From contig JAJQCD010000006.1 of assembly GCA_021202925.1 (NCBI GenBank), forward strand, positions 1 to 58,430: a DNA stretch of 58,430 bases. Direction: 5' to 3'. Within the stretch, counting starts at the first letter, position 1; each line of letters opens with the position of its first letter. Below the pieces are notes generated by a model that saw only the letters and a list, made by a program, of their open reading frames with translations, had not been told where the DNA came from and did no database searches. Source of the DNA: Clostridiales bacterium (GTDB lineage: Bacteria > Bacillota > Clostridia > Lachnospirales > Lachnospiraceae). Made by a program: the position numbers and the translations under genes. This document shows, piece by piece, positions 1 through 58,430 of this stretch.

Positions 1-55
1 CGAACCCACATATCCAGCTTGGAAGGCTGGTGTTCTACCACTGAACTACACCCGC
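1..55 (-). tRNA. tRNA-Gly (anticodon TCC), cut by window edge
   Basis: Read on the minus strand the sequence starts GCGGGTGTAGTTCAGTGG and has the anticodon arm CCAGC-CTTCCAA-GCTGG, giving anticodon TCC for GGA codons. The D arm and anticodon arm are complete; the T arm is cut by the window start, so the 3' end is missing. It is the last of four minus-strand tRNAs spaced 9 to 66 bases apart, presumably one transcript. Confidence 0.9.
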
Positions 56-121
56 ATCATGCCATACCAGTCATGCGCCGTCCTGCAATCGAAACTGCAC
101 ACTCCCATATCTGACACCAAA

Positions 122-194
<73 letters not shown>

Positions 195-215
195 AATCGC
201 TTATCTGCCAATTAA

Positions 216-301
216 TGCCGCAGGCCGGGATCGAACCGGCACGGGAGATTAGTCCCGCAGGATTTTAAGTCCTGTGCGTCTGCCAATTCCGCCACTGCGG
301 C
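216..301 (-). tRNA. tRNA-Leu (TAA)
   Basis: Acceptor GCCGCAG pairs with CTGCGGC, the anticodon loop is CTTAAAA (anticodon TAA), and there is a long variable arm as expected for a class II tRNA such as Leu. The discriminator is A and CCA is not encoded. It lies 9 bases from tRNA-Tyr. Confidence 0.95.
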
Positions 302-310
302 TGATACGGA

Positions 311-392
311 TGGGTGGGGGTGGATTCGAACCACCGAAGCAATCTGCAGCAGATTTACAGTCTGTCCCCTTTGGCCACTCGGGAACCCACCC
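311..392 (-). tRNA. tRNA-Tyr (GTA)
   Basis: Acceptor GGGTGGG pairs with CCCACCC, the anticodon loop CTGTAAA gives anticodon GTA, a long variable arm is present, and the T arm reads GGTGGTTCGAATCCACC. It is the first gene of the minus-strand tRNA cluster, which lies just downstream of the GH13 amylase gene. Confidence 0.95.
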
Positions 393-466
393 GGAATCGG
401 TCTCGACAAGCAGTTTTATGCTATCACAATCACTCCGAAAAATCAACACTTTTTTAGAAAATCACT

Positions 467-2548
467 TTATCCTTCCTCTCCTGTCGCAAACAATGCGCCG
501 GAAACCGCACCCATGCCAACCGTGAGGTATCCATCCTTCGCCTGGTAAATGACGCGACCCACATTATACCCCTTCTCATCCGTCCGCATTACGCATGTCA
601 GCGGTTCTCCATCGGCAATGCCAATCTCCCAGACCGGCACACGGACAGTCATCGGGTCACGCCGGTTATTGATGATCACCACGCAGCGGTTCGCGCCGCA
701 CATCCGCCCATAAGCAATCAGATGCTTCCCGGCCAGAAGCTGCCGGACGGAACCGCGCCGCAATGCGGGCAAACGCTTATGAAGTGCAATCATATAACGA
801 TGGAACTCAATCAGCTCATAATCCAGATGATCCCACGGGAAAGTACGGCGGTTGTCCGGATCGGTCCAGCCACAGACGCCAGTCTCGTCGCCGTAATAAA
901 TCGTCGGCGCTCCCGGCCATGTCATCAGCATCAGTACGCCCTCCCGAAAAACGCCGTAATTCACTCCCGTTTCTGCCATCTTCGCCCCGACGGTCCCCAG
1001 ACGACCCACGACCTGGTTTGTCCGGGTCAGGAAACGACTGTGATCATGGTTCGAGAGCTGGTTCATCGCCACCAGAACCGACTGCGTCTGCATCCGGCTC
1101 ATCTGATAAAGCATCGAACGGAAGAAAGCAGCCCCGTCTCCATAGAGCGTCCCGTTATACTCGTCACTGTGTTTCTCCATGCCCGTCAAAAACCACGTCA
1201 CCGGCTCCATGAACGCGTCATAGTTCATGACGGTATCCCACTGATCCCCCTTCAGCCACTCCGACGGATCGCCATAATGCTCCGCCACAATCAGTGCGTC
1301 TGGATTTGCTTCCTGCACTTTCCTGCGAAACGCACGCCAGAAACTGTGATTGTACTCACTGCTGTGGCCAAGATCCGCGGCCACATCCAGACGCCATCCG
1401 TCCACATAAAACGGAGCGGAAACCCAGCGCGCGGCAATGTTCATAATATATGCAAACAGCTTCGGCGAATCCTCATAATTCAGCTTCGGCAGGGTACTGT
1501 GTCCCCACCAGCCGTCATACGAAGCATTGTCCGGCCACGCCGTCTCATCGTTAAATTTGAAAAAAGTATGATATGGACTGTCCTTACTGACATACGCCCC
1601 CGGCTCATAACCGCCCTGCTTCTCATAGATCTTGTCCCGATCCAGCCATTTATTAAAAGAACCACAGTGATTAAATACGCCGTCGATGATCACCCGCATC
1701 CCCCGGCAATGCATCTCCTCCACCAGCCGTGCGAACAGCGCGTCACTCGCAATCAGATTCTCCGGCGACGCCGTGCGAATCCGATAGCGGCTCGCACCCA
1801 CATTATCCTTCGCATCCCGGTCAACCGGTTCTCCGCCATCCTTCACGATCACTCCGTAATGTGGATCAATATGCTCATAATCCTGACTGTCATATTTGTG
1901 GTTCGAGGGAGAGACAAACAACGGATTAAAATAAATCACTTCCACACCAAGATACTGCAGATAATCCAGCTTGTCCCAAACGCCCTGCAGATCGCCGCCA
2001 TAAAAGCAGCCTACATCCAGTGTCGACGGATTCGTGTTCCAGTCCTCCACCCGGTGAACCGGACCCCCGATGTAAATGTATTCACACTCTTCCACATCAT
2101 TTGACGGATCTCCGTTGCAGAAACGATCGACAAAAATCTGATACATGACCGCGCCCCTGGCCCACTCCGGCGTATGAAATCCCGGCGTAATCCGGAACGC
2201 CTGGGAATCGCGGGCATCCCCGGAAGTACCCAGACGGTTCAGGCAGCACACATCGTCGCCCCGGGTAATCCGAAAATAGTACAGAACCGGCATCTCATCC
2301 TCTATCAGAAATGTGGACTCGTAATAATCAAAAACAGCCGTCGATGTGCCCCGGCTCATTACCGTCTCCTCCGGCTCGCTCCCTTCCTTCCATCTCACCA
2401 GACATACCCTGTCTACTCCATCCTTTGCTGTACGGACACGAACCGTCACCTCGTCCCCCCTGTCAGGCTCCTCCGGAACCCGATAATCGGACGTCTCATC
2501 CGCAAACAGCGCGCGCAGATCAATTTTCTGATTGTTTTCCAGTGCCAT
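467..2548 (-). CDS. GH13 alpha-amylase / neopullulanase-type glycoside hydrolase
   Basis: A 693-residue protein that should hydrolyse alpha-1,4 (and possibly alpha-1,6) bonds in maltodextrins or related glucans. All four GH13 signature regions are intact: region I IIDGVFNHCG (D289, H294), region II DGWRLDVAAD (R386, nucleophile D388), region III VAEHYG (acid/base E423) and region IV LSNHDHSR (H501, D502). The N-terminal 110 residues look like the beta-sandwich domain of neopullulanases and cyclomaltodextrinases. No signal peptide is seen, so it is probably cytoplasmic. The gene stands alone between ftsH and the tRNA cluster, with a long hairpin in its leader. The exact substrate cannot be told from the sequence. 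Confidence 0.88.
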   Translation of the reverse strand: MALENNQKIDLRALFADETSDYRVPEEPDRGDEVTVRVRTAKDGVDRVCLVRWKEGSEPEETVMSRGTSTAVFDYYESTFLIEDEMPVLYYFRITRGDDVCCLNRLGTSGDARDSQAFRITPGFHTPEWARGAVMYQIFVDRFCNGDPSNDVEECEYIYIGGPVHRVEDWNTNPSTLDVGCFYGGDLQGVWDKLDYLQYLGVEVIYFNPLFVSPSNHKYDSQDYEHIDPHYGVIVKDGGEPVDRDAKDNVGASRYRIRTASPENLIASDALFARLVEEMHCRGMRVIIDGVFNHCGSFNKWLDRDKIYEKQGGYEPGAYVSKDSPYHTFFKFNDETAWPDNASYDGWWGHSTLPKLNYEDSPKLFAYIMNIAARWVSAPFYVDGWRLDVAADLGHSSEYNHSFWRAFRRKVQEANPDALIVAEHYGDPSEWLKGDQWDTVMNYDAFMEPVTWFLTGMEKHSDEYNGTLYGDGAAFFRSMLYQMSRMQTQSVLVAMNQLSNHDHSRFLTRTNQVVGRLGTVGAKMAETGVNYGVFREGVLMLMTWPGAPTIYYGDETGVCGWTDPDNRRTFPWDHLDYELIEFHRYMIALHKRLPALRRGSVRQLLAGKHLIAYGRMCGANRCVVIINNRRDPMTVRVPVWEIGIADGEPLTCVMRTDEKGYNVGRVIYQAKDGYLTVGMGAVSGALFATGEEG

Positions 2549-2580
2549 GCCAATCCTCTTCCAAAACCACTTTTTTCACG

Positions 2581-2639
2581 ATTCAGGGCGGCATCTTCTT
2601 GTACGGTCATAGGCCGCGCAGGAAGATGCCGCCCTGAAT
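2581..2639. repeat. 18-bp inverted repeat in the GH13 leader
   Basis: Perfect 18-base arms at 2581-2598 and 2622-2639 (core GGGCGGCATCTTC) with a 23-base loop. In the minus-strand direction it ends 33 bases before the amylase ATG and is not followed by a T run, so it is not a classical terminator for minus-strand transcripts. It could be a leader hairpin, a transcript-stabilising structure or a remnant of a small repeat element. Confidence 0.7.
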
Positions 2640-2910
2640 TATGATATATATTTTATATGATTTCCCGCAAAGATACAACCGCTTTTTCAAAAAGTGACCG
2701 ATTTGAACCATGTCGTCTGACAGAGGCCTTCCCGTCATCGTCCACACACGAAAAGAGCCGACGGGGTAGTCGGCTCTCTCAGGAGAAGGTATTTCGTTTC
2801 TTATGGGGTGTAGCAAAAAACTATATAATGTATTGGGGGGTTACATCCAGTATAATAGCATACCCAACTCCAAAAGTCTGCCCAAAGTTTCAGAAATTTC
2901 TCTTCATTCA
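2640..2910. other. Intergenic stretch between the GH13 gene and ftsH
   Basis: No convincing gene. It holds the ftsH terminator at 2751-2776 and otherwise AT-rich sequence with a few TATAAT/TATACT-like hexamers, none with a good -35 box at the right spacing. Confidence 0.6.
2751..2776 (-). terminator. Rho-independent terminator after ftsH
   Basis: On the minus strand GAGCCGAC-TACCCC-GTCGGCTC forms an 8-bp stem directly followed by TTTT. It lies 135 bases past the ftsH stop and ends the long HU-to-ftsH run of genes. Confidence 0.75.
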
Positions 2911-4752
<1,842 letters not shown>

Positions 4753-4763
4753 CTGGATCCTCC

Positions 4764-5300
4764 TTATTCCCCTGCCCCTGGTTCTACCACCCCGATATAA
4801 GGCAGGTTTCTGTATTTCTGCGCATAATCCAACCCGTATCCCACAACAAATTCATCCGGGATCGTAAAGCAGGTATACTCCACTTTGACCTGCTTCTTCA
4901 CGCGACGTTCCGGCTTGTCGAGGAGCGTACACAGATGAATATCCGCCGGGCCACGCTTGTCAAGCACCTCAATCAGGTACGCCAGCGTACGGCCGGAATC
5001 GATAATATCTTCCACAATCAGAACATGCTTTCCGGTCAGTGGCTCATCCAGATCCTTAATGATGCACACCACCCCGCTGGACTTCGTGTCTGCCCCGTAG
5101 CTGGACACCGACATGAAATCCAGAGAAACCGGAACGGTCAGACGCTTCGCCAGCTCACAGGTAAAAAACACGCCGCCTTTCAGAATACAGATCAGATGAA
5201 CCTGCTTTCCCTCGTAATCCCGGTTGATCTGCGCCGCGACCTCATTAATCCGTTTATTTACTTCTTCCTCTGTCAATAAAACTCTGATCTTATCTTCCAT
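4764..5300 (-). CDS. hpt: Hypoxanthine phosphoribosyltransferase
   Basis: A 178-residue cytoplasmic purine-salvage enzyme that joins hypoxanthine or guanine to PRPP. The PRPP loop is [14 protein letters not shown], and the N-terminal [12 protein letters not shown] and C-terminal [19 protein letters not shown] motifs are typical. The reading frame extends 30 codons upstream, but the ATG at 5300 is chosen because AAGGAG lies seven bases before it and because family members begin here. It sits between tilS and ftsH, the classic order. Confidence 0.96.
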
Positions 5301-5349
5301 GATTTTCTCCTTTGTAAACCGAAATGTCGGCCATGACAGCCATCGCCGG

Positions 5350-6843
5350 TCAGAGGGTCGTCGGTTTTCCGTCCTCTCCGTCCGTCTCACAGACCGCCGT
5401 AACCTGCAGCACCCATTCCGTATCTGCCGTAACCTTATAATATTCGCTGATCCGATATCCGATCACCCACAACACATGGTTGCCCTCCACCAGAACCGGT
5501 ATTTCCGCCCTCTGCTTCCTGGGAATCTTCTCATCAATCATATATCGCGTCAAACGCTTGCGCCCCCCGCCTGACAGGGTAAGGTAATCTCCCTCCCCGC
5601 GAACGCGCAAAGACAGCACTCTTTTGATTTTAGCATAATCAAACCATTTCGTACACTGGTTTTTCGGAATTTCCGCGCCTTTTTTCAGAGAAAAAACCTT
5701 CATCCGCAGCGTCAGACGGCCTTTCATTCGCAGGACTCCGGTTTTCTCCTGTCCCCCATTTCCGGGCATGAGCGATTCGATCTCCCGGCGGTCCTCCTCA
5801 TCCGTCCGGGGCTCTGTATCCCTGTCTGTGTCGCTGTCGGCATCTTTGCCACACCCAATCTCCAGCGTTTCATACCCAACCCGAGCCGTCAACCGGCCTG
5901 GCAGATCCAGACGGCTCCCGACCGCCCGAAATGCCAGCGCTTCAATCTCTGCAAAATGACGTCCGGTGATATTCTTCCACCCGGGCGCCGCTTCATCCAG
6001 CATCCGGCGCACCAGATAGGTGCGAATAATCTCCTCCTGTTCCAGAAACGCCGACAGGCGGATCACTGCCTGCCCGTTTTGCAGGCAGCCCGCCTGATCC
6101 CACACCTTCTTTGCCTGCCGTTGCAGATAGTCATCCGCACGGGCGATCTGCTCTCCGGCCTGAAGAATGTGATCTGCTGCACGGGCATTCACCAGCTTCT
6201 CCATCATCGGCAGCAATTCGCCGCGGATTCGATTTCTGGTATATTCACCGGATCGATTCGTCGAATCTTCACACCAGGAAAGTCCCTGTTCATACAGATA
6301 ATCCCGGATCTCTTCCCTTCCCACGCAGAGCAGAGGACGAATCCGGTTGCCCTGCACCGGCCGGATTCCTCCAAGGCCGCGCAGTCCACTGCCTCGCAGC
6401 AGATGATGCACGATCGTCTCTGCGTTGTCATCCCGATGATGGGCAAGGGCAATCCACGGCGCCCGTTCTCCATCCTTCCTCTCCAGACTCCACGCGGCGG
6501 CAGCAGCGTCAAACGCTTCGTACCGCAGCAGTCTTCCGGCCTCCTCCACCGAGATTCCCCGCTTTGCGGCATATCCCCGTACATCGCAGCGTACCGTCTC
6601 AAACGGCACTCCCAGGCTTTCGCAAAGCTCCCGCACAAAGGTTTCATCCCGATCCGCTTCTTCGCCCCGCAATCCATGGTGTATGTGAACAACGTGCAGG
6701 GAAAGCGACCGTTCCGGCGCCAGCGCACAGAGCACAGATAACAGGCAGACCGAATCCGCCCCGCCCGATACGCCGACAATCACCCGGTCTCCCAGCTTCA
6801 GCATTTCTTCTTTTTCTATAAACTTTCGTATCCGATCCAGCAT
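5350..6843 (-). CDS. tilS: tRNA(Ile)-lysidine synthase TilS
   Basis: A 497-residue enzyme that attaches lysine to C34 of tRNA-Ile(CAU), changing its decoding from AUG to AUA. The N-type ATP pyrophosphatase loop SGGADS is at 26-31, and HIHHGLRGEEADRDE and ALAHHRDDNAETI are TilS signatures. The C-terminal part contains the substrate-binding domain (KWFDYAKIKRVLSLRVR). The region around 345-375 is rich in Asp, Arg and Glu and may be a linker. The start lies four bases after the stop of the spoIIE-like gene. Confidence 0.95.
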   Translation of the reverse strand: MLDRIRKFIEKEEMLKLGDRVIVGVSGGADSVCLLSVLCALAPERSLSLHVVHIHHGLRGEEADRDETFVRELCESLGVPFETVRCDVRGYAAKRGISVEEAGRLLRYEAFDAAAAAWSLERKDGERAPWIALAHHRDDNAETIVHHLLRGSGLRGLGGIRPVQGNRIRPLLCVGREEIRDYLYEQGLSWCEDSTNRSGEYTRNRIRGELLPMMEKLVNARAADHILQAGEQIARADDYLQRQAKKVWDQAGCLQNGQAVIRLSAFLEQEEIIRTYLVRRMLDEAAPGWKNITGRHFAEIEALAFRAVGSRLDLPGRLTARVGYETLEIGCGKDADSDTDRDTEPRTDEEDRREIESLMPGNGGQEKTGVLRMKGRLTLRMKVFSLKKGAEIPKNQCTKWFDYAKIKRVLSLRVRGEGDYLTLSGGGRKRLTRYMIDEKIPRKQRAEIPVLVEGNHVLWVIGYRISEYYKVTADTEWVLQVTAVCETDGEDGKPTTL

Positions 6844-6847
6844 TCCC

Positions 6848-8257
6848 TTACCTCTTCCAGATCCCTGCCGTCAGTACAGTCATGTCATCCCGATCCGCCC
6901 GTTCCTGCCGCCGCGCAAATTCCAGCACCCGTTCCGCCAGTCCCTGCGGGCTTTCTTCGTTCACTTCACCAAGAAACTGCTGCATAACCAGTTCCTTGTT
7001 TTCTCCCGGACAGACATCCAGCACTCCATCCGTCATCATCACAATCTGATCTCCATCCCAGAGCTTCCTGGAAATCAATGTCGGCTCCACGCCGTTCACC
7101 GCTCCGGCCGGAAGGTCTCCCGCCTCTACGATATGCACCTGCTCTTTTTCTATTACAAACGTTGCTGCCGCTCCCATCTTCATCATGTCCAGGACGCCTG
7201 CATGAAGATCGATACAGCAGAGATCCAGGGTCGCCGGATGCTGCTCTGCGCCGGTCAGAAGCAGAACCGTATTGGTCATTTTCAGTGCCGCTCGTGCCGA
7301 AAACCCGGTTTCCAGCAGCTGCTGCACGAGTTCAATCACCTTGCGGCTCTCCGTTGACGCGGCAACGCCGCTCCCCATCCCGTCGGACAGGCCAAAAACC
7401 GCCTGGCCGGATGCTTCCTCCACACAGAAATAATTATCACCGGACACCGACTCGCCCGCGCGCGGGCATCCCGCCACGCCCCACAACGTCCGATACTGCC
7501 CGATCTGAGCCAGCCGGATCACCGAAACCTGCTTTGTGATCAGAGAGCGGGTGTCCGGCGGCACATACCAGCCTCCGCCGACCGCCTTTCCAAAAAGCAG
7601 AGCGGCTTCCTTTGCTGTCACACATCGGTTTCCCTGCGTGCGCACGGTCAGATATGCCTCCCGCTGCCGGTTTTCATATTCAAGCATCATCATATGTTCC
7701 ACGATCATATGATGTTCCCGGAAAAATTGCTTCACTCCCGCTTCCCGCCTTCCGGTCACATCCGTCGCCTGTTCCATCTGATGCGCAAATTCTCCGAGCA
7801 GCGACGCCAGTTCCCGGAACTGTACCATCACGGTGTCCCTGCTCTCCAGAAAACGGTTCTTCCACTCCAGATTCATCACAGCACGTCCCAGATTCCGGTT
7901 CAGCTGCGCCAGATAATCCTCTTTATACCGACAGGTTTCCTCGAACAGCCTGGGCATGTCCTCATGTCCGACTCTGCCCTTCTGCTCAAACGTGCGCAGC
8001 AGATAATACAGATAATAAGTCTCTCCTTCCGCGGCATTCCTGCCGGACAGTCCGCATTTTCTGCAGGAGCCACACACCATCGCCGCCGACGTCTGCATGG
8101 CTGCGACGGCGTCTTCCCGCGTCAGCCCCCGCTCACTTTCCATCTCATCCATGCAGGATTTTGCGAGAAGCTCCAGGGAGCGCGCCATCCCGTTCAGTCG
8201 TCCTGCCGTATATCCATTCACCTCCGCCATATCGCGGCGTCTATCCCTCTTCCACAC
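6848..8257 (-). CDS. spoIIE: SpoIIE-family PP2C phosphatase without membrane domain
   Basis: A 469-residue protein. The C-terminal ~220 residues form a PP2C/SpoIIE phosphatase domain: SGDNYFCVEEASGQAVFGLSDGMGSG with the metal-binding Asp residues, VIMMTDGVLD, and RADRDDMTVLTAGIW. In Bacillus and Clostridium SpoIIE dephosphorylates SpoIIAA to activate sigma-F and has about ten N-terminal membrane helices. None are visible here; the N-terminal half is hydrophilic and resembles the cytoplasmic middle region (cysteines near 82-89, then helical). A GTG start at 8257 is set by AGGAGGGG six bases upstream, so the short form is not a start-call error. Position between divIC and tilS is where spoIIE lies in many Clostridia. 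Confidence 0.8.
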   Translation of the reverse strand: MWKRDRRRDMAEVNGYTAGRLNGMARSLELLAKSCMDEMESERGLTREDAVAAMQTSAAMVCGSCRKCGLSGRNAAEGETYYLYYLLRTFEQKGRVGHEDMPRLFEETCRYKEDYLAQLNRNLGRAVMNLEWKNRFLESRDTVMVQFRELASLLGEFAHQMEQATDVTGRREAGVKQFFREHHMIVEHMMMLEYENRQREAYLTVRTQGNRCVTAKEAALLFGKAVGGGWYVPPDTRSLITKQVSVIRLAQIGQYRTLWGVAGCPRAGESVSGDNYFCVEEASGQAVFGLSDGMGSGVAASTESRKVIELVQQLLETGFSARAALKMTNTVLLLTGAEQHPATLDLCCIDLHAGVLDMMKMGAAATFVIEKEQVHIVEAGDLPAGAVNGVEPTLISRKLWDGDQIVMMTDGVLDVCPGENKELVMQQFLGEVNEESPQGLAERVLEFARRQERADRDDMTVLTAGIWKR

Positions 8258-8319
8258 AAAAATCCCCTCCTAAGCCACATTATATGCGGCAGGAGAGGAT
8301 TCTATGTTCCAAAAAGGCG

Positions 8320-8631
8320 CTAAGGCGCAGGCTTCAACAGGATCTCATTCGGATTCACAAGTCCAAGCTTCTCCTTCGCCACTTCCTCAATATATTTCTT
8401 TGTCTGTACGTAAACCCGCTTCTCCTCCAGTTCGGCTGCACGCTGTTCTTCACTTTCCAGCTGCTTCTCCAGCGCTTCCTCCCTGGCCTGATATTCCAGA
8501 TCCTTTTTCATCATGGAAGTGCTTTTGACATTCACCACAAGGGCAAGGCTCGCAACGACCAGCGTAATTCCTATGATCGCAATCCGATTCCCCCATCGGT
8601 CCTTCTTCTTTCGCTTTGTCCGCACTTTCAT
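8320..8631 (-). CDS. divIC: Septum formation initiator, DivIC/FtsB family
   Basis: A 103-residue single-pass membrane protein of the division complex. A basic N-terminus (MKVRTKRKKKDRWGN) is followed by a membrane segment near 16-34 and a coiled-coil with heptads (EYQAREEALEKQLESEEQRA), then the conserved end YIEEVAKEKLGLVNPNEIL. Length and architecture fit DivIC. It lies between yabQ and the spoIIE-like gene. Confidence 0.9.
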   Translation of the reverse strand: MKVRTKRKKKDRWGNRIAIIGITLVVASLALVVNVKSTSMMKKDLEYQAREEALEKQLESEEQRAAELEEKRVYVQTKKYIEEVAKEKLGLVNPNEILLKPAP

Positions 8632-8678
8632 AATACCGTCAGCTCCACAATCTTTTTCCTTTGTAACCCCCTGAGTAA

Positions 8679-9014
8679 CTACATAATCTTTATTTTAATC
8701 CATTTCACCATCTTTTTCAATAGTTTTCGAAAATTTACACTGATCAGCCGGTCATATCCGACCATTGTAAGCAAAACCGCAGCAATCACAAATCCCCTCA
8801 GCCCGCCATCATTTTCCTGATACAGCAGATGGAACACGGCAAAACCGGCAATAATCCAGTAAATCAGATCCTCCGCCCCAATCCAGAACCAGGAATGGCG
8901 CACCGCCATCCGGTATATTCGCAGGACATCGTACAGCGCCATCAGTTCCGCCCCCATCAAAACGCCGGATAGAAACAGTCTCGCCTCCGTCCAGATAATC
9001 CAGTCCGCCTGCAT
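8679..9014 (-). CDS. yabQ: Spore cortex biosynthesis protein YabQ
   Basis: A 111-residue membrane protein with about three hydrophobic segments (LFLSGVLMGAELMALYDVLR, LIYWIIAGFAVFHLLY, GFVIAAVLLTMVGYDRLI). YabQ localises to the outer forespore membrane in Bacillus and is needed for cortex formation. It starts two bases after the yabP stop. Its presence is one of the reasons to call the organism a spore former. Confidence 0.88.
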   Translation of the reverse strand: MQADWIIWTEARLFLSGVLMGAELMALYDVLRIYRMAVRHSWFWIGAEDLIYWIIAGFAVFHLLYQENDGGLRGFVIAAVLLTMVGYDRLISVNFRKLLKKMVKWIKIKIM

Positions 9015-9016
9015 CC

Positions 9017-9310
9017 TCAGTGAAACAGTCGCGAAAGCAGAGACTGTCCGGACTTGCGAAACGCTTCATTGGAAGAATAAAGCAGGCTTTCCACCGTCCC
9101 CTCCACTTCCACTTCCCCCTTCTCCACGGTCAGGCGACTGACGTGAAGCTGTTTTCCGCGGATTGTTAAAAGTCCCATGTCCGTATCCATGACCACCTCG
9201 TTCTCATCAAAAGAAATCACCTCCCGGACGCCGGTGAGGCTGACAAAAGAGCGATCCCGAATCACGCAGGAATGAGGGCGCGCCGACTGTTTTTCCTGTT
9301 TTCCTTCCAC
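9017..9310 (-). CDS. yabP: Sporulation protein YabP
   Basis: A 97-residue beta-rich protein of the YabP/YqfC family, involved in spore coat and cortex formation with YabQ. Recognisable segments are LTGVREVISFDENEVVMDT and GLLTIRGKQLHVSRLTVEKG followed by EVEGTVESLLYS. The GTG start at 9310 has GGGAGG eight bases upstream. A 130-base gap without a gene separates it from the S4 gene. Confidence 0.9.
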   Translation of the reverse strand: MEGKQEKQSARPHSCVIRDRSFVSLTGVREVISFDENEVVMDTDMGLLTIRGKQLHVSRLTVEKGEVEVEGTVESLLYSSNEAFRKSGQSLLSRLFH

Positions 9311-9441
9311 AAAAAAGACCTCCCGCTATACGAACACCTGGTTCAAGTATATGCAGAGGTCTTCCCTGATATTCTGTCTGTTCTGTCCATTCCAATCGAA
9401 GAAACGTCTTCCGGCAGAATGTCTGCAGCCACGCAACGTCC

Positions 9442-9681
9442 TTACAGATACCGGAACAGCTCCTTCGCGTCGTCCTTATGGACTGTCTCCTGCACGTCCA
9501 GTACTTCCACACGTACCGAACTCGTGCCGAACTGAATTTCGATCACATCGCCAACCTTCACATTCACGGACGCCCGCGCCGTCTTCCCATTCACCAGTAC
9601 ACGGCCCGCATCACAGGCCTCATTTGCGACAGTCCTGCGCTTGATCAGTCTGGAAACCTTCAGATATTTGTCCAGTCTCAT
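9442..9681 (-). CDS. S4-domain RNA-binding protein, RqcP-like (YabO)
   Basis: A 79-residue protein that is almost entirely one S4 domain: MRLDKYLKVSRLIKRRTVAN, then CDAGRVLVNGKTARAS and KVGDVIEIQFG. The Bacillus homologue RqcP acts with RqcH in tagging of nascent chains on stalled 50S subunits. The gene follows the HU gene by six bases, as in many Firmicutes. Confidence 0.88.
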   Translation of the reverse strand: MRLDKYLKVSRLIKRRTVANEACDAGRVLVNGKTARASVNVKVGDVIEIQFGTSSVRVEVLDVQETVHKDDAKELFRYL

Positions 9682-9687
9682 CGTCCA

Positions 9688-9969
9688 TCACTCGTTGATC
9701 AGATCGCGAAGCGCCTTGCCTGCCTTGAACTTCGGAATTCTGGAGGCCGCAATCTCAATGGTCTCGCCGCTTCTCGGATTTCTTCCGGTTCTCGCACCCC
9801 GCTCGGATACCTCAAACGTACCGAAACCAATCATCTGGACGCGATCGCCCTCCTTCAATGCTCCTGAAACCACTTCAACAAATGCCTTCACTGCCGCGTC
9901 AGCATCCTTTCTGGTCAATCCGCTCTGCTCCGCAATCGCTGTAATCAATTCCTGCTTGTTCATTATCAA
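9688..9969 (-). CDS. hup: HU-family DNA-binding protein
   Basis: A 93-residue nucleoid protein with the complete HU fold: MNKQELITAIAEQSGLTRKD, then GFGTFEVSERGARTGRNPRSGE on the beta arm and the C-terminal FKAGKALRDLI. It binds DNA without sequence specificity as a dimer. It is the first gene of the run down to ftsH and has its own promoter at 10.1 kb. Confidence 0.96.
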   Translation of the reverse strand: MIMNKQELITAIAEQSGLTRKDADAAVKAFVEVVSGALKEGDRVQMIGFGTFEVSERGARTGRNPRSGETIEIAASRIPKFKAGKALRDLINE

Positions 9970-10095
9970 TTCCTCCTGCTATAATCTGTCGGCGCACCCA
10001 GCTCTGCTCAAAATACAATTCTGTCTACCGAAACGCCGGATGTTCGTGCCATCCTGCCCGTGCGCCACATTCTCATAAACTCCATGTACGTTTCA

Positions 10096-10124
10096 TTTAT
10101 ATCTGCTTTCCTGTGCTTTGTCAA
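10096..10124 (-). promoter_or_regulatory. Sigma-A promoter of the HU operon
   Basis: On the minus strand TTGACA (10119-10124) is followed by a 17-base spacer and TATAAA (10096-10101). This gives an untranslated leader of about 120 bases before the HU start. Confidence 0.8.
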
Positions 10125-10181
10125 GGCTTTTCCGTGTTTTTACGCAAGTCTTCACAAATTACCCGGAAATCGCAAAGGCCA

Positions 10182-12248
10182 CTATTTCCCGACCAGAACA
10201 ATGATGGTTCTCGGCGGCACCAGGAACTCTTTTCCCGCCGGAATTTCCTCTTCTTCGCCATCCGGATAGTATCCGTTTCGCTCCACGTTGTGTGTGTCGA
10301 AGCGGATCCTCCACTTCCGATCCCTGGGAAGGTTCGGAATCCCGAATGTGTGCGGTTCCCAGTGCATATTGTACGCCACATAGAAATAATCATCCGTTGT
10401 CCCGTCTTCCCGCATTCCGTATTTCCCACAGTACATCACCGCAATCTGACGGCGGAACGCTTCGAGTTCCGGTTTCCAGGCATGACGGCCGTGGTACGAC
10501 ACATCCGGATATCCGCAGGCCTGACTGTCTGCCAGCCGCGGCTCCTGCGCCATATGAAAAACCGGATGCGCCCTGCGAAATGCAATCGCTTCCTGCACAA
10601 ACTCCCACAGGGCATAATTGCTCTTCAGCTGGTTCCAGTTGAGCCAGGACGTCTCATTATCCTGACACCAGGCATTGTTGTTGCCGCCCTGTGAATTCCC
10701 GAATTCATCTCCCGCGAGGATCAACGGCGTTCCCTGGCTCAGAAGCAGCAGCAGAAACGCATTTCGCAGCTGGCGTCCCCGCATCTCCAGTACCTTCTTT
10801 CTGCGGCTCGGCCCTTCCACGCCGCAGTTCCATGAATGATTGAAATCCGTCCCGTCCCGATTCTCTTCGCCATTGGCTTCATTGTGCTTATGATCGTAAG
10901 AGACCAGATCCGCCAGGGTAAATCCATTCGTATTCGTCAGATAATTGATGACGCCATATCCCTCCGGGTTGCGACGCGCCTGAAGAATCAGACGATTCAT
11001 CTGATTCTCATCCCCCTTCAGCACCCGCCTCATATCCGTCTCAAACAACTCGTTATACTCTGCAAGTCTTCTCGGCGCCCCCTTCTCCCGTTTCGGCTCA
11101 GCGCCTTCCCAGGATTCGGCCCACAGTTTGGTATCCGCCAGATACGGATCGGCGGCGATCAGATCGATCGGCGCATATCCGACTATATGAATCCCGTCCA
11201 CGTGATACTCTCTGACCCAGTAACGAACGACGTCCAGCGCAAATGCCGGCGCTTCCTCTCCCGTAAAAAACAGTTCCAGCACCAGCTCCATCCCTGCCTT
11301 ATGAAGCGCCCGGATCAGGCTTTTGAGTTCTGTGTCCGGACTGCCTGCCTTCCCGGCGTAGGACGCCTTCGGTGCAAACATACAGGAACTCACATAGCCC
11401 CAGTAATTCAGACGTCCCGTCGCTTCCTCAACCCACCTTGGGGCACAGGGAACAGACGAAACCGATGTCACGGGCGTCGGAACAACCGTTTCCGAATCCT
11501 TCGCGCCCGACTTTTTCAGCGCCTTCACCGCCTCCTCCAGCTGCGTGTGTTTCTCCGCAGGTGTCTCCCGGACAGGCGACGACGCAATCCGTTCCGCCGC
11601 TGAAAGCACCGCCGTCGTATAATGAGAAATCCCGGTCGATCCGCCCGAAAGGTGTCTGGTCATCATGATCTCATTAAATTCCGTCACCGGCATCAGTTCC
11701 AGCGTCGTGATGCCCAGTTCACGCAAATATGGTATTTTCTCTTCCACGCCACGAAACGTTCCCTTGCTCTCCACGCCGAATGATGCGTGCCGTGTCAGCC
11801 CGCGCACATGCGCACGATAGACAATGCTGTTCTCATAGGGAATCCGCGGTGACACATCTCCCTGCCAGTCAAACTCTTCCCTTGCGACCGGGGTCGTCAG
11901 CAATGCGCTGCCGCGCTCTGCCTTCCCCCACTGATCCCGTCCATGGAATACATGACCGTACGGATCCGGCCTTCGCCTGCCATCGATTTCGAACGCATAC
12001 TCGTACTTCTCAAGGTCTTCCCCTCTGAGCGTCATTTCCCACACATTCCCGGTTCGATTCTCATCCGGAAACGCTATGGAAGCCGATGGCTTCGCCGTAT
12101 CTTTTCTGCTTCCCGTCTTCCCCTCAAACAACAGAAGCCTGCATTCCTTCGCCTCAGCTGCAAGCGCGACATGGATCCCTCCATCTACCTTTGTCAGCCC
12201 CATCGGATAACAGGTTCTGTCATTCTTATCGATTGCATACCGACGCAT
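10182..12248 (-). CDS. GlgX/isoamylase-like GH13 protein lacking catalytic residues
   Basis: A 688-residue protein with the debranching-enzyme architecture: N-terminal CBM48-like beta domain (about 1-110), then a GH13 barrel with NYWGYVSSCMFAPKASY and LADLVSYDHKHNEANGEENR, which are GlgX/isoamylase hallmarks. However region II reads HVDGIHIVGY where active enzymes have HVDGFRFDL, so the nucleophile Asp is Val356 and the Arg is His354. Region IV reads LTNTNGFTLADL instead of VTAHDGFTLADL, so the transition-state Asp is Asn441. Region I is also changed (LELFFTGEE). The region III Glu (WAESWE, E378) is kept. An insertion rich in Ala, Ser, Thr and Val lies near 205-270. It may be a glycogen-binding or scaffold protein. 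Start ATG 12248 has AGAGGTG upstream. Confidence 0.8.
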   Translation of the reverse strand: MRRYAIDKNDRTCYPMGLTKVDGGIHVALAAEAKECRLLLFEGKTGSRKDTAKPSASIAFPDENRTGNVWEMTLRGEDLEKYEYAFEIDGRRRPDPYGHVFHGRDQWGKAERGSALLTTPVAREEFDWQGDVSPRIPYENSIVYRAHVRGLTRHASFGVESKGTFRGVEEKIPYLRELGITTLELMPVTEFNEIMMTRHLSGGSTGISHYTTAVLSAAERIASSPVRETPAEKHTQLEEAVKALKKSGAKDSETVVPTPVTSVSSVPCAPRWVEEATGRLNYWGYVSSCMFAPKASYAGKAGSPDTELKSLIRALHKAGMELVLELFFTGEEAPAFALDVVRYWVREYHVDGIHIVGYAPIDLIAADPYLADTKLWAESWEGAEPKREKGAPRRLAEYNELFETDMRRVLKGDENQMNRLILQARRNPEGYGVINYLTNTNGFTLADLVSYDHKHNEANGEENRDGTDFNHSWNCGVEGPSRRKKVLEMRGRQLRNAFLLLLLSQGTPLILAGDEFGNSQGGNNNAWCQDNETSWLNWNQLKSNYALWEFVQEAIAFRRAHPVFHMAQEPRLADSQACGYPDVSYHGRHAWKPELEAFRRQIAVMYCGKYGMREDGTTDDYFYVAYNMHWEPHTFGIPNLPRDRKWRIRFDTHNVERNGYYPDGEEEEIPAGKEFLVPPRTIIVLVGK

Positions 12249-12288
12249 CTTTTCACCTCTTTCGCTTTGCACGAACCTTCCACATGCT

Positions 12289-13044
12289 TCACTCCAGTAC
12301 CAGTTCTACCGGGCAATGATCCGATCCGAAAATCTCCGTATGGATCGTTGCGTCCTGAATCCGGTTCTTCAGGCACTCCGACACACAGAAATAGTCGATC
12401 CGCCATCCGGCATTCTTCTCCCGCGCCCGGAAGCGGTAAGACCACCAGGAATAGACGCCCTCCCGTCCCGGATTCAGATAACGCCAGGTATCAATATAGC
12501 CCGCCGCCAGAAGACCGGTAAATTTCCCGCGTTCCTCGTCCGTAAAGCCAGCGTTGTGACGGTTTGTCTTCGGATTCTTCAGGTCAATCTCTGTATGCGC
12601 GACGTTGAAATCGCCACAGAAAACGACCGGTTTCTTTGCTTCCAGCCCCTTCAGATACGCCAGCCACGCATCTTCCCAGTTCATGCGGTAATCCAGCCTG
12701 GTCAGTTCATTCTGGGAATTCGGCGTATAACAGGTCAGCACATAATAATCCGGAAATTCCGCCGTAATCACACGGCCTTCATGGTCATGCTCCTCGATAC
12801 CGATGCCATAGGATACCGATAGCGGCTCTTCTTTTGTAAACAACGCCGTCCCGGAATATCCCTTCTTCTCCGCGTAATTCCAGTACTGATGATAACCTGG
12901 CAGGTCCAGATCAATCTGCCCGGCCTGCAGCTTCGTCTCCTGCAGACAGAAAATATCCGCGTCAGCCTCTTTGAAAAAATCCAGGAAGCCCTTGCCCACA
13001 CAGGCACGGATTCCATTGACATTCCAGGAAATCAGCTTACTCAT
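12289..13044 (-). CDS. xth: Exodeoxyribonuclease III
   Basis: A 251-residue AP endonuclease / 3'-5' exonuclease of base-excision repair. Motifs: [17 protein letters not shown] (metal-binding Glu), [15 protein letters not shown] and the C-terminal [11 protein letters not shown] (catalytic Asp-His). The ATG at 13044 is preferred over an upstream in-frame codon because GGGAGAG precedes it. Its first bases overlap the end of the nucleotidyltransferase gene by eight bases, implying co-transcription. Confidence 0.94.
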
Positions 13045-13960
13045 ATAATCTCTCCCTGTACACACCCTCTGCGATCAGCCGACGAATCGACGCCTCTACC
13101 GCCGCTCTGTCCTCCTGATACGTCACACCAAACCACCGGTCCCTCGTCTCCAGAACCTTCACTCTGGCTTTTCCATTCTTCACCAGATCATCGATTACCT
13201 GCGGCAGCATATACTCTGCCTTCGGATTGATCCGCGCGTCCCCATCCAGGAACTCCGGGAAACGATCCGCCAGTTCACAGAGGAATCCCGGCGGCAGTCC
13301 CCACATATTCATGGATACATGCTGCCACGGCTCCACCTGCACCGGATTTCCGGACGCATCGGCCGCCACCAGGGCGCCGTCCTTCCACTCGATGCCGTAA
13401 GTCTCTGTCACATCCTCCAGATCGCCATTCTCCGAAACCCGGCAAACGCCCCGGGAAACACTTCCGTTCTCACTCAGGGTATTCTCCAGGATAAACCCGC
13501 TCATACACATATCATAGACATCCGCATCCGGGTCCATCTCATTCACCATGTAATCATGAATCTTCCGGAATCCTTCCCGGCCATAATAGTCATCCGCGTT
13601 GATCACCAGAAACGGTTCCTTCACCACGTCTTTCACCATCAGCACCGCATGTCCGGTCCCCCAGGGCTTCTTTCTCCCCTCCGGTACCGCATACCCGGAT
13701 GGAAGCGCTTCCAACTCCTGATATACATAATCAACCGAAGCGATCTTTTCGATCCGGCTGCCGATGATTTCCTTAAAATCCCGTTCCAGTTCCCGCCGGA
13801 TAATGAACACAATCCGGTCAAAGCCCGCATCCAGTGCGTCATGAATCGAATAATCCATAATAATCTCGCCGCCGGGTCCCACCGGCGTCAGTTGCTTGAT
13901 TCCGCCGCCAAAGCGGCTGCCGATGCCGGCGGCCATTATCACCAGTGCTGTCTTTCTCAT
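13037..13960 (-). CDS. Sugar-phosphate nucleotidyltransferase family protein
   Basis: A 307-residue protein with the N-terminal NTP-binding signature [18 protein letters not shown] and the later metal/substrate segment INADDYYG. This is the fold of glucose-1-phosphate thymidylyl/uridylyltransferases and related enzymes; the exact sugar and nucleotide cannot be read off. The ATG at 13960 has GGAAGGA upstream, 23 codons inside the longest frame. It overlaps xth, and the YqeC-MocA fusion lies just upstream with 80 bases between. Confidence 0.8.
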
Positions 13961-14040
13961 AGTCGGTATCCTTCCATTGTTAAATATATCACTCTGTTTC
14001 ACTATAACACACCACTGTACAAAAGGCAAACCATTTCCGC

Positions 14041-15369
14041 TCAGTCATTTTCCCACGGCAGATCCATATCCTTCCATTTTGCCTCATCCACAATATAATG
14101 GTGGACCTTCTCCGGATGCTCCCGCAGAAGCCTCCCCGCACCGGCATCGCCTGTCAACGACAACAGCTCCGTCTCCATCCCCCGGCGGAAAGCCGCCGGA
14201 TTCCCCGGATGATCGGTAAACAGACACCCCATCGTCTTCCCTGAACAGAGATATTCCCTCAGGAAACAGGCAATCTCCTTCCCGTCCAGATGCGGTTGAT
14301 CCGCCACAAAAAACGCGACCGCACCGCACGAGTCATCCGCAAATGCAGCCCGCGTCCCGGCCCGCACAGAACCTGCGATACCCTCCGCGTAATCCGGATT
14401 TTCCACCATCTGAACCCTTCCGGAATAATCCTCCTCGTTTAATATCCCGTCATATCGGGATACGACCATTACCTTTGCCTGCACCGGTTCACAGACGTCT
14501 CCGGTGTTGTCTGTAAATCCGTCCGCCTCTTTGCATGGAAACGGACATTCGAGCAGTCTCTTTGCTTCCAGCAGGGCGTCCAGTCCCCATCGGTACAGAG
14601 GCTTCCCCCGATAGGAACACAGCAGTTTATTTCCCCCAAACCGGCGTCCGTAACCGGAAGCCATCAGAATCAGCGCCATGCTTTGCACCGGCTCTTCGTC
14701 ATCGACCAGAGCCGCAAATGTCCGCCTGTTCCCGCTTTCCCCCGTACATTCTTCATACCGGCGCTTCATCATATTACTGCGCATATCGTGGACAGGAACC
14801 CCCGGATATCTTTTTCTCAACGGCTCCAGATAATACTTCCGTGCCAGGTGAGCAACGAATGTCTCCGTCACCAGTCCCCCGCCTTCAAACGAAATCGAAG
14901 CCGCCGTCTCTGCCACCTGCGAAGCGTTTCGCTCCATCATCGGTTCCCTGCCACCATTCAGAAGCCTCCGATCCTCCTCGTCTGCAAGCCCCGCACGATG
15001 GCAGACCACCGCAAACGGCCTTCCCACCGCACACAGACCCATCACCACGAAGATCTCATCCGTGTTCTCCGGGATGACCGGCTCATAATCTGCCGGTATC
15101 TTAATGGGGCGGTGATGAGAGCCGTCCCCCTCCACCAGCACCACATCATAGTTCCGGCATAATTCTTCATAACAGCTGTCCCCGGGGTATGCCAGCTTCG
15201 TTCCTTCGACACGGCCAGAATAGGACACGCCAGGGCGATCCGGGCGGCAAAACATGTGTGTCGTCGTCGTCACCGCGACCCGTTTTCCCTGGGCTGCGTA
15301 CTGCGTCGCCAGTGCTTCGATGAGTCCGCTCTTCCCACCTGCTCCTGCTACCGTAATCACATATGCCAT
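14041..15369 (-). CDS. YqeC - MocA-type nucleotidyltransferase fusion (molybdenum cofactor)
   Basis: A 442-residue two-domain protein. The N-terminal ~210 residues match YqeC, a putative selenium-dependent molybdenum hydroxylase accessory protein, with P-loop TVAGAGGKSGLIEAL and VLVEGDGSHHRPIKIP. The C-terminal half (from about 228) is an NTP_transf_3 domain: LILMASGYGRRFGGNKLL, as in MocA, which makes molybdopterin cytosine dinucleotide. Adjacent yqeC and mocA genes are known; here they are one chain. The ATG at 15369 is preferred over a TTG start 38 codons upstream because AGGAGAG lies before it. No molybdenum hydroxylase gene is in the window. Confidence 0.8.
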   Translation of the reverse strand: MAYVITVAGAGGKSGLIEALATQYAAQGKRVAVTTTTHMFCRPDRPGVSYSGRVEGTKLAYPGDSCYEELCRNYDVVLVEGDGSHHRPIKIPADYEPVIPENTDEIFVVMGLCAVGRPFAVVCHRAGLADEEDRRLLNGGREPMMERNASQVAETAASISFEGGGLVTETFVAHLARKYYLEPLRKRYPGVPVHDMRSNMMKRRYEECTGESGNRRTFAALVDDEEPVQSMALILMASGYGRRFGGNKLLCSYRGKPLYRWGLDALLEAKRLLECPFPCKEADGFTDNTGDVCEPVQAKVMVVSRYDGILNEEDYSGRVQMVENPDYAEGIAGSVRAGTRAAFADDSCGAVAFFVADQPHLDGKEIACFLREYLCSGKTMGCLFTDHPGNPAAFRRGMETELLSLTGDAGAGRLLREHPEKVHHYIVDEAKWKDMDLPWEND

Positions 15370-15573
15370 CCGCCCATCTCTCCTGTTCCTGTCCATCGTT
15401 TCGTCCCACGCAGCCTGTTCTCCCGACGTCTCGCCGCGGAATGCTTTTATTTTACCATTATTCCAGTGACCAAACAAGCGCAAACAGAATACGCAGATTT
15501 TTCTTTTCTTTTTTTCACAAATCTACTATACTGATATGCAGTAACGCAATATCGAAACAAGGAGGAGTTTTTC

Positions 15574-16581
15574 ATGTCTCTTATTATTCCGGAACATTAT
15601 GATCCGCATCTGACTGTCCGCCAGACACAGGAAGCGATCAAGTACATCCGTGACACCTTTCAGAAAGAGCTTGGCAAAGAAATGAATCTGGAACGGATTT
15701 CCGCCCCACTGTTTGTGACAAAGGACAGCGGTCTCAATGACAACCTGAACGGCGTCGAACGACCCGTTGGTTTTGACGTCGCCGCCTTTCCCGGCGTGGA
15801 AGTGGAAGTCGTCCAGTCTCTGGCCAAATGGAAGCGCATGGCGCTCAAAGAATACGGGTTCCAGCCAGGAGAAGGCATCTATACGAACATGAACGCCATC
15901 CGCCGTGACGAGGTTCTCGACAACCTGCATTCCTGCTACGTCGACCAGTGGGACTGGGAACGCGTCATCACCCGCGAAGAGCGCAACGAAGAAACGCTGC
16001 GGGAAACGGTGCAGACCATCTTCAAGATCATCAAACACATGCAGCACGAGGTCTGGTACAAATACCCCGAAGCCGCCAAACATCTTCCGGATCACATTTC
16101 CTTCATCACCTCCGGCGAGCTGGAAGAACGCTATCCCGACAAGACGCCCCGGGAGCGCGAAAACCTGATTACAAAGGAACTCGGCTGTGTCTTTGTCATG
16201 AAGATCGGCGACCGGCTGAAAAATGGCGAACCGCACGACGGACGCGCACCGGATTACGACGACTGGCAGCTGAACGGCGACATTCTGTTCTGGTATGAAA
16301 CCCTCGGCTGTGCTCTGGAAATCTCCAGCATGGGCATCCGGGTCGATGAGACTTCCCTCGCCGAACAGCTGAAAAAGGCAGGCTGCGAAGAGCGCAGAAA
16401 CCTGCCTTACCATAAAATGCTCCTGAACGGAGAACTGCCCTGTACCATCGGCGGCGGCATCGGCCAGTCCCGGCTCTGTATGCTGTTGCTCGACCGTGCT
16501 CATGTCGGCGAGGTTCAGGCGAGTCTGTGGCCCGAAGACATGCGCCGGACCTGCCGGGAACACAACATCATTCTTCTGTAG
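15574..16581 (+). CDS. asnA: Aspartate-ammonia ligase (ammonia-dependent asparagine synthetase)
   Basis: A 335-residue class II aminoacyl-tRNA-synthetase-like enzyme making asparagine from aspartate, ammonia and ATP. The whole length matches Asn[55 protein letters not shown] and the C-terminal [21 protein letters not shown] sits seven bases before the ATG. A TATACT -10 box lies at 15527-15532 but the -35 is poor; no T-box leader is visible in the short upstream gap. It is the first plus-strand gene in the window. Confidence 0.97.
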
Positions 16582-16873
16582 CGTCGATCCTCTGCCGTTT
16601 GGGCGGACCGGCAATCCCGAGTGTGACAAAGATTGCCCACAGATAGGGGGCTCCAAAGCAATTCAGCGCTTTAGGGCCCTGAATGTTATGTTCGTCATCT
16701 TCCAGAATGCGGCGGTACGCCCGCTCGACAGTCGCGCGGGTGATGGATTTTGCTTTCCGATCGACGAACATCTCGCCGCCCCGAATCTGGTAGGTAAAAG
16801 GAAGCTGCTTTGCCGTCCGGTATTCACGTCCCTGATGTTCCATCAGAAATTGCCACAATGCATTTGTATCCAT
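16568..16873 (-). CDS. Conserved hypothetical protein, 101 aa
   Basis: Unrecognised soluble protein. It begins [20 protein letters not shown], has a short beta/basic segment ([19 protein letters not shown]) followed by a helix ([13 protein letters not shown]) and ends in [10 protein letters not shown]. The frame is open for 59 more codons upstream, but this ATG has GGAGAGGAG ten bases ahead, so it is the likely start. It is the last gene behind recD2 and comFC, and its 3' end overlaps the convergent asnA by 14 bases. Confidence 0.6.
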
Positions 16874-16971
16874 GACTATTTTGCTCCTCTCCGCCTCACC
16901 ATTCAGCTGAAGAAATACTCTGTCCGTTTCCCTTACCGGCACCATGTCGGTACCAGAATCCGGGCAGAGCC

Positions 16972-17715
16972 TCACTGTCTCCCGCCGCCAATACAAATGA
17001 CCAGGAAATGAACCTTCTCCACTCCCGCCTGTTTCAACACCCTGGTACACGCCTCCATCGTACTTCCCGTCGTATAAATGTCATCGATCAGAATCACCCG
17101 CTTTGGCACATCCGCTTCGCTTCGGGCCAGATGAACTGCAAACGCTGCCTGCAGATTCGCCAGGCGTTCCGCGGGATTTAACTCACGCTGAGGCGCCGTG
17201 CGTCTGCTGCGCACCAGCAGCCGGCGATCCACCGGAATCCCCCAGCGCTTCCCCAGGCGTCCGGCAAGCTCTTCTGCCTGATTGTAGCCCCGTTCTCTGC
17301 GCCGGGACGAATGAATCGGTATCGGAACCAGCACGTCCGCACGCCAGGAAGCCACCAGCTTCCGGAAGCGCAGATCCATCGCTGCCGCATAAAAATCCAG
17401 ATATTCCCGCCGGTTTCTGTACTTCACGGCAGCCACCGATTTTCTTGCCGCGTCATTGTAATTCAACAGAGCCGCGCCGGACTCAAAAGATCGCTTATGC
17501 CGCAGGCAGTCCGCGCAGTATTCCTCCGGGTCGCCATATACCTCTTTGCCGCAACGCCTGCAGGTCGGTTCTTTCACCGGCGAAAGTTTCTTCACGCACT
17601 CCGGACAGATCAGGTTTCGCTCCGGCACCACAATCTCCCCGCACACCGGACACCGGCGCGGAAAGAGAAGGTTGATCGCCGCATTCTTCATCTGTATCCC
17701 GGTCAGACCGGCCAT
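16972..17715 (-). CDS. comFC: ComF family protein (phosphoribosyltransferase-like)
   Basis: A 247-residue protein. The N-terminus has two zinc-ribbon pairs (CPVC...CPEC and CRRC...CADC); the C-terminal half is a type I phosphoribosyltransferase fold with the PRPP loop VILIDDIYTTGSTM. ComFC works in natural transformation, probably with ComFA/DprA, and is widespread also in species not known to be competent. The frame could begin at a TTG six codons earlier, but that would overlap the AGGAGG ribosome site, so ATG 17715 is used. It follows recD2 by 28 bases. Confidence 0.92.
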   Translation of the reverse strand: MAGLTGIQMKNAAINLLFPRRCPVCGEIVVPERNLICPECVKKLSPVKEPTCRRCGKEVYGDPEEYCADCLRHKRSFESGAALLNYNDAARKSVAAVKYRNRREYLDFYAAAMDLRFRKLVASWRADVLVPIPIHSSRRRERGYNQAEELAGRLGKRWGIPVDRRLLVRSRRTAPQRELNPAERLANLQAAFAVHLARSEADVPKRVILIDDIYTTGSTMEACTRVLKQAGVEKVHFLVICIGGGRQ

Positions 17716-17743
17716 TTTCCGCCTCCTCGCCAAAAAGAATCCC

Positions 17744-20071
17744 TCAGGCAGGAGCCTTTTCCTGCATGACTTCCCGAATCCGCAGTTTCAGGCCTGTGTA
17801 ACGACGCTGCTCGACTTCGTTATCGACCATCGCCTGAAATACCTCCGGAATTCCCACCAGACAGACGCATGATTTCGCGCGCGTCACCGCAGTATAAATC
17901 AGATTCCGCGTCATCAGCATCCGCGGGCCGGGATAGACCGGAATCACCACCGCCGGATACTCGCTCCCCTGTGATTTGTGAATCGTAATCGCATATGCCA
18001 GTTCCAGTTCCTCCAGCTGCTTAAAGTTGTACTCTACGACTTTGCCTTCGTCAAACACCACCGTCAGCGTCTCCGCAAACAGATTGATCTCCAGGATTCG
18101 TCCGATGTCCCCGTTGAATACACCCATGCCGCTCTCCTGCGGAATGCCGTAAGAATTGCGGATCTCCCAGACGATCTGATAATTATTGCGAATCTGCATG
18201 ACCTTATCTCCAACCCGATACGTCACGCCGCCCATCTCCTTTTCCGCCTTGTCCGCCGCCCTGGGATTCAGCTGCTCCTGCAGAACCGTATTCAGCCGTT
18301 CTACGCCAAGGGCGCCCTTGCGCATCGGCGTCATAATCTGAATCTCCGCGATATCCGCGTGGACATACCCTGGCAGCTTCTGTTTCACCAGCGTGATCAT
18401 CGTGCGGATGGCCGAGTCCGGCTGCTCCTGCCGGATAAAGAGGAAATCCCGGCTCCGCTTCCCCAGCGGAATGCGTTCGCCATCATGAATGCGGTGCGCA
18501 TTCACAATAATATCACTCTCTGCCGCCTGCCGGAAGATCCGCGTCAGCCGCACTACATTAAAACACCCCGAATCAATCATGTCGCGCAGAACATTGCCCG
18601 GGCCAACACTCGGAAGCTGGTTCACGTCCCCCACAAGTATCAGCCTCGTCCCCGGCGTCACCGCCCGTAAAAGCGCATACATCAGGTAAATGTCGACCAT
18701 CGACATCTCATCAATGATGATGGCGTCCGCATCCAGCGGGTTCTCTTCGTTCCGCTCAAAATGCATTCCTTCCGTACCGCCGTCCTCTGACGGTACACCG
18801 TTCAGCTCCAGCAGACGATGAATCGTGCGGGCCTCATACCCCGTCGCCTCCGTCATCCGCTTCGCCGCCCGCCCCGTCGGAGCGGCGAGCAGAATCTCCA
18901 TCTCCTCCTGTTCAAAATAACGAATGATCGCGTTGATCGTTGTCGTCTTGCCCGTACCGGGTCCACCTGTGATAATCAGAAGACCACTGTTCACCGCCTC
19001 AATCACCGCCTGTACCTGCAGTTCATCCGGCTCAATCTGTTCTTCTGCAAAAATCCGCTCAAGCCGCTTTCGAATCCCGTCCTCCGGCTCCGACCCGCGG
19101 ATGTTCAGGTCATGAAGCATACGCGCCGCATTCCCTTCCATGTAATAATACTGCGCCGCATACACATGCCGGGACGTGGCTGGCTTCTCCCCTTCATCCG
19201 CTTCTTCTGCGTCCCATTCCACCGGCATCGGCACAGGAGAAGCTCCTGCTATTCGTTCTTCCTGGTCTTCCCCGACCTTCACAACGATCCTCTTTTCAAT
19301 CTGCAGATCCATCAGATGCTTCTCCATCGCCTCCGGCTCCACCCGCAGGAGTTCCGAAGCAGCACGCAGAAGCTCCTCCTGCGGCAGATAAGTATGGCCG
19401 TTTCCAACCGACTGCAGCAACGTGTAAAACAATCCGCTGCGAATCCGGAAATCCGAATCCGTGAAAATCCCGACCTTCTGCGCAATCTCATCCGCCATTT
19501 TGAAACCGACGCCCTGAATATCGTCTGCCAGCCGATACGGATTCTCCCGGATGATTCCGTAAAGCGACGAACCATACTGATTATAAATTTTCAGAGAAAG
19601 CGTCATGGAAATGCCATATTCCTGCAGAAACATCATGGCCTGCCGCATCTCCTTCTTTGCTTCCATCTGCTCCGCGATCGACATGGCCATCTTCTCACTG
19701 ATCCCCTTCACCTCGGCCAACCGCTCCGGCTCCTCCTCGATAATCCGGAAGGTATCCGCCTGAAACCGGCGCACGATACGGCCGGCGAGAGCCGCCCCCA
19801 CGCCGCGGATCGCCCCGGAGCCCAGGTAGCGTTCCATCGACGCGGTATCCTCTGGCGCCTTCACTTCATAGTGTTCTACCTGAATCTGTTCGCCGTAAAT
19901 CGGATGAATCACCGTCTGCCCACTCGCCTCAATAAAATCCCCCTCGCTGATATACGGGAATGTCCCCACCAGCACATACTCCTCGTCATCCGCCGAAACC
20001 GACAGGATCGAATATCCGTTGTCATCATTACGGAATTTGATTTTCTCCACATATCCGTTTACTGTTGCCAT
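17744..20071 (-). CDS. recD2: RecD2-type DNA helicase
   Basis: A 775-residue SF1B 5'-3' helicase (RecD-like, without RecBC). In order: N-terminal OB-like domain, helix-hairpin-helix repeats (near 85-200), Walker A GGPGTGKT (369-376), Walker B IIIDEMSMVD, QAAESDI region, and the C-terminal UvrD-like motif AITIHKSQGSEYP followed by LIYTAVTRAK. Length is normal. It follows the MreB-family gene terminator and precedes comFC. Confidence 0.95.
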   Translation of the reverse strand: MATVNGYVEKIKFRNDDNGYSILSVSADDEEYVLVGTFPYISEGDFIEASGQTVIHPIYGEQIQVEHYEVKAPEDTASMERYLGSGAIRGVGAALAGRIVRRFQADTFRIIEEEPERLAEVKGISEKMAMSIAEQMEAKKEMRQAMMFLQEYGISMTLSLKIYNQYGSSLYGIIRENPYRLADDIQGVGFKMADEIAQKVGIFTDSDFRIRSGLFYTLLQSVGNGHTYLPQEELLRAASELLRVEPEAMEKHLMDLQIEKRIVVKVGEDQEERIAGASPVPMPVEWDAEEADEGEKPATSRHVYAAQYYYMEGNAARMLHDLNIRGSEPEDGIRKRLERIFAEEQIEPDELQVQAVIEAVNSGLLIITGGPGTGKTTTINAIIRYFEQEEMEILLAAPTGRAAKRMTEATGYEARTIHRLLELNGVPSEDGGTEGMHFERNEENPLDADAIIIDEMSMVDIYLMYALLRAVTPGTRLILVGDVNQLPSVGPGNVLRDMIDSGCFNVVRLTRIFRQAAESDIIVNAHRIHDGERIPLGKRSRDFLFIRQEQPDSAIRTMITLVKQKLPGYVHADIAEIQIMTPMRKGALGVERLNTVLQEQLNPRAADKAEKEMGGVTYRVGDKVMQIRNNYQIVWEIRNSYGIPQESGMGVFNGDIGRILEINLFAETLTVVFDEGKVVEYNFKQLEELELAYAITIHKSQGSEYPAVVIPVYPGPRMLMTRNLIYTAVTRAKSCVCLVGIPEVFQAMVDNEVEQRRYTGLKLRIREVMQEKAPA

Positions 20072-20097
20072 TCTCCGTCCGCTCTTTCCGTCCCGTC

Positions 20098-20131
20098 AAA
20101 AAAATCCCGCGCCTCAAAAAGGCACGAGATT
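20098..20131 (-). terminator. Terminator after the MreB-family gene
   Basis: On the minus strand AATCTCGTGCC pairs with GGCGCGGGATT (two G-U pairs) around a TTTTTGA loop and runs into a string of seven T residues. It lies 12 bases past the stop codon and 27 bases before the recD2 start, so recD2 probably has its own start signal or relies on read-through. Confidence 0.8.
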
Positions 20132-20142
20132 CCTCTTTCGTA

Positions 20143-21147
20143 TCAATACTCCTGCGGTTTATTATCCCCGTGCTGGAACTCGATAAATTTCCCGGTTCCG
20201 ATCGCTACTGCCGTCAGCGGATCCTCCGCTACCACCGTCGTGATCCCGGTCTTCTCCTCGATCAACTGATCCAGGCCGCTCAACAGCGAACCGCCTCCTG
20301 TCATCACAATACCACGGTCAAAAATATCGGCCGCCAGCTCCGGCGGAGTCCTCTCCAGCACATTATGCACCGCGTCCACAATCTGCAAGGCCGGTTCCTT
20401 CAACGCATCCAGCGTCTCCTCCGATGTCACCATGATCGTCTTGGGAAGACCCGTCACCAAATTCCGGCCACGCACCTCCATCGTCAGCACCTCCGGCCGA
20501 CGGTATGCCGCGCCAATGTTGATCTTGATCTCCTCAGCCGTCCTCTCGCCAATCAGCAGATTGTGCTTCTTCCTCATATAGCGGACCAGCGCCTCATCAA
20601 AGTCATCGCCTGCCACCTTGATCGACGTGCTGACCACCGTACCGCCCAGCGAGATTACCGCAATATCCGCCGTACCGCCTCCGATATCAACAATCATGTT
20701 GCCACATGCCTTGGAAATATCGATGCCGGCTCCGATTGCCGCGGCGACCGGTTCCTCGATAATCGAAACCTCACGCGCCCCTGCCTGATACGTCGCGTCC
20801 TCGACCGCCTTGCGCTCCACCTCTGTCGCTCCGCTCGGAATACAGACCGCGATCCGCGGCTTACGCAGCGTCCGTCTGCCAACCGCCTTGTTGATGAAAT
20901 ATTTCATCATCTTCTCTGTCACTGTATAATCCGAAATCACGCCCTGCCGCAACGGTCTCACCGCGATGATATTCCCCGGAGTCCGGCCGATCATCAATCT
21001 GGCCTCCTCGCCGATCGCCATGATCTTGTTGCTGTCCCGGTCAATCGCAACCACCGACGGCTCTTTCAGCACAACGCCCTTTCCCTTAATATAAACCAAA
21101 ATGCTCGCTGTACCTAAATCGATACCGATGTCATTCGACACAAACAT
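20143..21147 (-). CDS. MreB/Mbl-family rod-shape actin homologue
   Basis: A 334-residue bacterial actin that guides cell-wall synthesis along the cylinder. Nucleotide-binding motifs: DIGIDLGTASILVYIKGKGV (phosphate 1), VDIGGGTADIAVISLGG (phosphate 2), and GIVMTGGGSLL (adenosine). The ATG at 21147 is chosen because AGGAGG lies seven bases before; 55 upstream in-frame codons are ignored. Separating MreB from Mbl or MreBH needs a tree. Confidence 0.95.
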   Translation of the reverse strand: MFVSNDIGIDLGTASILVYIKGKGVVLKEPSVVAIDRDSNKIMAIGEEARLMIGRTPGNIIAVRPLRQGVISDYTVTEKMMKYFINKAVGRRTLRKPRIAVCIPSGATEVERKAVEDATYQAGAREVSIIEEPVAAAIGAGIDISKACGNMIVDIGGGTADIAVISLGGTVVSTSIKVAGDDFDEALVRYMRKKHNLLIGERTAEEIKINIGAAYRRPEVLTMEVRGRNLVTGLPKTIMVTSEETLDALKEPALQIVDAVHNVLERTPPELAADIFDRGIVMTGGGSLLSGLDQLIEEKTGITTVVAEDPLTAVAIGTGKFIEFQHGDNKPQEY

Positions 21148-21238
21148 GACTGTTCCTCCTGCTTCCCGTTCCTCAGGTATACGCAATTCCTCAATCTGTG
21201 GGGATTTTCTGGCCATGCCCAGACCCCACCACGAGTTC

Positions 21239-21267
21239 ATTATAAGATTAAAACCGCAAAAGGTCAA
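21239..21267 (-). promoter_or_regulatory. Promoter of the MreB-family gene
   Basis: Minus strand: TTGACC (21262-21267), 17-base spacer, TATAAT (21239-21244). This is a near-consensus sigma-A promoter about 90 bases before the start codon. Confidence 0.85.
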
Positions 21268-21308
21268 CAAAAAACATCCTGCCCATAAGAATTTGCATTT
21301 TTTTAATT

Positions 21309-22084
21309 TCATTGCACATTCATAGCCAACGATGCATTTTTGTAGGCCTCTTCTTCTGTCACCTCCCGTATTACCTTCAGCTGTTTGGGAAAATGGATTT
21401 CCGCATTCTCATCGCCAAGCTCCAGTTCCACAATCGCCCTGTCCTGCCAGAACGGATACACATCAATCTCAAAATACTGACTCTGCCAGGTCAGACAATA
21501 GCGCGTCTTTCGGATCTGGTGTCGACTGGTATCCGCGTCCATCAGTGCGGTAAGGTACTCGTCCCTGGAAAGACGACGCTCTACCTCAACCCGTTTCAGT
21601 CCGGAAATTCTGCGCTTCGTGGTTCTGTAATATACATAATTCCCATCCATACCGCGCTGCCGCACCCGCACCTCACTGCCATCCTCCGATTTCAGATAGG
21701 TCTGAATGATCTCAATACGGCGACAGGTCGGCTGGTTTTCCAGCCACGCGATATCCGGATATTCGATCAGATACTTACGCTCAATTTCCAACGGTTCCGG
21801 CTCCCCCAAAAAGGAAGAAATCTCAGCCAGAAGTCGCTTCATTTTATCTTCAAAATCCGTCGCGTTATCAATGACCCGCAAGTGCGGATGGCCTGTCCAG
21901 GCCGCAATCAGTTTATCGTCCATGTCCACGGGGCGACGCCCCCACCGATCAGCTCCGTAGCTGTTTCCGGCACAAAAAGCACCGCATAGCCTTTTTCGGT
22001 AAACTCATTTTGCAGCCAGCTCATCGCTGTGGTCTTCCCCGCGCAGGGGCCTCCGGTAATGACAATTTTCGTGATTTCCTGCAT
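21309..22084 (-). pseudogene. AAA-ATPase/CYTH-domain gene broken by internal deletion
   Basis: Two pieces of one protein lie in different frames. The 5' piece (from ATG 22084 behind GGGAG) gives MQEITKIVITGGPCAGKTT, a P-loop start typical of AAA_28 proteins, up to GGGVAPWT, then runs into a stop at 21908. The 3' piece begins DDKLIAAWTGHPHLRVIDN and continues through LEIERKYLIEYPDI, a CYTH/VTC triphosphate-binding domain, to 21309. Intact relatives join these with well over 100 residues carrying the rest of the ATPase fold; those are missing here. The junction lies near 21925. The CYTH part could still be made from an internal ATG but the ATPase cannot work. Confidence 0.75.
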
Positions 22085-22165
22085 CTTTTTACTCCCTCTC
22101 CAGATATTATTTTCGATAGCACACCTCAAAACATCTGTTATATCTTGTCATGTATTCCTACACTC

Positions 22166-22735
22166 CTAGCGATTTAAAAGATAAGCCCCCCAATCTTCAC
22201 GGATTTCCCCTGTTAAACGATTAAAAATCAAAGTATTTTCATATATATTAGCTGCCACATCTCTCCCTTCCTTCAGACGTCTTTCTGCCTCTTCTTCTGA
22301 CATCTGCCACCTGACAATAAAATAATATTCATCCCCTATTCTGGTTGTCTCGTCATAGAAAATAATATAATTCCCATTGTTGGCAGGATGGTTCGTATTA
22401 TAATATTCAAAAGCCAATGCCTCCGCTGTTTTTTCATCATAACAAATCGACGTTTGTATCTCTCCGTCGATTACCCATGCGCCATCCTCGTTGACTGTAT
22501 AACCATCCGGTGTAACCGTATCTGTAAGCAAATAACCATCATCACCAAAATAATAACATTCAGAAATCCCATCATTATCGTCGTCAATCCACGCCCAACC
22601 ATCGTGCAGGTAAGAGCCGCCGTCCCGATACCACCAGCCAAAAACATTTTTCTCCCAGTTCGCCGCAAATACGGTCAATGCCATTGCCATTGTCATGATT
22701 CCTGTTATCACAAATAATATCATTTTCTTCTTCAT
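22166..22735 (-). CDS. Secreted cell-wall-binding-repeat protein
   Basis: A 189-residue secreted protein. A signal peptide (MKKKMILFVITGIMTMAMA, cleavage near VFAAN) is followed by cell-wall-binding repeats recognisable by FGWWYRDGGSYLHDGWAWI and CYYFGDDGYLLTDT. The C-terminal 100 residues have no domain I recognise. The upstream in-frame ATG is ignored because AGGAG precedes ATG 22735. It is the last gene of the minus-strand group that begins behind the element at 26439. It probably sits on choline- or teichoic-type wall polymers, by analogy. Confidence 0.75.
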   Translation of the reverse strand: MKKKMILFVITGIMTMAMALTVFAANWEKNVFGWWYRDGGSYLHDGWAWIDDDNDGISECYYFGDDGYLLTDTVTPDGYTVNEDGAWVIDGEIQTSICYDEKTAEALAFEYYNTNHPANNGNYIIFYDETTRIGDEYYFIVRWQMSEEEAERRLKEGRDVAANIYENTLIFNRLTGEIREDWGAYLLNR

Positions 22736-22783
22736 GAATTTTCTCCTGTTCTTCATATAAGCCTGCGGCAGATATTTTCAGGA

Positions 22784-23776
22784 TTACGATTGGAAATATT
22801 CGTTATATTCAATAACGATTCCTCCAGAATCCAAAGTAACAAATCCCTGACCGCCACCAATATCGCCAATAAATTCCTTGTTTATTAATTGTTCTACAGA
22901 TAACACTGTCAAGTCATCTATTCCTCTGTCAGGATCTCTTGTGTAATCAAGCGAAGAAACCACGCAATCCTCAGACATATAAATTATTCCAGTATAGACA
23001 ATTTTTTCTTCTATAAAATCACTGTCTGAAACCTGATAATATCCTTCATCACATTCCCACAAACCATATCTAGATCCCCATCCATCCTCCGGCTCAAAAT
23101 TATACGATTTCAGCCCTTCTGGGTCGGTATAGATCCTCTTTAGCACATAAATACCCCCATACTTGGGAACCGTGTCCCCTATCTTTAACTGTTCTACCTT
23201 TTCTTTTGGCAGAATACTATGAACATACATTTCTACATTGGTAATCTCATAATAGCCGTTCCGTTTCGTAGCCTGTGATGTCACACGATGACTGCTATCT
23301 CCATCACTGTGAAATCTCATCATAACATTGCTGTATCCATCGGTACACTCCTTATTCGGAGCCGACTGCATCTCCTGCATCCATTTACCATCACTTCCCA
23401 GATAACAATCCTCAACCCATTCGTCATGCGCCATGACGCCGTCTTCATCGAAATAATACCATTTCTCCTCTATTTCCTGCCAGCCGGTAGCCTGGTTTCC
23501 ATCCGAATCATAATAATACCATTGTTCGTCCTTGCAGCTCCACTGGTTCCTGGTCCCCGTATCCTCTGCTTCCGAAACAGACTCCGTCTCTGCCGTTTCC
23601 TCATCCTTATGATCCGCTTCATCTGGTACTACAAAAGCCGTCTCGTAGTTCTCTTCCTTTTCTATCGCATTTCTTATGACATTCTCTATGCCATCCTCCA
23701 CGCGCCGTTGCACCCCGCATCCGCATAAAACACAGGCAGCCATACACACGACGCTTATATTCACAATCCCCTTCAT
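22784..23776 (-). CDS. Predicted lipoprotein with cell-wall-binding repeats
   Basis: A 330-residue exported protein. The N-terminus MKGIVNISVVCMAACVLCGC carries a lipobox-like end (VLCGC), so it is probably a lipoprotein. After an acidic linker (EADHKDEETAETESVSEAED) come two WYYY/WYYF cell-wall-binding-type repeats, then about 200 residues of unrecognised sequence. The start at 23776 has AAGGAG nine bases upstream. It follows the pseudokinase gene by 43 bases and precedes another wall-binding protein, so all three are likely one transcript. Confidence 0.7.
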   Translation of the reverse strand: MKGIVNISVVCMAACVLCGCGVQRRVEDGIENVIRNAIEKEENYETAFVVPDEADHKDEETAETESVSEAEDTGTRNQWSCKDEQWYYYDSDGNQATGWQEIEEKWYYFDEDGVMAHDEWVEDCYLGSDGKWMQEMQSAPNKECTDGYSNVMMRFHSDGDSSHRVTSQATKRNGYYEITNVEMYVHSILPKEKVEQLKIGDTVPKYGGIYVLKRIYTDPEGLKSYNFEPEDGWGSRYGLWECDEGYYQVSDSDFIEEKIVYTGIIYMSEDCVVSSLDYTRDPDRGIDDLTVLSVEQLINKEFIGDIGGGQGFVTLDSGGIVIEYNEYFQS

Positions 23777-23819
23777 CTTCCGATTCTCCTTCATTCCCCA
23801 TCCGGCGTCTGCCATACAG

Positions 23820-25352
23820 TCAGTTCACAAACAAATCCTCTCGATTTGCAAAATATACCGCATTCACAGCCAGCAATACCGCCCCGGTAATTACGCTCGC
23901 TAACACGGAGCTGTTTAACAGAGTAAGCATGGAAACCCGCATCACCCACGCCGCCAGCATCAGATAAACAATCGGCAGAAACGCGTTTACGGCTCCTATC
24001 GTCAGATACATCGCAGGCGCACCTTTGCAAAACCCTGCCAGCTTCTGTCTCACCACAATACAGGCAACAGCTTCCACAAACATAACAGATCCCACAAGCC
24101 GGTCAAGCGTTTTCATCCCGCTAAACAGGCTGTAAACCAGCGCTGTGCTGCCTCCATAATGCAGTCCCTTCATATACACTATTGCTGAAACCATTCCCAT
24201 AACAGCAGCGACAAACAATTGAAACCAGATAATGAATTTGAACCACTTCATTCCACGCTCCGAATTCTCCGTTTCGCCATTTGCCCGAAATTCTCCCGTT
24301 GCTACCGGATGCTCCGCAACCTCCTCTGCTGTCAATTCCCGGATAAATTCCTCCATTGTCCGGGTGCGTTCCTCTGCCTTAGGACGTAAGGCATTCATCA
24401 GTGCTGTTTCCACCGGCTGGCTGATTTTAATTCCCCGTTCCGACGGCTTTTTTAAATGATCCTCTCTTATTCTTTCCCGGGAATCCTCCGGCGCTACGCC
24501 GGTTATAAGCTTATAACACACTGCCGCCAACGCATAGACATCCGTCCAGGAACCCCTCTCACTTTTCCCAAGACATCTCTCTGGCGCAACATAACTCAAT
24601 GGCAGAATTATGTCCATCTCATCAAGATATTCCCTGTCTATCTGGAAGCAATAATCTCCAAAATCATATAATTCTACCGCCGGATGATCTGCTCCATCCG
24701 GATTCAGGATGCGAATGTGATCCATATCAAGATTAACCGATTGAATACCGGCCTGATAAAGTTTGACGACGGCAGAAGCAACCTGGATTGTAATATCAAG
24801 CGCCACGTTCTCAGGAATCGAGCCGTGCATCCTGCAATATTTCCCCAGGGACATACCATCCTTGTATTCTGTCAGAACATATGCCGTCCCATTTTCCCGA
24901 AAGAAATCGCATACCTGAATAATGCCCTTCACTCCCTGAAGCTGCCCGGCCTGTTTTGCCTGATCCAAAACAGACTGCAATCCTTTTTCAAACGATTCCG
25001 CCTTTTCGGGTTTTACTGATAATTTCTTCCCCTGAGTCCGTTCAGCCGCATCAACCGGACCCTCATCCGGAAAGTATTCCTCTACGCAAAGTCTTTTTCC
25101 AGAAACACAATCAAGCCCCATATAAACAATCTTTGGCACGCGGTCAAGCAATCCCATGCCATCTCTGTAACCCCTCGTGCCCTGACCGACTATGTATCTG
25201 CCCCGCAGCATCGTCCCCGGCGAAAGAATGCTTTCATCCGCACGCGGCGTATTGACCCAATATCCGCAATAAGGACATACCTCATATTGCCGGTCATATT
25301 CTCTCATGCAACCCATATATAACCGGATTTCTTTATCTGCCATACCCGCCAT
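23820..25352 (-). CDS. Predicted membrane-bound pseudokinase with zinc ribbon
   Basis: A 510-residue protein. Order of parts: N-terminal zinc ribbon (CPYCGYW, C26/C29 with C15), a protein-kinase-like domain (about 45-335), a linker, and four hydrophobic segments between about 375 and 505. The kinase part keeps DFG (230-232) and the APE-like VAPERCLG, but the glycine loop is degraded (GQGTRGYRDGMG), the ATP-binding Lys is Glu91 (VEEYFPD versus the usual VKEYFP), and the catalytic HRD...N is SVNLDMDH, so the catalytic Asp is Asn207 and the Asn is His212. It is therefore probably not an active kinase. It lies between the ADP-ribosylglycohydrolase and lipoprotein genes. Confidence 0.75.
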   Translation of the reverse strand: MAGMADKEIRLYMGCMREYDRQYEVCPYCGYWVNTPRADESILSPGTMLRGRYIVGQGTRGYRDGMGLLDRVPKIVYMGLDCVSGKRLCVEEYFPDEGPVDAAERTQGKKLSVKPEKAESFEKGLQSVLDQAKQAGQLQGVKGIIQVCDFFRENGTAYVLTEYKDGMSLGKYCRMHGSIPENVALDITIQVASAVVKLYQAGIQSVNLDMDHIRILNPDGADHPAVELYDFGDYCFQIDREYLDEMDIILPLSYVAPERCLGKSERGSWTDVYALAAVCYKLITGVAPEDSRERIREDHLKKPSERGIKISQPVETALMNALRPKAEERTRTMEEFIRELTAEEVAEHPVATGEFRANGETENSERGMKWFKFIIWFQLFVAAVMGMVSAIVYMKGLHYGGSTALVYSLFSGMKTLDRLVGSVMFVEAVACIVVRQKLAGFCKGAPAMYLTIGAVNAFLPIVYLMLAAWVMRVSMLTLLNSSVLASVITGAVLLAVNAVYFANREDLFVN

Positions 25353-25400
25353 TTTCCCCTTTTCAAATCTTACGTGTTCCCGCATGACCAGCCCGGCGAC

Positions 25401-26117
25401 TTATGACATCCTGGGATAACGACGCCCCCGCACATATTTGGATTCCCACGCCAGATCAGAATAGCCGCCGGATTCACTCGTCTGGCAGCCCTGATACAGA
25501 TCGTCTGCCATTTCCAGAATAACATCAGACAGCTCCAGATGATTCTTCCATTTTTCTTCGATCGTCTCATAGCCAACCAGCGTTCCCAGGATATTTCCAG
25601 TCACCGCTCCCGTCGAATCGCTGTCGCCCTTGTGATTAACCGGATTTTTCATAAAATCGTCCACGTACTCCCCACAACCACGCTGCGCCAGCGAAGAAAG
25701 ACAGGTATTTCCCGGCGCTCTCAGCGCATACAGCTCCGGGACATCCAGCAGCCAGGAAATTTCTCCTTCTCTGGTATGCCGCTTATATGGATTCACGCCG
25801 TGAATATCCGATCGCTGTGTCTTAAGCCAGTCCTGATAGGCCATGGCGACATATGTCCTTGGCTTGTCCCCGTTTCCATTCATGCTCATCCTGGTATCGC
25901 CCACAAGGATCCCGGCGGCGGTAAACAGCGTCATCTGCGTGTCGTCCGAAATCTGCGCCTTGCCATCGACAAGAGCATATTCCGTGATGCCATTCGAACC
26001 ATAGGTATGAAAAATCTGATCCTCCTGCCAAAACTCTATCGCATAGCCAAGAGCGTCACCGACCGCCCCGCCGATCAGACTCCCACGAATCGCATCCAAT
26101 TTTCCTCTCTTCTTCAT
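25401..26117 (-). CDS. ADP-ribosylglycohydrolase family protein
   Basis: A 238-residue protein of the ARH/DraG family, whose members remove ADP-ribose from proteins or related molecules using two magnesium ions. It shows IRGSLIGGAVGDALGYAIEF, the metal site SDDTQMTLF and the second metal site KGDSDSTGAVTGNILG near the C-terminus. Start ATG 26117 follows a purine-rich stretch (AAGGGGAAGGGG). No export signal, so cytoplasmic. It overlaps the end of the small membrane-protein frame only if the upstream start is used. In this neighbourhood it could act on products of the TIR domain encoded at 27.5-30.6 kb; that is inference. Confidence 0.85.
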   Translation of the reverse strand: MKKRGKLDAIRGSLIGGAVGDALGYAIEFWQEDQIFHTYGSNGITEYALVDGKAQISDDTQMTLFTAAGILVGDTRMSMNGNGDKPRTYVAMAYQDWLKTQRSDIHGVNPYKRHTREGEISWLLDVPELYALRAPGNTCLSSLAQRGCGEYVDDFMKNPVNHKGDSDSTGAVTGNILGTLVGYETIEEKWKNHLELSDVILEMADDLYQGCQTSESGGYSDLAWESKYVRGRRYPRMS

Positions 26118-26172
26118 TCGGATCCCCTTCCCCTTTTCACGTCGTTTATTCTTTTTTCTCGTCCGGCTCGCC

Positions 26173-26394
26173 TCACCGTACCACGATATCAAGTACGGCC
26201 TCCGTAAGCCATGTCTCCAGCCGCTCCCGGCCAGCGCCCGCCATTTTCACGATCTCCGGCAGCTCCACTTCATATGTAATGCTTCTGTTTTCCTTTTCCG
26301 GCATCCGCCTCGTCTCAGCAGGTCTGTTGCTCAGCATACATAACAGGCACAGCGTACATATACAGGTACATACAATCCACATCTTATCCTTCAT
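26173..26394 (-). CDS. Small protein with N-terminal membrane anchor or signal, 73 aa
   Basis: Unrecognised. A Cys-rich hydrophobic N-terminus (MWIVCTCICTLCLLCML) is followed by a charged segment and a predicted helix (VKMAGAGRERLETWLTEAVL). GAGGAGG precedes the ATG, and the 44-nt element at 26439-26482 lies 45 bases upstream, which supports it being a real first gene of the operon reading into the ADP-ribosylglycohydrolase. Confidence 0.6.
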   Translation of the reverse strand: MKDKMWIVCTCICTLCLLCMLSNRPAETRRMPEKENRSITYEVELPEIVKMAGAGRERLETWLTEAVLDIVVR

Positions 26395-26438
26395 CTCTTT
26401 TTCCTCCTCATTTCTTCCTGAAAGATCTGTTTTCTTAA

Positions 26439-26482
26439 CTCTGAGGACATCATATCACATATTTCAGAATCAAAGTTTTAAG
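26439..26482 (-). promoter_or_regulatory. Shared 44-nt promoter-like element, copy C
   Basis: On the minus strand it begins CTTAAAACTTTGATTC and ends with ATGTGATATGATG...TCAGAG. The same 44-base pattern is found at 33169-33212 and 37068-37111, each time 36 to 54 bases before a minus-strand start codon. Conserved blocks are CTTAAAACT.TGA.TC at the upstream end and ATGTG.TA near the position of a -10 box. It should drive the genes 26394 to 22166. Confidence 0.65.
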
Positions 26483-26524
26483 GAACATGCACGAGATGTC
26501 AGGATGCGGATTCCTGTTTATTGA

Positions 26525-26552
26525 TAAATCGGATTGATATTATAAATAAACC
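26525..26552. repeat. 28-nt direct repeat, left copy
   Basis: Matches 27472-27499 with one mismatch in 28 bases (core AATCGGATTGAT), with weaker similarity continuing about 15 bases further. The right copy is the 3' end of the kinase-TIR gene (encoding FIYKINPI). The left copy would encode FIYNINPIYQ on the minus strand. The repeats bracket the AbiE module. Confidence 0.75.
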
Positions 26553-26814
26553 TCTCCCCTTCCCCGCTTCACATCATATTCTTTTGTCATGCCGTACAAA
26601 TTTCGAACAGCTGACATCACATTTGACCATTTGATATCTGACGCATATGAAAATTTCCTTTGATAGGATTCCCATAACTTCTGCATGACAGGAGCGAAAT
26701 TCTTTCAAGGAATCTCTCCATCATGTAATTTCTCAGCAAAATCTGAGCATCCGCAGATTTCTTCTTTGATAAATTGCGAATCAGGTCTTTTAATTGCTTT
26801 GAGGTTTTAATCAT
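26540..26814 (-). pseudogene. AbiEii toxin remnant, internally deleted
   Basis: The 5' end gives MIKTSKQLKDLIRNLSKKKS and NYMMERFLERISL, the expected N-terminus of an AbiEii/AbiGii nucleotidyltransferase toxin. The frame then leaves the family and stops at 26617. In another frame the sequence MQKLWESYQRKFSYASDIKW resumes and runs to 26540, which looks like the family's C-terminus. The middle ~200 residues with the GG-T and DxD catalytic motifs are gone, so no toxin activity is expected. It overlaps the antitoxin gene by four bases, as intact abiE pairs do. Confidence 0.75.
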
Positions 26815-27404
26815 AAAAGCACCTCCAGATACTGTCGTAAAATTTTTTCAACCCGAAACATACGGGCATAATTCATTAAATTCCTCAAATTTTTGTCCTT
26901 ACGACGAACATACCTCTTTATTGCATCCTGATATGTCTGCATTTCGATACGATTTCGACTACGAATCAGATCACAAATGGTACGCTCCATATCATAGACA
27001 GGAACCTGATGACCAAATGACGTTTTCAAAAATATAATTCCAATACCATACAGTTCCTTTTTCACCGTATATACCACAACATCCTCTTTTTTCAGGCCAC
27101 TGGTGTTATAACCTCTCTTCACCGTGACTGAGAACGAAAATGGCTCCCGATCCGTCAAATCATGAAAAAGTAAAGCTGTCTCGTGAGAATAAACAATCTG
27201 GCCGCACCGTAGATGAAGCAAATACAGCGCATCCATCCAGCTGTCATTTGATACATAAATTCCATGCGCTGCTTGTCTTAAATCTCTAGATTTAACATAA
27301 TCATAAAAAACAGACTTTGAAATCCTCATATCGACAATTTCTGAAGTCCGGAGAATTCCATCATTTCTTTCAAGGGCATTATCCAATAACTCCTGCTGTG
27401 TCAT
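26811..27404 (-). CDS. AbiEi-family antitoxin (type IV toxin-antitoxin), locus 1
   Basis: A 197-residue protein. The N-terminal ~75 residues form a winged-helix (ELLDNALERNDGILRTSEIV, SKSVFYDYVKSRDLRQAAHGIY), and the rest has the AbiEi C-terminal pattern SHETALLFHDLTDREP and VYDMERTICDLIR. AbiEi proteins repress their own operon and neutralise AbiEii. The internal ATG 27404 is used because AAAGGATGG precedes it. An 8-bp inverted repeat around the -10 box at 27420-27449 fits autoregulation. The partner toxin is a remnant, so this may be an orphan repressor. Confidence 0.8.
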   Translation of the reverse strand: MTQQELLDNALERNDGILRTSEIVDMRISKSVFYDYVKSRDLRQAAHGIYVSNDSWMDALYLLHLRCGQIVYSHETALLFHDLTDREPFSFSVTVKRGYNTSGLKKEDVVVYTVKKELYGIGIIFLKTSFGHQVPVYDMERTICDLIRSRNRIEMQTYQDAIKRYVRRKDKNLRNLMNYARMFRVEKILRQYLEVLL

Positions 27405-27419
27405 ACGAATCCATCCTTT

Positions 27420-27449
27420 CATGCTACTATTATAAATAAATGTAGCATG
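27420..27449 (-). promoter_or_regulatory. Inverted-repeat operator and -10 box of the abiEi gene
   Basis: CATGCTAC at 27420-27427 and GTAGCATG at 27442-27449 are perfect 8-base arms around TATTATAAATAAAT. On the minus strand the spacer carries TATAAT, with TTACTT 16 bases upstream as a possible -35. AbiEi proteins are known to bind inverted repeats at their promoters. Confidence 0.65.
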
Positions 27450-27470
27450 AAAGTAAAGTAATGAACGATT

Positions 27471-30400
27471 TTAAATCGGATTGATCTTATAAATAAACCA
27501 GTTCTCCCCCTGCCGCGCATACAAATATCCATCTCCGGACTCGATTTTCGAATATGAATAATGCAGCAGCTTTTTCCCTGTGTAAAGATCATATACGCCC
27601 CACTTTCCACTGGTATCAGACATCACCGCGATCAGTCCGGTTCCAAGAGGAACCGTCCGCTCTCCCTGTAATTGCAACGAAAAGGTCTTGTCCTTCAGCA
27701 CCAGCGCCGTTAAACCATCTGTCACACAGGCATCGGTTGGTTTATTATCCAGATTTTCCGCCACAATGCCGTCCGGTCCTACCAGCATGTAGGACTCACC
27801 GCTTTTCGCGTAATAATATCCCATTCCAAGTGAAGTAAAACTGTTATCTGTAGACGCAAGGACATTTCCCTCCAGATCAATCAGCGCGTAAGCGCCATCT
27901 TCTGTCCGAATGCTGACAACTCCATATTCTTCACTGCTGATAGATCGATAGGCAATGGGCAACACCCGATTTCCATTCCTGTCTACAAGTCCGTATTTCT
28001 CATCTTTATATATTTCGATCAATCCGCTCGTACTCTCCATTAACGAAAGCGAAGAAGCAGAGCTAAATAAAAATGTCCCTTCGTCATCATACACCTCATA
28101 AGCATTCTCATCCTGCGTGATAAGGTATCCGTTTCCTACGTCCAGTGTCTTTTTCGCTTTCATTCGCACATTTCCGTCTGCATCATAGAGATTTGTCGTT
28201 CCATCCGCGTCGACAATCGTAAACCCGGATCCGCACGCCTTTCCCTCATGATTTGTGATTTCGTCGACGCCGACGAATTGTTTATTCTCAACGTCATAAA
28301 TTCTGGCATAGCCCGTATACATCGTTGAAGTGGTCGGAATGCCAAACACTGCATTTGGTTCCTCAATATCATCGCAATCCGGATAGCTTTCAGAACCGAT
28401 TCTGATCACGGGAAGTCTTTTCCCTTTGTAGAAAAAACACTCCGATATATCTGTCGTTGTTCCGGTTTCATATACCACCTTCAGATATCTCTTCGCGTCC
28501 TCCTGGTACATACTGTTTTTAAGCCATTCGATGTAAGCGGTTTCACAGGGAATCCGTTCCTCTCCCTCTCCCTCAATATTGACCAAGCCGACAGAATCCA
28601 GGTCGGGGTTCGATTGATTTACCAGAACATACCCGTTTCCCAATGACTGGATGATCTCATCATAACCGCGGGCGGAAAGGGATCCGCTCTCCGATACCAC
28701 ATGATATCCATCCTCGCGTTTTAACGTCAGAATTCCTTTTTTCACCTGCATGCCGTCCTGATCCGCAATCGTTCCGGTTTCCTCCAGCGTGTATCCCATA
28801 AATGTCGGATGTAGCACTGAGGATGCGGAAACCGATTTGGTTTCTGCTTCAGACTCTGCTTCTTGTATTACCGGTTGCGCAGAGAATACGACGGTTTCTG
28901 TTTCCATCTCCAGCCGGTAATCCGTCGGCCGTCTCTGGCTTAAAATGAGAACGCCCGAAATGACGATGACTGACGCGGACGCCGCCGCGATCTGCCGAAA
29001 CGCCAAAATCCTGTGATGCCGCTTTAAAGCGCTGTACGTTGTGGAAAGCATCGGCGCTGCAATGCGCAGCAGCGCATCTCTTTTTAAACGGGACAATACC
29101 TCCCTGCGATTCTTCCCTCTCGCATCCGCCGCCAGAACCATATCCGTTCCCTTTTGTCCCTGAAGCTGAGGCGGAAAAGACTCAGCCGGTTCGCCGCCGG
29201 TCAGCACAGCGAGAATCCGGGAGCGGTCATGATATTCCAGAAAAGTGTCGATTTCCAGTCTCACCCAGGATGACCTGGGCGTGTCCGGCGAACAAATCAC
29301 AATCAGCCATTCTGAATTCTTTAATACCGTCCGGATCTGTTCTCCAAAATCCGCGCAGCTCGACAGCTCTCCTTCATCCACAAATACATGCCGAAAAGGC
29401 CGGTTCCCTGTCCCCGTACTCATGATCTTCGGCGCGCGAAAATGTTCCAGCCTTTTTCGAAGCACCCTGGCAACCTCGCTGTCAATCGGCCCATGCTTAT
29501 AGCAAACAAACGCATCATACGCAGACAGTTCCAGATTATTCTGGCTCGGCTGCAGTGCGTTCAGGAAAGATCTGACGTCCTCAAGCATCTCATCCACCGA
29601 GTGATACCGTTCGAACGGATCGACTTTAAGTGCGCGAGCGATAATCGTCTGCATTCGTTCCTGTAAATGTGCCGGGCAATCAATCTTTCTTAATTTAAAC
29701 CGCGAGAGATACTTCCCTGTCTGGTTGCTTAACAGAGCATTCGCGCTGTATTTGCTTCCCGTCAGCAAGTACAGGATCAGACAGCCCACAGAGTAAAGAT
29801 CCGCCTCCGGCCCAAGTCGGAGCGAGCCGTCATTGTGCAAAAGAATCTCCGGAGCAGAAAACCCTTCTGTCGTGAATATCACGCGGTCGACAATGCGCTC
29901 TGTTTTCCCGTGTACCATTGCGCGAGCCGAGCCAAAATCAATCATCGTCACAAGGCTGCTCTCATCATCCAGCGCTCCCTTGATAAATACGTTTCCGTCC
30001 TGGATATCAAGGTGCAAAAAACCCGCCTCATGAATCTCACGCAGGGCAAACAGAATCTGCCGAATCACATGAAATGTCTGAAGCGGGGTAAATAATTGAT
30101 ATTCCTCCATATAAGAATGCAGAGAACGCCCTTTGGAGGCCAGTGATTCCATCACGGTAACTGTATTCCTGACCAGGGTCGGCTCCTGCCCTGGCACGGC
30201 GAGAATCAACTGCTCCGCCGATTCAAGCACCGGCAGAATCCGCGAGCCCGTCCGGTAAATCCACTGTGTAATCGCCTGCTCGTCAAGCTGCAGCCTTTTT
30301 ACACATGCCAGATAAAACGCATCCGCCTCGCTCCGGGTTTCCGGCACAATTTCCCCCTGCTCGTCTCGAATGAAACGATGTCCCAGCGACGACGGATAAC

Positions 30401-30584
30401 ACTCCTTCAGCGCATAGATCATTCCGTCACAGTCCAGCCTGTCGCCATACGTCACATATCGCTTTGCCGGATAGATCAGAGAACCGCCGCCGCGTCCGAT
30501 CGGATCGCCGGTGATTTCATACAGACTTCCACTGTCAAACTGCAGCTGCGTTCCTGTTTTCAGATATGTTCTTTTTTCTTCCAT
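27471..30584 (-). CDS. Ser/Thr kinase - TIR - transmembrane - WG-like repeat fusion
   Basis: A 1037-residue multidomain protein. Residues 15-345: protein kinase with GRGGGSLIYPA loop, ATP-binding Lys60 (YALKECYP), catalytic loop HLDIQDGN (D193, N198; the usual HRD Arg is Leu) and DFG (216-218), so probably active. Residues 355-475: a TIR domain starting YDAFVCYKHGPID, with CSPDTPRSSWVRLEIDTF, where Glu444 in WxxxE is the position of the catalytic Glu of NAD-cleaving TIRs. Residues 530-548: one membrane helix. Residues 590-1037: outside the cell, with repeats such as YGLVDRNGNRVLPIAYRSI and YALIDLEGNVLA resembling WG beta-propeller repeats. It lies between a PP2C phosphatase and an AbiE module. 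Function is inferred: a receptor kinase controlling a TIR effector. Confidence 0.82.
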   Translation of the reverse strand: MEEKRTYLKTGTQLQFDSGSLYEITGDPIGRGGGSLIYPAKRYVTYGDRLDCDGMIYALKECYPSSLGHRFIRDEQGEIVPETRSEADAFYLACVKRLQLDEQAITQWIYRTGSRILPVLESAEQLILAVPGQEPTLVRNTVTVMESLASKGRSLHSYMEEYQLFTPLQTFHVIRQILFALREIHEAGFLHLDIQDGNVFIKGALDDESSLVTMIDFGSARAMVHGKTERIVDRVIFTTEGFSAPEILLHNDGSLRLGPEADLYSVGCLILYLLTGSKYSANALLSNQTGKYLSRFKLRKIDCPAHLQERMQTIIARALKVDPFERYHSVDEMLEDVRSFLNALQPSQNNLELSAYDAFVCYKHGPIDSEVARVLRKRLEHFRAPKIMSTGTGNRPFRHVFVDEGELSSCADFGEQIRTVLKNSEWLIVICSPDTPRSSWVRLEIDTFLEYHDRSRILAVLTGGEPAESFPPQLQGQKGTDMVLAADARGKNRREVLSRLKRDALLRIAAPMLSTTYSALKRHHRILAFRQIAAASASVIVISGVLILSQRRPTDYRLEMETETVVFSAQPVIQEAESEAETKSVSASSVLHPTFMGYTLEETGTIADQDGMQVKKGILTLKREDGYHVVSESGSLSARGYDEIIQSLGNGYVLVNQSNPDLDSVGLVNIEGEGEERIPCETAYIEWLKNSMYQEDAKRYLKVVYETGTTTDISECFFYKGKRLPVIRIGSESYPDCDDIEEPNAVFGIPTTSTMYTGYARIYDVENKQFVGVDEITNHEGKACGSGFTIVDADGTTNLYDADGNVRMKAKKTLDVGNGYLITQDENAYEVYDDEGTFLFSSASSLSLMESTSGLIEIYKDEKYGLVDRNGNRVLPIAYRSISSEEYGVVSIRTEDGAYALIDLEGNVLASTDNSFTSLGMGYYYAKSGESYMLVGPDGIVAENLDNKPTDACVTDGLTALVLKDKTFSLQLQGERTVPLGTGLIAVMSDTSGKWGVYDLYTGKKLLHYSYSKIESGDGYLYARQGENWFIYKINPI
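27472..27499. repeat. 28-nt direct repeat, right copy
   Basis: Partner of 26525-26552, 947 bases away. It overlaps the last codons of the kinase-TIR gene, so one boundary of the AbiE module is right at that gene's stop codon. Confidence 0.75.
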
Positions 30585-30646
30585 ACTATTTCATACCCGC
30601 CCCAATTCTTTCGTTGGTACGATTATAGTATATTTATCTGCAAATG

Positions 30647-31396
30647 TTAAGAAGATTCTTCGCGATTTCCGTCAATCATTATGCAACTTGCGTCATCCAC
30701 AGCCACAAATTTCTCCATATATGTGCGGATATCCTCCGGATTTCGGGAGAGCAGGATTTCTCTCGCACGACGCTGGATATTTCTCCCCTTACAGATGCAG
30801 TCCGCTCCATCGGTCATCAGCAAAATCCGCCGGTAATTCTGAAGGTTGCCAAAATAAATCCTCAGGTGCGACAACGCCTGCGGCGAAGTGGTCAACCAGG
30901 TATACTGAGCGGAGACGCCGGTGTCGGGGGCGCTGATGATTTTCATCGTCCCATCCCGCAAAACCCCGATTCCGCAACCGCCTCCCAGATGCGCCAGCAC
31001 ATAATTGCCGGACTTTTTTTCCAGAGCAATCCCGAGCAACGTAGAGGAAAACGCATCCCTTCCCACGCCATATTGCTTTGCCAGCAAATCAATCCGCTCA
31101 CGGATTCTCCGGATGAATCCAAACTGAATTTCATCCGAATACGGATATTGCATCAATGAGGTAATCCCCGCCTTCTCCAGATAATTCGCTGCCACGAGAA
31201 GGCTTTCCCTGGCTCCAGTCAGGCTGTGCGACATGCCGCTCTGACCGTCCGCGACTCCGCAGAAGACAAAATCCGAATGGCTGCTTTCGTACACGTACAC
31301 CGCATCGTCTCCCGGCTCGCCCCGCATGAAATGTCTCTGCCCCACCCGGCTGACCATCGTCACCTCCACTTGCGGCAATTGTTTCGACCGATCCAT
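30647..31396 (-). CDS. PP2C-family Ser/Thr phosphatase
   Basis: A 249-residue soluble phosphatase. PP2C metal-binding motifs can be followed: GDDAVYVYE, FCGVADGQSG, RRILLMTDGADC and the final VDDASCIMID. Some positions differ from common PP2Cs (GQSG instead of GMGG). It starts behind GGGAGAG and lies 62 bases upstream of the kinase-TIR gene, so it is the likely partner that removes phosphates placed by that kinase, as PP2C/kinase pairs do elsewhere. Confidence 0.82.
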   Translation of the reverse strand: MDRSKQLPQVEVTMVSRVGQRHFMRGEPGDDAVYVYESSHSDFVFCGVADGQSGMSHSLTGARESLLVAANYLEKAGITSLMQYPYSDEIQFGFIRRIRERIDLLAKQYGVGRDAFSSTLLGIALEKKSGNYVLAHLGGGCGIGVLRDGTMKIISAPDTGVSAQYTWLTTSPQALSHLRIYFGNLQNYRRILLMTDGADCICKGRNIQRRAREILLSRNPEDIRTYMEKFVAVDDASCIMIDGNREESS

Positions 31397-31411
31397 ATTT
31401 CTCTCCCATCG

Positions 31412-33115
31412 TCAAAAGTCCGAATTCAGATAATCGCTGATATCCAGCGCATTCCCGTCCTCATCCTCCAGATACACGGAAATCTTTTTGTTTTTCGGGA
31501 TTTCACCAATCGTCGTGTTTTCGTCGACTCCGGTTCCCTGCCTGACGTAAATGGCATCTTTGCTCAATCCTTTATAGGTGGTTACATATCCGTTTCCATG
31601 ATCAATCATAACCACACCCGCCGATTTATCCACCTTCGTCACGATTCCTTCTGAATGAGCATAGACATGATTATAACGAATCGCGTCACTCTTCTTCCAC
31701 TTGAACTCCACATACGGATGGGAATTCTTGAATTTGGATGAAATTCGGGAAGACGCATCCGCCAGTATCCTGCCGTTAAAGTCGCGGGAATCGTTGGTCA
31801 CATATCCCGCCCCGTCATCCCTCGTTCCAAAATTGCCGTTGATCACAACCACCGTCGCGCTGCTCTCTGCCTGAACCTCAAATCTCTTCTCAATCACCGT
31901 ATCAATTTTTGACCCGATATGTGCGGATACATAATAGCGATATTTCCCTTCTTCCAGAGCAGAAAAGTCAAAGCCGCCCGCCAGTTCGGCCAGATCATAC
32001 GTATACGTATACGGCGTCACCTTTTCATATCCATAAGACGCACCTGTCTTTGTCGACTTCAATTCAACGATAATCTGTGTAATCGGATAGTTTGCCTGAA
32101 TCACGCCGTTCAACTGATAATTAGTTCCCTCGGTTACCATATCCGGAATTTCTTCATGATTCTCCAGGGAATATTCCAGCCGCTCCAGATATGCCATCTT
32201 AAAATAATCCTCAAACAGCTCCTTGGTCGTTCCGGACGCATCCGTCGCCTTTACCGTAAAGCAATATCCCGCTCCCGCCCACGTCAGACGGCTGGTGTCA
32301 AAATAGCTCAGATCCAAATCTTCCAGATTCACCGTTTTCCCACTGGTCGGATATTCCTTTGTATAATGCTTCTCTCCCAGATATGTAACTTTCAGGTCAA
32401 TTTCCACCGAGATGATCTCATAATTTGAGGTAATCGTCCCGGTTAATGGAATGGAACTCCCCACTTCATAGCTGCCGGAAATCGTCTCATGATTGGAGAT
32501 CGAAAGCTGCGAGCTTTCTGCGCGAACGCTTCCCGATCCATTTTCCTGCATTGAAGCATTTTCCGTCTTCTTCGCTGTCTCAGGCACAGAAGAAACCGCC
32601 GCGTTACCGACTGACGAGCTGTTTTTCTCTTTATTGCTACCGGTCGTCTCGCTCGTCTCATTTTTTGAAGCGTGGCTTCCGGATATGGTTGTAGCGGAAT
32701 TGCTGCTGACCACGGATGCTTTCTCTGCACCGGCATCCCATTTCCCGTTTTCATCCACCCAGTCATCTCCAACCCACTGACTCCTTGCCACGGCTCCATC
32801 GTCACGGAAGTAATACCAGCTTCCATTGATCTGGTTCCAGCCTGTGACCATGGCTCCACTCTCCGTACAATAATAAGTATTATCAATCCAACCGGTTCTC
32901 ATATATCCGTTTTCGTCAAAACAGTACCATGCATCTCCGGTGTGCTTCCAGGCATTCGCCGGATAGCTTCCATCCTCATTGTCATACCACCATCCCACCG
33001 AATCCTGTCTCCATCCGGCAAACGCGCTTCCTGTCCCGCCCAGCAAAAGAATGGCAGATACTCCCGCAATCATCCCGGCCTTTTTCCATTTCATTCTCAG
33101 AATACTTCTCTTCAT
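31412..33115 (-). CDS. Secreted wall-binding protein with degenerate M23-like end
   Basis: A 567-residue exported protein. Signal peptide (KKAGMIAGVSAILLLGGTGSAFAG), then cell-wall-binding repeats (GWWYDNEDGSYPANAWKHTG, AWYCFDENGYMRTGWI, SWYYFRDDG), a Ser/Thr/Asn-rich linker (about 135-215), two beta-rich domains, and a C-terminal region like an M23/LytM fold (VMIDHGNGYVTTYKGLS). The M23 zinc ligands HxxxD and HxH are not seen (KKISVYLED in place of HLHFEI), so it is probably a binding module. ATG 33115 has AGGAGGG seven bases upstream, and element copy A lies 54 bases before. It is the first gene of the unit with the PP2C and kinase-TIR genes. Confidence 0.78.
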   Translation of the reverse strand: MKRSILRMKWKKAGMIAGVSAILLLGGTGSAFAGWRQDSVGWWYDNEDGSYPANAWKHTGDAWYCFDENGYMRTGWIDNTYYCTESGAMVTGWNQINGSWYYFRDDGAVARSQWVGDDWVDENGKWDAGAEKASVVSSNSATTISGSHASKNETSETTGSNKEKNSSSVGNAAVSSVPETAKKTENASMQENGSGSVRAESSQLSISNHETISGSYEVGSSIPLTGTITSNYEIISVEIDLKVTYLGEKHYTKEYPTSGKTVNLEDLDLSYFDTSRLTWAGAGYCFTVKATDASGTTKELFEDYFKMAYLERLEYSLENHEEIPDMVTEGTNYQLNGVIQANYPITQIIVELKSTKTGASYGYEKVTPYTYTYDLAELAGGFDFSALEEGKYRYYVSAHIGSKIDTVIEKRFEVQAESSATVVVINGNFGTRDDGAGYVTNDSRDFNGRILADASSRISSKFKNSHPYVEFKWKKSDAIRYNHVYAHSEGIVTKVDKSAGVVMIDHGNGYVTTYKGLSKDAIYVRQGTGVDENTTIGEIPKNKKISVYLEDEDGNALDISDYLNSDF

Positions 33116-33143
33116 GACCAATCCCTCCTTGATTTCTGCGTTA

Positions 33144-33194
33144 AAAAATGTGGCAGAGTGTTTTTCATCTCTGAATACACTCTACCACATTTTT
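33144..33194. repeat. 17-bp inverted repeat overlapping element copy A
   Basis: Arms 33144-33160 and 33178-33194 match at 16 of 17 positions (AAAAATGTGG-AGAGTG) with a 17-base gap. The right arm is the -10-like half of the shared 44-nt element, so the same block faces itself. Copies B and C do not have the second arm. Confidence 0.75.
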
Positions 33195-33212
33195 CCGAGT
33201 CAAAGTTTTAAG
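33169..33212 (-). promoter_or_regulatory. Shared 44-nt promoter-like element, copy A
   Basis: Minus strand begins CTTAAAACTTTGACTC and contains ATGTGGTAGAGTG; see copies at 26439-26482 and 37068-37111. It precedes the wall-binding, PP2C and kinase-TIR genes. Confidence 0.65.
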
Positions 33213-33357
33213 GGAAAACGCAGGTTAAAAAACAGGTATTATTCCAAATCAGCTGCCGCACGGACGTGACGATAGACCATACAGAAATCAGAGACTTATC
33301 CCATAATTTTAAAAAACGCTCGAAGCCTGAGTTTATTGCTTGGTTTCGAATATTTCA
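33213..33357. other. Short gap between divergent units
   Basis: AT-rich sequence between element copy A (reading left) and the promoter of the second AbiE locus (reading right). No gene or clear structure is seen. Confidence 0.5.
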
Positions 33358-33419
33358 GGAAATTCAAATTTCCAAATTGTTGCAAAACTATTGTAATTAC
33401 TCCTGCTTTGAGTTAATAT
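33358..33419 (+). promoter_or_regulatory. Promoter and palindrome of the second AbiE locus
   Basis: TTGTAA (33391-33396), a 17-base spacer and TAATAT (33414-33419) form a usable promoter 20-odd bases before the abiEi start. Just upstream, GGAAATT-CA-AATTTCC (33358-33373) is a near-perfect palindrome that could be the AbiEi operator. Confidence 0.6.
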
Positions 33420-33441
33420 AAAAACAGATGGAGGGATTTCC

Positions 33442-34206
33442 ATGGATATTTATAAAGAATTAGTCGCCTTGCGCTGTTTCACCCATAGTGACATGGTTAA
33501 GATTGCAGGTTCGGAAAGCGCTGCACAGTGGCAGATAAAGAACTATCTTGACAAGGGATATATTGAAAGAGTGCGGCGCAGCTTGTATGCTGTTATCAGT
33601 ATGGAAACGGAGCAGCCAATACCGAGTCGATTTCAAATTGCATCCCGCATAGCGGATGATGCCTGCATATCTCACCATAGTGCGTTTGAATTTTACGGTT
33701 ATACCAATCAGGTATTTTATGATGTATATTTCACGACGAAAAAGAAAGTGCGTCCCTTTGACTACGATGGATTACACTATCAGCCTGTAATATGGCGGGG
33801 CGGCACAAACATTGTGGAAATGAATAACGGGGTGCGAGTAACGTCACTTGAACGGACTGTAATAGACAGCATAGCCGATTTCACAAGAATAGGAGGATTA
33901 GAAGAATTGCTTCGCTGCCTTATCCTGATACCCTCCCTTGATGAAAAAAGGTTACTCGAAGCACTAAAGATGCATGGCTTAGGACAGCTTTACCAGAAAG
34001 TGGGATATATCCTTGAAGCATATAAGAATGAACTGACATTATCGGATGCATTCTTTCATGAATGCATAACAAAGTCATCCGCAAGCAAAACTTATCTGTT
34101 CGATAAGCAGAAGGATTTTGTGTTTCATAAAAAGTGGTTATTGTATGCGCCTGCGGATCTGAAGAAACTTATTGATAAGGGAGTAGGTGATTATGACTGC
34201 ATTTGA
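33442..34206 (+). CDS. AbiEi-family antitoxin (type IV toxin-antitoxin), locus 2
   Basis: A 254-residue protein of the longer AbiEi-like type. The N-terminal winged helix (FTHSDMVKIAGSESAAQWQI, KNYLDKGYIERVRRSLYAV) is followed by ISHHSAFEFYGYTNQVFYDV and the conserved RVTSLERTVIDSI. GGAGGG lies before the ATG. It is unrelated in detail to locus 1 (different length and sequence), so the two loci were acquired separately or diverged long ago. It overlaps the toxin gene by 14 bases. Confidence 0.85.
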   Translation: MDIYKELVALRCFTHSDMVKIAGSESAAQWQIKNYLDKGYIERVRRSLYAVISMETEQPIPSRFQIASRIADDACISHHSAFEFYGYTNQVFYDVYFTTKKKVRPFDYDGLHYQPVIWRGGTNIVEMNNGVRVTSLERTVIDSIADFTRIGGLEELLRCLILIPSLDEKRLLEALKMHGLGQLYQKVGYILEAYKNELTLSDAFFHECITKSSASKTYLFDKQKDFVFHKKWLLYAPADLKKLIDKGVGDYDCI

Positions 34207-34624
34207 CCGTATATCACTTGGAAGACAGGCAAAGGAACTGGGATTTGTTAGAGATACTTTTGAAAAGGTGTGCAGGCTTGTCGATGTTCTGTCGTTCTTG
34301 GAAAGCGATACCTTGCTGTCAGACAGCCTTGCATTAAAGGGAGGTACGGCGATAAACCTGACAGTATTTTATTTACCGCGCCTGTCAGTGGACATAGACA
34401 TGGATTATTCCCGAAACGTACCGAGAGAAGTTATGCTGCGGGAACGGCTTCAGATAAACAGCCGTATTCAAAAATACATGGCTGCTTTAGGGTATAATCT
34501 TAGCCTAAAATCAAAACAGTATCACGCACTGGATTCTTTTGTGTATGAGTATGCTAATGCAGGCGGTATGAAAGATAATCTGAAGATAGAAAACGAAAAC
34601 GTATTTAGTTCCTCATACTGTTAA
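34193..34624 (+). pseudogene. AbiEii-family nucleotidyltransferase toxin, truncated
   Basis: A 143-residue product where intact relatives have roughly 250-300. The catalytic N-terminal half is present: LALKGGTAINL (GG at 50-51) and SVDIDMDYS (D67, D69), expected for nucleotide binding and metal. The family match ends at GGMKDNLKIE; then NENVFSSSYC and a stop follow, so the C-terminal half is gone. Whether the short form has activity is unknown; loss of the C-terminal helical domain makes it unlikely. The next gene begins about 100 bases later. Confidence 0.75.
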
Positions 34625-34729
34625 CCCAACGGGATTCGCAGTTTACACCCGATCTGTTTTATGGCATAATTTTCATAATGACATTATGATACCGTGAAAA
34701 ATAACCATCACACAGGAGGCTTACGCTTT

Positions 34730-36292
34730 ATGTTTGAGAATTATACAAGTGCAATGAACAACCGCTGTTTTGATTTCATTGATGACGGCCTCGCCGCAAT
34801 GTGGGACCAGATTGAAAACATGCCGGAATCCAGCACACCCCAAGGCTGGAGGCAGGTACTGGCCGATATATCGGCAGAATATACCCACTCCAGCCGCTTC
34901 GCCCTGATGCGGATTCTGTGCTGCCGGGCAACCGGCCTGTCTCTGAACAGCACACAGCTTCCGTCTGAATTTACGCTTCCGATATCCGGTCAGATTCATT
35001 CCTTCCACAATATCTCCATGCGTCACGCAGAAGTCCTGACACAAGAAGAGTTGGAGCAGTACCGGGATGCTTTTCTGGAAATCGCTTCCCTTCAGGAAGA
35101 CGCAGATCCTGACGTCAGTCAGCTTCTAATTGCCAGAGCCCTGCGGGACACCGATACGGCGTTTGCATTATCCATGGAACAGCTGAGTGAAGATCAGAAA
35201 AAGGACAGAAAACTCCTGAAACGGGAGAGCAGAACCCTCCTCTCCCGGGATGAGGCGCTCAGGCTTGGTCACATTCTCGACTTCTCTCTCAATGAAATGC
35301 AATGGTTCCTGCTGCGCGTTTTCGACTATGAAGACGGATTTCGCTACCATATCTCCGACGACCTGATCGAGGCCTATGGATTCCTGACCAAAGCCAGCTG
35401 GCAGTCCGTCTCCAGGCTTAAACTGAGCTATCATGAATTGTCCGCGCATATCCTTAAGCAAAGCCGCGACGACTATGCCACAGCCACCCGGAATATCGGC
35501 GCTTCGCTTCCCGGTCTTGCCATGTCCTGGGCCAGCCGCCCCGACGACCGCGACACTCTTTTTATGAACTGGATGATCAATCAGGCGCCTTATCTGGATC
35601 TGCCATCGAGGACCACCCTGCGGATTTACCGAAGTCTGGCCGTCTATACCTGTCAATTTCTGACCGAGGATCAGAAGATGCCGGACCCGGATCACTTCAT
35701 CCGCCTGATCAAACAGGAAATCTGCTGCCACAGCGAGGAAAGCGAACAGAAAATCCGTGAGTTCCTTTACGACGGGGATTCTGTCTCAAATCAGAAATGC
35801 AGCCAGGTCAGCTCCGCTCTGCTTGAAAAAAACAAAGCTTTGTTTACATCCGCACACGACGCGTCGAAAGCATGGCGCACGATCTCCGCGACAGACGACG
35901 GACGCCCCCGACTGATCATGGCGGGCCGCCCGGACGCCGGAAGGAATCGCGTAAAAAATCTTCTCATCGGCAAGGAAGATATCGAAAAAGGCGATATGCT
36001 TCATTTGCTCTGGTTTGCCTTCAATCTCTGCTGGCTCAAATACCCTCTGGCCACCGATGATCCCTCTGGCCTTTTTAACTGTCTCGCTGATTTTACAGAG
36101 ACCTGTGAGTTTGTCCTGGATCAGGCTCTCCTCCCGGCTTTTTATCCCCCGCACCTCATGGAACAGAGCATGATGCTCTCTATCGTGGCTTCCGTCGATG
36201 AATCCTGCGACACCGGCGTACCGGCGGATGCCTACGCGGAGATCTGCGAACTTCTGATCGTTCCGCGGAAAGGTCGGGGAAAAACTTCTTAA
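34730..36292 (+). CDS. Hypothetical protein, 520 aa
   Basis: I do not recognise this family. The protein is soluble and mostly helical, with no signal peptide or membrane segment. Notable stretches: LSRDEALRLGHILDFSLNEM followed by QWFLLRVFDYEDGF, which looks like a small helical regulatory or HTH-like motif near 190-225, and several Cys residues near 395-445. AGGAGG lies ten bases before ATG 34730; a GTG 12 codons earlier is less likely. It directly follows the truncated AbiEii gene and converges on the zinc-ribbon gene. Confidence 0.7.
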   Translation: MFENYTSAMNNRCFDFIDDGLAAMWDQIENMPESSTPQGWRQVLADISAEYTHSSRFALMRILCCRATGLSLNSTQLPSEFTLPISGQIHSFHNISMRHAEVLTQEELEQYRDAFLEIASLQEDADPDVSQLLIARALRDTDTAFALSMEQLSEDQKKDRKLLKRESRTLLSRDEALRLGHILDFSLNEMQWFLLRVFDYEDGFRYHISDDLIEAYGFLTKASWQSVSRLKLSYHELSAHILKQSRDDYATATRNIGASLPGLAMSWASRPDDRDTLFMNWMINQAPYLDLPSRTTLRIYRSLAVYTCQFLTEDQKMPDPDHFIRLIKQEICCHSEESEQKIREFLYDGDSVSNQKCSQVSSALLEKNKALFTSAHDASKAWRTISATDDGRPRLIMAGRPDAGRNRVKNLLIGKEDIEKGDMLHLLWFAFNLCWLKYPLATDDPSGLFNCLADFTETCEFVLDQALLPAFYPPHLMEQSMMLSIVASVDESCDTGVPADAYAEICELLIVPRKGRGKTS

Positions 36293-36307
36293 GAAAATAT
36301 GCAAAAG

Positions 36308-36351
36308 CAGCGTCATGCAGTATCCCTGTCCAGTCCGCCGCATGACGCTGC
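36308..36351 (-). terminator. Terminator of the zinc-ribbon gene
   Basis: GCAGCGTCATGC (36308-36319) pairs perfectly with GCATGACGCTGC (36340-36351). On the minus strand the hairpin is followed by TTTTGCATATTTTC. It lies between two convergent genes and may work for both, though the plus side lacks a T run. Confidence 0.7.
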
Positions 36352-36414
36352 CGCGCCAAATCCCAAAAAATCATTCCACATATTACATTCCTTCTGTCAG
36401 GATGCCTTACGTTT

Positions 36415-37032
36415 TTACGACCATAAAATTTTCATAAAAAGTGGATATTTATCATCCATAATCTTGCAAAGCCGCACCAACATTTCCACAGCAGCCGCAC
36501 CTGTCGACTCGGCAGAAATCCTGCTGGGAAGATCCGCCTTTACCACGATATTCATATTCTCATCCCGCAGTACAAATGTCGCAAAGCGAACCTCTGCATT
36601 GCATTGATTGATCGCCTCAAGGATCTGCAATCTTTTTTCCGGTTTGATCTTTATATAATTGGCAACCTGTATTTCAACTCCTCCGTCCTCCAGCAGGATG
36701 AGCACAAACTCATAATTGGTCTGTTCCCCTGCAATTCCCAGCTGAAAAACGGTCTTCCCCTCATACTCGATTGACTTATGCTTTTCTATTCCAAATTGTT
36801 CAAAATTTTGCGTGATTGATATCACACGCAACGCATAATCATCACTACTCCCACAAATTGGACATCGACCATGTTTGTTCGCGTCGTAAAAATGTCCATT
36901 GATACATTTTGTTATTTTCGCACCAGAATCCTGCGCTATTTGCACTTCACGACCACTATTTCCGCAGTGCGGACATCTGCTATATTTTTCCGCGTCATAA
37001 AAATGTCCACTGGTACATCTCGTTAATCTCAT
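36415..37032 (-). CDS. Tandem zinc-ribbon protein with YbjN-like C-terminus
   Basis: A 205-residue cytoplasmic protein. Two near-identical zinc ribbons lead it: CTSGHFYDAEKYSRCPHCG (5-24) and CINGHFYDANKHGRCPICG (42-61). This CxxGHFYD...CPxCG module is common at the front of FHA and kinase-linked proteins in Lachnospiraceae. The C-terminal ~130 residues (VANYIKIKPEKRLQILEAIN, IVVKADLPSRISAE) resemble a YbjN/chaperone-like fold. GGGAG precedes the ATG. It is the only gene behind element copy B, so it appears co-regulated with the kinase-TIR unit. Confidence 0.7.
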   Translation of the reverse strand: MRLTRCTSGHFYDAEKYSRCPHCGNSGREVQIAQDSGAKITKCINGHFYDANKHGRCPICGSSDDYALRVISITQNFEQFGIEKHKSIEYEGKTVFQLGIAGEQTNYEFVLILLEDGGVEIQVANYIKIKPEKRLQILEAINQCNAEVRFATFVLRDENMNIVVKADLPSRISAESTGAAAVEMLVRLCKIMDDKYPLFMKILWS

Positions 37033-37067
37033 CTCAGTTTCTCCCTTCCCTGACGATAAATCATTTC

Positions 37068-37111
37068 CTCTGAAACCACTTTACCACATCTATTTGAATC
37101 ACAGTTTTAAG
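37068..37111 (-). promoter_or_regulatory. Shared 44-nt promoter-like element, copy B
   Basis: Minus strand begins CTTAAAACTGTGATTC and contains ATGTGGTAAAGTG. It is 36 bases before the zinc-ribbon gene start. See copies A and C. Confidence 0.65.
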
Positions 37112-37197
37112 AAGCCATTCCATCTTATTTTTATTTTACTGAACTTAATTCTTTGGCAAATATGCTTTTAGAAAATTTATTTATTTTTTATTGTCAA

Positions 37198-37229
37198 GTC
37201 ACAATTTTGTCACAATTCCTTTTTATACT
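37198..37229 (+). promoter_or_regulatory. Direct repeat and -10 box before the candidate RNA
   Basis: GTCACAATT occurs at 37198-37206 and again at 37209-37217 (11-base period), followed by TATACT at 37224-37229. There is no good -35 box at 17 bases, so an activator bound to the repeat is a possibility. Confidence 0.4.
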
Positions 37230-37237
37230 TTAAGTAC

Positions 37238-37334
37238 ATTATCCGAAAGGGTAATGGAACCTTTGTTTCAAGTGCAAACTTGAGATAACAAAGCTTTTTC
37301 ATACTCATACCTGCCGGAAGAGATTCCGGCAGGC
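37238..37334 (+). ncRNA. Candidate structured RNA with three GNRA-capped hairpins
   Basis: Three consecutive stem-loops: ATTATCC-GAAA-GGGTAAT (37238-37255); CTTTGTT/AACAAAG enclosing TCAAGT-GCAA-ACTTGA (37261-37293), followed by CTTTTT; and CCTGCCGGAA-GAGA-TTCCGGCAGG (37310-37333). All three loops are GNRA tetraloops on the plus strand and not on the minus strand, which fixes the orientation. No open frame of note runs through it. A TATACT box lies just upstream. I cannot match it to a named RNA family. Confidence 0.5.
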
Positions 37335-37380
37335 CCCCCTTAAAACCATTTTCTTTTATTTGTATATCTACCATTCCCAA

Positions 37381-37418
37381 AACTTACCGGGCAGGTGTGA
37401 AAACCTGCCCGGTAAGTT
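37381..37418 (-). terminator. Bidirectional terminator after the HD-domain gene
   Basis: Perfect 16-bp stem: AACTTACCGGGCAGGT (37381-37396) and its complement at 37403-37418 with loop GTGAAA. On the minus strand it runs into TTTTGGG; on the plus strand into TCTGTTTTG. It ends the HD-domain gene and could also end the candidate RNA. Confidence 0.85.
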
Positions 37419-37489
37419 TCTGTTTTGCCAAAACTACCGATTACGGAATCCGGCCGACACCGTTCCTTTCAGACTCTAATCCTTTCTTC

Positions 37490-38095
37490 TCATTTTTCTG
37501 TCTGTGGATACAAAACCGCCATCTCCGCGTTTACCGCATCCTCACAGTCCGCCATCGCTTCGATCGTATCTGCAAAAAGCCGCTCCAGATCCCATCCCAG
37601 GCGTTCCGCCCCGTCCGCAATCACCTCGCGGGAGCATCCGGCCGCGAACTTCTTATTTTTAAACTTCTTACTGAGACTGGACACCTTCATTCCCTTCGCA
37701 CTCTTCGTCGGAAGCATCTTCGCCACAGCGCCGATCAATCCGGTCAGTTCATCTGCCGCAAACAGAACCTTCTCCATCTCATGCTTCGGTTCCAGATCCA
37801 CACAAATCCCGTAACCATGACAGCAGACCGAATAAATCATGTCCTCGTCCACGCCGCCAGCCTTCAGCAATTCCGGCGCCTTCTTACAGTGCTGCTCCGG
37901 ATACTGCTCAAAATCAATATCATGCAACAGTCCCGTTATTCCCCAGTATTCCTCTTCATCCGCATACCCCAGCTTCCGCGCATACCAGCGCATCACATGC
38001 TCCACCGTCAGCGCATGAAGAATATGAAACGGTTCCTCATTATATTTCCTCAGAAGCGCCAACGCTTCTTCCCTCGTCAGCCTGCTTGTCCGCAT
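37490..38095 (-). CDS. HD-domain hydrolase family protein
   Basis: A 201-residue protein. The metal-binding HD pattern is visible as HALTVEHVMRWYARKLG, then GLLHDIDFEQYPEQH, VCCHGYGI and FAADELTGLI. HD proteins of this size are phosphohydrolases of nucleotides or related small molecules; the substrate cannot be named. GAGGAGG lies before the ATG. It is a single-gene unit next to the tRNA-Gly gene. Confidence 0.85.
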   Translation of the reverse strand: MRTSRLTREEALALLRKYNEEPFHILHALTVEHVMRWYARKLGYADEEEYWGITGLLHDIDFEQYPEQHCKKAPELLKAGGVDEDMIYSVCCHGYGICVDLEPKHEMEKVLFAADELTGLIGAVAKMLPTKSAKGMKVSSLSKKFKNKKFAAGCSREVIADGAERLGWDLERLFADTIEAMADCEDAVNAEMAVLYPQTEK

Positions 38096-38197
38096 GTCCT
38101 CTTCCTCCTCGTCATTCTGTTTCTTCCGACCGCCCTGTACCCATTGCGGCCCTGTCGCATAGGACTAAGTATAATACAACTTTTCTGATTTTTAAAG

Positions 38198-38226
38198 TTG
38201 ATTTTTTTCAAATCCTGTGCTATACT
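38198..38226 (+). promoter_or_regulatory. Promoter of tRNA-Gly(CCC)
   Basis: TTGATT (38198-38203), 17-base spacer, TATACT (38221-38226), ten bases before the tRNA. Confidence 0.8.
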
Positions 38227-38235
38227 TAATAGCAC

Positions 38236-38306
38236 GCAGATGTAGTTCATCGGTAGAATATCAGCTTCCCAAGCTGAGGAGGCGGGTTCGATTCCCGTCA
38301 TCTGCT
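38236..38306 (+). tRNA. tRNA-Gly (CCC)
   Basis: GCAGATG pairs with CATCTGC, the anticodon stem TCAGC/GCTGA closes TTCCCAA (anticodon CCC), and the T arm GCGGGTTCGATTCCCGT is normal. The discriminator is T and CCA is not encoded. A solitary tRNA with its own promoter; no integrase or att repeat is seen beside it. Confidence 0.93.
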
Positions 38307-38382
38307 CTATGTAAGAATTGGTCGGAACCTTTTTGACAGGATTTTTCGACTTTTTTATTTCTTTTTATCTGGTTTTCGGAGG

Positions 38383-40350
38383 CTAATCAATCTCCAGGAA
38401 TAACCGTTTCCCCTGCAACGCCGTCCGGATCACACCAGTCTGATCTGCGTTCAGCCGGAAAAGTCCCATCATATCCTCATCCAGATCCGCATACAGGCCA
38501 GCCCTGTTCTCAGACGAATGCATGATGCGATCGACCTTTCTGATCACTTCCGCCTGCATCTCCGACGAAACAACCGGAACAGGCATCTGTTCGATATGGG
38601 AGCGAAGCATCTTGACCGAATGGAACTTTTTAAAGAAATAATATGTCGCGACACTGGAATTGAGTACGGCAAGCACATACCTCATATCAAGTCCCGGAAT
38701 TTCCGGAATCACAATGTTACAGCTGTTCAGGGACAGTCTCTGCTGATCGTCGTATGCGAAAACAGGAACTTCACTGATAAAACGATACAGCAGTTTTTCT
38801 TTTGCCCGATACAATTCCATGGGCGCCACCTGCTGAAAGCGTTCGGGTTCAAACCGAATATAGTTTTCCGGGGCGGCGATCCCGTACCTTCGAATATCAC
38901 TTCCCTTAAGGATTGCTTCGTTATCGTCAAGTTTTTCTCTGGAAAGATACTCCTTATTATTTCCGGTTACAATCCCCAGCGCAAATCTTGCGTTTCCTTT
39001 CAGATACGCAACGGGTTCCACGCTGTCGATTGCGTTCAGGCACTCATATTCTGCATCTGAAACACGGAGTGGAAACGTACCGTCAGGAAAACAGCGTGGC
39101 CGGGACACGACAAAGTGTTTGTTATCCGTTGTTACCTTACATCCGCTTACGGTCGGATGGTCATCCAGCGCCACGCCAAGAATAACGGACGGGCATTGAA
39201 CACCGGGAAAGACATTCCCCAGATACGAAACAAACCGGAAGGAACAGGAAGCAAGCAACAGCCTTCTGACCGCATCATGTGCCGCAACGTTCAACATGGC
39301 TTCCGGAAGGACAAACGCCATCACGCCACCCGGACCAAGCATGGTCAGCGATTTTTCGACAAACAGTTCACAGGATTCCATATTGTTTCCGGCAGCGGTT
39401 CTGAAAAGTCCCCGGCACCGGCGTATCTCTTCCTCTGAAAAATCGCTGCCCCAGGGAGGATTTCCAAGAATCACATCAAATTTGCGTGCGAAGGTTTCAA
39501 AATATGTATTCCCTGTGATGATTCGAGAGCAGATGTCCGCGGCAGACAGTTCCGGAGCCATAAGCGCAACGTTCACGCGCGCCAGATATACACTGACCGG
39601 ATCCCTGTCCTGCCCATACAGATTTGCCGGATTGATTCCTTTTGCGCCAAGACCCAACAGGAAATTCCCCGTCCCACAACACGGATCGCAGATCGTTCTC
39701 CGTCCCAGATCCCTGTCATTCTCATACAGATGTTCGATCAGCTGATGAACCACAGTTTCCGGCGTATAATAAACGCCCGACCGTTTCCGCCTGCCAATAT
39801 CCCGCAGAGAAATGTAAACGAACCCCAGAGAATCCTCTCCCTTTACAAAATGAAGCTCTTTTATCAGCGCATCGTGCAATTTCGTATTCCAGGCAAAATC
39901 CGGCGCCACATTTCCAATCAGATCTCTCACCAGGATATCAAAATCATCCATGTGATTTTGCGACAGAAAATCCCCCAGCACATCGTTCTTTGCATAGCGG
40001 ATTCCCCGGCTCTGGTAATACAGCTGAACGGCAAAATTTGCGAGAACAACCAGCAAATCGGTTTCATCCTCAATCAGAGCGGATTCTAACAGTTCCTCCA
40101 CCAGGCTTCGGTTGCTTTCCGTATGAATATAGTCTTTGTAAAGAACTTTTCCCGTCGCATTCGTTTTGTTTCTGCGACTTCGGAGTATCGTACTGTCGCC
40201 GGATTTCAGTTCAGCAGCAAATGTTTCCACATACTCCCGGCTGAACGACTGATCGCCGACGTCCGGAACCAGTCTGCCCAAACGGATCCAGTTCCTTGCC
40301 GTTGCTCTGGATATGGACAGCGTTCTGCATACATCATCGACCGTAAGCAT
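38383..40350 (-). CDS. N6-adenine DNA methyltransferase with N-terminal HTH
   Basis: A 655-residue protein. An N-terminal helix-turn-helix (MLTVDDVCRTLSISRATARN, MerR/excisionase-like) is followed by a methylase core: SAM motif DPCCGTGNFLLGLG, catalytic motif ILGNPPWGSDF (NPPW type) and a C-terminal target-recognition domain of the TaqI-like kind (SVKMLRSHIEQMPVPVV). No restriction endonuclease gene is adjacent, so it is an orphan methylase, or a type IIG-like protein without a visible nuclease motif. The ATG at 40350 lies four bases after the stop of the TolC-family gene, which implies co-transcription with the efflux operon. Longer starts would overlap that gene. Confidence 0.85.
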   Translation of the reverse strand: MLTVDDVCRTLSISRATARNWIRLGRLVPDVGDQSFSREYVETFAAELKSGDSTILRSRRNKTNATGKVLYKDYIHTESNRSLVEELLESALIEDETDLLVVLANFAVQLYYQSRGIRYAKNDVLGDFLSQNHMDDFDILVRDLIGNVAPDFAWNTKLHDALIKELHFVKGEDSLGFVYISLRDIGRRKRSGVYYTPETVVHQLIEHLYENDRDLGRRTICDPCCGTGNFLLGLGAKGINPANLYGQDRDPVSVYLARVNVALMAPELSAADICSRIITGNTYFETFARKFDVILGNPPWGSDFSEEEIRRCRGLFRTAAGNNMESCELFVEKSLTMLGPGGVMAFVLPEAMLNVAAHDAVRRLLLASCSFRFVSYLGNVFPGVQCPSVILGVALDDHPTVSGCKVTTDNKHFVVSRPRCFPDGTFPLRVSDAEYECLNAIDSVEPVAYLKGNARFALGIVTGNNKEYLSREKLDDNEAILKGSDIRRYGIAAPENYIRFEPERFQQVAPMELYRAKEKLLYRFISEVPVFAYDDQQRLSLNSCNIVIPEIPGLDMRYVLAVLNSSVATYYFFKKFHSVKMLRSHIEQMPVPVVSSEMQAEVIRKVDRIMHSSENRAGLYADLDEDMMGLFRLNADQTGVIRTALQGKRLFLEID

Positions 40351-40354
40351 TTTT

Positions 40355-41542
40355 TCATCCGACTCCCTGAACCGTCCAGCAATAATTCTCCCACTGCTGC
40401 ACCAGATCCATGGACGCAGACTCCTTATCCGCGAGTGCCTGCAGATAATCGGCCTGCGCTTCCAGCCAGGCCGTGTTGTCATACATTCCCGCCTGCTGCT
40501 TTAATTGCGCGGACTGCCAGGTAATCGCCGCGCTTTCATAGGTGTCCAGCGCAGACTCATAGGTCAGTCTTGCAGCCTGCAGCTGCTGATACAGATCCGC
40601 AAAAGACGAACGCACGCTTGCCTCGGTCTGTGCTTCCGCCTCATCTAACAGTGCCTCCTGCGCGTAAGTATCCCCGCTTCCGGATTTCCGTGCAGACTGT
40701 ACGCTGGAATTGTTGTTCACCGCACTTTCCACATCCGCAGCAAGATCCGCTGAAGCAATCGCTTCCAGATCCGGCGCCGGGACAGTGCCAATTGTCACGG
40801 AATCACTGTCCGTGAGATCAAACTGAGACAGCAGTGCGAAACGTGCCGACGCCGCCTGCTGACGGTAAGAGGACGCCATATTTTTCAGCTGCTGCATCGT
40901 ATCCGCGGCCTCCAGCACCTCTGCGGCCGTCGCCATACCGGCGCTCTGCTTATTTACTGTGGCATGATAGGATGCCTCGGCTGCCTCCGCGCTCTTTTCC
41001 GCCGCCTCCGCGTTGAGAATCGCCTGGTTATACGCGATCATTAACGTCTGCGCTGCCTGGATGTACGAATCCACCGTCTTTGATGTGGACACGGAATTTG
41101 CCCGGCGGTTGAGTGTCGCCAACCGCTTGCGTAGCTGCGTCAACGTACTCGTAATCGCGTTGGCGCTGCTCTTATACTGCGCCTCATCTTCCGTATCTTC
41201 ATACTGATCCGCGAGAAGCCTCATATAGTCCCGTTCATCCTCCAGCTGTGCGATCAGCGTCTCGTAATTTGACTTATTGGTTGTATAATTCTCCGTTGCG
41301 TCCTTCAGATCCTGACTGTTCCATACCAGTTCACTCAGATTCTCATATTCAATCACAACGGCTGCTACTGCATCCGACGCAGTTGCCGTCTCATCCGCCC
41401 ACGACGGCATCGCCGGGCACACAAGAAATACTGCCGCCAGAATCGCTCCGGCCAGGCGCCGTGCATACCGCCGCACCGCGTCCTTTACTGCCCGGTATCC
41501 GCCTGCACCGTCCCTGACGCCGATTGTTTCCTTTCTTCTCAT
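40355..41542 (-). CDS. TolC-family protein, copy 1
   Basis: A 395-residue exported protein. A basic N-terminus and hydrophobic segment (LAGAILAAVFLVCPAMPSWA) serve as signal peptide. The rest is long alpha-helices with Ala, Gln and Ser-rich coiled-coil heptads and two similar halves, each ending in a segment like IGTVPAPDLEAIASADLAAD; this duplicated helical-barrel layout is the TolC fold. ATG 41542 has GAGGGG six bases upstream. It lies behind a second TolC-family gene, an RND transporter and an adaptor. In a single-membrane cell it cannot form an outer-membrane channel of the usual kind. Confidence 0.82.
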   Translation of the reverse strand: MRRKETIGVRDGAGGYRAVKDAVRRYARRLAGAILAAVFLVCPAMPSWADETATASDAVAAVVIEYENLSELVWNSQDLKDATENYTTNKSNYETLIAQLEDERDYMRLLADQYEDTEDEAQYKSSANAITSTLTQLRKRLATLNRRANSVSTSKTVDSYIQAAQTLMIAYNQAILNAEAAEKSAEAAEASYHATVNKQSAGMATAAEVLEAADTMQQLKNMASSYRQQAASARFALLSQFDLTDSDSVTIGTVPAPDLEAIASADLAADVESAVNNNSSVQSARKSGSGDTYAQEALLDEAEAQTEASVRSSFADLYQQLQAARLTYESALDTYESAAITWQSAQLKQQAGMYDNTAWLEAQADYLQALADKESASMDLVQQWENYCWTVQGVG

Positions 41543-41606
41543 AGACATCCCCTCGATTCTGTTCTCAAAACGGTTCCCGTTTCCGGGAACCGCCAGTTAT
41601 GACTCA

Positions 41607-42770
41607 TCATGATGTAGACGCCAGTCCGTTGACCGCCCAGTCATACTCGACCATCGCCGTCAAAAGCGCCAGTTTACGACTTGTAACCGTGGACTGTGCG
41701 GACAGCTGACTCGACAATTTCGAATCATAGGTTTTCTGCGTGATTGTCCCTGCAGCCAGCTGCACTGCCGCCGTATTCACTGCGGTATCCGCCAGCTCCA
41801 GCGACAGCTGCGCCTGCTCATAATTCGAAAGCGCCAGAATCAGGCTCTCATACTTATCCTTCACATCTGTGGAAATTGCTTCCTTCTGATTTTTTACCGT
41901 CTGCGTCAGCTTCTCCTTCACGGTCGACGAACGGGCATTGGCCAGCTGCTTTGTGGTCTGCAGATAGGTATAATTTGTTGTCAGCGCCGTCTCGATATCT
42001 GCCGTCACATCGATGGCGTTGATTGCCTCGAGATCCGGCTCCGGCAGTTCCCCGATCACCACATCCGCTCCATAGGTCCAGCCCAACATCAGAAGAAGAC
42101 TGTCCTTCGTCGTCTCAATGCTGCTCTGTGTCGTCAGCAGAGAGGCCTCCGCAGTGGAGATCGCATTTTTCGCCGTCAGCACCGCCGACTGTGTCGAGGT
42201 TCCCGCCGCGAGCTTATTCTGCTCGGTCTGGTAGCTGATCTGCGCCTGCTCAATGGAATCCTCCAGCGACTCCAGGCTGTAGTACTGACTCCAGTAGGTA
42301 ATCATCATCTCCTGAGCCTGCTTGACCAGTTCCGCCTCCGTCTTGTCATATCCGAGCTTTTTCGTCTCGGTGTCATCTACGGCCTCGTCGCCCTGCTTCA
42401 TCAGTTCATCCGCCTGCTGTTCACTTTGCAGCGCAGATGCCACACCGCTGCCGTAATTGGAATCGTCCGAATCCGGCCAGGTGATATTGTTATAAATGTC
42501 ATTTGCCGCGTCATAATAATCCTGTGCCGTGTCATCGCGGTCTTCGCCCAGCTCATCCATGTAGGTCAGATAATTCTGCTGAACCGTATTGTTATACTCG
42601 TGAATCAGATCCGCGATCTCGTCATAATCCAGATTATCGTCGCGCAGCGTCGCCCATTTTTCCGCCGAGTAGGCGAACTCCGGGCTGCCAGCCCAGGCGG
42701 AAAACGGCGCCATCACACCCGTCAGGGCTGCCAGCATTAGGGCGGCAGCCCCCCGTCTGCCATATCTCAT
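41607..42770 (-). CDS. TolC-family protein, copy 2
   Basis: A 387-residue exported helical protein related to the neighbour in layout, not closely in sequence. Signal peptide RRGAAALMLAALTGVMAPFSAWA, then coiled-coil helices and the motif VVIGELPEPDLEAINAIDVTAD that matches IGTVPAPDLEAIASADLAAD of copy 1. ATG 42770 is used because AGGAG precedes it. The two may form a hetero-oligomer with the adaptor. Confidence 0.82.
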   Translation of the reverse strand: MRYGRRGAAALMLAALTGVMAPFSAWAGSPEFAYSAEKWATLRDDNLDYDEIADLIHEYNNTVQQNYLTYMDELGEDRDDTAQDYYDAANDIYNNITWPDSDDSNYGSGVASALQSEQQADELMKQGDEAVDDTETKKLGYDKTEAELVKQAQEMMITYWSQYYSLESLEDSIEQAQISYQTEQNKLAAGTSTQSAVLTAKNAISTAEASLLTTQSSIETTKDSLLLMLGWTYGADVVIGELPEPDLEAINAIDVTADIETALTTNYTYLQTTKQLANARSSTVKEKLTQTVKNQKEAISTDVKDKYESLILALSNYEQAQLSLELADTAVNTAAVQLAAGTITQKTYDSKLSSQLSAQSTVTSRKLALLTAMVEYDWAVNGLASTS

Positions 42771-42831
42771 CCGTCCAAACTCCTTTCTCATCAAATGTTG
42801 TTGGAATCAACTGCCTTTTGCTCTGGCATCA

Positions 42832-45800
42832 TTAAATATCCAGGGTCTTCAACTCCTTCTGCCCGTTCATCAGCGCGTAGTAAACCGGCAGGATAAACAG
42901 AGCCACCAAGACGCCGACGCTTAAGCCGCCGATATCGACGACCGCCAGGCCCTGCGTGGTAGAACCGCTGCTGCCCATGGCCATGGCCATCGGGATCAGA
43001 GCCAGAATCGTCGTCAGGCTCGTCATCAGGATCGGGCGAAGTCTCGTCGCACCCGCCTCGATGAGCGCTGTCCGCAACGGCATCGTCATCCGGTACTGAT
43101 TCACCGTATCGACATAGAGAATACCGTTGTTAACGACCGTTCCGGCCAGAATCAGGAAGCCCAGAATCGACGTCATACTTAAGGTAACTCCGGCAACCTG
43201 CAGGAATCCGAAGGAACCAACCAGGGAGAACGGAATCGTCGTCATAACCATGATCGAGAACTTGATGGATTCAAACTGCGCCGACAACACCACAAAGACC
43301 AGGAAGACTGCAACCGCGATCGCGTTGTACAGCGCCGAGAACTCCTCGTTCATCATCTGCGTCCGGGAGTTGACGCCCTTGGTAATCGTGCCGGTCAGAT
43401 AACGGCTGATCACCTCTTCATCAATCTGCGAGGTCACATTGCCTCCAGTGAAATCTGCCGTGATCGTCACCTGATACGCCTTATCCTCCTTGCTGATGGA
43501 GGACGGACTGTCCTTATAATAAATTTCCGCCACATCCGACAACGCCACCTGTTTGCCGGTAGAGGTTGTCAGAATGATCTGCTCGAGCTGCGGAACGGTC
43601 TCATACTGACCCTCCGGATATTCTGCCATGACGCTGATCTCCGTGCCGTCGATGTCGAGCGTCGCGATCTCCTCTCCGTCGAGCATCTGCTTGACCGTGG
43701 TTCCGATCGTGGAAGCCGACAGCCCTTCTGCCGCCGCCATGACGGCGTCCACCTTAATCGCGACCACCGGCGCGGTATTTTCAATACTGGAATGGACGTT
43801 CTTGACGTCCGACCGCGCGATCAGCTCCTCAACGATCGCATTGCTCGCCTCCTGCAGCTCGTCATATTGCGTGCTCTCAATGATCGCCTCGTAGCCTCTC
43901 GTGCTTCCCATCATGCTCATAGAGGCCGAAGCTTCCACTTCGATGGTACAGTTCTCAATGTCCTGCATCTCTTCGTCCCACAGCTCCGCGACCGCATCCG
44001 TGCTCATCTTCCGGTCATCCTTCAGGTAAGCGGAAATCGTGCCGCTGTCACTGTTAAACCGAAGCATATAGGATTCCACATCTTCGTGGGACGACACAAT
44101 CGCCTCCGCCTTCGCCAGCGTCTCATCGACGTAATCGGTCTTTAAGCCCGGCCTCGTCTCGATGCTGACCGAAACCGTACCGGTATCGTCGGAGGTCATC
44201 AGCTCCGTCTCAATATTGCTTGCCAGATACACCGTCGCAGCCAGCAGCACAACGGAGAAAATCATGACCAGCGCCTTGTGATTCAGCAGAGTCGGAAGAA
44301 TGCCGCGATACGCGTTCTGCAAAACCTCCATTGGCTTCGACATCGGCGCCCGCTCCTTCTCATGCGGCTTATACATCATGTAGCACAGCGGCACGATGGA
44401 AATCGCCGAGAACAGAGACGCCACCATACAGAAAACGATACAGTAGCCCATCTGGCCAAACATCTGGCCGCTCATGCCGTTTAAGAAGACCAGCGGCAGG
44501 AACACGACGCAGGTCGTCAGCGTCGATCCGATGACAGACATGACGACGACATTCGTTCCGTTTAAGGCCGCTTTCGCGTAATTTAAGGCGCCTTCATCCT
44601 CCTCCTGATCCATCGCGCGGAAGCAGCTCTCCAGCACAACGATCGAGTTATCTACCATCATGCCGACGCCGAGCACCAGGCCGCTCATGGTAATCGTATT
44701 TAACGAGAAGCCCGCCGCCGTCATGACGATCAGCGAGATCAGGATCGAACACGGGATCGAGCTTCCGACGATCAGCGACGCCTTGATATCGCCAAAGAAC
44801 AGCGCAATGATAATCATGGAAATGATAACCGCCAGAACCATCGTCTGCGCCACATCATACAGGGAGGACAGAATCGAATCCGCCTCATCGCGGACGACCT
44901 CAATCATCAGATCTTCATCATCTGCCATCAACGCATTCAGCGCCTCCATGACATCCGAAGACAGATCCATGGCCGAATCGCTCTGCTGCTTGGTGATGGA
45001 AATGGAGATCGTCTCCTCTCCGTTGTAACGGGAGATACCGCCCTGCTCCTCTTCTGCATAGTACACCGTCGCCACATCTTCCAGATAGACGATCTTGCTC
45101 CCCGAAATAGTGATCGGCACCCGAAGCAGGTCGTCCAGCGTATCACTGTCGATCTCAGTGGACGCCGAGAGCTCCAGCTTTCCGGAATCAACCGTTCCGG
45201 ACGGATAGGTCGTGTCTGCCGCGTCCATTGCGTCAGCGATATCGCTGATCGTCACCCCATACTGAGCCATCATATCCGACATCAGCTCCACCCGGATGTA
45301 CTCCGAGGAACCGCCCATCGTCTCCACATCCGCGACCGTCGTCAGCTTCTCGATCTCCGGGACGATCACCTGATCCACGTAGTCGTACAGATTTTCCTGC
45401 GTCTTATGGCCGATGGAGATCATCATGTTCGCACTCGCGGACGAGTTCATCTCCATGATGGTATATTCCACATCATCCGGCAGATCCCGGATCGTGTCCA
45501 GCGCCTTCGTCAGATCATTATAGGCATCATCCATATCCTGATCATAATCATATTCCAGCATGATGCGGGCGCTGTCCTCGCTGCTCTCGGACGACATGGT
45601 CTTGACGCCCTCCAGCGTGCTGACCTCATCCTCAATCGGCTTCGTCACCAGCTCGTCGATATCCTCCGGGCTTGCCCCTTCATAAGAAGCACGGATCATT
45701 ATCATCGGCGTATCCATATCCGGCATCTGCTCCAGCGTTGCGTTAAAAACAGAAGAAATACCGAACACGATCATACAAAGCAAAGCCATCAGGACGGTAA

Positions 45801-45834
45801 TCGGATGCTTCAATACATATCTTGTCAATCCCAT
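42832..45834 (-). CDS. RND-family efflux permease (AcrB/HAE1-like)
   Basis: A 1000-residue transporter with 12 predicted membrane helices and two large extracytoplasmic loops (about 30-330 and 550-840). The N-terminus LTRYVLKHPITVLMALLCMI and the loop EGASPEDIDELVTKPIEDEV are typical. The helix-4 proton-relay region is LVLGVGMMVDNSIVVLE. The loops are rich in Asp and Glu. It uses the proton gradient to export small molecules; the substrate is unknown. It is 16 bases downstream of the adaptor gene. Confidence 0.93.
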   Translation of the reverse strand: MGLTRYVLKHPITVLMALLCMIVFGISSVFNATLEQMPDMDTPMIMIRASYEGASPEDIDELVTKPIEDEVSTLEGVKTMSSESSEDSARIMLEYDYDQDMDDAYNDLTKALDTIRDLPDDVEYTIMEMNSSASANMMISIGHKTQENLYDYVDQVIVPEIEKLTTVADVETMGGSSEYIRVELMSDMMAQYGVTISDIADAMDAADTTYPSGTVDSGKLELSASTEIDSDTLDDLLRVPITISGSKIVYLEDVATVYYAEEEQGGISRYNGEETISISITKQQSDSAMDLSSDVMEALNALMADDEDLMIEVVRDEADSILSSLYDVAQTMVLAVIISMIIIALFFGDIKASLIVGSSIPCSILISLIVMTAAGFSLNTITMSGLVLGVGMMVDNSIVVLESCFRAMDQEEDEGALNYAKAALNGTNVVVMSVIGSTLTTCVVFLPLVFLNGMSGQMFGQMGYCIVFCMVASLFSAISIVPLCYMMYKPHEKERAPMSKPMEVLQNAYRGILPTLLNHKALVMIFSVVLLAATVYLASNIETELMTSDDTGTVSVSIETRPGLKTDYVDETLAKAEAIVSSHEDVESYMLRFNSDSGTISAYLKDDRKMSTDAVAELWDEEMQDIENCTIEVEASASMSMMGSTRGYEAIIESTQYDELQEASNAIVEELIARSDVKNVHSSIENTAPVVAIKVDAVMAAAEGLSASTIGTTVKQMLDGEEIATLDIDGTEISVMAEYPEGQYETVPQLEQIILTTSTGKQVALSDVAEIYYKDSPSSISKEDKAYQVTITADFTGGNVTSQIDEEVISRYLTGTITKGVNSRTQMMNEEFSALYNAIAVAVFLVFVVLSAQFESIKFSIMVMTTIPFSLVGSFGFLQVAGVTLSMTSILGFLILAGTVVNNGILYVDTVNQYRMTMPLRTALIEAGATRLRPILMTSLTTILALIPMAMAMGSSGSTTQGLAVVDIGGLSVGVLVALFILPVYYALMNGQKELKTLDI

Positions 45835-45850
45835 TTATGTCACGCCTCCC

Positions 45851-47026
45851 TTACTGTCCCTGAACTGCCTGGCCGTCCGCCGCCTCTCCCGGCGCGCCCT
45901 GATCCGTCGCTCCGGCCTCGCCGCCTTCCTGTGCGGCCGCATCCGTGCTGCCGCTCTCGTCTCTTAAGCGGATATCCGCGCCCTCGTACAAATTCGAACT
46001 CCAGGCACTGACCACGATATCATCCGCAGAAAGCCCGGAGAGAATCTCCGCATTTTCCTCGTCATACAGGCCGACCTCGACAGAAGTCATATGCGCCAGA
46101 CCATCCTGATAGGTATATACATAAGCCTTGGTGTTGCTGTAATAAATAGCGTCCACCGGAACGATCATGGCGTCCTCGGTCTTATCCGTGATCAGAGTAA
46201 TCTTCACCGTGCTGCCCATCGCGATCTCATCGCTGCGCTCCAGGCTGGCCTTGACCTTAAAAAGACCGGTGTCCGAATCTACGATCGTGCTGATTTCCGT
46301 GATATATCCGGTATATTCCTGACTGTTTTTCTCAATCTGCAGCTCATCGCCGACTTCGAGGTTCGACAGCATCCGCTGTGTCACATAGAAGGTAACCGTG
46401 CTGTCGCCCTCTCCGGCAATGACACAGATCTGCTCATTCGTCGAAACCCGATCATAGACCTCCAGATCAAAGGTCTCAACCCGACCGGCAATCGGCGCCA
46501 GGATCGTGCTGTACTTCTCCTGCTGAACATAATTGATCTGCGCCGACTCATACTGCAGCTGCGCCGACTTTACCGCATTCTGATACTGCTCGTAATCCTG
46601 CTCGGACAGATCGCCGCTCGCATAAAGAATCTGCATCCTGGCAAGATTGCTCTGCGCCTCCTGCAGGCTCACTGCCGCGGAATCCAGAGAGTTTTTCGCC
46701 GAATCCACCTGCTCCGTATCGATCTCGCAGAGAAGCTGGCCGGACTCCACCTGATCGCCCGCCTTCACATACACAGCCGTCACGTCGCCGGAGGCCTTGG
46801 TGTAAACGTTGATCATGTCGTCCGATTCCACCTCGCCGGTCAGACTGGAACTGATGCTGATATCGCCCCGTGTCGGATTCGCCGCAGTCACCACCGTTAC
46901 GGTGCTCTCTGCGCCGCCCATCTGCATGCCGCCGCCAGAGCCGCCGCTGTTCCGGTAAATCATCACGCCGGCCACCAGAACCACCACCATGCCGACACCA
47001 ATCGCAATCTTCTTTTTCTTATCCAT
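45851..47026 (-). CDS. RND efflux adaptor (HlyD/MFP family)
   Basis: A 391-residue membrane-fusion protein. N-terminal membrane anchor (KKKIAIGVGMVVVLVAGVMI), barrel-sandwich (lipoyl) halves around VTAVYVKAGDQVESGQLLCEID and TILAPIAGRVE, a helical hairpin between them (SLQEAQSNLARMQILYASGD), then beta-barrel. It links the RND pump to the TolC-like proteins. The C-terminus is a Gly/Ala/Gln-rich tail. Confidence 0.93.
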   Translation of the reverse strand: MDKKKKIAIGVGMVVVLVAGVMIYRNSGGSGGGMQMGGAESTVTVVTAANPTRGDISISSSLTGEVESDDMINVYTKASGDVTAVYVKAGDQVESGQLLCEIDTEQVDSAKNSLDSAAVSLQEAQSNLARMQILYASGDLSEQDYEQYQNAVKSAQLQYESAQINYVQQEKYSTILAPIAGRVETFDLEVYDRVSTNEQICVIAGEGDSTVTFYVTQRMLSNLEVGDELQIEKNSQEYTGYITEISTIVDSDTGLFKVKASLERSDEIAMGSTVKITLITDKTEDAMIVPVDAIYYSNTKAYVYTYQDGLAHMTSVEVGLYDEENAEILSGLSADDIVVSAWSSNLYEGADIRLRDESGSTDAAAQEGGEAGATDQGAPGEAADGQAVQGQ

Positions 47027-47066
47027 GATTCTTCCTCTCGCTCTCCTTTTTCTGCCTTAATTCTTT

Positions 47067-47333
47067 TCAATCCTTTTTCTTCGCTTCCATCTGCTCCCGG
47101 ATCATCAGCACGATCACCAGGAGCCCTGCGGCCGCCAGCGTACACCCGGCCACCCCCAGCATCCGAAGGTCGGACGACTCCGTCACGCTCCGGCCATCTG
47201 TCTGCAGGAGGATCAGCGATACTGCCGCGAGCACCAGACCGCACAGAGCCAGAATCGCACCGCCGATCAGATACCTGCTGCCCGCGCCCTCTTTCCTCTC
47301 GTTCGGAGGGCGTTCCGATACAGGACGCCCCAT
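47067..47333 (-). CDS. Small two-helix membrane protein, 88 aa
   Basis: Unrecognised. Two hydrophobic helices (LIGGAILALCGLVLAAVSLI and GVAGCTLAAAGLLVIVLMI) with a basic C-terminal tail. GGGAGG lies eight bases before the ATG. It is the first gene of the efflux operon, 40 bases upstream of the adaptor, and divergent from the response regulator. Confidence 0.65.
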   Translation of the reverse strand: MGRPVSERPPNERKEGAGSRYLIGGAILALCGLVLAAVSLILLQTDGRSVTESSDLRMLGVAGCTLAAAGLLVIVLMIREQMEAKKKD

Positions 47334-47384
47334 AAGTCAATCCTCCCTTTCCAAAAATCTCCTTTTCAGAAGGTAATAAAAAAA

Positions 47385-47406
47385 TGTGAGGGAATTGTGA
47401 GGATTT
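47385..47406. promoter_or_regulatory. 11-bp direct repeat, likely response-regulator site
   Basis: TGTGAGGGAAT (47385-47395) and TGTGAGGATTT (47396-47406) follow each other with an 11-base period, as OmpR/PhoB-type regulators prefer. The repeat lies in the gap between the efflux operon and the two-component genes. Confidence 0.55.
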
Positions 47407-47428
47407 CAAAAGAAGTTTATGAAGAATC

Positions 47429-47458
47429 TGGCACATGGCAACAAACCTATGGTACAAT
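47429..47458 (+). promoter_or_regulatory. Probable promoter of the two-component genes
   Basis: TGGCAC (47429-47434), 18-base spacer, TACAAT (47453-47458). The -35 is weak, in line with activation from the direct repeat just upstream. Confidence 0.5.
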
Positions 47459-47482
47459 AAGAGCGAAAGGAGGGTTCTTTAT

Positions 47483-48163
47483 ATGCCTCGAATTTTAATC
47501 ACGGACGATGACCTGCACCTGCGCAAGCTGGTCCGCACCTATGCCGACCTGGAAGGTTACCAGTGCGAGGAAGCCGAAGATGGTTCTGCCGCCCTGGCCG
47601 CATTACAGAATCAGGACTTTGACCTGGTCATTCTGGATGTCATGATGCCGGGGACAAACGGCTTTGAGACGCTGGCACAGATTCGCAAGACCAGCCAGAT
47701 TCCTGTCATCATGCTCACTGCCCGCACAGAAGAATACGACCGTCTGCTCGGTTTTAATCTTGGCGTAGACGATTACGTACCCAAACCATTCAGCCCCAAA
47801 GAACTGATGGCGCGAGTCGCCGCTGTTCTCAGGCGTACCAAAAGCAGTCTCCGTCAAACCGGCGTCCTGCAATTTGGCAGCCTGACCATCGAACCGGATT
47901 CCCGCGCGGTCACCATCGATGGCAGGCGCCTGAGTCTCACACCAAAAGAATTTGACCTTTTACTCAAACTGGCACAGAACGAGCGCATCGTCATGAGCCG
48001 CGAAAAGCTGCTGGAGACCGTCTGGGGCTACACATACTACGGAGACGTCCGCACCGTGGACACGCACATCAAATCATTACGGGAACATCTGGGCAGCTAT
48101 CGCAGGCTGATTCAGACCGTCTGGGGAGTGGGGTATAAATTTGAAAGCATCGATGAAAAATAA
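47483..48163 (+). CDS. OmpR-family response regulator
   Basis: A 226-residue DNA-binding regulator. Receiver domain with acidic pocket D8-D9, phospho-acceptor D52 (VILDVMMPG), T79 and K101 (YVPKPF), then a winged-helix domain (LSLTPKEFDLLLKLAQNE, VWGYTYYGDVRTVDTHIKSL). ATG 47483 is set by AAAGGAGGG. The sensor kinase gene overlaps its end by 11 bases, so the pair is translationally linked. Confidence 0.95.
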   Translation: MPRILITDDDLHLRKLVRTYADLEGYQCEEAEDGSAALAALQNQDFDLVILDVMMPGTNGFETLAQIRKTSQIPVIMLTARTEEYDRLLGFNLGVDDYVPKPFSPKELMARVAAVLRRTKSSLRQTGVLQFGSLTIEPDSRAVTIDGRRLSLTPKEFDLLLKLAQNERIVMSREKLLETVWGYTYYGDVRTVDTHIKSLREHLGSYRRLIQTVWGVGYKFESIDEK

Positions 48164-49706
48164 ATTTTCCTCTTTAAAAAGCCGGATGGTCTTTCGTCTC
48201 TGGATATCGATGATGATCCCGGTTCTGTTCGGCATCGCCTTCATGTGGGTCGTACTGATTGTCCTCTTTGAGCAGAACTATGCAGAAGCCGCCATCCAGG
48301 AAGCCCGCGACCGCCTGGGGCCGATCATGCAGAACCTGCAGACCGAAGATCTTTCCAGCGACGATATGCTGATTCCTTATCTGAGCCACATGTCCAGAGA
48401 CGTCCTCCTGATCAGTTCCGGGGGACGCGTCCTGCAGATGTATTCCTCCGGCCACCTTGTAAACGCCTACGATCAGGCTGAAGAGCAGAAGATATGGGAC
48501 TCCATCCGCAGCAGGAAGGAATATGAGAATCTGCTGAATGGCATTCCGTATGAATATGTCGTCCGTGAAGAACGCCATAACAACGTCATCGGTTTCGAAA
48601 TGGGCTTTCCCACCACTTATGACGGAGAGACCTGCTATATCATTCTCAGAGAGGGCCTGATGACCCGCACGGTTCTCGCGCTGAACCGCCGCCAGCTGAT
48701 TCAGCTGAGCATCCTTCTGACCGTCATCGCATCGATTCTGGCCGCTGTCCTCTCCCGGCTGTTCACACGCCCGATCTACGAGATCAAGGATTCCATTGAC
48801 CAGCTGGCCAGAAACGACCTCTCCCCGATCGAAGAACTCGGCACGGATGATGAGCTGGGACAGCTCTCTCACTCCGTCTTCAAACTGCGCGGAGTCCTGC
48901 TCCGTCTTGACGTACTGCGCAAAGAGGTCATCGCCAACGTCTCCCATGAGCTGCGTTCGCCGCTCGCGCTGATCTCCGGCTATGCGGAAATGGTCCGCGA
49001 TATCACCTGGCGGGACGAAGCACAGCGCACGGAAAATCTGAACCTCATCATCAGCGAATCCAGCCGCATGAGCGAGATGGTCTCAGACATCCTGGATTAC
49101 TCGCAGTTCCAGGCCGGCTACATTTCCCTGAAAAAACAGCCGACCAACCTCTGTGATATCCTGGCGTCCGAAGTCTCCCGCTGTCGGGCCGCCTCCGGCG
49201 AGTTCAGCATCTCTGTCTCACTTGCCGTACCCGCTCCGGAAATTACCCTGAATATCGATTCCTTAAAAACCAGCCAGGTTCTGCGTAATCTGCTGAACAA
49301 TGCCGCGAACCACACTGCCTCTGGTGGGCAGATCCAGGTCGCCGTCTTCGCCGGAAAGGATACCGGTCTTCCAGACACGTCATGTGACGCCCTGTTTTCC
49401 GGCTCCGTCAGTTCAGCCGACGCTTCCGGCAACCGGAGAATGATTCCGGCCGCCGTACAGCCATCGGTCCCCGACGCAATCCGCGTCTCCGTCTCCAATC
49501 CCGGGCCGCCTCTTTCCGAAGAGGACCGGGAACTGATCTGGGAACGCTACCAGCGCAGCCAGCATCAGAGCGGCCGCCGCATGGGCACCGGCATCGGGCT
49601 TTCCATCGTCAGTACGATCCTGCAGGCACACGAAATGGCGTATGGCGTCGACTGTGAAGACGGCTGGAATATCTTCTGGTTCGAATGTCCTTTTCATGCA
49701 GCATGA
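48153..49706 (+). CDS. Membrane sensor histidine kinase
   Basis: A 517-residue sensor. Two membrane helices (about 14-38 and 181-203) bracket an extracytoplasmic sensing domain of roughly 140 residues; a HAMP linker follows, then HisKA with NVSHELRSPLAL (H265), the N box LNNAANH and the G box GTGIGLSIV. Between N and G boxes is an insert rich in Ser and Ala (about 415-450) that lengthens the ATPase domain. It probably controls the divergent efflux operon. Confidence 0.94.
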   Translation: MKNKFSSLKSRMVFRLWISMMIPVLFGIAFMWVVLIVLFEQNYAEAAIQEARDRLGPIMQNLQTEDLSSDDMLIPYLSHMSRDVLLISSGGRVLQMYSSGHLVNAYDQAEEQKIWDSIRSRKEYENLLNGIPYEYVVREERHNNVIGFEMGFPTTYDGETCYIILREGLMTRTVLALNRRQLIQLSILLTVIASILAAVLSRLFTRPIYEIKDSIDQLARNDLSPIEELGTDDELGQLSHSVFKLRGVLLRLDVLRKEVIANVSHELRSPLALISGYAEMVRDITWRDEAQRTENLNLIISESSRMSEMVSDILDYSQFQAGYISLKKQPTNLCDILASEVSRCRAASGEFSISVSLAVPAPEITLNIDSLKTSQVLRNLLNNAANHTASGGQIQVAVFAGKDTGLPDTSCDALFSGSVSSADASGNRRMIPAAVQPSVPDAIRVSVSNPGPPLSEEDRELIWERYQRSQHQSGRRMGTGIGLSIVSTILQAHEMAYGVDCEDGWNIFWFECPFHAA

Positions 49707-49721
49707 ATCAATATTGAGAAA

Positions 49722-49761
49722 AACACCCGCTTGGTTCCGAGAAGGTACCGCAGCGGGTGTT
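49722..49761. terminator. Bidirectional terminator between kinase and Crp/Fnr fragment
   Basis: AACACCCGCT pairs with AGCGGGTGTT across 20 bases. The plus side continues TGCTATTTGCTATTTGCTATT (a three-fold GCTATTT repeat) and the minus side runs into TTTCTCAATATT. Both convergent genes end here. Confidence 0.7.
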
Positions 49762-49769
49762 GCTATTTG

Positions 49770-50006
49770 CTATTTGCTATTCACTTTTTCCAGTTCGTCC
49801 ATATCTGTCAGTTCTACAGTCCCCCGTGAGAGCTTTACCATCCCCTCGCTCTGAAAATACCGAAGCATCCTGGTAACGACCTCGCGGGCAGTCCCTAAAT
49901 GATTCCCGATGATCTCGTTTGTATAGTTGGCCAAAGGCGCAGATTCTTCCATCACCTTTTTATAGGTTTCTGCCGGTATCGTATCATATTTTATGGCATA
50001 TGTCAA
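49770..50006 (-). pseudogene. Crp/Fnr regulator reduced to its DNA-binding domain
   Basis: Up to 78 residues, all winged helix: IIGNHLGTAREVVTRMLRYF then EGMVKLSRGTVELTDMDEL, which is the Crp/Fnr recognition helix and wing. Intact family members have about 220 residues with an N-terminal cyclic-nucleotide-type domain and a dimer helix; both are missing. The first codons lie inside the 17-bp inverted repeat at 49990-50032, so the 5' end was probably replaced by rearrangement. It could still be expressed as a small DNA-binding protein. Confidence 0.7.
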
Positions 50007-50044
50007 TAATAGTTCTTGACATATGCCATAAATGAGAGTATCAT
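49990..50044 (+). promoter_or_regulatory. Promoter with 17-bp perfect inverted repeat
   Basis: Arms at 49990-50006 and 50016-50032 are perfect complements (TTTATGGCATATGTCAA) with a 9-base spacer. The right arm supplies TTGACA (50016-50021); after 17 bases TATCAT follows (50039-50044), a good plus-strand promoter for the NifX/MinD genes. The left arm gives a mirrored TTGACA on the minus strand with TACGAT 17 bases on. The dyad is likely an operator. Confidence 0.75.
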
Positions 50045-50077
50045 AAGGACAGATTCAAATCAAAGGAGGAATCACAA

Positions 50078-50434
50078 GTGAGGATCGCAATTCCACTGGA
50101 TGAAAACAAACAGGATGTGTGCGTGGTTCTGGCACGAGCACCGTATTTTCTGTTTCAGGACGGCGAGAAAGGAAACATTGTCGATAATCCTGCTGCCCAG
50201 GCTCAGGGCGGTGCCGGTATCCAGGCAGCACAATTTCTCGTAGACAACGATGTAAATGTATTGATCACTGTTCGCTGTGGTCAGAATGCCGCCGATGTAT
50301 TTACCGCTGCCAATATAAAAATCTATAAATCCGTTCATAAGGCCGCCACAGATGAGCTGATTGCTTTTGCCGATGGAAATCTGGAGGAACTGACGCAGTT
50401 TCACGGCGGTTTCCATGGAACGCACGGTTCATAA
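50078..50434 (+). CDS. NifX/NifB-type cofactor-binding domain protein
   Basis: A 118-residue protein of the dinitrogenase iron-molybdenum cofactor family (ribonuclease-H-like fold): MRIAIPLDENKQDVCV, PAAQAQGGAGIQAAQ, NVLITVRCGQNAAD and the end DGNLEELTQFHGGFHG. Members bind Fe-S or Fe-Mo-type clusters, and many occur outside nitrogen fixation in anaerobes next to MinD-like ATPases, as here. The GTG start has AGGAGG eight bases upstream. Its last base overlaps the next ATG. Confidence 0.88.
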   Translation: MRIAIPLDENKQDVCVVLARAPYFLFQDGEKGNIVDNPAAQAQGGAGIQAAQFLVDNDVNVLITVRCGQNAADVFTAANIKIYKSVHKAATDELIAFADGNLEELTQFHGGFHGTHGS

Positions 50435-51258
50435 TGAAAATCGCAGTTTTAAGCGGTAAAGGTGGCGCAGGGAAAACCTATGTGGCAGTCAATCTGGCAG
50501 CGGTTGCCGGTAAATGCACCTATATTGACTGTGACGTGGAGGAACCAAACGGGCGGTTGTTTTGGAAACCGGAGGATGTTCAATGTGCCACTGTCAGCAC
50601 GTTGCTCCCCGTTTTTGATGCCGCGAAATGCACTGGCTGCAAGGAGTATGTAAACGCCTGTCGGTTTCATGCGCTGATGTATGTCAGGGAAAAGCCGATG
50701 GTATTTTCTGATGTCTGTCACAGCTGCGGCCTGTGTCAGATGGTTTGCCCCAGGCAGGCCATCACAAAAGCAGAAAAACCAATTGGTGTTCTGGAGATGG
50801 GACATCATGAAGCTGTCACAGTGGTGACTGGCATCCTGAATCCCAGCGAAGCCTCCGGCATTCCTGTGATCCGGCAAGCGTTACAGCAGACGGGTAACAT
50901 GACGGTACTGGACTGTCCCCCTGGCAGTGCCTGTAGTGTGATGGAGAGCATTATGGATGCCGACTATTGTGTGTTAGTGGTGGAGCCAACGGCATTTGGG
51001 TTCCACAATTTTCAGATGGTTTATGAACTTGCAAGCCTGTTGAAAAAGAAATGCGGCGTGGTCATCAATAAGCAAACAGATGTCTATGCGCCATTGGAAC
51101 AGTTTTGCAGGGCGAACCGTCTCCCCGTTCTGGCCAGAATCCCGTATGACTCTATGTTGGCCGAACGGCTTGCGGAAAATGAAATCGCAGCTGAATGTAT
51201 TCCGGAACAGAGGAAAATCTTTACCGACATTCTGGAGCAGATCGGAGGTGTTTTATGA
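50434..51258 (+). CDS. MinD-superfamily ATPase with ferredoxin insert, copy 1
   Basis: A 274-residue P-loop ATPase with deviant Walker A SGKGGAGKTYVAVNL and an inserted ferredoxin-like domain (about 60-115). The first cluster motif reads CTGCKEYVNAC, where the third Cys of CxxCxxCxxxC is Tyr; the second, CHSCGLCQMVCP, is complete. Proteins like this come in pairs in anaerobes and are thought to handle Fe-S or Mo clusters together with NifX-like proteins. It overlaps its neighbours on both sides by 1-4 bases. Confidence 0.9.
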   Translation: MKIAVLSGKGGAGKTYVAVNLAAVAGKCTYIDCDVEEPNGRLFWKPEDVQCATVSTLLPVFDAAKCTGCKEYVNACRFHALMYVREKPMVFSDVCHSCGLCQMVCPRQAITKAEKPIGVLEMGHHEAVTVVTGILNPSEASGIPVIRQALQQTGNMTVLDCPPGSACSVMESIMDADYCVLVVEPTAFGFHNFQMVYELASLLKKKCGVVINKQTDVYAPLEQFCRANRLPVLARIPYDSMLAERLAENEIAAECIPEQRKIFTDILEQIGGVL

Positions 51259-52133
51259 AACGACTTCTGATTTTGAGTGGGAAAGGCGGCACCGGCAAAA
51301 CCACCGTATCGGCAGCATTGGCCAGACTTTCTCAGGCAAAGGCCATTGCTGACTGCGATGTGGATGCGCCGAACCTGCATCTGGTCATGGAGCAGAACAC
51401 AGCCCCGGAAGTCTATGATTTTATGGGCGGAGACAAAGCCCAGGTGGATGCGGATCAGTGTATTGGCTGCGGCAGGTGTGAACAGCATTGCCGGTTTCAC
51501 GCCATTCATGTACAGGATGGTACGGCTGTCGTCAATGAATATTCCTGTGAGGGCTGCAGCGTATGCGTCTTTGTGTGTCCGGCCGGGACAGTTTCCCTGA
51601 TGCCCGACCTGGCTGGGAAAAGAGAGCTTTTTGCGGAGAAAAATGTATTCTCTACTGCAACGCTGAAGATGGGTCGGGGAAATTCGGGAAAGCTGGTCAC
51701 GGAGGTAAAGCTGGCCATGCTGAAAGCCGCTCCCCCATGCGACCTTGCTATTGTAGATGGTTCGCCTGGAATCGGCTGCCCGGTCATTGCTTCAGTCAGC
51801 GGTATGGATCTGGTGCTGGTGGTGGCGGAACCCAGCGGCAGCGGCGTCAGTGATTTGAAACGCCTCCTTCAAACGGCTGAAAGCTTTCAGGCACGATTGG
51901 CGGTCTGCGTCAACAAGTACGATGTCAGTCCGCACCACACAGCAGAAATCGAAACCTTTTGTACTGCTCAGAGTATTCCCTTCGTGGGGAAAATCCCGTA
52001 TGACCCGCTGGCAGTCAAGGCAGTCAATGCAGGAATGACCATTGCGGATGTCGAATGTCCAGCTGGTCAGGCAGTTCGGAACATTTATTCTGCTGTTCTC
52101 GACTTGCTTAGTATCGATGAATCTGATGAATAA
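51255..52133 (+). CDS. MinD-superfamily ATPase with ferredoxin insert, copy 2
   Basis: A 292-residue paralogue of the preceding gene. Walker A is SGKGGTGKTTVSAAL and both four-Cys motifs are intact (CIGCGRCEQHC and CEGCSVCVFVCP). Later motifs DGSPGIGCPVIASVSG and VAEPSGSGVSDLKRLL are typical. ATG 51255 overlaps the end of copy 1 by four bases. Confidence 0.92.
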   Translation: MKRLLILSGKGGTGKTTVSAALARLSQAKAIADCDVDAPNLHLVMEQNTAPEVYDFMGGDKAQVDADQCIGCGRCEQHCRFHAIHVQDGTAVVNEYSCEGCSVCVFVCPAGTVSLMPDLAGKRELFAEKNVFSTATLKMGRGNSGKLVTEVKLAMLKAAPPCDLAIVDGSPGIGCPVIASVSGMDLVLVVAEPSGSGVSDLKRLLQTAESFQARLAVCVNKYDVSPHHTAEIETFCTAQSIPFVGKIPYDPLAVKAVNAGMTIADVECPAGQAVRNIYSAVLDLLSIDESDE

Positions 52134-52200
52134 AGCTTTCTGCCAGTGGCGAATGCTTTCTTCAGATTATATAAAATGAATGAAAAGAGGAGATTTTACC

Positions 52201-52560
52201 ATGAAAATCGCAGTATCTTGTAACGAAAGTCAGATTTGGGCGCATTTTGGTCATTGTGAGAATTTCATGATTTATGAAACCGAAGGAAGAACCATCGTAT
52301 CAGAGCAGTCGGTACCCAATCCCGGCCACAAGCCCGGTTTTCTTCCCAACTTCCTGGCCGACATGGGCGTCAAAGTCATCATCTCCGGAGGCATGGGCGG
52401 CGGAGCCGTCGATATTTTTAACGAGCGTGATGTGGAAGTCATTCTGGGTGCCCAGGGTGATGCAAAAGCCGCTGTGGAGGCGTACCTGCGGGGCGAACTG
52501 GAGTCCACCGGCTCTGTCTGCCATGAACATGAACACGCCGATGAATGCGGAAATCACTAA
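52201..52560 (+). CDS. NifX/NifB-type cofactor-binding domain protein, copy 2
   Basis: A 119-residue member of the same family as the 50078 gene: MKIAVSCNESQIWAHFGHCE, PGHKPGFLPNFLADMGVKVI, SGGMGGGAVDIF, and a His/Cys-rich end CHEHEHADECGNH that could bind metal. AGAGGAG lies before ATG 52201. A 67-base gap separates it from copy 2 of the ATPase. Confidence 0.88.
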   Translation: MKIAVSCNESQIWAHFGHCENFMIYETEGRTIVSEQSVPNPGHKPGFLPNFLADMGVKVIISGGMGGGAVDIFNERDVEVILGAQGDAKAAVEAYLRGELESTGSVCHEHEHADECGNH

Positions 52561-52592
52561 ATCACCGTTAGAACAAGAAGGGAGGTGATGGA

Positions 52593-53312
52593 ATGCCGAG
52601 ACCGACCAAATGCAGAATGATCTGCCGGTTCCCACAGACGCTGGAGTTTATCCCCGCAAAGGATGGAGACGATAAAGAGCCGGTGATCCTGACTGTAGAT
52701 GAATATGAAGCAATCCGCCTGATTGACAGAGAAGGCTTGTCTCAGGAACAGTGCAGTCAGCGGATGCAGGTCGCCCGCACCACGGCACAGAAAATCTATG
52801 ATTCTGCCCAAAAAAAGCTGGCAGATGTACTGGTGGACGGACGGCCTCTAAAAATTGAGGGTGGGGAATATCGCCTTTGCAATGGTATGAATCAGTTCTG
52901 CGGACTGGACGGATGCTACAGGCAGGAAATCCAACAGGCATTTCAAATGCCCAAGGGAAGCGGGATCACGAGGATTGCCGTCCCCTGTGACAATGGCCTG
53001 ATCTTTCAGCATTTTGGCCGCACAGAGCAGTTCATAATTTACGATATTGAGGATGGAAAAGTGATAACATCCGAAGAAGTCAGCACAAATGGTCATGGAC
53101 ACGGCATCCTGGCGGAAATTCTTCACGCTTTGCAGACGGATATACTGATTTGCGGCGGGATCGGCGGCGGGGCGAAAGCTGCGCTTACATCAGCTGGCAT
53201 CCAAATATACGGCGGTGTGACCGGAAATGCGGATGCAGCGGTGGCAGCGTTTCTGGCGGGGACGCTCGTCTATGACCCGGATGTACAATGTATCCATTCT
53301 GAAAATCAGTAA
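52593..53312 (+). CDS. UPF0251 (DUF134) HTH - NifX-like fusion
   Basis: A 239-residue fusion. The N-terminal ~95 residues are DUF134: MPRPTKCRMICRFPQ, LTVDEYEAIRLIDREGLSQE and RTTAQKIYDSAQKKLADVL (sigma-70-region-4-like HTH). The C-terminal half is a NifX-like domain: RIAVPCDNGLIFQHFGRTEQ, ICGGIGGGAKAALTSAGIQI. It may be a cluster-responsive regulator of this operon. Confidence 0.88.
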   Translation: MPRPTKCRMICRFPQTLEFIPAKDGDDKEPVILTVDEYEAIRLIDREGLSQEQCSQRMQVARTTAQKIYDSAQKKLADVLVDGRPLKIEGGEYRLCNGMNQFCGLDGCYRQEIQQAFQMPKGSGITRIAVPCDNGLIFQHFGRTEQFIIYDIEDGKVITSEEVSTNGHGHGILAEILHALQTDILICGGIGGGAKAALTSAGIQIYGGVTGNADAAVAAFLAGTLVYDPDVQCIHSENQ

Positions 53313-53387
53313 TAAAGAGTAGTTGGTGATAAGATCACGGAACCGCCGGAAGTGATCTGGTATTATATCATTCAGGAAGTGAGGACT

Positions 53388-53648
53388 ATGGTTCCGAAAG
53401 AGATGCCGCCCCAGCAGCCAAAGAAAGACGATGTCGTGGAGGCGCTGCGCAGTCTGATTCAGAGTAAAGCGCAAACGGAAACAATTGCTTCTGTTCTGCC
53501 GGATGCTTTGAGTGCAGCGGTAGAAAAATCCAGCCGCCTGATGGCGGAAGATCTTTGCCGGGAGGCTGGTTTCATGCTTCCACAGAGCGGAAATACGAAA
53601 TCATTTCTGGAGTCGATCCGGAACTATCCGGAATCGACACAGATGTAG
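53388..53648 (+). CDS. Hypothetical protein, 86 aa
   Basis: Unrecognised. It reads [20 protein letters not shown] and continues as two amphipathic helices with a single Cys. GGAAGTGAGG lies before the ATG. An AGATCAC/GTGATCT hairpin is present 40-60 bases upstream. It lies between the DUF134 fusion and the rubrerythrin gene in the same direction. Confidence 0.55.
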
Positions 53649-53701
53649 TAGAACAATTACTTAAAACAATTCAATTTCATGAGAAAACGGAGGTAACAGT
53701 C

Positions 53702-54373
53702 ATGGAAAAATGGAAATGCACCGTATGCGGCTACATTCACGAGGGGCCGCTGCCGGAGGACTTTGTCTGCCCGGTTTGTAAACAGCCCGCCAGCAAGTTT
53801 GAGAAAATCGAAGATGCCCCGGCTCCGGCACCTGCCAAAAACCCCTATGCAGGCACGAAAACAGAGCAGAATTTGTGGGAAGCCTTCTCCGGCGAATCGC
53901 AGGCACGCAACAAATACACCTTCTTTGCCAGCGTTGCAAAAAAAGCGGGTTTTGAGCAGATCGCAGAACTGTTCTTAAAGACCGCCGCCAATGAGAAGGA
54001 ACACGCAGAGCTGTGGTTCAAGGCACTGGGTGAGGTTGGTGACACAGCGGAAAACCTGCTTCACGCTGCCGAGGGCGAAAACTATGAGTGGACAGATATG
54101 TATGACCGTATGGCCAGAGAAGCGGACGAGGAAGGGTTCCATGAGCTTGCCGAGCAGTTCCGGGGTGTGGCTGCGATTGAGAAATCCCATGAGGAGCGTT
54201 ATCGCAAACTGCTTCACAATGTGGAGTCCAGAGAGGTCTTTGAAAAGAGCGGCGTGACCCTGTGGGAATGCCGCAACTGTGGACACATGGTGATCGGAAC
54301 CAAGGCCCCTGACATTTGTCCGGTATGTAAGCATCCGCAGTCTTATTTTGAAGTGCGGGCTGAAAACTATTAA
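53702..54373 (+). CDS. Rubrerythrin with rubredoxin domains at both ends
   Basis: A 223-residue peroxide-reducing protein. N-terminal rubredoxin-like Cys pairs ([10 protein letters not shown]...CPVC, residues 6-23), a di-iron ferritin-like four-helix domain ([35 protein letters not shown]-like [14 protein letters not shown]), and a second rubredoxin at the C-terminus ([10 protein letters not shown]...CPVC). Standard rubrerythrin has only the C-terminal one. The ATG at 53702 follows GGAGG; the longer frame upstream overlaps the preceding gene and is not used. It detoxifies hydrogen peroxide in anaerobes. Confidence 0.93.
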
Positions 54374-54397
54374 AATAATCTGAAGGAGGAATTACAC

Positions 54398-54772
54398 ATG
54401 GAACTGAAATTTTATATCTGCGAGCATTGCGGAAACATCATTATGAAGGTGAAGGACAAAGGCGTTCCTGTCATATGCTGCGGCCAGAAGATGAAAGAGA
54501 TCATCCCCGGCACTACGGATGCGGCGGCGGAAAAGCACGTTCCCGACTACAAGGTAGAAGGAAATCTCGTTAAGGTGAACGTCGGCTCGGTGGATCATCC
54601 GATGCTCTCGGAGCATTACATTGAATGGATCGCGCTCAGGACAAAGCAGGGCGTCCAGCTCAAGGAGTTGAAGCCGGGTGAAAAGCCAACGGCGACCTTT
54701 ACACTGAGCGAGGGGGACGCATTGGAGGCGGTTTACGCCTACTGTAACCTCCATAGTCTGTGGATGGCCTGA
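54398..54772 (+). CDS. dfx: Desulfoferrodoxin / superoxide reductase
   Basis: A 124-residue protein reducing superoxide to peroxide. The N-terminal desulforedoxin centre has CEHCGN...CCGQ (C9, C12, C28, C29). The catalytic iron ligands are seen in HVPDYKV (His), DHPMLSEHYIEW (two His) and the C-terminal CNLHSLW (Cys, His). GGAGG precedes the ATG. It follows rubrerythrin, its logical partner. Confidence 0.95.
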   Translation: MELKFYICEHCGNIIMKVKDKGVPVICCGQKMKEIIPGTTDAAAEKHVPDYKVEGNLVKVNVGSVDHPMLSEHYIEWIALRTKQGVQLKELKPGEKPTATFTLSEGDALEAVYAYCNLHSLWMA

Positions 54773-54809
54773 GTTCATAGCGCAGCCAACGATGAAACAT
54801 GCAGAGAGC

Positions 54810-54845
54810 CGCCTGTTGAAGCCCCGTCTTTGACAGGCGTTTTTC
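54810..54845 (+). terminator. Terminator after the superoxide reductase gene
   Basis: CGCCTGT (54810-54816) and ACAGGCG (54833-54839) form a stem followed by TTTTTC. The chromate transporter gene starts 46 bases later, so it may be partly uncoupled from the operon. Confidence 0.75.
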
Positions 54846-54890
54846 ATAACGTAAAGACAACGGTATTTCTTAATCCTGGGAGCATAGTGT

Positions 54891-55541
54891 ATGAGTATTT
54901 TGCCGGATTTGTTTCTCACCTTTGCTAAAATCGGCTTGTTCACCTTCGGCGGCGGGTATGCCATGATCCCGCTGATTGAACATAACTGTGTTGACGACAG
55001 AAAATGGATCACGCATGATGAAATGATGGATGTGACGGTAGTCGCCGAAGCCACGCCGGGTCCGATTGCTATCAACTGTGCTACCTATGTTGGATTCCGG
55101 CAGGCAGGCTTTGCAGGTGCACTGATTGCCACCGCAGGGATCGTAGCGCCTTCTTTTATGATCATCTACGCAATTTCTATGTTGCTTGACCATTTCCTTG
55201 AGATTACTTTGATTGCTCACGCATTCAAAGGGATTAAAATTGCTGTCGGCCTTTTGATTTTAGAAGCGGCAGTTTCCATGACTGGGAAGATGCAAAAGAA
55301 AATTTTTGCAATATCTATCATGATTTGCTCTTTTGCTTTCGTGCTGCTTATCAATATTTTCTCATGGAACTTTTCATCTTTCTCATTGATGCTGGTAGCA
55401 GCGGCGGTTAGTTTGGTGGTTTCAGGCATACAAAACGTATCCGGGAAAGGTGGTAGCAGACGGATTTTGAAAAAGAATCTCTCGCCTGTCCTTTTGATTT
55501 GCATATCTGCTTGCATGGGTATGCTGGCATATGGAATATAA
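54891..55541 (+). CDS. Chromate transporter family protein, single CHR domain
   Basis: A 216-residue membrane protein with about six helices and the CHR signature FAKIGLFTFGGGYAMIPLIE followed by VVAEATPGPIAINCATYVG. Many Firmicutes carry two adjacent half-size CHR genes that work together; only one is present here. GGGAG precedes the ATG. Substrate chromate or another oxyanion is assumed from the family name only. Confidence 0.87.
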   Translation: MSILPDLFLTFAKIGLFTFGGGYAMIPLIEHNCVDDRKWITHDEMMDVTVVAEATPGPIAINCATYVGFRQAGFAGALIATAGIVAPSFMIIYAISMLLDHFLEITLIAHAFKGIKIAVGLLILEAAVSMTGKMQKKIFAISIMICSFAFVLLINIFSWNFSSFSLMLVAAAVSLVVSGIQNVSGKGGSRRILKKNLSPVLLICISACMGMLAYGI

Positions 55542-55582
55542 AACGGTGAGTATTTTTATATTAGTGAAAAGAACGGAACAAA

Positions 55583-55622
55583 GAAAGTGTTGAGTTTCTC
55601 AAGAGAAATTTTCAACGCTTTC
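55583..55622. terminator. Bidirectional terminator between convergent genes
   Basis: GAAAGTGTTGA (55583-55593) pairs with TCAACGCTTTC (55612-55622) with one G-U, and the inner TTTCTC/GAGAAA extends the hairpin. T-rich sequence follows on both sides. Confidence 0.7.
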
Positions 55623-55631
55623 CTTTATGTG

Positions 55632-56231
55632 TTATTCTTCTATCTGCTTTCTTGCTTTGTTCCTTAATTTGCAGATGGCTTGCGTCATCGTTCCCATTGG
55701 GCAGAAAGTACACCATGTCCTCGGCTTAAAGAAAATCATAACAATAAGGCCGATTAACAGCGATGTAAGCATCAGACTGTAAAATCCGAAGCTGAACTGT
55801 GCCACCCAGTCCGGGAATACGCTTCCCGAATATGTCCATCCCCACGGAATCCGGAATGTCCAGAACAGCTTGATTGCTTCGCGCAGATTTCCTGCGCCGT
55901 TCGCCACAAGGATGGTTTGAAAAACCATATTTCCGAACATGGCAAAGAAAAATATCAGAAAACCATACCGAAACCATTTCGAAGCCATCCATTTCGGTGT
56001 GGGTCTGTTTCTGGAACATTTAAGATCCCTGCCCAGCTTACAATATAATTGCCCTCTGCCACAGAGATAGTTACAGAAGAACTTGTTACCGCCAAATGCT
56101 GCCAGCATAATCGGAAGCAGGAAATCAATCATACCAAGCCACGCAAAGAGAATATTGAAAAATCCCAGCGAAAAATATACGATTGACCATATCCATAAGT
56201 AATCATACCAATGTTTTTTCTTTGCCTTCAT
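55632..56231 (-). CDS. NapH-like 4Fe-4S membrane protein
   Basis: A 199-residue protein with four to five membrane helices and two Cys motifs on one side: CNYLCGRGQLYCKLG and CTFCPMGTMTQ. This is the core of the NapH/CcoG/RnfB-like quinol or electron-transfer family. The ferredoxin gene just upstream overlaps it by four bases, so the two likely form one electron-transfer unit feeding or draining the thioredoxin system. Confidence 0.82.
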   Translation of the reverse strand: MKAKKKHWYDYLWIWSIVYFSLGFFNILFAWLGMIDFLLPIMLAAFGGNKFFCNYLCGRGQLYCKLGRDLKCSRNRPTPKWMASKWFRYGFLIFFFAMFGNMVFQTILVANGAGNLREAIKLFWTFRIPWGWTYSGSVFPDWVAQFSFGFYSLMLTSLLIGLIVMIFFKPRTWCTFCPMGTMTQAICKLRNKARKQIEE

Positions 56232-56431
56232 ACATTCACCCTGCTTTCCATCTGAATGCTGTTTGCCGGACAGACTTTTTCACATTTTCCGCATCCTACA
56301 CACCTGTCTTTTGCAACCTTTGCAAAACATCCTTTATATACTTTGATCGCCCCTAACGGGCAGGCTTTCTCACAAGCCCCGCAGGCAACACAAATCGTTT
56401 CATCTACAGCAGCACATCGTTTTGACGCCAT
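56228..56431 (-). CDS. 2[4Fe-4S] ferredoxin
   Basis: A 67-residue ferredoxin with two complete motifs CVACGACEKACP and CVGCGKCEKVCP. GGGAGG lies before the ATG. It overlaps the NapH-like gene and should be its electron partner. Confidence 0.93.
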   Translation of the reverse strand: MASKRCAAVDETICVACGACEKACPLGAIKVYKGCFAKVAKDRCVGCGKCEKVCPANSIQMESRVNV

Positions 56432-56462
56432 CCTGATCCCTCCGATTATAAAATAAGTCTAT

Positions 56463-56624
56463 TTAATCTTTGAACTCTCTGCACATACATCTGCTAAAAG
56501 GATGGGAGGACAGCGGGCAGGCACTGAACAAACACCCAACAAAATAGTAACAGGTAAGACCGGACATCGCCCCGCCTGCGGCAAACAGGATTGGCATCAG
56601 CCATTCTTTTATATTCTTCTTCAT
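56463..56624 (-). CDS. Small membrane protein, DUF6132-like, possibly shortened
   Basis: A 53-residue protein with one helix and the motif GAMSGLTCYYFVGCLFSACP followed by LSSHP, which resembles DUF6132 (GG...YYFVGC..G.CP.TSNP) small membrane proteins found beside thioredoxin genes. Relatives go on with a second hydrophobic stretch; here SRCMCREFKD and a stop follow, so the end may be frameshifted. The ribosome site AGGAGG lies inside the last codons of trxB. Confidence 0.6.
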   Translation of the reverse strand: MKKNIKEWLMPILFAAGGAMSGLTCYYFVGCLFSACPLSSHPFSRCMCREFKD

Positions 56625-56625
56625 A

Positions 56626-57555
56626 TCAGGCACCTCCTGCAAGATATTCTTCCGCCATGTGAATAGCCACTGCCCCATCTGCGGTTGCCGTGACTACCTG
56701 ACGGAGCAGTTTTGTTCTCACATCCCCCACGGCGTAAACTCCGGGAATGGTAGTCTTCGTGGTTTCATCTGCAACAACATAACCGCTGCGGTCAAGCTCC
56801 AACTGGCCTTTTACCAAATCGGTTGCGGGCTTTCTGCCTACGCTGATGAAAACTCCGTCACATTCGATGGTGCTCTCCTCACCGGTCAGGACATTTTTCA
56901 GCCTGACACCGGTCAGCTTGTCATCATGCAGAAGCTCTGTCATAGTGCTGTTCCAGCGAAATTCTATATTTTCCCTGCTCATCAGCGGCTGGTGATAGAT
57001 CTTCGTGGCGCGCAGTGTATCTCTACGATGTACAAGAATCACTTTCTTTGCAATACGGCTCAGCAGCAGCGCGTCGGCTGCGGCAGAATTGCCTCCGCCT
57101 ACTACAACAACAGTCTTCCCTTTGTAAAACATGCCGTCACACGCGGCACAATACGCTACGCCTCGTCCCACCAGCTCTGGTTCCTTCGCAACTCCTAATT
57201 CTCTGGGAGTCGCTCCCGCGGCAAACACCACGGTCTTTCCATAGAATATTCCCTCGCTGGTTTCCAGTACCTTCGGGTCCGCATTCAGATCCAGCCGGCT
57301 GACCTCGGCATATTCGCTTTTTGCACCGAAACGCTCTGCCTGCTTCTGCATTTTCTCTGCAAGGGAAAAGCCATCGACACCATCTTCAAATCCGGGATAA
57401 TTGTCTATCTGATGTGTTTGCGCCATCTGTCCGCCAGCGGAGAGCTTTTCCAGCACAAGGGTATCTAAACCGGCCCGTGCGGCATAGAGCGCAGCGGTAT
57501 ATCCACCTGGGCCGCCGCCAACGATAACCATATCGTAAACATGTTTTTTGTCCAT
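56626..57555 (-). CDS. trxB: Thioredoxin-disulfide reductase
   Basis: A 309-residue FAD enzyme. FAD site VGGGPGGYTAALYAARAG, active-site pair CAAC (in YCAACDGMFY), NADPH site VVGGGNSAAADALLLSR with HRRDTLRATK (the Arg residues suit NADPH), and the C-terminal VYAVGDVRTKLLRQVVTATADG. It reduces the thioredoxin encoded 13 bases upstream. Confidence 0.94.
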   Translation of the reverse strand: MDKKHVYDMVIVGGGPGGYTAALYAARAGLDTLVLEKLSAGGQMAQTHQIDNYPGFEDGVDGFSLAEKMQKQAERFGAKSEYAEVSRLDLNADPKVLETSEGIFYGKTVVFAAGATPRELGVAKEPELVGRGVAYCAACDGMFYKGKTVVVVGGGNSAAADALLLSRIAKKVILVHRRDTLRATKIYHQPLMSRENIEFRWNSTMTELLHDDKLTGVRLKNVLTGEESTIECDGVFISVGRKPATDLVKGQLELDRSGYVVADETTKTTIPGVYAVGDVRTKLLRQVVTATADGAVAIHMAEEYLAGGA

Positions 57556-57568
57556 ATATTTATCCTCC

Positions 57569-57892
57569 TTATTTTTCCAGAGCCGCTTTAATAAAGCGGT
57601 CGATCATAGCTTTTGAATCCGGCGCCACAATAGAATCAATCGCCTTGCCGTTTCGATACAACACAAGTGTGGGAATCACTTCAATCTCTTCCGCTTTGGC
57701 CAGCTGAGGGTTTTCATCAATATCTACTTTTCCTGCAATAAGGATATCTGCATATTCCTCTGCGATTTTATCATACGCCGGCCCGATCCTACGACAGTAA
57801 CCGCACCAGGGTGCCCAGAAATCAACCAACACAGGCTTTGCCTCTTTCAGTGATTTTTCAAACTGTACGCGATCCATATTAATAGCTGCCAT
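57569..57892 (-). CDS. trxA: Thioredoxin with WCGYC active site
   Basis: A 107-residue thioredoxin fold: LVDFWAPWCGYCRRIGPAYD and the cis-Pro segment VIPTLVLYRNGKAID. The second active-site residue pair is GY instead of the usual GP, which would be expected to shift the redox potential. AAAGGAG precedes the ATG. First gene of the operon running to the NapH-like gene. Confidence 0.92.
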   Translation of the reverse strand: MAAINMDRVQFEKSLKEAKPVLVDFWAPWCGYCRRIGPAYDKIAEEYADILIAGKVDIDENPQLAKAEEIEVIPTLVLYRNGKAIDSIVAPDSKAMIDRFIKAALEK

Positions 57893-57923
57893 ATTTTCCA
57901 GCTCCTTTCTTTTGTATAATCAA

Positions 57924-57968
57924 AGTATAGCCCATTTCTTCGGTTCTTTCTGTGATAACGTCACACAG
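57924..57968 (-). promoter_or_regulatory. trx promoter with Crp/Fnr-like dyad near -41
   Basis: On the minus strand a TATACT -10 box lies at 57924-57929; no -35 consensus is visible. TGTGATAACGTCACA at 57951-57965 has 5-base inverted arms (TGTGA/TCACA) and is centred about 41 bases before the expected transcription start, the classical position for Crp/Fnr activators that replace a -35 box. Confidence 0.5.
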
Positions 57969-58010
57969 TAAAAGCCGTGCAGCACTACTGACCAATCATT
58001 ACATACGACA

Positions 58011-58052
58011 AAACCGCCCTGGAAGTAATACACAGCATCCAGGGCGGTTTTT
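58011..58052. terminator. Strong hairpin terminator
   Basis: AAACCGCCCTGGA (58011-58023) pairs with its complement at 58038-58050, followed by TT on the plus side; the minus side ends in TTTGTCG. No plus-strand gene leads into it within the window, so it may end a minus-strand transcript from the right. Confidence 0.7.
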
Positions 58053-58222
58053 ATGGGCGATATAATTGCAATCCCAGCAAAAGACATCCGTCAATATAGG
58101 GGATTTAATAATTCCGAAGGTATTGAATCAATTCTCTACAGCTTATGGAAGTCCTGATGACTGACTGAAAACAGTATCATATACGATTGCAAATCATATG
58201 TAAAAATGTTCGTTATGAAACT
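58053..58222. other. Intergenic stretch before the HxlR terminator
   Basis: No convincing gene. A 34-codon plus-strand frame beginning at 58053 (MGDIIAIPAKDIRQYRGFNN) has no ribosome site and lies on the terminator; it may be a gene fragment. Confidence 0.5.
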
Positions 58223-58257
58223 ACGAGGAGAGAAACTATATCAGCCTCTCTCCTCGT
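58223..58257 (-). terminator. Hairpin after the HxlR gene
   Basis: ACGAGGAGAG (58223-58232) pairs with CTCTCCTCGT (58248-58257). On the minus strand it follows the HxlR stop by 9 bases and runs into AGTTTCATAAC, a weak T tract. Confidence 0.6.
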
Positions 58258-58266
58258 GTGTTCCTG

Positions 58267-58430
58267 TTATGAATTATGATAGTCGCATTTCTGGCACTGA
58301 GCCATTTCCTCATCCGGATTTTGTCGATAGAAAATACCTGACCACTGGCAGATACTCTGCAAAATCGGAACAACGGTTTTCCCGGTTTCGCTCAGAGAAT
58401 ACTCCACCTTTGGCGGAATCTCATCATAGG
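58267..58430 (-). CDS. HxlR-family transcriptional regulator, C-terminal part
   Basis: The last 54 codons are in the window: YDEIPPKVEYSLSETGKTVV and PILQSICQW are the HxlR winged-helix wing and final helix, ending MAQCQKCDYHNS. Start and recognition helix lie outside. HxlR proteins often respond to redox or aldehyde stress; the CxxC at the end (CQKC) could be redox-sensitive. Confidence 0.85.
   Translation of the reverse strand, partial: YDEIPPKVEYSLSETGKTVVPILQSICQWSGIFYRQNPDEEMAQCQKCDYHNS

Follow-up and report, generated by a model that had tools for sequence, protein, structure and literature searches.

The window analyzed here, a stretch of 58,430 nucleotides from a Lachnospiraceae genome, includes a region of low GC content (22000..37300; 46.6% versus 54.4% and 51.7% in the flanks) between mreB and tRNA-Gly(ccc) (38236-38307). 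A related genome (G602) lacks this region at the same place, and it is probably an island. Carriage by a phage or plasmid was rejected: no viral contigs were found, and none of the 22 phage and 103 plasmid records matched spanned 80% of the kinase-TIR query. The carrier is a gut-type bacterium.

The minus strand of the region encodes a receptor-like protein of 1037 residues in a single unbroken open reading frame (27471..30584). Its product consists of a kinase (29550-30584), a TIR domain (about 29010-29537), a membrane helix (28938-28994; residues 531-549, the single hydrophobic stretch) and an outer WG-type domain (27474-28799), all on the same strand. A first-pass annotation of this DNA had proposed such a fusion of kinase, TIR, one helix and outer repeat domain, and the reading frame, Pfam matches, alignment and helix position bear it out. 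The predicted order was upheld, with the helix separating the kinase and TIR from the repeat domain, and K60, D193, D216, W440 and E444 were found where that annotation had placed them.

A PP2C-type phosphatase gene (30647..31396, minus strand; Pfam E 2.3e-20) precedes the receptor gene by 62 bases on the shared strand; the annotation had likewise placed a PP2C upstream. A gene for a secreted protein with choline-binding repeats and an M23 peptidase-like domain (31412..33115, minus strand; Pfam), 15 bases further upstream, is the probable first gene of the operon. Between the receptor gene and a gene for an ADP-ribosylglycohydrolase (25401..26117, minus strand) is an AbiEi-type gene (26811..27422, minus strand; database match), the place of which is taken by a WG-domain protein in the relative L039. 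The glycohydrolase has 238 residues from its methionine, compared with 390 in L039; an internal stretch of about 150 residues is missing between two DNA segments that are about 95% identical, and the protein is probably inactive. Further minus-strand genes encode a zinc-ribbon kinase-like membrane protein (23820..25385), which by eye lacks an evident catalytic Lys and Asn and looks like a pseudokinase, and two choline-binding-repeat proteins, one lipoprotein-like by eye (22784..23815) and one small and secreted (22166..22756). On the plus strand, a second AbiEi match, of antitoxin type (33442..34206), is followed by a short AbiEii-like open reading frame (34187-34624; by eye) and by a gene for a protein of 532 residues without known family (34694..36292), referred to here as the partner. 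The GD motif of the window PP2C appears by eye to have a conserved acidic residue replaced; intact copies occur among relatives. Because of this replacement and the glycohydrolase deletion, the locus may be decaying.

Conservation of the kinase-TIR receptor

The kinase-TIR order recurred in 22 further loci and in one locus (L060) cut at a contig end, giving 24 loci, 23 of which reach the TIR; L062-L064, which had 25-28% identity in the kinase part only, were left out before counting. Carriers include metagenome-assembled genomes labelled Erysipelotrichaceae, Eggerthellaceae and Atopobiaceae, the last with the kinase part only at a contig end. A membrane helix scored above threshold in 22 of 23 sequences. 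By eye, many fusion loci appear to adjoin housekeeping rather than defence genes.

The Pfam Pkinase match covers receptor residues 144-333 (E 5.9e-23). The lysine K60, the HxD aspartate D193 and the DFG aspartate D216 are kept in 24/24 sequences, and all 24 have Q at the position occupied by K in HRDxK kinases. From its sequence, the receptor Ser/Thr kinase looks active.

The TIR part matches ThsB_TIR (E 6e-7) and TIR_2 (E 3e-6; 28.1 bits versus a cut-off of 28) in Pfam, and W440, E406 and E444 are retained in every sequence that reaches the TIR (23/23). As a single sequence it had no match in a PDB sequence search, but a profile built from 28 of 38 collected TIRs (10 omitted) matched solved structures of Roq1 (1.5e-7), TcpB (1.4e-5), AbTIR (7.7e-4) and RPP1 (3.9e-3). 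The profile alignment places E444 opposite E86 of Roq1, the catalytic glutamate of this plant TIR. The claim of a TIR with a WxxxE glutamate is thus well founded, and the combination of TIR fold and glutamate is that of a catalytic-type TIR; the domain is probably an NADase.

The outer domain had no WG_beta_rep match at E 1 in the Pfam search of the window fusion. However, L039 has a neighboring protein that does match WG_beta_rep (E 2e-8), and its two copies of the domain share 73-76% identity with the window's outer domain. The window fusion and its closest relative, that of L039 (genome G600), are 93% identical. Synonymous divergence is faster in the outer domain (dS 0.306) than in the kinase (0.118) or TIR (0.107). 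Positive selection on the outer domain was rejected, since its dN/dS is 0.22 and, together with the raised dS, is better explained by recombination. In the short helix-linker stretch, dN/dS is 0.95, from 11 changes.

Neighboring genes are conserved to different degrees. PP2C was found by phmmer in 6/24 loci, so the phosphatase stands as a recurrent associate of the fusion, but of a minority of loci. The glycohydrolase and pseudokinase, which the first-pass annotation had also grouped with the receptor, each occur in 2/24 loci, the window and L039, both from one genus; they fail as conserved neighbors, and the pseudokinase was rejected as a core part.

The partner and the wider kinase family

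The most constant neighbor of the fusion is the partner, which lies outside the coordinates covered by the first-pass annotation and was overlooked there. It is read divergently from the receptor, 4.1 kb away start to start in the window with the AbiE genes intervening. Relatives of the partner were found near the kinase-TIR gene in 22/24 loci, within the fetched flanks. The two exceptions are L050, whose contig extends just 1.9 kb upstream, and L039, where the contig ends just upstream and no partner was detected at E 0.01 in a draft that is 97% complete; true absence from this genome is possible. The window-type partner profile matched two of 150 family genomes, both of which carry the fusion. 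Conversely, 18 of 20 regions chosen by partner profile alone contain a kinase within two genes, including L149, where the kinase was recognized by our own profile without a Pfam Pkinase match; for comparison, the window's genome has 8 kinase matches in 3.17 Mb. Partner matches in seven of 31 genomes (G074, G076, G110, G129, G150, G155 and G164) lay outside the fetched regions. Partner groups are linked by profile (A5/A7, E 3e-15; A6/A7, E 4.9e-6), with no direct match found between A5 and A6.

The partner had no match in Pfam, NCBIfam, PHROGs or PDB sequences. By eye, one motif looks like an XRE-type helix-turn-helix, but no Pfam, NCBIfam or PDB match backs this likeness, and a role as XRE regulator was not confirmed. 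Genes that appear FHA-like by eye adjoin partners in L139 and L144-L146. The partner would most likely act as a substrate of the kinase, or as an adaptor, and thereby regulate the kinase or pass on its signal.

Many partner-linked kinases lack a TIR. Of 14 such kinases scanned, nine have a STAND-type NTPase match (NACHT, NB-ARC or AAA_16) at E <=1e-3, with five matches above the Pfam cut-off and four of the nine below it, and three (L080, L134 and L135) have no clear output domain. Output type mostly tracks kinase lineage: the kinase tree requires four changes of output compared with 15.1 when labels are shuffled, with the labels of L084, L087, L133, L136 and L183 assigned by resemblance and L080 forming a long branch, for which the program warned of long branches meeting. 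Output swaps are therefore rare, and free exchange was rejected. A single origin of the kinase-TIR kinases was recovered in 66% of bootstraps, and the TIRs of these fusions were separated from kinase-less TIRs (split 96/96). The family is best read as a module centred on Lachnospiraceae, in which a kinase and a constant partner are combined with an output that differs by lineage; in the window this would be a receptor-gated TIR.

Comparison with known systems

Kinase-less TIR-TM-repeat receptors of the same family, examined in 15 loci, have TIRs 33-47% identical to that of the window and are mostly 850-1250 residues long; two of them, inspected over their whole length, show by eye a helix and a propeller-like C terminus. 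They differ from the fusion in having no leading kinase, and the partner profile was unmatched in the 15 loci, nine of which have a DHH-type phosphoesterase within two genes of the receptor. One plasmid relative is annotated as a toll/interleukin-1 receptor domain protein. The window receptor shares its ThsB_TIR match with Thoeris, but here the TIR belongs to a membrane receptor with a kinase, and no ThsA-type effector, SIR2 or SLOG domain was detected among the 28 window proteins scanned, a subset of the open reading frames.

PknB/Stk1 PASTA receptor kinases share a kinase, membrane helix, outer domain and associated PP2C with the window receptor, which instead has a TIR and lacks PASTA (no Pfam match; 71 bits versus an NCBIfam cut-off of 450). 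The defence kinases PD-T4-6, MAD6 and Stk2 resemble the receptor in the kinase domain (best PADLOC match 8e-26), but the matches listed are limited to the kinase (residues 92-378 at most) and leave the TIR and partner unmatched. In the parts of two accounts considered here, MoxR-vWA ternary, GAP1-N2 and related conflict systems use kinases, TIRs and STAND NTPases as alternative modules, and in some actinobacterial GAP1-N2 systems genes for PP2C and vWA proteins accompany an active kinase; the emphasis there is on multicellular bacteria, the kinases are often inactive, and those parts do not describe the window's partner (PMC7159879, PMC8195603). No MoxR or vWA match occurred among the 28 scanned proteins.

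Proposed function and alternatives

We propose, with a probability of roughly 0.5, that the locus encodes a two-protein receptor-gated signaling module, comprising a membrane kinase-TIR receptor and a dedicated cytoplasmic partner, with reset by PP2C. The receptor would span the membrane once, with the WG-type domain outside and the kinase and TIR inside. Ligand or envelope damage sensed by the outer domain would cluster receptors, and the kinase would phosphorylate itself and the partner. Clustered TIRs would then become active, consuming NAD or making an ADP-ribose-type signal that halts or warns the cell, and PP2C would reset the kinase. We infer topology, direction of sensing, partner role, NADase output and defence purpose alike; by analogy with other domains joined to such kinases, a role in defence is plausible.

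Alternatively, the TIR could be an assembly surface without NADase activity in an envelope or cell wall pathway, where kinase and partner alter gene expression in the service of the nearby M23 and choline-binding proteins. The M23/choline-binding gene at the head of the operon fits this account, as do M23-like or choline-binding-type genes near fusions L042 and L058 and a sigma-factor-like gene separating partner and kinase in L148 (all by eye), and the numerous partner-linked kinases without a TIR. The invariant WxxxE glutamate is hard to square with a pure scaffold, however, and STAND-type matches in most scanned TIR-less relatives also argue against this account, which we consider unlikely although worth weighing. 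Less probable still is a chance fusion, with partner and PP2C serving an older job of the kinase and the TIR as bystander cargo; the partner does accompany kinases with and without TIRs, and output follows kinase lineage, but the fusion persists in many species, and its two active sites have stayed intact there. The circuit suggested in the first-pass annotation, in which the glycohydrolase takes off an ADP-ribose product or mark made by the TIR, is highly improbable, since among the 24 loci fusion and glycohydrolase co-occur only in the window and L039, and the window glycohydrolase is internally deleted.

For the wider family, we tentatively suggest, at slightly less than even odds, a set of undescribed immune-receptor-like modules in Lachnospiraceae, in which a constant partner accompanies an active kinase, and the kinase is joined, depending on lineage, to outputs of TIR-membrane-sensor, NACHT, NB-ARC/AAA-TPR, Ig-type or possibly nuclease kind. 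Their shared switch would be partner-mediated phosphorylation with PP2C reset and sometimes FHA readout, arming TIR or STAND effectors. Lacking a family in Pfam, NCBIfam or PHROGs and any match among PDB sequences, the partner is a concrete new target, and this nearly constant protein also goes with kinases carrying NACHT or NB-ARC matches. Bacterial TIRs are mostly treated as intracellular alarm enzymes. If the proposed reading is true, one bacterial family would unite control by phosphorylation, sensing at the cell surface and an output of NLR/TIR type, a parallel within single proteins to the plant receptor kinases that feed TIR/NLR immunity.

Kinase-TIR fusion and its neighbors

The fusion is encoded on the minus strand at 27471-30584 (1,037 residues). 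The protein matches Pkinase (5.9e-23), ThsB_TIR (6e-7), and TIR_2 (3e-6) in Pfam and has a single hydrophobic helix (residues 531-549), in agreement with the first-pass annotation. Kinase residues K60, D193, and D216 are conserved in all 24 fusion sequences (the window, present twice in the alignment, is taken once in these residue counts), as would be expected of the apparently active kinase proposed earlier. E406, W440, and E444 of the TIR domain are conserved in every one of the 23 fusions whose sequence extends that far, and the helix is above threshold in 22 of these, the exception being L057. A profile built from 16 kinase-linked and 12 kinase-less TIRs (28 in total) matched the solved TIRs of Roq1 (1.5e-7), AT1G72930 (2.8e-7), TcpB (1.4e-5), 3h16 (1.8e-4), AbTIR (7.7e-4), and RPP1 (3.9e-3). 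It aligned W440/E444 with W82/E86 of Roq1, of which E86 is the catalytic residue, and this supports E444 as the predicted WxxxE glutamate. PDB searches with single sequences of the TIR and of the outer domain gave no match for either.

The PP2C gene noted previously (30647-31396) lies on the same strand, 62 bases upstream of the fusion, and an M23/choline-binding gene lies 15 bases upstream of PP2C. Given the common strand and short gaps, the three genes likely form one operon. Downstream of the fusion are an AbiEi-type gene and then, from Pfam, an ADP-ribosylglycohydrolase, a zinc-ribbon kinase-like protein, and choline-binding proteins. The glycohydrolase had been expected to be a conserved neighbor, but it occurs at only 2 of 24 fusion loci, and comparison with the intact copy (E 7.8e-62) of L039, the locus of the closest relative, shows that the window copy has lost ~150 residues from its interior, the deletion lying at a short imperfect repeat. 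PP2C relatives are present in six of 24 fusion loci (the window, L039, L043, L044, L045, and L061). A type II methyltransferase-like gene (38383-40482) lies just beyond tRNA-Gly. Elsewhere in this genome, contig C23 (L001 and L002) encodes two more TIR proteins, with TIR-like and repeat-like parts visible by eye in that of L001, and C39:78000-94000 (L094) holds a zinc-ribbon kinase cluster with PP2C-like genes (by eye) and without the partner described below.

A partner protein of kinases with and without TIR

The neighbor set of the first-pass annotation omitted a partner found near the fusion in 22 of 24 loci by all-against-all neighbor comparison, in groups fam1 (nine loci), fam2 (eight, including window 34694-36292), and fam4 (five). 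Profile comparison joined fam2 to fam4 (98.5%, E 3e-15) and fam1 to fam4 (86%, E 4.9e-6); direct comparison of fam2 with fam1 gave no link. The partner had no match beyond chance level in Pfam, NCBIfam, PHROGs, or PDB. In the window it is divergent from the receptor, 4.1 kb start to start, with the AbiE and M23-PP2C genes intervening; the divergent partner of L041 and L042 lies near the fusion. Two loci lack it: L039, where the contig runs out, and L050, whose contig extends 1.9 kb upstream. In G600, the genome of L039 (97% complete, 250 contigs), a partner profile found none at E 0.01, a possible counter-example to constant pairing; this profile is weak for fam1, as it failed to detect the fam1 partner known from G167. 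The window-type profile matched two of 150 family genomes, both carrying the fusion.

The partner also stands beside TIR-less kinases picked by kinase similarity (L080 and L083-L089); six others so picked (L090-L095) had none. Because this choice was biased, a partner-based search was run. It matched 31 of 200 family genomes and, at phylum scale, three of 299, including the window's own and two weak matches. In 18 of 20 regions chosen by partner, a kinase (by a profile built here) lay within two genes, the others being L130 and L147, which begins at a contig end. The window's genome has eight kinase matches in 3.17 Mb, so this linkage is far above chance.

NACHT, NB-ARC, or AAA_16 domains occur on nine of 14 scanned partner-linked TIR-less kinases (L085, L088, L089, L137, and L142 passing the Pfam cut-off; L086, L131, L148, and L184 under it), six of the nine also with TPR. 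The L083 kinase has an Ig-like end, and L080, L134, and L135 showed no clear output domain when scanned. A nuclease output is possible in L149 (4269-11176), judging from the sequence of a 1,507-residue kinase-like protein with a weak Card1/NERD match (1.5e-4, under cut-off) and no Pfam kinase match; its partner match is weak (6.4e-6), and a PP2C-like gene is present. PP2C relatives adjoin partners in L142 and L149, and by eye in L138. FHA-like genes, recognized by eye, adjoin the partners of L139 and L144-L146. At L148:4742-11288, a gene resembling a sigma factor by eye separates the partner from the kinase-AAA-TPR gene. One genome of the window's genus, G613, has two partner-accompanied TIR-less kinases, L183 (NACHT-like by eye) and L184 (AAA_16 plus TPR).

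Distribution and evolution

Matches spanning kinase and TIR occur in six of 299 family genomes (G000, the window's own, G202, G183, G136, G167, and G025), and two of 24 genomes of the window's genus are carriers (G000 and G600). A contig scan with the kinase-TIR query gave 26 loci, 23 of them (L039-L061) at ≥39% identity; these and the window make up the 24 fusion loci, a lower bound, as the scan was pattern based (L042, L044, L048, L051, and L061 coincide in position with L034-L038). Hosts include Blautia luti, Coprococcus catus, an Oribacterium, and many Lachnospiraceae MAGs. Three loci come from MAGs labeled Erysipelotrichaceae (L052), Eggerthellaceae (L059), and Atopobiaceae (L060); their presence in other families may be due to transfer or to binning errors. 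A search of open-access literature gave no paper on a bacterial kinase-TIR, and neither fusion nor partner is described in the relevant passages of PMC7159879, PMC8195603, PMC9092222, and PMC7075850.

In the TIR tree, 23 fusions separate cleanly from 15 kinase-less receptors (96/96, 98% of bootstraps; with a long branch for the Coprococcus row), which is compatible with one fusion event. A DHH-type phosphoesterase lies within two genes of the kinase-less receptor in nine of 15 loci (L067-L076, e.g., L068:3374-8025 and L072:6606-11202) and was not found in kinase-TIR loci; one scanned member matched DHH (2.2e-13) and DHHA1. Receptor and phosphoesterase may form a two-gene set of their own, with the latter removing a TIR product. 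In the kinase tree, output type changes four times versus 15.1 in shuffles, with part of the labels given by resemblance, and outputs are therefore mostly inherited, with a few swaps.

Between the window and L039, dS is 0.306 in the outer domain (dN/dS, 0.22), 0.118 in the kinase, and 0.107 in the TIR. An L039 neighbor protein has two outer-domain copies (73 to 76% identical to that of the window fusion), and another is 45% identical; local recombination is therefore a likely cause of the raised dS. Propeller-type matches were found in the outer part of two further scanned fusions (L040 and L059). The window cassette lies in a low-GC region of ~15 kb flanked by mreB and tRNA-Gly. Among five genus genomes compared at the mreB site, G602 has the flanks near each other and the same tRNA, G609 has a different large gene, and three contigs end too early.

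Proposed mechanism

Anatomy and gene association alone were observed, and the following roles are inferred from the protein families. Sensing at the outer domain would activate the kinase, which would then phosphorylate the partner; the TIRs would cluster, consuming NAD or producing a signal, and PP2C would reset the system.
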